Positions 1 to 23,223 of a DNA stretch of 23,223 nt are shown here, in pieces. Every line of letters starts with the position of its first letter. Position 1 is the first letter of the stretch. The stretch spans positions 1 to 23,223 of IMG/VR virus record IMGVR_UViG_3300008120_000643; one strand, given 5' to 3'. The stretch comes from a virus. Position numbers and translations under genes: made by a program. The notes below the pieces were generated by a model that was not told where the DNA came from, ran no database searches, and saw nothing but the letters and a program-made list of their open reading frames with translations.

Positions 1-1
1 C

Positions 2-625
2 AGCGACTATATGAATGCTGGTACAGGCACCTCTACGGTAGTGACTACCACAGAAACAACTCTAGAAGTTGATTGGAACCTTAAAAAATTTGGTGATAAC
101 AACGCCCCTATAACTAACATTAATTGGAAAATGACCGTTAACCCAACAACTGGTGAGTGGACGGGTATTGGAACTGTTGCTGGAAACACCACTAATCTTT
201 GGTATCCGCAACGTACTGGTGTAAGAGAAACTGCAGGTCAACCTGTACAAGCCATGTCTAATGTTACAAATGAAGTTATTCAAGCTGCTCAAACTGCAGC
301 AACAACAGCAATTGCTACGGCAAACGCTTTAGCAGATACAGCAACAGCAACCGTTGCTACAGCCGTTACTGCTCTTCAAACTCCTGTTCAGCCCGCGCCC
401 GAGCCATCACCTGAGCCCACTCCGACTCCCACACCCACACCAGAACCAACACCAGAGCCAACACCAACACCGCAGCCAGAACCAACCCCAACACCAATCC
501 CAGAACCAACTCCGACACCTGAACCTACTCCTCAGCCTCAACCTCAGCCGACTCCAACACCTGAGCCAACTCCCGCACCGCGAGCCGACACCACAGCCAG
601 AACCACAACCCGAACCTTCACCTGA
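2..625 (+). CDS. Pro/Glu-rich phage protein, 5' part (partial, frameshifted)
   Basis: The reading frame is open from the left edge, so the true start lies upstream; the first internal Met is at position 11. The first ~85 residues look like a beta-rich globular piece ([23 protein letters not shown]). An Ala/Thr-rich helical stretch follows, then a Pro-Glu/Pro-Thr dipeptide repeat. Near base 581 the repeat stops making sense ([10 protein letters not shown]...) and the frame ends at 625, whereas the frame one base further on continues the same PEP/PQP repeat to 1574. The two pieces are therefore almost certainly one gene with a +1 frame change. Function is not recognised. Its place just before the lysis genes suggests the last gene of a structural or tail block, but that is inference. 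Confidence 0.75.
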
Positions 626-1030
626 ACCTGCTCCTAATCCTGAACCAGTTCCAACCCCGCAACCAGAGCCGACTCCTCAGCCTGAACCGCAGCCTGAACC
701 TCAACCTGAACCAACTCCTGAACCTGTGCAGCCACCAACCCCAGAACCCGAGCCTGAGCCTGAGCCAGAGCCAGAACCTGTTCCTGAGCCGACTCCAGAG
801 CCTGAACCAGAGCCTGAGCCTGAACCTGAGACACCATCAGAGCCTACCCCTGAGCAGCCCACAGAAGAGCCAGAGACACCCACAGAAAACCCAGAAGAAC
901 CGGTAGAGCCCGAATCACCAGTCGAAGAGCCCGAGGCTCCCCTTGAACCCGGTACACCTGAGGAAACAGAACCACAACCAGAGTCACCAGAGCCAGAGCA
1001 AGAAAATCCGTCCACAGAACCATCAGAACC
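391..1030 (+). repeat. Degenerate 6-bp-period repeat encoding Pro-X dipeptides
   Basis: About 640 bases of imperfect hexamer repeats (CCNGAR, CCNACN, CCNCAR) encode alternating Pro-Glu, Pro-Thr and Pro-Gln. The right part becomes more Glu-rich ([10 protein letters not shown]). Such a tract is prone to slippage and to mis-assembly, which bears on the single-base frame change inside it. Confidence 0.85.
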
Positions 1031-1574
1031 TCCTATTGAAGAAGCCCCAACTGTAGCAGAAGCTGTAACGGAGGCGTTAGCCGATGGGAAGTTAACTGCT
1101 GAAGAAAAGGCTGTTGTTGCTGAAGCTCTTATTGCATCTGTTGCTCCTGGAGAAGCAGTCACTGCTGAAGCAATAAAAGAAGCAGGGCTTGAATATAAAG
1201 ACCTTCCTGCAGAAACTCCAGTCGAGGTTAGGAAGGATGAGAACGGTAACGAAGTTATAATTACAGCAGACGTTGCTGCGGCTCTTGTTTTATTAGAGAA
1301 CCCATCAGAATTAATTGGCGCAATATTTAGCGACCCTGGCGAAGCATTACAAGCACTTGGAAGTATCGGTGCTGATATGAGTCCAGAAGAACGTGAAGAA
1401 GCACAAGAAATGGTAGTTGCTGCTGTTGTTGCAGCAGGCGCTGCTATGAATGCAGTTGCAGCTGCAGCAGGTACCACAGGTGGCAGCACTGGTGGTTCTG
1501 GAGGTAGCGGCGGAAATTCTGGAGGCGGAGGCGTCTCTGGAGAATTAAAAGGATATAGGAGACGTAAACCTTGA
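582..1574 (+). CDS. Pro/Glu-rich phage protein, 3' part (continues the preceding frame)
   Basis: From base 582 this frame continues the PEP/PQP repeat of the upstream fragment without interruption. At about 1030 it enters a helical, Ala/Glu-rich domain ([21 protein letters not shown], then ...[16 protein letters not shown]). The repeat is probably an extended stiff spacer. The following domain has an EF-hand-like DGKLTAEE loop and an Ala/Val-rich stretch hydrophobic enough to be membrane-associated. The protein ends in a Gly/Ser tract and a basic tail (GYRRRKP). Upstream of ~580 this frame reads Leu/Gln/His-rich text that is not convincing protein, which places the frame change near 581. The stop codon overlaps the TTG start of the next gene. 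Function unknown; a structural protein is my best guess. Confidence 0.75.
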
Positions 1575-1741
1575 GAATCATAAGAGACATGATTGACCAA
1601 CTATGGACACTGCTTGGCATGTTCATTGCATGGGTAGTACTAGACGGTTCAGCAAAAACAGTCGTCGGATACGCAATTATTGGAACTCTTGTTGCCTGGG
1701 CAGTTACGTATCCACTACGAAACCCTAAGGATGAAGAATGA
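1571..1741 (+). CDS. Small two-helix membrane protein, candidate holin
   Basis: A 56-aa frame starts at TTG 1571, whose last bases overlap the upstream TGA (TTGA). AGGAG at 1557-1561 lies 9 bases before it, which decides the start; an internal ATG at 1589 has no comparable site. Two hydrophobic helices, about residues 11-24 ([14 protein letters not shown]) and 31-47, are joined by a short polar turn (DGSAKT), with a charged C-terminus (NPKDEE). Size, topology and position two genes before the endolysin fit a class II-like holin. The ATGA overlap with the next gene indicates translational coupling. No family is recognised by sequence, so the role is inferred from topology and context. Confidence 0.7.
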
Positions 1742-2130
1742 AATCAATTGGAAATATTATTTTAAGAATTGTCGCTACTTTTGCAGCTAGCGGTCTTTCA
1801 GTTATTGGTGCCGGAGCTATTGCTGGTGTTGACACTATTACAGCTGTAACTGTTGCTGGTCTTACAGCAGTTGCTGCAGTTGTTGAAAAACTAGCTCGTG
1901 GCTTTATGAACGACGGAAAACTTGACCTTGACGAAATCAACGCTGCATTTGCTGCAGTTGATACAAAGGCAAAGAGTGCAGCTGACCTTCAGGTAGAGGC
2001 TAAGCAAAACGGAACTGACATCACAATCAGTGCTGCTGGAGCGGTAACTTACGCAGCAGCAACTAAGCCAGACGGTCAAGTTCCTGAAGAACAACCAGTT
2101 GATGAAGATTGGGCTAAGGAGGACAAGTAA
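1738..2130 (+). CDS. Two-helix membrane protein, holin-like, with EF-hand-like motif
   Basis: 130 aa. Two hydrophobic segments (about residues 7-29 and 33-49) are rich in Gly, Ala, Ile and Val. They are followed by a cytoplasm-like soluble tail. Residues 59-66 read DGKLDLDE, similar to the second half of an EF-hand loop and to DGKLTAEE in the preceding Pro-rich protein. The C-terminus is acidic (EEQPVDEDWAKEDK). The gene begins in an ATGA overlap with the candidate holin and ends in a TAATG overlap with the endolysin, so the three are almost certainly co-translated. A holin, an antiholin or an endolysin-associated membrane protein are all possible. Confidence 0.75.
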   Translation: MKSIGNIILRIVATFAASGLSVIGAGAIAGVDTITAVTVAGLTAVAAVVEKLARGFMNDGKLDLDEINAAFAAVDTKAKSAADLQVEAKQNGTDITISAAGAVTYAAATKPDGQVPEEQPVDEDWAKEDK

Positions 2131-2687
2131 TGGCAGACCAAGGAACAGCAGCACGACTTATTGAAGTCGCTACCGCAGAACTAGGAACCATTGAAGGTCC
2201 TAAAGATAACGAAACAAAGTACGGCGCTTATACCAAGGCTAACTTTCAGCCGTGGTGTGGGTCATTCGTAAACTGGTGCGCTAACGAAGCTGGAGTAAAG
2301 GTACCTAATACCGTTTACACCCCAGGCGGAGCAGCAGCATTTAAGAAAGCTGGCGCATGGATTGATGGAGACATCGCAGACCCAGAACCAGGAGATATCG
2401 CCTATTTTGATTTCCCCTCAGACGGTGTCGATAGAATTTCTCACGTAGGAATTGTTATCAAGGACAACGGCGATGGCACAGTTTGGTGCATCGAAGGAAA
2501 CACTAGCCCAGATGAAAAGGGTAGCCAACGTAATGGTGGTCAAGTTTCTAAGAAACTTCGCGCCTTTAAGAAAAACCCTAAGAAGGTTCAAATCTCAATC
2601 GTTGGTTTTGGTCGCCCAAAGTTCAAGGGAGCATCTGCAGCCCCAGCTGCTGCAGCCCCAGCTAAGTGCCCAACCTGCGGTAAGTAA
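2130..2687 (+). CDS. CHAP-domain endolysin (peptidoglycan amidase/endopeptidase)
   Basis: 185 aa with a CHAP (NlpC/P60-superfamily cysteine peptidase) domain at about residues 8-150. The catalytic Cys is C43 in PWCGSFVNWC, the His is H105 in SHVGIV, and the third polar position is E122 or N124 in IEGNT. CHAP enzymes cut peptide or amide bonds of peptidoglycan. There is no signal peptide, so release through a holin is expected, consistent with the two membrane proteins just upstream. The C-terminus has an Ala/Pro linker and ends in CPTCGK, half of a zinc-knuckle pattern instead of a usual wall-binding domain. The start is fixed by the TAATG overlap. The enzyme class is clear; the exact bond cut is not. 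Confidence 0.92.
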   Translation: MADQGTAARLIEVATAELGTIEGPKDNETKYGAYTKANFQPWCGSFVNWCANEAGVKVPNTVYTPGGAAAFKKAGAWIDGDIADPEPGDIAYFDFPSDGVDRISHVGIVIKDNGDGTVWCIEGNTSPDEKGSQRNGGQVSKKLRAFKKNPKKVQISIVGFGRPKFKGASAAPAAAAPAKCPTCGK

Positions 2688-2792
2688 ATGGATGATGCTG
2701 ACCGCATAAAGCGCTGGACATGCGCTTTATGCGGAAAGCGCTATGTAGTTCCGGATTTAGCAAGAATGTGCGAAGAGAAGCACTTAGAATAA
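2688..2792 (+). CDS. 34-aa zinc-finger-like miniprotein
   Basis: A very short frame starts at the ATG immediately after the endolysin stop (TAAATG). It contains CALCGKRY followed by MCEEKH, a CxxC-x12-C-x3-H arrangement expected of a single zinc-binding finger (C2-CH type). The immediate junction with the endolysin and the conserved spacing of metal ligands argue that it is translated. Target unknown; nucleic-acid or protein binding are both possible. This size is usually missed by gene callers. Confidence 0.6.
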   Translation: MDDADRIKRWTCALCGKRYVVPDLARMCEEKHLE

Positions 2793-2796
2793 TCGC

Positions 2797-2913
2797 ATGG
2801 CTTACGCTGACGGGCAGTGCGATAAAGAACCAGTATTTAGCTGGGAAGACTTTATTGACCCAATCAGTGGGGACAGAGCCCCTACTAAGGGAAAGGAACT
2901 AGATTATGCCTAG
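2797..2913 (+). CDS. 38-aa hypothetical protein
   Basis: A short frame starts at ATG 2797, four bases after the previous stop, and ends at TAG 2911-2913, overlapping the start of the next gene by eight bases. The product is acidic (FSWEDFIDPISGD, KGKELDYA). It fills a gap that is otherwise empty in an operon with essentially no spacing. No family is recognised, and there is only a weak ribosome-binding site, so it rests mainly on context. Confidence 0.45.
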   Translation: MAYADGQCDKEPVFSWEDFIDPISGDRAPTKGKELDYA

Positions 2914-3685
2914 AAGCGGATTATCCTCTGGAGTTTCAGACAGCGGCGGATTGAAAGCATTGATGGCCGGTATTGGAAGCGGACGTCAATTTGTAAGCGT
3001 TAAAGACCAAATGAAGTTGATGTCGCATCAAGCGGAACTTCAAGACCAGTTAAATGCAAACGCTCAAACTTATACCAATCAAGGTAAGACTCGTGAAGCA
3101 GAGCTAGGCGACGTTCGTGCAACTAGAGATACTGCACGTATGACGTTTGGCCGTGAACATCAAGCAGATTTATTTACAAGATTCCGCGGAGCTAATCCAG
3201 AAGTAACAGATTACGACATGGATGCAAAAGGTGGATTTAGAACAAAGATGGGCGCCATGGCATTTCCTTCTGGAGATGTAAAGCCTTTTGGTGGAGACGA
3301 TACTCCAAAACCAAAGAAACCTGGCGGACCGCGCAACACTGTTAAGAAGATTCAATCTCGTGTAGATAGTGGAGAACTAAGCCCTGCAGAGGCTGCTAAC
3401 ACATATAGAAATTATGCTGCACATGTTGGAAGAGACAAGGCAGATGATTGGGCGGGTAAGCCGCCAGCACCAATAAGAGAAGGTGTTGAATACGTTGCTG
3501 GTGTAGGAAGTTCTCGTCAATTTACAACAGATAGCGCTGGAACAACTACAGCACCTACAGCATCTTCAACTCCAAAACGTACTCGTACTCGTAAGGCAGG
3601 AGCGTCTAGTGGCACAGCGTCGCAAACAAAACCAACGTCGACAACCCCAACCACTACGACAGGAACCACTACCCCAATCAAATAA
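2906..3685 (+). CDS. Hypothetical protein with Thr-rich tail
   Basis: 259 aa, ATG preceded by AAAGGAA. The N-terminal half is polar and helical, Gln/Ala/Arg-rich (DQMKLMSHQAELQDQLNANA) and could be coiled. A middle segment contains KKPGGPRNTVKKIQSRVDSG. The last ~55 residues are low-complexity Thr/Ser/Pro/Lys. GSGRQF near residue 25 is echoed by GSSRQF near 201. No catalytic motif is seen. The gene lies between lysis and capsid-associated genes, so an internal virion or assembly protein is possible but unsupported. Its last 77 bases overlap another plausible gene in the +1 frame. Confidence 0.75.
   Translation: MPRSGLSSGVSDSGGLKALMAGIGSGRQFVSVKDQMKLMSHQAELQDQLNANAQTYTNQGKTREAELGDVRATRDTARMTFGREHQADLFTRFRGANPEVTDYDMDAKGGFRTKMGAMAFPSGDVKPFGGDDTPKPKKPGGPRNTVKKIQSRVDSGELSPAEAANTYRNYAAHVGRDKADDWAGKPPAPIREGVEYVAGVGSSRQFTTDSAGTTTAPTASSTPKRTRTRKAGASSGTASQTKPTSTTPTTTTGTTTPIK
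3598..3602 (+). promoter_or_regulatory. Ribosome binding site inside the upstream gene
   Basis: AGGAG lies six bases before GTG 3609, within the coding region of the 259-aa protein. It is the main reason to believe in an overlapping gene here, because the upstream protein does not need this sequence. Confidence 0.45.
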
Positions 3686-3779
3686 GGGTAGAGAGTTTCG
3701 AGATTCGTTAACAAGGGCAACTGGGGCAATTGATGCAAAACACACTCAAGCGTTGCAGTGGAGCCGATGGTCGCCATGA
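3609..3779 (+). CDS. 56-aa basic protein in a 77-base out-of-frame overlap
   Basis: GTG 3609 is preceded by a perfect AGGAG (3598-3602) at 6-base spacing. The frame runs through the end of the upstream gene and stops at TGA 3777-3779, overlapping the next ATG (ATGA). The N-terminal half, which shares DNA with the Thr-rich tail of the upstream gene, is Gln/Arg-rich. The rest reads REFRDSLTRATGAIDAKHTQ, ordinary-looking protein. No start codon exists in this frame after 3685. It is therefore either a nested gene, or the C-terminal extension of the upstream gene reached by +1 shifting at AAA-TAA-G (3680-3686) or separated from it by an indel. Function unknown. Confidence 0.5.
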   Translation: MAQRRKQNQRRQPQPLRQEPLPQSNKGREFRDSLTRATGAIDAKHTQALQWSRWSP

Positions 3780-3934
3780 GAGCAACTGAATTTAAAGAAC
3801 AGGCTCTTAATGTTCCTAACACTGTTAAAGATAGTCGTTTTGGAATACGAAACTTGCCTGTCAGTACCGAAGAACCAACGATGTTTTCGTACGCAACTCC
3901 GGGACGCGGAGTTAATGGAGAAAGTAGCAACTAA
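3776..3934 (+). CDS. 52-aa hypothetical protein
   Basis: The frame starts at ATG 3776 in an ATGA overlap with the preceding 56-aa frame and ends at TAA 3932-3934, which overlaps the next ATG (TAATG). The product (MRATEFKEQALNVPNTV..., ending GRGVNGESSN) is soluble and mildly charged. No motif is recognised. The clean coupling at both ends and the absence of any other frame in this stretch support it as a real small gene. Confidence 0.6.
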   Translation: MRATEFKEQALNVPNTVKDSRFGIRNLPVSTEEPTMFSYATPGRGVNGESSN

Positions 3935-4209
3935 TGGCTAAATCAGAAGCGTGGACCCGTAAAGAGGGCAAAAACCAAAAAGGTGGCCTCAATGAAAAAG
4001 GCCGTAAGAGTTACGAACGAGCAAACCCAGGCAGTGATTTAAAGCCCCCTGTAAAAAAGGAACAAGCTGCTAAATCTAAAAAGTCTGCTGCTCGTCGTAA
4101 ATCCTTCTGTGCACGCATGGAAGGAATGAAAAAGAAAAACACGTCTAGCAAGACTGCAAGGGACCCCAACAGTAGAATTAACAAGTCCCTCCGCGCATGG
4201 GACTGCTAA
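3934..4209 (+). CDS. Conserved Lys/Arg-rich phage protein of unknown function
   Basis: 91 aa, about one third Lys/Arg. It begins MAKSEAWTRKEGKNQKGGLN and ends with a compact block (RRKSFCARMEGMKKKNTSS, then RINKSLRAWDC). This resembles a small protein family I know from many marine and freshwater phages (domain of unknown function). The N-terminal KxGGLNEKGRKSY segment and the SFCARMEGMK core are the recognisable parts. The high charge suggests nucleic-acid contact, possibly a DNA-associated virion protein, but no function is established that I can name. The start is fixed by the TAATG overlap. Confidence 0.8.
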   Translation: MAKSEAWTRKEGKNQKGGLNEKGRKSYERANPGSDLKPPVKKEQAAKSKKSAARRKSFCARMEGMKKKNTSSKTARDPNSRINKSLRAWDC

Positions 4210-4235
4210 CCCATCTCTAGAGAAAAGGTACTTTA

Positions 4236-5216
4236 ATGGCAACAGATTCATCAGGTCAGCAAGCCGTTGACTTTGTATGGGGTAACTTCCCTATGCAACC
4301 AAACGACGACCGCACCGATGGAGGCTCTACTGTAGTTGTAGCTGCTGATGCAGCTCAGAACTACGATTGGAGCGGATACTCCGTCTATGCAAGCGCTCGT
4401 CTTGACGCAGCTCTTGACAACCACGCAAATGCGGAAGCAGGTTGGTCAGGATACCCAGCATTTACTGCTGGAGCAGGAAACTACATCATTACAGCAGTTG
4501 AAGGAAACGGAACAACCGTTACGTACACTTCACAGAACAATCTTGCTGTTGGAGATGTTGTAAACATTACTGGACTTTCAGCATCTGCATACAACTTGTC
4601 TTCAGCGACAGTTGCAACAGCAGACAAGTTAAAGTTCACAGTAACTAACGCAGCAAACGCTGGCCTTATTACAGGTCAGTATGGAAAGGTTCAGTCAACT
4701 ACTGCTCTTACAGCAGCTGATGGCGTTGGACTTGGAAATATCATCGTTCCAGATGTTCGTGGTCTAACCACTGCCTTGGCACTTGATGCTCTTAAGGATG
4801 CTGGTTACGAAGCTGCAAACATCACTACAGCTACAGCAGCTACAAACACACGCACAGATGTAACTCGCTTTAACGCTACAAGCGCTACTGCAGCGGTTAT
4901 TTACGCTACAAGCGCACACACCAATTACCCAACAGGCACCAAGGTCACACTTGTTGCAGGAACACCAGCTGGCTCAAGCCCAGTCAACCTTCCAGCATAC
5001 GCACTTGGTACTTGGACAGTTACCGGTTCTGCAGGTGCAGGTCAGATTACCGTTTCAGGTTCTGGCTTCACAGTTGCAGACACAACTGGTATCAATGCAA
5101 CTGGAACACTTGGTGGAGCAAACGGCACCATCCGTGTTCAGAGCACAGCTGCCAACGCAGCTGGTGTTGCTACAACTGCAACAATTACAATCACCCCTTG
5201 GGCAACAGCATCTTAG
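4236..5216 (+). CDS. Probable virion protein with beta modules and a PASTA domain
   Basis: 326 aa, ATG preceded by AAAAGG. The N-terminus (VDFVWGNFPMQPNDDR) is soluble, with no signal peptide. Residues 82-150 form a Thr/Val/Asn-rich beta module (GDVVNITGLSASAYNLSSA) like those in phage fibre proteins. Residues about 170-242 match a PASTA domain: VPDVRGLTTALALDALKDAG at the start and YPTGTKVTLV at the end. The C-terminus is another Gly/Thr beta region. PASTA domains bind peptidoglycan or muropeptides in Gram-positive kinases, PBPs and some phage proteins. The composition suggests a head-decoration or tail-associated adhesion protein. It is the last gene before a strong terminator. Being a virion protein is inference. 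Confidence 0.8.
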   Translation: MATDSSGQQAVDFVWGNFPMQPNDDRTDGGSTVVVAADAAQNYDWSGYSVYASARLDAALDNHANAEAGWSGYPAFTAGAGNYIITAVEGNGTTVTYTSQNNLAVGDVVNITGLSASAYNLSSATVATADKLKFTVTNAANAGLITGQYGKVQSTTALTAADGVGLGNIIVPDVRGLTTALALDALKDAGYEAANITTATAATNTRTDVTRFNATSATAAVIYATSAHTNYPTGTKVTLVAGTPAGSSPVNLPAYALGTWTVTGSAGAGQITVSGSGFTVADTTGINATGTLGGANGTIRVQSTAANAAGVATTATITITPWATAS

Positions 5217-5225
5217 TAGCCTAAT

Positions 5226-5261
5226 AAAAAAGCCCCCAGCCTTTTGGCCGGGGGCTTTTTT
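5226..5261. terminator. Bidirectional intrinsic terminator
   Basis: A-run, AGCCCCC, then an inner AGCC-TTTT-GGCC hairpin, GGGGGCT, T-run. The flanking A and T tracts make it a terminator in both directions. It lies between the converging ends of the PASTA-domain gene (+) and the lysozyme-like gene (-). Confidence 0.92.
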
Positions 5262-5270
5262 ATTTATGTA

Positions 5271-5807
5271 TTAAATTTTGGGAAACAGTTCATAGAACTG
5301 CTCAAATCGTTCTCCATTGTTCTGGCCTGGATGTATTTTCCAGGAAGACCAGTCTTCGCCACCATTAGTCATGTGAAACGCAATCTCTGCGTTAGTAACT
5401 GGGTCGAAGAGTTGCTTATTTGATTGTAGGTCGAATTTCTCCCTGCGGTCCTCTCCTAATGAACCAAGCATGTTGATTTGGAAGATTCCGTATGAGTTGT
5501 CGCCAGTACTTAAATCGCCGTTAAACGCTTTAGGGCGACCATTCGATTCTTTCATAGCAACTGCCCAAGCAGTCCTGAGGGCCTTTCCCTCAAAACCAAC
5601 TGCTTTAAGCAGCGATTTTAGTTCCGCTTCGTCAAGTGACTTAGCGTTCCTAAACTCGTCAAGCGGGTCCACTTTTACTGTAACTGTTGTGCCGTCTTGG
5701 ATAGCCGGTCCAGTGTTAGCAGCAAGAGCGTGTGGTAATGCACCGAGTACTAGTCCGTACACCGATATAACCGCCACCGTTGCTATGTTCTCTCTGATAT
5801 TAAGCAT
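5271..5807 (-). CDS. Exported lysozyme/transglycosylase-like protein
   Basis: 178 aa, the only minus-strand gene. The start (CAT 5805-5807) is preceded on its own strand by GAGAGGAG at 6-base spacing. Residues 1-29 form a signal peptide: short N-region, hydrophobic core 8-24, AxA site at A27-L28-A29. The mature part carries a lysozyme-fold SLT domain: catalytic Glu87 in AMKESNGRP, then GDNSYGIFQIN (102-112) and DPVTNAEIAFHM (135-146). This pattern is common in phage virion-associated and standalone transglycosylases, which cut the MurNAc-GlcNAc glycan bond. Reverse orientation, its own promoter region and the export signal set it apart from the CHAP endolysin. It could be a SAR-like or Sec-exported endolysin, or a gene expressed outside the late programme. 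Confidence 0.85.
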   Translation of the reverse strand: MLNIRENIATVAVISVYGLVLGALPHALAANTGPAIQDGTTVTVKVDPLDEFRNAKSLDEAELKSLLKAVGFEGKALRTAWAVAMKESNGRPKAFNGDLSTGDNSYGIFQINMLGSLGEDRREKFDLQSNKQLFDPVTNAEIAFHMTNGGEDWSSWKIHPGQNNGERFEQFYELFPKI

Positions 5808-5829
5808 TGCTGCTCCTCTCAGTTAGGAA

Positions 5830-5849
5830 AAGCGCCATTTCTGGCGCTT
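5830..5849 (-). promoter_or_regulatory. Perfect hairpin in the 5' leader of the lysozyme-like gene
   Basis: AAGCGCCA-TTTC-TGGCGCTT forms an 8-bp perfect stem. Read on the minus strand it is followed by TTTTCC and then, a few bases on, by the GAGAGGAG site. It could be an attenuator-like or transcript-stabilising element. The T-run is too short to call a terminator with confidence. Confidence 0.35.
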
Positions 5850-5883
5850 CGCAAGGTCTAGGAAACCAAAGAAGTACAGCTCG

Positions 5884-5889
5884 TGTCAA
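5884..5889 (-). promoter_or_regulatory. Possible -35 element for the minus-strand gene
   Basis: TGTCAA on the + strand is a perfect TTGACA on the minus strand, 78 bases before the lysozyme-like start codon. The -10 at normal spacing (TTTCCT, 18 bp) matches only half of the consensus, so the promoter is weakly supported. Confidence 0.3.
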
Positions 5890-5950
5890 GTTGAACAAGA
5901 AATTAATTTTTTAACAGTACAAATAAACTGCGTGTCGTGTATAAATAGCA

Positions 5951-6032
5951 CTTAATATTATTTAATATTATCCGAGATATTAATATGGACAACATTTTGT
6001 GACTCATCTCACATTTTGGATTGGATATTAAT
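5951..6032. promoter_or_regulatory. AT-rich control region with direct repeats
   Basis: TTAATATTAT occurs twice in tandem (5952-5961, 5962-5971 nearly). GATATTAAT occurs at 5976-5984 and again at 6024-6032, 48 bases apart. ACATTTTG occurs at 5992-5999 and 6011-6018, 19 bases apart. The first GATATTAAT copy contains the palindrome ATATTAATAT. The stretch 5850-6030 is the longest non-coding and most AT-rich part of the window and separates two diverging genes, so operator or promoter function is likely. I see no convincing -35/-10 pair on the + strand. Confidence 0.45.
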
Positions 6033-6258
6033 GTCTGCTGTCGATTGGCTTGGATTTACAGCCACCCTTATTTCAGTAATCACATCAGCCGCATTTGGCG
6101 TTAAGTGGTTAGTTAAACACTATCTATCTGAACTTAAGCCCAATGGTGGCTCAAGTATCAAAGATACCGTTAATCAATTGAGTAGCCGGGTTGAGAAGCT
6201 AGAAGGACGCATTGATGAAATTTATAGTATCTTGATATCCCCGAAAGGGAGAAAGTAG
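6031..6258 (+). CDS. Membrane-anchored coiled-coil protein
   Basis: 75 aa from ATG 6031; an in-frame TTG at 6016 would add five residues but overlaps a repeat in the control region. Residues 7-28 form one transmembrane helix (WLGFTATLISVITSAAFGVKWL). Then come a linker (ELKPNGGSS) and a coiled coil at about 44-68 with Val/Leu/Ile heptads (VNQLSSRVEKLEGRIDEIYS). One N-terminal helix plus NGGSS-linker plus coiled coil recurs in small membrane proteins of actinobacterial phages, some annotated DUF2746 or holin-like. It is followed after five bases by a second membrane protein, so the two may form a lysis pair. Role inferred. Confidence 0.72.
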   Translation: MSAVDWLGFTATLISVITSAAFGVKWLVKHYLSELKPNGGSSIKDTVNQLSSRVEKLEGRIDEIYSILISPKGRK

Positions 6259-6263
6259 GAACT

Positions 6264-6527
6264 ATGAAGTTCGACTCAAAGTCACTTAAGGCAATGCTTG
6301 CTTCTTATGGACGCTCGTTCTTGGCGGCAGCAACTGCAGTTTATGCAACAGGCAATACTGATATTAAATCAATTCTTATTGCTGCTCTTGCATCAACCCT
6401 TCCAGTAGCACTACGTGCGGTCAATCCAAAAGACCCAGCATTTGGTGTTGTGGCAAAATTTGTTGAAGACACGCTTGCCAAAGAGGTAGCAAAGGCTTCA
6501 ACCAAGAAGGCTGCAAAGACCAAGTAA
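6264..6527 (+). CDS. Small holin-like membrane protein
   Basis: 87 aa, AGGA just before ATG. Residues 13-29 (ASYGRSFLAAATAVYAT) and 34-52 (IKSILIAALASTLPVAL) are hydrophobic. They are followed by NPKDPAFG and a Lys/Ala-rich basic tail (KEVAKASTKKAAKTK). The SYGRSFLAA plus LPVALRAVNPKDPAFG pattern is one I know from many aquatic phage holin-like proteins. The basic C-terminus is typical of holins. It ends just before a strong terminator. Together with the coiled-coil protein upstream it makes a second membrane-protein pair distinct from the one at 1571-2130. Confidence 0.75.
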   Translation: MKFDSKSLKAMLASYGRSFLAAATAVYATGNTDIKSILIAALASTLPVALRAVNPKDPAFGVVAKFVEDTLAKEVAKASTKKAAKTK

Positions 6528-6545
6528 CACCTACCTCCAAAACTT

Positions 6546-6576
6546 AGGGCGGGGTCAAACCCGCCCTTTGTTGTTT
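6546..6576 (+). terminator. Intrinsic terminator
   Basis: AGGGCGGG-GTCAAA-CCCGCCCT forms a perfect 8-bp GC-rich stem followed by TTGTTGTTT. It ends the short transcript of the two membrane proteins. Confidence 0.88.
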
Positions 6577-6610
6577 CTAGGGTATTATTAAGGCAAAGAA
6601 GGAGACCCCC

Positions 6611-6781
6611 ATGAAATGTTTTAACTGCCCAGCACCGGCAATTTATCGAGTTGCTGACCCAGGAGTAAATCCTGTTGATTACTGCAACGCATGCTTACCA
6701 AAGCATTTAAAAGAACGCGCAAACGCAGGTCAATTTCCTCTTCCTAAGGAAGAAAAGAAAGCTGAAAAGGCAGCAGAGTGA
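6611..6781 (+). CDS. Small zinc-ribbon protein
   Basis: 56 aa; AAGGAG lies close upstream of ATG 6611. It has two Cys pairs, C3-x2-C6 (KCFNCPAP) and C25-x2-C28 (YCNACLPKHL), a four-Cys zinc ribbon. A Lys/Glu/Ala-rich tail follows (KEEKKAEKAAE). The architecture resembles short conserved phage proteins of unknown role. It ends in a GTGA overlap with the next gene. Too short to be listed by many gene callers. Confidence 0.72.
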   Translation: MKCFNCPAPAIYRVADPGVNPVDYCNACLPKHLKERANAGQFPLPKEEKKAEKAAE

Positions 6782-7041
6782 GAACTACTCGTGTGAAGGC
6801 CGTGCAGGTTCATCCAGTTCCATCTTCGGTAACCAATCCGTCTGGCCCCTTTCCACGAGAACTTTTTAGAGAACCAAAAATTATTACTGAGTATGACTCA
6901 GAACTGCCAGAAGACGGCAGCGATTTTCCAACGGGCTCTACTGCTCAAAATAACTTTAAACCTACCCGCGTAATGATTTGCTCACAGTGCAACGACCGGG
7001 TACTAGAAACTAAAACAGGCGACCACGTCTGTAGGGATTAA
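6778..7041 (+). CDS. Hypothetical protein with C-terminal Cys motif
   Basis: 87 aa, GTG start in a GTGA overlap with the zinc-ribbon gene. The first 65 residues are polar and Pro-rich without motifs (NPSGPFPRELFREP). The last 20 contain CSQCNDRVLETKTGDHVC, a CxxC plus later His/Cys that could bind one zinc ion. No family recognised. Confidence 0.65.
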   Translation: MRTTRVKAVQVHPVPSSVTNPSGPFPRELFREPKIITEYDSELPEDGSDFPTGSTAQNNFKPTRVMICSQCNDRVLETKTGDHVCRD

Positions 7042-7043
7042 CT

Positions 7044-7541
7044 ATGGCTAAAAAGCGAGCGCAGATACCCAGCGTTGACGTCCTCTTTGGATACAACGTT
7101 GGCCGCACCCATACTAAAAGCAGTTTGCCAACGCTCGATGAATACCTCTTTCATCTAAACCCAAAGTCAAGGCCCCAAGAAAATCAAGACGACACCTTCC
7201 AAGTAATTAGCACAGCAAACGTTCGTGCTACAACCTCTACTAACCCTAAGCGCCCCAGAACACTAAAGGCGGGGTATGACTTTAAAACAGAGACTATGAC
7301 CGTTGTATTTAGGGATGGCACCTGGTGGAACTACTACGATGTCCCTCACCATATGTGGGAAGGGTTTGTGTTGGCAGAGTCTAAGGGTAGGTATCTAGCT
7401 AGCTCGGGACTAGACCAGTGGCCTCGTATGGGCGCAGCAGACCCAGGCGCTATGTCTAGAGATAGACGCCTTCAACTTAACGATACAAAAGAGTTTGCTA
7501 ATTACATGTACGGAGACGGCGGAGGCTTTGCCCTAGATTAA
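7044..7541 (+). CDS. KTSC-domain protein
   Basis: 165 aa. Residues about 74-122 fit the small KTSC domain: a GYD-type start (KAGYDFKTETMTVVFRDG), aromatic centre (WWNYYDVP) and the ending AESKGRYLAS. KTSC domains occur alone or fused to other modules in phages and bacteria and have no settled biochemical role. The N-terminal 70 residues are polar and unlike anything I recognise, and the C-terminus is Gly-rich and acidic. It begins two bases after the previous stop. Confidence 0.78.
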   Translation: MAKKRAQIPSVDVLFGYNVGRTHTKSSLPTLDEYLFHLNPKSRPQENQDDTFQVISTANVRATTSTNPKRPRTLKAGYDFKTETMTVVFRDGTWWNYYDVPHHMWEGFVLAESKGRYLASSGLDQWPRMGAADPGAMSRDRRLQLNDTKEFANYMYGDGGGFALD

Positions 7542-7543
7542 TT

Positions 7544-7837
7544 ATGAAATCACTCGGACCACTATACGTTGGAAAATTGCGCTACTGGCATAAGAAGTTG
7601 CTGCCCATAGTTGAGGTAGGCAATACGCAAGAGACAGATATGCCCTTTAGATTTGGTCATTGCCTTGTTTTCAGATTTCCCTTTACGACTCCTGGGTACT
7701 ACATTGGGGTCTTCTATAAAACTGTTAAAAACCCAGAGAACCTAACGGATGAAGATATTGACTTAATTATGGAGAAAGCGCTTAGAGCTAGAAAAGCCTG
7801 GTCTCCAGAGGACGGAGATTACGATGAATTTTTTTAA
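7544..7837 (+). CDS. Hypothetical protein
   Basis: 97 aa, starting two bases after the previous stop and overlapping the next gene by 14 bases. Aromatic-rich N-terminal half (YVGKLRYWHKKLLPIVEVG, PFTTPGYYIGVFYKT), acidic helical C-terminal half ending DGDYDEFF. No recognised motif. The start lacks a good ribosome-binding site, so coupling to the KTSC gene is likely. Confidence 0.65.
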   Translation: MKSLGPLYVGKLRYWHKKLLPIVEVGNTQETDMPFRFGHCLVFRFPFTTPGYYIGVFYKTVKNPENLTDEDIDLIMEKALRARKAWSPEDGDYDEFF

Positions 7838-8078
7838 GAAAAAGGCGCCTTGGACAAAGCCGTTTTCTGAACGGGTTGCCAAACGAGTGTCTAAGATTCC
7901 TACGGGTGAGTTGGTAATGTGGGCAGACCAGGCTCTATTTGATTTGGGCCGTTGTTTAAATAGTTATGAGAAGTCTAAAGATAAGTTATATCTAGAAGAA
8001 GCTTTGACTGGAGCAGAGGCCATCCATGCCGTGGTAAACGAGCTCCATATCCGTATGACCTCAAAAGCAGCCCTTTAA
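7824..8078 (+). CDS. Small helical protein upstream of terminase
   Basis: 84 aa, ATG preceded by GGAG. Basic N-terminus (MNFFKKKAPWTKPFSERVAKRVSK), then predicted helices (ELVMWADQALFDLGRCLNSY, LEEALTGAEAIHAVVNELHI). I recall similar short proteins next to terminase genes in other aquatic phages. No helix-turn-helix is evident, so a small-terminase role can be raised only from position and size. Confidence 0.68.
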   Translation: MNFFKKKAPWTKPFSERVAKRVSKIPTGELVMWADQALFDLGRCLNSYEKSKDKLYLEEALTGAEAIHAVVNELHIRMTSKAAL

Positions 8079-8084
8079 TAATAT

Positions 8085-8093
8085 TGCTACAAT
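8085..8093 (+). promoter_or_regulatory. Possible extended -10 promoter
   Basis: TGC-TACAAT fits the extended -10 pattern TGn-TATAAT with one mismatch. It lies just after the stop of the preceding gene, with no clear -35. Transcription would start near 8100. Confidence 0.35.
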
Positions 8094-8099
8094 TATGCT

Positions 8100-8167
8100 T
8101 GCCTCTCTTCCTTCTCTCCCGTGTGGCAGCGTGAGCCCTGGTTAATACCCAGGGCCACACGTTTTTT
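8100..8167 (+). ncRNA. Candidate small RNA with pyrimidine-rich 5' end
   Basis: Between the possible -10 at 8088-8093 and the T-run at 8162-8167 lies a ~68-base stretch. It starts with an 18-base pyrimidine run (CTCTCTTCCTTCTCTCCC) and ends in a branched terminator stem. A CU-rich 5' segment is complementary to GGAG-type ribosome-binding sites, so an antisense regulator of translation is conceivable. It may equally be just the terminator of the upstream operon plus a spacer. Confidence 0.3.
8120..8167 (+). terminator. Intrinsic terminator before the terminase gene
   Basis: Outer stem CGTGTG/CACACG (8120-8125 with 8156-8161) encloses an inner stem GCCCTGG/CCAGGGC (8135-8141 with 8149-8155), with a one-sided 9-base bulge, followed directly by TTTTTT. 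Confidence 0.85.
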
Positions 8168-8184
8168 AATAGACTGAGGATGCT

Positions 8185-9777
8185 ATGAACGAGACAGAAC
8201 TAGATTTTTTTGAAGAAGACGACGAGCTTATAGACGAAGACGATAGTGAACAGGACCTTCCCGAAGAGGAAGAAGATGAGCTGGATGAACTATCAAAAGA
8301 ATTTGTAGTAAAACTAATTGACCGTTGTGTTCAATTTATGTCTGCACTTGTCGGGCATGACCTCCACCCTTATCAACTTCCTCTTGCACGAAGAATTATT
8401 GAGTCTGTAATTATTAACGACGGTGAAGAAGTAACTGCACTCGCAGCACGTCAGTCAGGTAAATCAGAAACTATTGCTAACACTGTAGTTACGCTTATGG
8501 TTTTGTTGCCACGTCTTGCAAAGATGTACCCAGACTTACTTGGTAGGTTTAAAGATGGAATCTGGATTGGTATGTTTGCACCTGTTGAAGGTCAGGTTGA
8601 GACTCTGTTTGGCCGTTCAGTAAACAGATTAACTAGCGAACGTGCACTAGAGATTTTAGGTGACCCAGAGATTGACGACTCATTAGGTAAAGTGCCTGGA
8701 GTTACTCGTCAAATTAAATTAAAGAACTCAGGCTCGACGCTTATGATGATGACCGCTAACCCTCGTGCAAAGATTGAATCTAAGTCTTTCCATCTTATTA
8801 TTATTGACGAGTGCCAAGAGGCTGATGACTTTGTAGTGTCTAAGTCAATCTCTCCAATGCTTGCGTATTACTCGGGAACTATGGTTAAGACAGGTACACC
8901 TACTACGCACAAGAATAACTTCTACCGCTCTATCCAATTAAATAAACGTCGTCAGACCTCTAGAGGCATACGTCAGAATCATTTTGAGTGGGACTGGAAA
9001 GATGTTGCAAAGTGCAACGTTAACTACGGCAAGTTCATTAAAAAAGAAATGCTTCGTATTGGAGAAGACTCAGACGAGTTCCAGATGTCGTACAACTGCA
9101 AATGGTTGTTGGAGAGAGGAATGTTCGTTACATCAACCGTAATGGACGAGCTAGGAGACACCTCTCAAGAAGTTGTTCGCGCTTGGCACAGAACTCCTGT
9201 TGTAGTAGGTATTGACCCTGCACGTAAGATGGACTCCACAGTTGTTACGGTTGTGTGGGTAGACTGGGATAGGCCAGATGAGTTTGGATATTTTGACCAC
9301 CGAATACTAAATTGGATGGAGATACAAGGAGATGACTGGGAAGACCAATATTTTCAAATCGTTAACTTCCTCAATAATTACGATGTACTTGCTGTTGGCG
9401 TTGACGCTAACGGCGTGGGTGATGCGGTTGCACAAAGACTCAAGCTCCTCCTCCCAGGAGCAGAAGTACATGCCTTAGGCAGTAGCCAACCTGAACAATC
9501 AAAACGTTGGAAACATCTAAAGGCGTTAATTGACCGTCGTATGGTTGGTTGGCCAGCACACGCTAAAACTCGACGTTTACGTACCTGGAAGCGTTTTTAC
9601 CAGCAGATGACGGACCTTGAGACAAAGTTCACTGGCCCTAACTTTTTGGCACATGCGCCAGAAGAAGCCCACGCCCATGACGACTACGCCGACAGTTTGG
9701 CTATTGCTTGCTCGCTAACTATGGACCTGACAATGCCACAAGTCGAAGTTTCTAGCTCCCCGTTCTTTTCTAGATAA
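8185..9777 (+). CDS. terL: Terminase large subunit (packaging ATPase/nuclease)
   Basis: 530 aa. It cuts concatemeric DNA and pumps it into the prohead through the portal. The ATPase domain has Walker A ARQSGKS (K93), Walker B LIIIDE (D208-E209) and a TGTP coupling motif near 237. The RNase H-like nuclease has acidic residues in VVGIDPARKMD (D344), VGVDANG (D407) and HDDYADSLA (499-503). Length is normal for the family. An oddity is the N-terminal ~37-residue stretch that is mostly Asp/Glu (FFEEDDELIDEDD, LPEEEEDELDE). No small terminase is evident next to it. ATG is preceded by GAGG. Confidence 0.96.
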   Translation: MNETELDFFEEDDELIDEDDSEQDLPEEEEDELDELSKEFVVKLIDRCVQFMSALVGHDLHPYQLPLARRIIESVIINDGEEVTALAARQSGKSETIANTVVTLMVLLPRLAKMYPDLLGRFKDGIWIGMFAPVEGQVETLFGRSVNRLTSERALEILGDPEIDDSLGKVPGVTRQIKLKNSGSTLMMMTANPRAKIESKSFHLIIIDECQEADDFVVSKSISPMLAYYSGTMVKTGTPTTHKNNFYRSIQLNKRRQTSRGIRQNHFEWDWKDVAKCNVNYGKFIKKEMLRIGEDSDEFQMSYNCKWLLERGMFVTSTVMDELGDTSQEVVRAWHRTPVVVGIDPARKMDSTVVTVVWVDWDRPDEFGYFDHRILNWMEIQGDDWEDQYFQIVNFLNNYDVLAVGVDANGVGDAVAQRLKLLLPGAEVHALGSSQPEQSKRWKHLKALIDRRMVGWPAHAKTRRLRTWKRFYQQMTDLETKFTGPNFLAHAPEEAHAHDDYADSLAIACSLTMDLTMPQVEVSSSPFFSR

Positions 9778-9781
9778 ATAC

Positions 9782-9800
9782 GACTTTAGCCTGACTTTAG
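9782..9800 (+). repeat. Two tandem copies of GACTTTAG, 11-base spacing
   Basis: GACTTTAG at 9782-9789 and 9793-9800 in the leader between terminase and the next gene. The spacing is about one helical turn, as for a tandem protein-binding site, but two 8-mers could also occur by chance. Confidence 0.35.
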
Positions 9801-9844
9801 GTTAAATAAGTAGGAAACTTTTACCCGAGGCCCTCAACCTTTAT

Positions 9845-9850
9845 AAGGAG
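9845..9850 (+). promoter_or_regulatory. Strong ribosome binding site, T7-like
   Basis: AAGGAG followed by ATATATCT and ATG 9859 closely resembles the strong leader of T7 capsid mRNA, suggesting high expression of the downstream small protein. Confidence 0.6.
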
Positions 9851-9858
9851 ATATATCT

Positions 9859-10257
9859 ATGACAATCGCACCGGCACCGAAGTTCCCAGAACGTCCAGGT
9901 AGCGTATACGACCGCAAGATGGCAGGCGCTGTTCCAGGACAACGCGGCCCACTTCGTTTTGAAGAAGGACTTGCAACAGATACCGACATTCCACAGGAAT
10001 TTTCTAACGGAGCTGCACAGGGTTATATCCCAGCAGCTGGCCGTCCAAATCGCAATGCCCCTGTTCACACTAAGCCTGCAGCAGAAACAATGAAAGAGCG
10101 TGCTCACGTTGGTTCAGCAGCTTGGGTAGAAGCACCAAATACTCTTAAGGAGTTTGCTGGTGGTTCTTTCTCTGATTACGGCGCAAATGTTATCGAGGAA
10201 GTTTTCCGCGATGGCTCACATCAACAGCGTCTTAATCCAGCAGTAGTTCAGGACTAA
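9859..10257 (+). CDS. Hypothetical protein, probably abundant
   Basis: 132 aa, preceded by a very strong ribosome-binding site and followed immediately by a terminator. It is therefore a single well-translated gene between terminase and portal. The sequence is polar, Pro/Gly/Ala-rich and mostly without predicted helices (KFPERPGSVYDRKMAGAVPG, QGYIPAAGRPNRNAP), ending VVQD. No family recognised. Position and expression signals would suit a minor head or decoration protein, but this is inference. Confidence 0.75.
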   Translation: MTIAPAPKFPERPGSVYDRKMAGAVPGQRGPLRFEEGLATDTDIPQEFSNGAAQGYIPAAGRPNRNAPVHTKPAAETMKERAHVGSAAWVEAPNTLKEFAGGSFSDYGANVIEEVFRDGSHQQRLNPAVVQD

Positions 10258-10261
10258 TAAC

Positions 10262-10319
10262 GTTTCTTGCTCCCCCGTTTCTACGGCGAATACGTGGCGG
10301 GGGAGCTAAGAACTTTTTT
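10262..10319 (+). terminator. Intrinsic terminator with long loop
   Basis: GCTCCCCCG pairs with CGGGGGAGC across a 20-base loop. The flanking GTTTCTT and TAAGAAC extend the stem with one bulge, and TTTTTT follows directly. Confidence 0.75.
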
Positions 10320-10332
10320 GTAAAGGTAAGCA

Positions 10333-10644
10333 ATGGCACTTATTTCTGGTCGTTCCGTAACACAGGCACCAAAGCAGATTGCTGCTAACCCACGCCTATG
10401 GAACATGGTTACAACTCAAGCAAAGACCAGATTTCCTAAGTATCCATCTCCAGCAGCCGCTCACTGGGTTCACACCAAGTATGTTCAAATGGGCGGAAAG
10501 TTTGTCGATTCCAAGAAGCAGATTGACCCTCGTTTTAGGGACTACGCTGAGGAAAAGAAAGAAAAGAAAGAAAAAGAAGCCAAGGCAAAGGTGACCCACA
10601 AAGTAGGTCGCGGAAACATCAAGGGCGAGACAGTAAAGAAGTAG
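10333..10644 (+). CDS. Conserved basic phage protein
   Basis: 103 aa, AAAGG upstream of ATG. A compact domain (NPRLWNMVTTQAKTRFPKYP, SPAAAHWVHTKYVQMGGKFV) is followed by a Lys/Glu-rich charged helix (EEKKEKKEKEAKAK) and a basic tail. The WxM...AKxRFxKYPSPAAxxWVHxxYxxxGG pattern is familiar to me from aquatic phage genomes next to portal genes, without a known function. The net positive charge suggests DNA contact. Confidence 0.72.
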   Translation: MALISGRSVTQAPKQIAANPRLWNMVTTQAKTRFPKYPSPAAAHWVHTKYVQMGGKFVDSKKQIDPRFRDYAEEKKEKKEKEAKAKVTHKVGRGNIKGETVKK

Positions 10645-10670
10645 TCTGAAAAAACGTCTTTTTTGTTTGG

Positions 10671-10679
10671 TGCTAATAT
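10671..10679 (+). promoter_or_regulatory. Possible extended -10 before the portal gene
   Basis: TGC-TAATAT fits TGn plus a -10 hexamer. It would place transcription start at or next to ATG 10686, the first codon of a nine-codon frame. No -35 is visible. Confidence 0.3.
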
Positions 10680-10685
10680 TTGGCT

Positions 10686-10715
10686 ATGAAGTTTAACGAG
10701 AGGATTTATTGGTGA
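10686..10715 (+). CDS. Nine-codon leader frame coupled to the portal gene
   Basis: ATG 10686 opens MKFNERIYW, and its TGA (10713-10715) overlaps the portal GTG in a GTGA junction. The portal ribosome-binding site lies inside it. It might couple translation of the portal to a leader, or be chance. Confidence 0.25.
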   Translation: MKFNERIYW

Positions 10716-12430
10716 GCGGAAGCGGTTTAGATTTCTCACCTCCGTCGTATAGAGCGGCCTCTTCAGACTTAACAATCTCTATCTCTCCATTAGGACTTGT
10801 AGAGCTTGCTGACGAAGAGTTTGAAGTTCACGGCCCACGCCTCAATCGTTATTCACTTAACTGGGCTATGTATCTTGGCCATCATTATTCTTATCGCCGT
10901 CAAACAGGCGAATCACAAATGGTATTGAATTATTACCGTGCATTCACAGATTTTATTCTTAACTTCACATTTGGCAAGGGAGTCCAATTCCGAAGCCCAA
11001 AGCAGACAGAGGCTATTGTTCCAGACTTACTGGAAAGAGTTTGGGAAGTAGATAACAACAAGGCTTCTGTTCTTTGGGAAATCGGTCAGCAAGGAGGAGT
11101 ATCTGGTGATTGCTTTATCAAAGTTGCGTATGAAGAACCTTGGGTTGACCCTGCGGGCCGTCAGCATCCAGGCCGCGTGCGTATTCTCCCTCTTAACTCC
11201 AGTTTTTGCTTCCCAGAATTCCACCCTCACGACCGCGAGCGCCTTATTAGGTTTAAGCTTAAGTATCGTTTTTGGGGCACCAGTTTGGAAGGCACTCGCC
11301 AAGTATTTACTTACACCGAAATTTTAACTGACGATGTTATTGAAGAGTACATCAATGATGAGCTTATTGACTCTCGTCCTAATCCGCTTGGCACTATCCC
11401 TGTTGTACATATTCCGAACGTTCGTATCAGTGGTTCTCCTTGGGGTCTATCTGATTGCAATGACATTATTCCTATTAACCGCACTTATAACGAAACTGCT
11501 ACTGACATCGCCGACATTGTTAATTATCACGCTGCGCCGGTCACAGTTATCATTGGAGCGAAAGCGTCACAACTTGAAAAAGGCGCAAACAAAGTCTGGG
11601 GTGGACTACCAAAAGACGCAAAGGTAGAAAACCTAGAAGGCGGAGCTCAGGGTCTAAAAGGCGCTATGGACTTCCTAGCAATGATGAAGAAGTCTATGCA
11701 CGAAATGGTTGGTGTTCCAGAGACCGCTCTTGGTCAGGCTCAGCCAATCTCTAATACATCGGGTGTTGCTTTATCTATTCAATTCCAGCCTTTGATGAAC
11801 CGCTACCATCAAAAGATTATTCAATACGCTCGTGGGTTAGAGCTAGTAAACGAACTCATCCTTCTTAACCTTGCTATTAAAGAACCTGAGGCTATGCAGG
11901 TTAACCCAGGTACTCGCTCAGCCCCTCTAAAGGACGGTCAGGTCCCAGTTCTTGATATTAATGACCCGCTGACTTACCGCTCATACGTTCATTTCCCAGC
12001 GCCTCTACCGCTTGATAAGTTGATTGCACTAAACGAAGTTCAATCACTGATGTCTCTAGGCCTTGAGTCTAAAGAAGGCGCCCTTCGTTCTCTTGGCGAA
12101 GAGTTCCCAGACCAGAAGCTTATGGAGATTCGTCAAGAACTTATTGACGATGCTAAGGCAGACGGCGCTCTTAATCTTGTAAAGACACAGATTGCAAATG
12201 AAATTGCAAGCCTGACTGGAATGATGCCTGGCCCAGATGGAATGTCTGCGCCTATGGAAGGTCCTGAAGGACAACCTATTCCAGGAAATCCTGGCGCCGC
12301 TACTCCGCTTTTGGATGAAGCGCAAATGTTCGTTCAAGCAGCAGAGTCTGGCTTGAGACAGCGCCTTGTAGTTGAAGCTTACGGTACAAAAATCCCACAA
12401 AGGAGAGTGCCGGAAGAATACGAAAAATAA
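10712..12430 (+). CDS. Portal protein (SPP1 gp6-like family)
   Basis: About 572 aa. It forms the dodecameric ring at one vertex of the head, through which DNA enters and leaves. GTG 10712 is chosen because GAGAGGA (10698-10704) sits seven bases before it; an in-frame TTG at 10709 is possible. Recognisable portal features are the N-terminal WAMYLGHHYSYRRQTGESQM with NYYRAFTDFILNFTFGKGV, the wing region (PLGTIPVVHIPNVR, PWGLSDCNDI), the long helix region (MKKSMHEMVGVPETALGQAQ) and SNTSGVALSIQFQPLM. Length fits the family. It follows the terminase as is usual, with two small genes inserted. Confidence 0.92.
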   Translation: MSGSGLDFSPPSYRAASSDLTISISPLGLVELADEEFEVHGPRLNRYSLNWAMYLGHHYSYRRQTGESQMVLNYYRAFTDFILNFTFGKGVQFRSPKQTEAIVPDLLERVWEVDNNKASVLWEIGQQGGVSGDCFIKVAYEEPWVDPAGRQHPGRVRILPLNSSFCFPEFHPHDRERLIRFKLKYRFWGTSLEGTRQVFTYTEILTDDVIEEYINDELIDSRPNPLGTIPVVHIPNVRISGSPWGLSDCNDIIPINRTYNETATDIADIVNYHAAPVTVIIGAKASQLEKGANKVWGGLPKDAKVENLEGGAQGLKGAMDFLAMMKKSMHEMVGVPETALGQAQPISNTSGVALSIQFQPLMNRYHQKIIQYARGLELVNELILLNLAIKEPEAMQVNPGTRSAPLKDGQVPVLDINDPLTYRSYVHFPAPLPLDKLIALNEVQSLMSLGLESKEGALRSLGEEFPDQKLMEIRQELIDDAKADGALNLVKTQIANEIASLTGMMPGPDGMSAPMEGPEGQPIPGNPGAATPLLDEAQMFVQAAESGLRQRLVVEAYGTKIPQRRVPEEYEK

Positions 12431-12544
12431 ACAGTTTAGGCTGACAACTCAACGTTGTAAGGCCAAAATTGTTTACTAAACATATCGGTTGGTCATACGT
12501 GCTCTCACTTCGGAAAACGACCCAGAGGAATAAAGGATATACGC

Positions 12545-13315
12545 ATGGAAACTGCAGAAGTAAACGCTGAAGCTTTCGCAGCTGAAGCAGGAACAACACC
12601 AGTGGTTGCTGACGTTGACTCATCAACTGCTACAACTAAACAAAAATTTTATACAGAAGACGACCTCGCAAAGGTTCGGTCTCAGGAAAAGGAAAAACTT
12701 TATCCTCAGATTGATAAGCTCAAGGAAGAAGTTGATTTCTTGAAGCGTGAACGCGAGGAGTCAGCCGCTCGTAAGGCCGCAGAAGAAGCAGAAATTTCTG
12801 CTCGTGAAGCAGCCAAGCTTAAGGAACAAGAAGAATCCGAACTAGAAGTTCGTGAACTCCTTAAGAAGAAAGAAACTGAGTGGCAGGAGCAGCTGGAGCG
12901 CGAACGTCAGGAACGTGAAACAGCTTTTGCACTACTGGAACGTGAACGTACTTTTGCAGAACTGCAAAGCTATCGAGCTCAAAAGCTTGATACAGAGCGC
13001 GACAACATCATGCCCGAGCTCGTTGATTTGATTAGTGGAAACACTAAGGAAGAAATTGACGCAAGCATCGAAGGCTTGAAAGAGCGCACATCTAGAATTC
13101 TCGAATCGGCGCAATCTGCAATGCAGAATGCGAGACGAGAGATGACGGGGACAAGGGCAACTTTGCCTCCGGCCGGACCATTGGAAACTAATTCGGAGCA
13201 ACGTAACTTCACGGCGCAAGATATTGCGTCAATGTCGATGGACGAATACGCAAAATATCGTAGTCGTCTCTTGAGCCCAGGTGCTCAGGGGAAGACAAAG
13301 GGACTGTTCGGGTAA
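12545..13315 (+). CDS. Capsid scaffolding protein
   Basis: 256 aa, ATG preceded by AAAGGA. Strongly charged coiled coil from about residue 40 to 145 (LKEEVDFLKREREESAARKA, EVRELLKKKETEWQEQLERE). The N-terminal segment is acidic and disordered, and the C-terminus is a Pro/Gly-containing region ending KTKGLFG. Position directly between portal and major capsid genes plus this composition is typical of scaffolds (GP20-like families), which shape the prohead and leave or are degraded. No protease motif is seen here, so release by exit is likely. Confidence 0.88.
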   Translation: METAEVNAEAFAAEAGTTPVVADVDSSTATTKQKFYTEDDLAKVRSQEKEKLYPQIDKLKEEVDFLKREREESAARKAAEEAEISAREAAKLKEQEESELEVRELLKKKETEWQEQLERERQERETAFALLERERTFAELQSYRAQKLDTERDNIMPELVDLISGNTKEEIDASIEGLKERTSRILESAQSAMQNARREMTGTRATLPPAGPLETNSEQRNFTAQDIASMSMDEYAKYRSRLLSPGAQGKTKGLFG

Positions 13316-13354
13316 CCCTTAAAAATCCAAATCCAAACTAAGGAGTCTAACTAA

Positions 13355-14425
13355 ATGGCATCTGGTATTACGGGTACCGGCAATCTCGCTGCGGCCCCTA
13401 CAGCCTATTCAGGTACCAACACTCAGCTGACTCAAGCGATTCAGACAATCTGGTCAAAGGAAATCCTTTTCCAGGCAATGCCTATCCTTCGCTTTGAGCA
13501 GTTCGCAGTTAAGAAGACAGAACTCGGTGTTGCACCAGGTCTTCAAATTAACTTCATGCGTTACAACAACCTCGGCTTTGCTTCAAGCCTCGTCGAAGGT
13601 GTTCGCATGCAGACCAACGCTCTTACAGCACAGCAATTCTCAATCACAGTAACTGAGCATGGTTATGCTCTTGCTGTTTCAGAGCTTTTGCTCAACGCTT
13701 CATTCGATGACGTAATGGCTTCTGCCTCACGTCTTCTCGGTCGTAACATGGCTATCTATCTTGACCAGCTATCACGCGACACACTATATGCTGCAACTTC
13801 AACCATCTACGGTGAAGACCGCAGCTCACTCTCAGCTGTTAACAACTGGTACGCAGATGGAACAGTAGCGGCAAGCCGTGCAGCAATGACCGGCACCTAC
13901 TTCTTGTCTCCAAAGACCGTTAAGGACGCAGTAGAGACACTCGCAACCAAGAACATCCCAAGGCTCGGCGAAACATACGTTGCCTTCGTTCACCCACACC
14001 AGAGCCGTAAGCTCCGTGACAATCCAGAATTTATTGAAGTCACGAAGTACGCTGCTCCAGGTAACTTCATGCTTGGTGAAATCGGACGTTTGTACGATTG
14101 CGTATTCATTGAGACCACTCAGGTTCTCAAGGTGGCTGGCGGTGCTGGTACTTCTTACACAGCAGATTCAACAGTCGCTAACCCAACAGTTACCCCTGGC
14201 GGAGGTTATGTAACTCCTGCAACAAAGACCGGTAACGGTGGCTCAGACCGCTATGCAGCTCTCTTCATCGGAGACAACGCATTCGGTCACGCAATCTCTC
14301 TTCCAGTCGAGCTCCGCGATGGCGGTATCCTTGACTTCGGTCGTGAGCATGCTCTTGCTTGGTACTCAATCTTCGGTCTTGGTCTAATCACTGACCAGGC
14401 TGTTGTTATTGCAGAAACCAACTAA
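13355..14425 (+). CDS. Major capsid protein (N4-gp56 family)
   Basis: 356 aa, AAGGAG before ATG. It builds the icosahedral shell with the HK97 fold. Hallmarks of the N4-gp56-type family are the N-terminal YSGTNTQLTQAIQTIWSKEI with LRFEQFAVKK, the central LVEGVRMQ with QFSITVTEHGYALAVSEL, ETYVAFVHPHQSRKL and NFMLGEIGRLYDCVFIETTQ. It ends with FGLGLITDQAVVIAETN. Normal length. Its own leader and a following hairpin suggest a separately adjusted, highly expressed message. Confidence 0.95.
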   Translation: MASGITGTGNLAAAPTAYSGTNTQLTQAIQTIWSKEILFQAMPILRFEQFAVKKTELGVAPGLQINFMRYNNLGFASSLVEGVRMQTNALTAQQFSITVTEHGYALAVSELLLNASFDDVMASASRLLGRNMAIYLDQLSRDTLYAATSTIYGEDRSSLSAVNNWYADGTVAASRAAMTGTYFLSPKTVKDAVETLATKNIPRLGETYVAFVHPHQSRKLRDNPEFIEVTKYAAPGNFMLGEIGRLYDCVFIETTQVLKVAGGAGTSYTADSTVANPTVTPGGGYVTPATKTGNGGSDRYAALFIGDNAFGHAISLPVELRDGGILDFGREHALAWYSIFGLGLITDQAVVIAETN

Positions 14426-14442
14426 ACAATTTAATAAGGTAG

Positions 14443-14464
14443 GGTGGGGCCGCAAGGCCCCACC
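14443..14464 (+). terminator. GC-rich hairpin with GNRA loop after the capsid gene
   Basis: GGTGGGGCC-GCAA-GGCCCCACC forms a perfect 9-bp stem closed by a GNRA tetraloop, optionally extended by TAG/CTA. There is no T-run, so it may be a partial terminator or an mRNA 3'-end protector. Confidence 0.5.
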
Positions 14465-14505
14465 GCTATCATTTACACACAGCTAATAAACCGGAGGATA
14501 CAAAA

Positions 14506-14868
14506 GTGTCAAAGAAATCACCAACGGACGTCACAGGACGTTCACGCGATGAACTCGCCAATCAGTTTGCTGAGCAGCAAGTAGAGACTGCAGCCAAGAT
14601 GTCAATGGCAACGGCAGAAGCAGCCGTAAGATTAGAAACAGAAGTTATCGATGCTACAAAGCCTGACCGCCAAACAGTAATTGTTGAGCCTGTCACTAAG
14701 CTTGGTAAGCAAGAAGATACAGTAGTAATTCGAGTAGTAGAGAACATTGACTCAATGACCTTGGGCGCTGGAAATAACTACACATTCAAGGTTGGTCAGA
14801 AGTACGAAGTGACCCGTGCTGTAGCCGAACATCTAAAAGAAAAAGGCTATCTAGCAGCAAATATCTAA
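14506..14868 (+). CDS. Conserved phage protein, probable head/neck component
   Basis: 120 aa, GTG start preceded by GGAGG. The N-terminal half is helical (RSRDELANQFAEQQVETAAK). The C-terminal half is a small beta domain: IRVVENIDSMTLGAGNNYTF, KVGQKYEVTRAVAEHL, ending EKGYLAANI. The MTLGAGNNYTFKxGxxYxVxxxVAxHLxEKGYL pattern is widespread in phages right after the major capsid gene and lacks an agreed function. A head-tail joining or decoration role is inferred from position. Confidence 0.78.
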   Translation: MSKKSPTDVTGRSRDELANQFAEQQVETAAKMSMATAEAAVRLETEVIDATKPDRQTVIVEPVTKLGKQEDTVVIRVVENIDSMTLGAGNNYTFKVGQKYEVTRAVAEHLKEKGYLAANI

Positions 14869-14880
14869 GTCTTAGATTGG

Positions 14881-14914
14881 CGAAGCAGCGGGTAAGTAGC
14901 CCGCTGTTTCGTTT
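14881..14914 (+). terminator. Probable intrinsic terminator
   Basis: CGAAGCAGCGGG-TAAGTAG-CCCGCTGTTTCG forms a 12-bp stem with one G-T wobble, followed by a short TTT. Confidence 0.65.
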
Positions 14915-14971
14915 ATCAAGATTTTTTGGTAGTAGCCGATACCATTGTGTAAGCGATGTTAGGAGTGGTAA

Positions 14972-16030
14972 GTGGCTGTTCTTTCAGACTTAGTCTCTAG
15001 AGTAAGACTAGAGCTAGGCGACCTACCTAAGCAGTTTACCTATACCGCCACAGGCGATGGAACTAATAAAGACTTTGACTTAAAGTTCAAACCTGTCGAG
15101 CCAACTACTTTAGTAGTGACCATCAACAACGTGGCTCAGACAACCCCTGCCAACTACAGCCTTGAAAAAGACTTGGGCATCATTCACTTTGTCAACGCCC
15201 CAGCCAACAACGCAGCTATTAAAGTTGTTGGAACTTCATATCGTTATTTTAGCGATAGCGACCTTGAGCTTTTTATTAATACCGCAGTAGAACAGCACAC
15301 ATACGAACGCACAGATGGTCAGGGAAGCCAGATGACCCTGCGCCTTATGCCTGCGGTTGAAGATTACCCTCTAGCTATCCTTGCAACAATTGAAGCTCTT
15401 TGGGCTTTGGCAACGGATGCTTCTTTTGATATTAATATCTTTGCACCAGACGGTGTAACAATTCCTCGCTCTGAGCGTTTCCATCAGTTGTCTAACATGA
15501 TTCAACAGAGACAACAGCAATATAAAGATTTGTGCTCTGCCCTTAACATCGGATTGTGGCGTCTTGAAATGGGTACGCTACGTCGTGTTAGCCGCAAAAC
15601 CAATAAACTTGTACCTATGTACTTGGCACAAGAAATTGACGACTCTCGTAAGCCAGAGCGTGTATACATTCAAAACGACCTCAAGGGACGCAAGCCTATG
15701 CCTTCATACGCTGGCGTTTACGATATCTCTCTATACCAAGGCGATTCATGGTCTGGTGAGTTTGATTTCCCATTTGATGTCACCGTTCTTGACTTCAAAG
15801 CTCAGATTAGAACCTATCCAAATTCACCAGCAATTTATGCAACGTTTAGCATTACTAAGTTTGACGCCGCTAACGGACGTATCCGTTTAACATTAAGCCC
15901 AGCAGCTACTGCGTACCTACCAGCACGAGCTTTCTGGGATTTGCAAGCAACCAGTTCCGTAGACCCTACCTTTGAACAGACCTATGTTCGTGGGCAGGTG
16001 TTCGTAACCCAACAAGTAACGGTGGATTAA
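14972..16030 (+). CDS. Probable head-tail connector (adaptor) with C-terminal beta domain
   Basis: 352 aa, GTG preceded by AGGAG. The N-terminus (SDLVSRVRLELGDLPKQF) is adaptor-like. Next come a beta insert (residues ~25-85), helices (DLELFINTAVEQHTYERT), and the segment LWALATDASFDINIFAPDGV with a helical stretch to about 200. The C-terminal ~115 residues form a separate beta domain starting DISLYQGDSWSGEFDF and ending VRGQVFVTQQVT, of the kind seen in fibre-attachment proteins. Following the capsid genes and preceding fibres, it suits a neck protein that also docks fibres. No enzymatic motif. Role moderately certain. Confidence 0.72.
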   Translation: MAVLSDLVSRVRLELGDLPKQFTYTATGDGTNKDFDLKFKPVEPTTLVVTINNVAQTTPANYSLEKDLGIIHFVNAPANNAAIKVVGTSYRYFSDSDLELFINTAVEQHTYERTDGQGSQMTLRLMPAVEDYPLAILATIEALWALATDASFDINIFAPDGVTIPRSERFHQLSNMIQQRQQQYKDLCSALNIGLWRLEMGTLRRVSRKTNKLVPMYLAQEIDDSRKPERVYIQNDLKGRKPMPSYAGVYDISLYQGDSWSGEFDFPFDVTVLDFKAQIRTYPNSPAIYATFSITKFDAANGRIRLTLSPAATAYLPARAFWDLQATSSVDPTFEQTYVRGQVFVTQQVTVD

Positions 16031-16031
16031 T

Positions 16032-16334
16032 ATGAGTACGTCTATTCCAGTCAATAGCCCAATTGTTGTTACGGTTACTCCACCACCAGGACCTTCGGTA
16101 ACTTTAAATGAAATAACAGTTGGGGGCATAAATCAGCCCGCAGTGGCGTATCATCATGTACAAGGGACTGCCTCGGCTGTGTGGAATATAACCCATTACC
16201 TTGGCTGGTATCCGAACGTTACTGTCCAAGATTCGGGCGGGTCTATCGTAGAGGGAGAAATTACCTATACGAGCTCAAATACGTTAACCGTAACGTTTAG
16301 CGGGGCGTTTCGCGGAGACGCCTATCTTTCTTAA
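16032..16334 (+). CDS. Small tail/fibre-associated beta-domain protein
   Basis: 100 aa, ATG one base after the previous stop. Pro-rich N-terminus, then a beta domain: HHVQGTASAVWNITHYLGWY, PNVTVQDSGGSIVEGEITYT, ending TVTFSGAFRGDAYLS. This module is very common in phage tail and fibre proteins (H-x-Q-x-x-A...W-x-I-x-H-x-L-G-W-x-P-N-V-T-V...VVTFSxAFxGxAYLS). Probably a virion protein at the tail or an adaptor for fibres. Confidence 0.8.
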   Translation: MSTSIPVNSPIVVTVTPPPGPSVTLNEITVGGINQPAVAYHHVQGTASAVWNITHYLGWYPNVTVQDSGGSIVEGEITYTSSNTLTVTFSGAFRGDAYLS

Positions 16335-16344
16335 GGAGAGTTAG

Positions 16345-16521
16345 ATGGCACGTAAATTTTTAACGTCAATTGATTTGGCGAAAAATGAATTACAAAATGC
16401 AGTAATTCAAAATCTGGCGGCAAACCCTTCAAGCCCAATTCTGGGTCAGGTTTACTTCAACACCGTCGCATCAACATCCTTGATGGTGCCACCCTTACCA
16501 CTACAGAACTTAACTATGTAG
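16345..16521 (+). pseudogene. Tail fibre gene A, 5' fragment (frame broken)
   Basis: AAGGAG precedes ATG 16345. The first 40 residues ([20 protein letters not shown], ending ILGQVYFNT) are the standard N-terminus of phage fibre proteins that attach to the tail. After YFNT the frame turns to nonsense and stops at TAG 16519. At that point intact relatives continue with an YVWNGTxW-type segment, as in the gene at 17736 (GDLYFNTAIKALYVWNGTVW). That segment appears to be missing, and fibre-like sequence resumes in another frame from 16464. One gene, 16345-17736, is inferred. Confidence 0.75.
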
Positions 16522-17423
16522 ATGGCGTTACCTCTTCTATCCAGGCTCAGTTAGACACCAAATCTCCTTCTAACAACCCAACCTTTACTGGCACCGTAAC
16601 TCTTGACACTGGTGTCAACCTTGTATTTGAAGGCCAAACCGCAAATGCCTTTGAACTTACTCTTACTGCTGGAGACCCAACAGATGACAGAGTAGTAACT
16701 CTTCCAGACCTTACCACCACACTTGTTGGTCGTGACACAGTTGACACTCTTACCAACAAGACAATTACAAGCCCATCTGTATCTGGCCTGTACTTGTCAG
16801 ATGCCTCAATTGTATTTGAAGGCTCAACCACAGATAACTTTGAAACAACTCTTAGCGTTGTTGACCCAACGGCAGACCGCACCATCTATCTGCCAAACGC
16901 TAACGGTACCCTTGCTCGTCTAGAAGACAAGCTACATGACTTTGCTCTTGCCACAGCATCTGTAAATCTTAATAACCAGAAGATTACAAACCTTGCTGAC
17001 CCAGTAGACCCACAAGACGCAGCTAACAAGAGATATGTTGATAGTGCAGTTGCTGGTCTTAACTGGAAGCAAGCAGCACACTTAATTGCTCTTGCTAACG
17101 TTCCTCTAACAGGAAATACCGGAACCGTTGTAATTGACGGACACTCCGCTCTTGATACCGCTGAAAATAACTACCGTATCTTGCTTACCGGTCAGACAAC
17201 AGATACTGAAAATGGTATCTATGTTTACAACGATAACGGCACAACTTATACCTTTACTCGTCCAACTGATGCAGATACTTACCAAGAGCTTGTTGGTGCT
17301 TCTGTCTTTATCATGGAAGGTACGGTTTATGGCTCTACCTCATGGGTACAGTCCAATCACTATCTAACATCTTTTGCTAGCCAGGACTGGGCTCAGTTCT
17401 CAGGAGCTAGCACCTATAGGTAA
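16464..17423 (+). pseudogene. Tail fibre gene A, central fragment
   Basis: An open frame without a usable start near its beginning. It reads [20 protein letters not shown], then VFEG...FETTLSVVDPTADRTIYLP repeats and NKRYVDSAVAGLNWKQAAHL. It ends TSFASQDWAQFSGASTYR before TAA. These are standard fibre-shaft motifs. At 17418 the typical STYxAGNGL joint is broken: about five bases appear to be missing, and NGLVANGNIFDVGAG continues in the next frame. The fragment is thus flanked by frame breaks on both sides. Confidence 0.75.
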
Positions 17424-17736
17424 CGGTCTTGTTGCCAACGGCAACATCTTTGATGTTGGTGCTGGAGACGGTATCCTTTCACAGGCTAACGCTGTTGCAA
17501 TTGACCGCACAGTAGTTGTAACTAAGTACGCAGCTAACATTGGAGACGGCTCAGCTACCTCCTACACAGTTACCCACAACTTGAACACCCGCGATGTGAT
17601 TGTAAGCATCTACGACAACGCCTCTCCTTACGCTGAGGTCATGGCAGATGTAGAGCACACCACTACTAACTCAATCACTATCCTGTTCTCCGTGGCTCCA
17701 ACTACTGACAAGTACAGGGTCGTAGTCCACGCATAA
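17419..17736 (+). pseudogene. Tail fibre gene A, 3' fragment
   Basis: Homologous sequence starts at GNGLVANGNIFDVGAGDG and ends at TAA 17734-17736. It contains a beta domain with the ATSYTVTHNLNTRDVIVSIY and NSITILFSVAPTTDKYRVVV motifs found at fibre C-termini. An ATG at 17374 opens the same frame, but the residues before 17419 are out-of-frame reading of the central fragment. The stop overlaps the next gene (TAATG), so the 3' boundary is that of a normal gene. Confidence 0.75.
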
Positions 17737-18068
17737 TGAGTCGCTTAAATCTATCACCGGTCAATATCCCCGCTTTAGCGGCGGCTCCGACCACTCCTAC
17801 CATTCGGATAGGTGACCTTTATTTCAATACAGCAATAAAGGCGCTTTACGTATGGAACGGAACTGTTTGGTCTGAAGCTGGTGGTGGCGTAACTGTCTCT
17901 GGTACCGAACCTACAACTAACCTTCGTGAAGGTCTATTGTGGTTTGATAGCACTACAGATGCTCTTCTTGTTTATTACGACGGCGAGTTCGTTGAAGTTG
18001 GTGGTAGCGGAGGCACTGGTACAGCGGCTTCTGCTGATTTAACCTCTGCCTGGTTCTTGGGGGTCTAA
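17736..18068 (+). CDS. Small tail fibre/attachment protein B
   Basis: 110 aa, TAATG overlaps at both ends. Begins MSRLNLSPVNIPALAAAPTT and contains two repeats of a short beta motif: GDLYFNTAIKALYVWNGTVW and GLLWFDSTTDALLVYYDGEF. The G-xx-(Y/W)F(N/D)(T/S)-xx-xAL-x-V-(W/Y)-(N/D)G motif is the usual linker in fibre proteins. Probably part of the fibre apparatus. Unlike its neighbours it is intact. Confidence 0.78.
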   Translation: MSRLNLSPVNIPALAAAPTTPTIRIGDLYFNTAIKALYVWNGTVWSEAGGGVTVSGTEPTTNLREGLLWFDSTTDALLVYYDGEFVEVGGSGGTGTAASADLTSAWFLGV

Positions 18069-18238
18069 TGGCCGTCCAAAGAATGGGTATTGCTAACCCA
18101 GCCTCCAACACAAACACTTTAATTCATACAGCTGCAGCCAGCTATCTTTGTTCAGTATTAGCAACAAATAAGGGCGCCACGGCTTCTACTGTGCGGGCTT
18201 GGGTAGTTCCATCAGGTGCAACCCTGGCTTCTCAATAG
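18068..18238 (+). pseudogene. Tail protein C, 5' fragment (paralogue of 21399-21797)
   Basis: ATG in a TAATG overlap. MAVQRMGIANPASNTNTLIH through VRAWVVPSGA aligns with MAISRLAVSNPSATTDTLIY through IRVWVVPFGQ of the intact protein at 21399. It then stops at TAG 18236. Relative to the paralogue about 15-18 residues are absent at this point, and the rest of the domain continues one frame over. Confidence 0.72.
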
Positions 18239-18467
18239 ATTTGCTATCTCTGTTGGGGATACTGTTTACGTGTCAGCTACCACAGCCGACATTTCCTTTT
18301 CTTTAAACGGCATTTATGACTCTTCAGCCTCTATTGATTCACATATCCTGCAGACCACAAATGTCCACGGTATTGCCAATACCGCTAATTTAGTGACCAC
18401 ATCTACTACCAATGCCCTGAACGACCGCGTAATTGCGCTAGAATTGGGCTTGGGGATATTTGATTAG
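18231..18467 (+). pseudogene. Tail protein C, 3' fragment
   Basis: Resumes as NRFAISVGDTVYVSATTADI, matching FRFPVTPNDKVYVRASTADI of the paralogue at 21399. It ends GLGIFD before TAG 18465. The frame could formally start at an ATG (18216), but that codon lies in the other frame's coding region. Together with the 5' fragment it represents one gene interrupted by a deletion that is not a multiple of three. Confidence 0.68.
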
Positions 18468-18475
18468 GAGATAAG

Positions 18476-18847
18476 ATGCCAAACTACACAAGCCTGGAAA
18501 CCCAGGTTACCGCAATCAAGAGTGAAATCTCCTCTTCTCTTGCAGCCAGCGCCTATAGTGCACAAGACCTTGTCTATGTAGCAAAAGCTCTTGAAGCCCT
18601 CAGCCATGTAGTAGCTCCAGACGGTGTTTCTAATATTACGGTAAACGATAATATTTATTTGGGAACAACCGCTGAATCATTTGCAACTGCGGCTGCTCTT
18701 ACAAACCCAACTTTAGTTGTCACAGCAAACGCTAATGATTATGCTCAAATTGCGTTTAGCAACAGAAACTCAGGCTCTGACGCGTCCACAGATATTATTT
18801 TGTACTCAAACAATCTGAGGCTGGAAACCTTGACCAAGGAAACCTAG
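18476..18847 (+). pseudogene. Tail fibre gene D, 5' fragment (paralogue of 21824-end)
   Basis: GGAG before ATG. MPNYTSLETQVTAIKSEISS begins like the intact fibre at 21824, and ...DASTDIILYSNN matches SSTDVIAYANN there. Immediately after, about 40 residues present in the paralogue (GTDSDGWIDMG...IFMSAP) are missing. The frame reads nonsense to TAG 18845, while EAGNLDQGNLVFATGD continues in another frame. Confidence 0.75.
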
Positions 18848-19464
18848 TCTTTGCAACTGGTGACTCTGGTACACAGAACAAGATTATTTTTGCCGCCGGT
18901 GGTCTAGCTTCTGACAACACTCAGATGGTTATTACTCCAGACGAAAACGTTCACATTGAAATTGCTACTCCTTCTACATCGCCAACCACTGGTGCTCTTA
19001 CAGTCGTAGGTGGCGTGGGTATTCAAGGCGACGTCAACATTGATGGTTCAATTACATTTGGTGGCGCGGGTACAACTGTGGAAACTGCAAACATTGCAGT
19101 TACTGACCCACTTATCTTTACTGGTAACCAGAACCAAGGCGATGCTCTTGACCTAGGTTTTGTTGGAGAGTACGCAAACACTATCTCAACAATTACCAAA
19201 GCTATTTCTAATAAGGCTTTAACATCAAACGTAGCTACTCTAACAACATCTACAACTCATGGATTCTCCGCCGGAGACATCGTAGTTGTAACAGGTGTAG
19301 ACGCTACATTTAACGGGACTCATTACATCACAGCAGTCCCGACAACAACTACCTTCACATTTGCTAAGACTGCATCAAACGTAACCTCGGCCTCCGCCAC
19401 AGGTTCAGCCTGTACAGGTTGGCGCTTTAACAGCTGCCTCAGCAACTATCGGGGATGTATCTAA
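18813..19464 (+). pseudogene. Tail fibre gene D, central fragment
   Basis: From 18813 the frame reads EAGNLDQGNLVFATGDSGTQ, ...VHIEIATPSTSPTTGALTVV, ...ITFGGAGTTVETANIAV, and a beta module ending TFAKTASNVTSASATGSA. This aligns along its length with the intact fibre at 21824. An ATG at 18925 lies inside it. After ATGSA the frame becomes nonsense and stops at 19464. About 45 residues found in the paralogue are absent at this joint. Confidence 0.75.
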
Positions 19465-20095
19465 TACAGAGCTTCAATATGTTAACGGCGTAACTTCTGC
19501 TATCCAGACTCAGCTAAATGCTAAAGCTCCTTTAGCCTCACCAACCTTTACCGGAACAGTAACGGTCCCAGCTACTATCACAGCTCCTTCTTCGGTGGTT
19601 TTAACTCTACCTACTACTACATCCACACTTGCTACAACTGCTGATATTAGTACTGCTGTTTCTACTTATGCTCCAGCTCTAAGCGCAACTCTTACCCGTC
19701 CAGTATTCGTCTCACCACTAGAAACTATTACTGTGTCTGCTACAGCTGCTACTGGAACAGTTGCCGTAGACGTGGTTACTTCTGGTGCTAAATACTTTAC
19801 ATCTAACGCTTCAGCCGACTGGACCTTCAATTTCCGCGGAGATGGCACAACTACTCTTAACTCTTTGATGTCTAACGGCCAAGCTATTACAGTAGCTTTC
19901 TTGGTAACTAATGGTGCTACAGCTTATAAGCCAACAGTATTTCAGGTAGATGGGTCAGCTGTTACACCTAAGTGGAACGGCGGAAATGCGCCTGCTGCGG
20001 GTAATGCAAACTCTATTGACTCATACACATTTACAATTATTAAAACCGCATCCGCAACATTTACCGTACTCGGCGCCCAATCTAAGTTTGCATAG
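19418..20095 (+). pseudogene. Tail fibre gene D, 3' fragment
   Basis: Resumes as VGALTAASATIGDVSNTELQ, matching VAGLTASSLTVGDVS of the paralogue at its right-hand end. It then has the fibre motif YVNGVTSAIQTQLNAKAPLA and a C-terminal domain (DVVTSGAKYFTSNASADWTF ... DGTTTLNSLMSNGQAITVAF ... TFTVLGAQSKFA). That domain is a known type of fibre tip. It ends normally at TAG 20093-20095, eight bases before the adhesin gene. Confidence 0.78.
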
Positions 20096-20103
20096 GAGTT
20101 TTA

Positions 20104-21009
20104 ATGCCATACATTGAAACTATTAGAAATATGCTTACACCGTTTGGTGGCATTATTAGCCTTGCCTCATCAACTGGCGGAACAATTACAACTGCTGGTG
20201 GCTACCGTATACATACGTTTTCTACAACGGGTAGTTCTACGTTTACAGCAGGTGCTATAGGTACTGTTGAATATTTAATTCTTGCGGGCGGTGGTGGCGG
20301 AGGAGCTGCTGGTGGAACTGATGGTTCTGGAGGAGGTGGCGCTGGTGGACTACGCACAGGTACATTTACAGTAGCACGTACAGATTATCCAATTGTTGTT
20401 GGTGCTGGCGCAGCATCTTTCCCCTCTGGAGCTGTTGGGCACGACCCTTCCCTATTTAATGGCGGAAACTCTTCAGCTTTTTCTTTAACATCTTTTGGTG
20501 GCGGAAGCGCTTCCTCTGAATCAGGTATTTCTCGTCAAGCACAAAACGGTGGTTGTGGCGGAGGCGGAGGCGGTTACTCTGGTGGTTTAGGAACAGGATT
20601 TGCTGGGCCCCCTCGTCAAGGATTTGACGGAGGTGCAACTGCTGCTCCAGGTGACGGTGGCGGTGGTGGTACTAGTGCTCCTGGAGGTAACGGAAGAAGT
20701 GCAAATGGCTCTACTCCAGAAAGAGCTGGTGGTGCTGGAACTGCAAACTCTATTTCAGGTACATCAGTAACTTACGGTGGTGGTGGCGGAGCTTCAGGCG
20801 ACCCACGCACTGGCGGAGGTGCTGGCGGTGCTGGTGGAGCAGGCGGCGGTGGTCGTGGAATGAACGTTAACTCTGGAGACTCTCCAGGAAATGGAACCAA
20901 TAATCTTGGTGGCGGAGGTGGCGGTGCAGCAGGTTCAAATGCTTCCGGAGTTCTTCGTGGCTCAGGCGCTGGTGGTTCTGGCATTGTGATTGTTAGGTAC
21001 CCTATCTAA
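20104..21009 (+). CDS. Glycine-rich tail adhesin (receptor-binding tip candidate)
   Basis: 301 aa, AGGAG before ATG. The N-terminal ~60 residues are a beta segment (GGYRIHTFSTTGSSTFT). From YLILAGGGGGGAAGG onward Gly makes up nearly half of the residues, with runs of four to six Gly. It closes with the typical GSGAGGSGIVIVRYPI. This start/end pattern defines the glycine-rich domain found in phage and environmental proteins. Poly-Gly sandwiches form the receptor-binding tips of T4-like adhesins (gp38 type). Directly downstream of a fibre gene, it likely sits at the fibre tip and contacts the host surface. Fold assignment is by analogy. Confidence 0.82.
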   Translation: MPYIETIRNMLTPFGGIISLASSTGGTITTAGGYRIHTFSTTGSSTFTAGAIGTVEYLILAGGGGGGAAGGTDGSGGGGAGGLRTGTFTVARTDYPIVVGAGAASFPSGAVGHDPSLFNGGNSSAFSLTSFGGGSASSESGISRQAQNGGCGGGGGGYSGGLGTGFAGPPRQGFDGGATAAPGDGGGGGTSAPGGNGRSANGSTPERAGGAGTANSISGTSVTYGGGGGASGDPRTGGGAGGAGGAGGGGRGMNVNSGDSPGNGTNNLGGGGGGAAGSNASGVLRGSGAGGSGIVIVRYPI

Positions 21010-21010
21010 C

Positions 21011-21427
21011 ATGAGATTTAAATCGACGCATAATATCTTTAAAGATTTTGGTGAAGTATTTGATATTAACTGGATGGATTCCGATAAGGTTGTCTATCCA
21101 CCAAAGTATGACTGGGATTATTCCCGTGAGCTTCAAATTGAAGATGTAGATATCTGGGAAGTTATCTACGAACAAGGTGGAGCAGTTGGCGTATATGCAG
21201 CTTGGTGTCCATATGCTGAGTTCTACTTAGTACGAGTAGGCTGGCAGAAGGAAGAACAAGGTTGGGGCGCAGAAACTTACTATGGACCAGGAGCTCAGCA
21301 AAGAGTTCAAGCCCGTATGAAAGAGTTAGACATTCCGTTCTTTACAAATAAAATCTGGGTAGACCCAGAAGACATGTGGCTATATAAAGGAGTAGACAGT
21401 GGCAATCTCAAGACTCGCAGTATCTAA
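21011..21427 (+). CDS. Conserved phage protein, tail region
   Basis: 138 aa from ATG 21011, one base after the adhesin stop. An in-frame TTG at 20990 would overlap the adhesin and has no better site. The sequence is acidic and aromatic-rich (VYPPKYDWDYSREL, WEVIYEQGGAVGVYAAWCPY, GWGAETYYGPGAQQRVQARM). It looks like a compact alpha/beta domain, unlike the low-complexity fibre proteins around it. Similar proteins are known to me from aquatic phages without function. It might be a chaperone or tail component; no motif decides. It overlaps the next gene by 29 bases. Confidence 0.7.
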   Translation: MRFKSTHNIFKDFGEVFDINWMDSDKVVYPPKYDWDYSRELQIEDVDIWEVIYEQGGAVGVYAAWCPYAEFYLVRVGWQKEEQGWGAETYYGPGAQQRVQARMKELDIPFFTNKIWVDPEDMWLYKGVDSGNLKTRSI

Positions 21428-21797
21428 TCCCAGCGCTACTACAGATACCCTCATCTATACACGTTCTGGCTCTCGTGATGCTTTGGCCTCAATTATTGCT
21501 ACCAATAAGTCTTCTACAGCCGCAACTATCCGTGTATGGGTTGTGCCATTTGGACAAGACGCTGCTCCCGCCAATCATGCAACTATTGCCTACAACTCTC
21601 CTGTTGAGGGCAACAACTCTCTTGAGACTTTTCGCTTTCCAGTGACCCCTAACGATAAAGTTTACGTAAGAGCCTCAACCGCAGATATTTCCTTTACCCT
21701 TTCAGGTATTGATAACACTAACGTCTCAGGGACGGAGTACGAGACCGTATTGGCTCTTGCCAATACAGCAATTATTTACGGTCTCATTGACCTATAA
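21399..21797 (+). CDS. Tail protein G (intact paralogue of 18068-18467)
   Basis: 132 aa; AAAGGAG precedes GTG 21399 and decides the start. A single beta domain: MAISRLAVSNPSATTDTLIY, ATIRVWVVPFGQDAAPANHA, NSLETFRFPVTPNDKVYVRA, STADISFTLSGI. It corresponds throughout to the broken gene at 18068, including the segment missing there. Like that copy it precedes a long fibre gene, so the two genes move or were duplicated as a pair. Probable fibre-associated virion protein. Confidence 0.78.
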   Translation: MAISRLAVSNPSATTDTLIYTRSGSRDALASIIATNKSSTAATIRVWVVPFGQDAAPANHATIAYNSPVEGNNSLETFRFPVTPNDKVYVRASTADISFTLSGIDNTNVSGTEYETVLALANTAIIYGLIDL

Positions 21798-21823
21798 TCA
21801 GGATAGACCGAAGGAGAACTTAG

Positions 21824-23223
21824 ATGCCGTTTACCCTAACAACGTTTGACGCCGCGCTTCAGGCTAAGCTGAACACTGCCTCTGTCAGCCTCAGTGCCCA
21901 GGATTACCTCCTTCTTACCAAAGCGGTACAGACCGCTATTTCAGTATCAGAGGGAGTTAATCTCCTTGACCTTAAGGGTTCTGCAAACGGCGTAGCTAGC
22001 CTTGATGCAAATGCTCAAGTTCCAGCAAACCAACTTATTAATGCGTTGCCTTCTCAATCAGGCAACTCAGGAGAACTCTTAACAACAAATGGTTCTACCG
22101 CATCGTGGACCGACTCTTTAACTCTTAATTCTGCACAATTTACTACTATCTATGTAGGAACTGGCGCTTTATCGTTTAACACCTCAGCCGCTCTTACCAG
22201 CGCAATGGCTGTATTTAATATTTCAAGTGCCGTTAACTCTTATGGTCAACTTGCTATTCATAACTCCACTTCCTCCTCTTCAACGGATGTAATTGCCTAC
22301 GCCAACAACGGAACAGACTCCGATGGTTGGATTGACATGGGTATTACCGGAGCAACGTTTAACTCCGCTACCTATGGAATCACTGGACCACATGACGGCT
22401 ACATCTTTATGTCAGCCCCTGCAGGAACAACCGGAGCTGGAAATCTTGTATTAGCAACTGGTGACAATGGAACTGATAACAAGATTATCTTTGCTGCTGG
22501 CGGTTACTCTTCTGGAACCACACAGATGGAGATTACTCCTGACGTAAACGTTCACATTGAAATTCCAACACCTTCTACATCCGCTACCACAGGTGCATTA
22601 ACAGTAGTCGGTGGAGTTGGTATTCAAGGAGATATGAACGTCCAAGGTGACGTAAACGTTCAAGGAACCATTACATTTGGTGGCGCTGGAACTACTGTAG
22701 AGACCTCAAACCTTTCAGTCACAGACCCGTTTGTATTTGTTGGAACTAACAACCAAGCCGACATTGTTGACCTTGCCTTTATTGGCGAGTATGCCTCTTC
22801 AGTATCTCCAATTGCTACAACTGTTAATAATAAAGCGCTTACCTCTAATGTAGCTACCCTTACAACCTCCGCAGCTCACAATTACCTAGCTGGAGATGTA
22901 GTAACTATTACGGGAGTAGACGCCACATTTAACGGCACCTTTAATATTATTGCTGTACCAACAGCAACCACATTTACATACGCAAAAACTGCTTCTAACG
23001 TTACCTCTGCTGCAGTATCCCCAACAGGAACAGCCACAGTAAATGCTCGCCGTAAGTTTGCAGGTGTTGCTCGTGATGCCTCTGATGGGGTAATCAAGGC
23101 GTTTAAAGATGCAACTACAAAGCCAACTTCTACTATTGATTTTTCAGAAGCTGGACTTGCATACGCTGATATGCGTGTAGCTGGACTTACCGCCTCTTCT
23201 CTAACTGTTGGCGATGTATCTTC
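21824..23223 (+). CDS. Long tail fibre protein H (partial at right edge)
   Basis: GAAGGAG before ATG 21824. The frame is open for 466 codons to the end of the window, so the C-terminus is missing. Fibre motifs in order: LNTASVSLSAQDYLLLTKAV; SANGVASLDANAQVP; GELLTTNGSTASWTDSLTLN; FMSAPAGTTGAGNLVLATGD; VHIEIPTPSTSATTGALTVV; ITFGGAGTTVETSNLSV; a beta module (GDVVTITGVDATFNGTFNII); VNARRKFAGVARDASDGVIK; ending VAGLTASSLTVGDVS. It is the intact counterpart of the broken gene D, with extra sequence between. A homotrimeric shaft is expected for this class. It lacks a stop here, so it is easily missed. Confidence 0.85.
   Translation, partial: MPFTLTTFDAALQAKLNTASVSLSAQDYLLLTKAVQTAISVSEGVNLLDLKGSANGVASLDANAQVPANQLINALPSQSGNSGELLTTNGSTASWTDSLTLNSAQFTTIYVGTGALSFNTSAALTSAMAVFNISSAVNSYGQLAIHNSTSSSSTDVIAYANNGTDSDGWIDMGITGATFNSATYGITGPHDGYIFMSAPAGTTGAGNLVLATGDNGTDNKIIFAAGGYSSGTTQMEITPDVNVHIEIPTPSTSATTGALTVVGGVGIQGDMNVQGDVNVQGTITFGGAGTTVETSNLSVTDPFVFVGTNNQADIVDLAFIGEYASSVSPIATTVNNKALTSNVATLTTSAAHNYLAGDVVTITGVDATFNGTFNIIAVPTATTFTYAKTASNVTSAAVSPTGTATVNARRKFAGVARDASDGVIKAFKDATTKPTSTIDFSEAGLAYADMRVAGLTASSLTVGDVS

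Follow-up and report, generated by a model that had tools for sequence, protein, structure and literature searches.

The window analyzed here, a virus contig of 23,223 bases, carries three structural genes whose reading frames are interrupted by clean losses of sequence, namely a head-decoration gene and the fibre genes C and D. Their broken frames are very probably an assembly fault and most likely do not exist in the phage. This explanation is favoured because the missing segments have a constant length in every relative, because the remaining pieces are normally selected, and because lesions of this type are demonstrable artefacts elsewhere. The assembly would have missed stretches of about 56-134 nt, with the flanking sequence joined bluntly in the contig. 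The cassette to which C and D belong is duplicated in the downstream genes G and H, and this duplication is ancient, older than the sampled phages, and ordinary for this phage family.

Missing segments and the state of the broken genes

The original prediction described the first copy of the cassette as broken by deletions and the second as intact. The frame-destroying deletions in C and D were recovered (56, 109, and 134 nt missing), but they are not confined to the cassette, as a further 76 and 5 nt, not noticed in the original prediction, are missing upstream in the head-decoration gene, which is unrelated to it (Table 1). Of the second copy, G is indeed intact, but the contig ends after 466 aa of H, which has approximately 640 aa in relatives (638-640 aa in L004 and L006).

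Table 1. Genes and junctions of the window, and positions of related features in other contigs
Feature	Sequence	Position	Strand	Description
Head-decoration/fibre gene	window	16345..17736	+	three pieces, two losses; precedes the fibre cassette; 490 aa in L042
Small structural gene	window	17736..18068	+	intact; tail fibre/virion PHROGs
Gene C, small fibre-associated protein	window	18068..18467	+	one loss; relatives mostly 151-152 aa
Gene D, long fibre protein	window	18476..20095	+	two losses; relatives mostly 612-637 aa
Gene E, glycine-rich protein (Gly_rich_2)	window	20104..21009	+	intact; PF21722 E=2.9e-19, score above curated cut-off; phrog_2295 E=1.8e-45
Gene F, conserved 138-aa protein	window	21011..21427	+	intact; relatives in 12 viral loci; no family match in Pfam or PHROG
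Gene G, C paralogue	window	21399..21797	+	intact, 132 aa; phrog_11338 E=8.7e-7; blastp match to C
Gene H, D paralogue	window	21824..23223	+	open up to the contig end, by which it is truncated
J0, head-decoration gene	window	16469..16470		76 nt missing; 10/10 spanning loci have exactly 76 nt more
J0b, head-decoration gene	window	17418..17419		5 nt missing vs L042; one close relative only
J1, gene C	window	18234..18237		56 nt missing; 4/4 spanning loci, all 56 nt
J2, gene D	window	18814..18815		109 nt missing; 9/9 spanning loci, all 109 nt
J3, gene D	window	19409..19411		134 nt missing; 5/5 spanning loci with resolvable junction, all 134 nt
Third D-like gene	L122	4562-6394		
Third D-like gene	L009	7542-9032		
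Third D-like gene	L126	8582-10072		
Third D-like gene	L124	8583-10088		
Blunt losses	L112	8538, 10555, 11256, 12282, 13920		
Blunt losses	L050	2044, 3939		
Blunt loss	L175	4520		
Blunt loss	L014	6801		
Blunt loss	L076	5854		
Blunt loss	L082	1190		

In an all-against-all survey, no locus was found that spans any of the four large junctions without the extra segment. The spanning loci (10, 4, 9, and 5 for J0 to J3) include some overlapping pieces of one contig, and those at J0 include some from the same contig. The nearest uncut contigs are L042, which is 90% identical upstream and 81-84% identical at the nucleotide level around J0-J1 and is one of the loci spanning J1, and L004/L006 with about 77-80% at J2 and J3. 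An exact 22-mer search for a near-identical contig spanning J2-J3 gave 0 hits in a searched set from which near records may be absent. The unbroken form is thus represented only by relatives with about 76-90% nucleotide identity, which counts against an assembly fault and leaves some room for a true inactivation.

None of the five loss lengths is a multiple of three, and the frame shifts at each loss in C and D, while the loss at J0b brings back the frame shifted at J0. Compensation of frames (76+5 and 109+134 are divisible by three) was considered and judged to be due to chance, as the stretch in between would still be misread. All five losses are packed into 3 kb. Compared with L042, none was found in the 10 kb upstream, where 10.46 kb are 90% identical and the alignment has just 9 gap positions, located between genes or compensating each other within six bases. 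No repeat was detected at the joint of J0 or J1, which speaks against a repeat-mediated loss. The window thus displays a mark of the blunt-join artefacts in other IMG/VR contigs, namely clean losses, tens to hundreds of nucleotides long, with no repeat at the joint. A loss of 5 nt, as at J0b, would be short for a scaffold gap and was seen against one relative, which counts against an assembly fault.

The eight pieces of the three broken genes do not contain a single stop codon in the proper frame. Compared with orthologues, dN/dS was 0.03-0.12 for the pieces of C and 0.03-0.22 for those of D, similar values being obtained for G/H versus L004/L006 (0.07-0.14); the major capsid protein (MCP) and portal genes gave 0.01-0.13. 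Judged from these substitution patterns, the pieces between the losses are under undiminished purifying selection and the genes are not decayed; neither the relaxed selection nor the point lesions between large losses that characterize pseudogenes were found. Furthermore, C or D occurs in about 25 other IMG/VR contigs and is broken in none of them; all frames that could be followed are single and open. Matches among them that looked split were pieces matching different paralogues, whereas in L034 and L256 the contig or locus end truncates the sequence.

These data bear on a recent true inactivation, by which the lineage would just have lost C, D, and the head-decoration gene through several deletions, their role passing to G-H. 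In its favour, the sequence as it stands has broken frames and contains a second paralogue. It is nevertheless unlikely, as the five lesions within 3 kb are all clean losses with neither a point stop nor a one-base indel among them, two of them affect a head-decoration gene without a second copy in the window, a broken relative is missing among the approximately 25 contigs, dN/dS is not relaxed, and the identical type of lesion is an artefact in other contigs. Very unlikely is its variant of a phage population that shut off one fibre cassette and the head-decoration gene in a single burst of deletions, relying on G-H.

The head-decoration gene is an intact single ORF in L042, L004, and L008, and the product of the L042 gene matches phrog_2647 (head decoration) with E=4.9e-62. 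In the window, this gene contains a 68-nt internal direct repeat (16621-16688 and 16810-16877, 75%) and shares with D a motif around 11 residues.

Relationship of the two fibre cassettes

C-D and G-H represent one gene pair present twice with its order preserved, the paralogues lying within 3.6 kb of each other, and alignments at nucleotide and protein level gave the collinear homology that had been predicted. D and H matched with a blastn E-value of 3e-76 over 22439-23010; their relatedness comprises a central block with 77% nucleotide identity (210 nt, no gaps) and 74% amino acid identity as well as short motifs. C and G share 43-50% of their amino acids, with blastp E-values of 1e-17 (C, residues 1-50) and 3e-28 (a whole C orthologue compared with G). 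The L004 orthologue of C matches phrog_11338 (tail fiber) with E=2.3e-4. A PDB sequence search with an intact D gave no match.

In agreement with the many silent differences noted before, dS was about 1.25 when the blocks of D and H were compared. In a tree of 18 C/G sequences, C and G are parted by a branch with 100/100 support, and C, G, D, and H of the window each group with their own orthologues from other phages, the D block alone being weakly resolved. Sliding identities revealed no D-H conversion tracts; no 60-nt tract was clearly above orthologue identity (maximum 0.83). Thus, the separation of C and G, the grouping with own orthologues, and the lack of recent conversion between D and H place the duplication before the sampled phages. 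This supports the view of the original prediction that the duplication is old and that selection has long acted on both copies.

In relatives, the order is fixed, with D (about 630 aa) after C (about 151 aa), and then G (about 130 aa) and H (638-805 aa). From this conservation, C-D is probably a working pair in the relatives, and both cassettes would be used by the phage rather than one serving as a silent store. One of the causes originally offered was a silent donor, with the broken C-D pair retained as a reservoir from which sequence recombines into G-H; the 210-nt block common to D and H and the broken frames of C-D speak for it. This explanation is contradicted by the intact, open C-D pair in all relatives, by the full separation of C and G and the grouping of D and H of the window with their own orthologues, by the failure to find D-H conversion tracts, and by losses that also strike a gene outside the cassette; we regard it as extremely improbable.

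Just as improbable is a repeat collapse in the strict sense, with the two cassettes collapsed onto each other during assembly. Assemblers fail at repeats, and the paralogues lie close together, but both copies have complete flanks and a complete gene order and match their own orthologues, the ends at J0 and J1 are free of repeats, and J0 and J0b are located in an unrelated gene. Chimeric D-H stretches, which a collapse should leave, were not found. Blunt joining across absent segments describes the fault better than the earlier wording of an assembly collapse. Of the three causes proposed, an assembly origin is strongly favoured in this altered form, whereas no positive evidence was obtained for recent inactivation.

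A third D-like fibre gene without a C/G partner is often located downstream in relatives (Table 1). The C-terminal domains of D (phrog_5906, matched by D of the window with E=2.2e-28) and H (phrog_21978) differ in the relatives, and that of the third copy differs as well, which suggests domain exchange at the fibre tips.

Blunt losses in other IMG/VR contigs

Among 61 fetched contigs having a near-identical partner (98% or more), six (L112, L014, L050, L076, L082, and L175) showed blunt losses of about 96-280 nt relative to the partner. Apart from these losses, each carrier shows 98-100% identity with an uncut contig of a different assembly. The clearest case is L112 (IMGVR_UViG_3300008108_001231), which is 100% identical to L111 (3300021594_000265) over 14.3 kb save five losses of approximately 280, 134, 133, 123, and 96 nt, one of them inside a capsid scaffolding gene identified by its position. 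As in the window, several blunt losses, mostly not multiples of three, are clustered over about 5 kb; unlike in the window, the uncut version is 100% identical, so that the fault can be demonstrated. Five deletions without any substitution in such genes are not expected from evolution.

All six carriers derive from the IMG identifiers 3300008107-3300008119 and 3300008266. They make up 6 of 10 contigs in the 33000081xx/8266 metagenome series compared with 0 of 51 elsewhere (P=4e-6, with the series defined after the carriers had been seen). The overlap at the joint was 0-1 nt in most carrier losses and up to 8 nt in L076. Because it is mostly this short, homologous recombination and repeat collapse do not explain the carrier joints. 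Loss of segments common to co-occurring strains, as in graph tangles, was also considered and rejected, as 21-mer sharing was not consistently above background for the missing segments. In 2.4 Mb of loci there were no N runs and only five single Ns. This would fit scaffold gaps whose N runs were lost, which is one example of a possible step. We infer that one faulty process produced both the window contig and the L112-type contigs. Our literature search found no papers naming the affected metagenome identifiers and nothing specific on scaffolding gaps.

The biological significance is minor, as phages commonly have paralogous fibre genes and the organism itself probably carries no broken copy. 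Caution is warranted with the IMG/VR 33000081xx/8266 series, which carries blunt, mostly frame-breaking losses unmarked by N runs. To any scan such losses will look like pseudogenes, split genes or loss of domains.

Phage type and comparison with relatives

The nearest IMG/VR relatives of the window are metagenome contigs. L004/L123 (IMGVR_UViG_3300042507_004253) has the same order of decoration gene, C, D, E, F, G, and H at 72-86% nucleotide identity, but C, D, and the decoration gene are all intact. L042 (IMGVR_UViG_3300042905_000445) shares 90% of the nucleotides over 6007-16469 and 84% over 16470-18237; in contrast to the window it is free of the losses at J0, J0b, and J1, and its contig stops inside C.

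Profile matches identified the terminase (phrog_2), portal (phrog_64), and major head protein (phrog_1357) of the window. The closest sequenced phages to its terminase, portal, and MCP are the Streptomyces phages LuckySocke, Alone3, BRock, pSt2308, and GiJojo, with amino acid identities of 70-71% for the MCP and 57-58% for the portal protein, the latter value being 58% in LuckySocke and BRock. For the whole of D no match was found in sequenced phages, only partial ones, e.g. to the C-terminal domain. Unlike the window, LuckySocke and BRock have other fibre or tailspike genes annotated at the corresponding place, but they share its order of terminase, portal, scaffold, and MCP. By homology and order of the terminase, portal, and MCP genes the window belongs to the BRock-like actinophage virion clusters. 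It is a fragment of a large virion gene cluster of the actinophage type, whose relatives include BRock, LuckySocke, and many metagenome phages.
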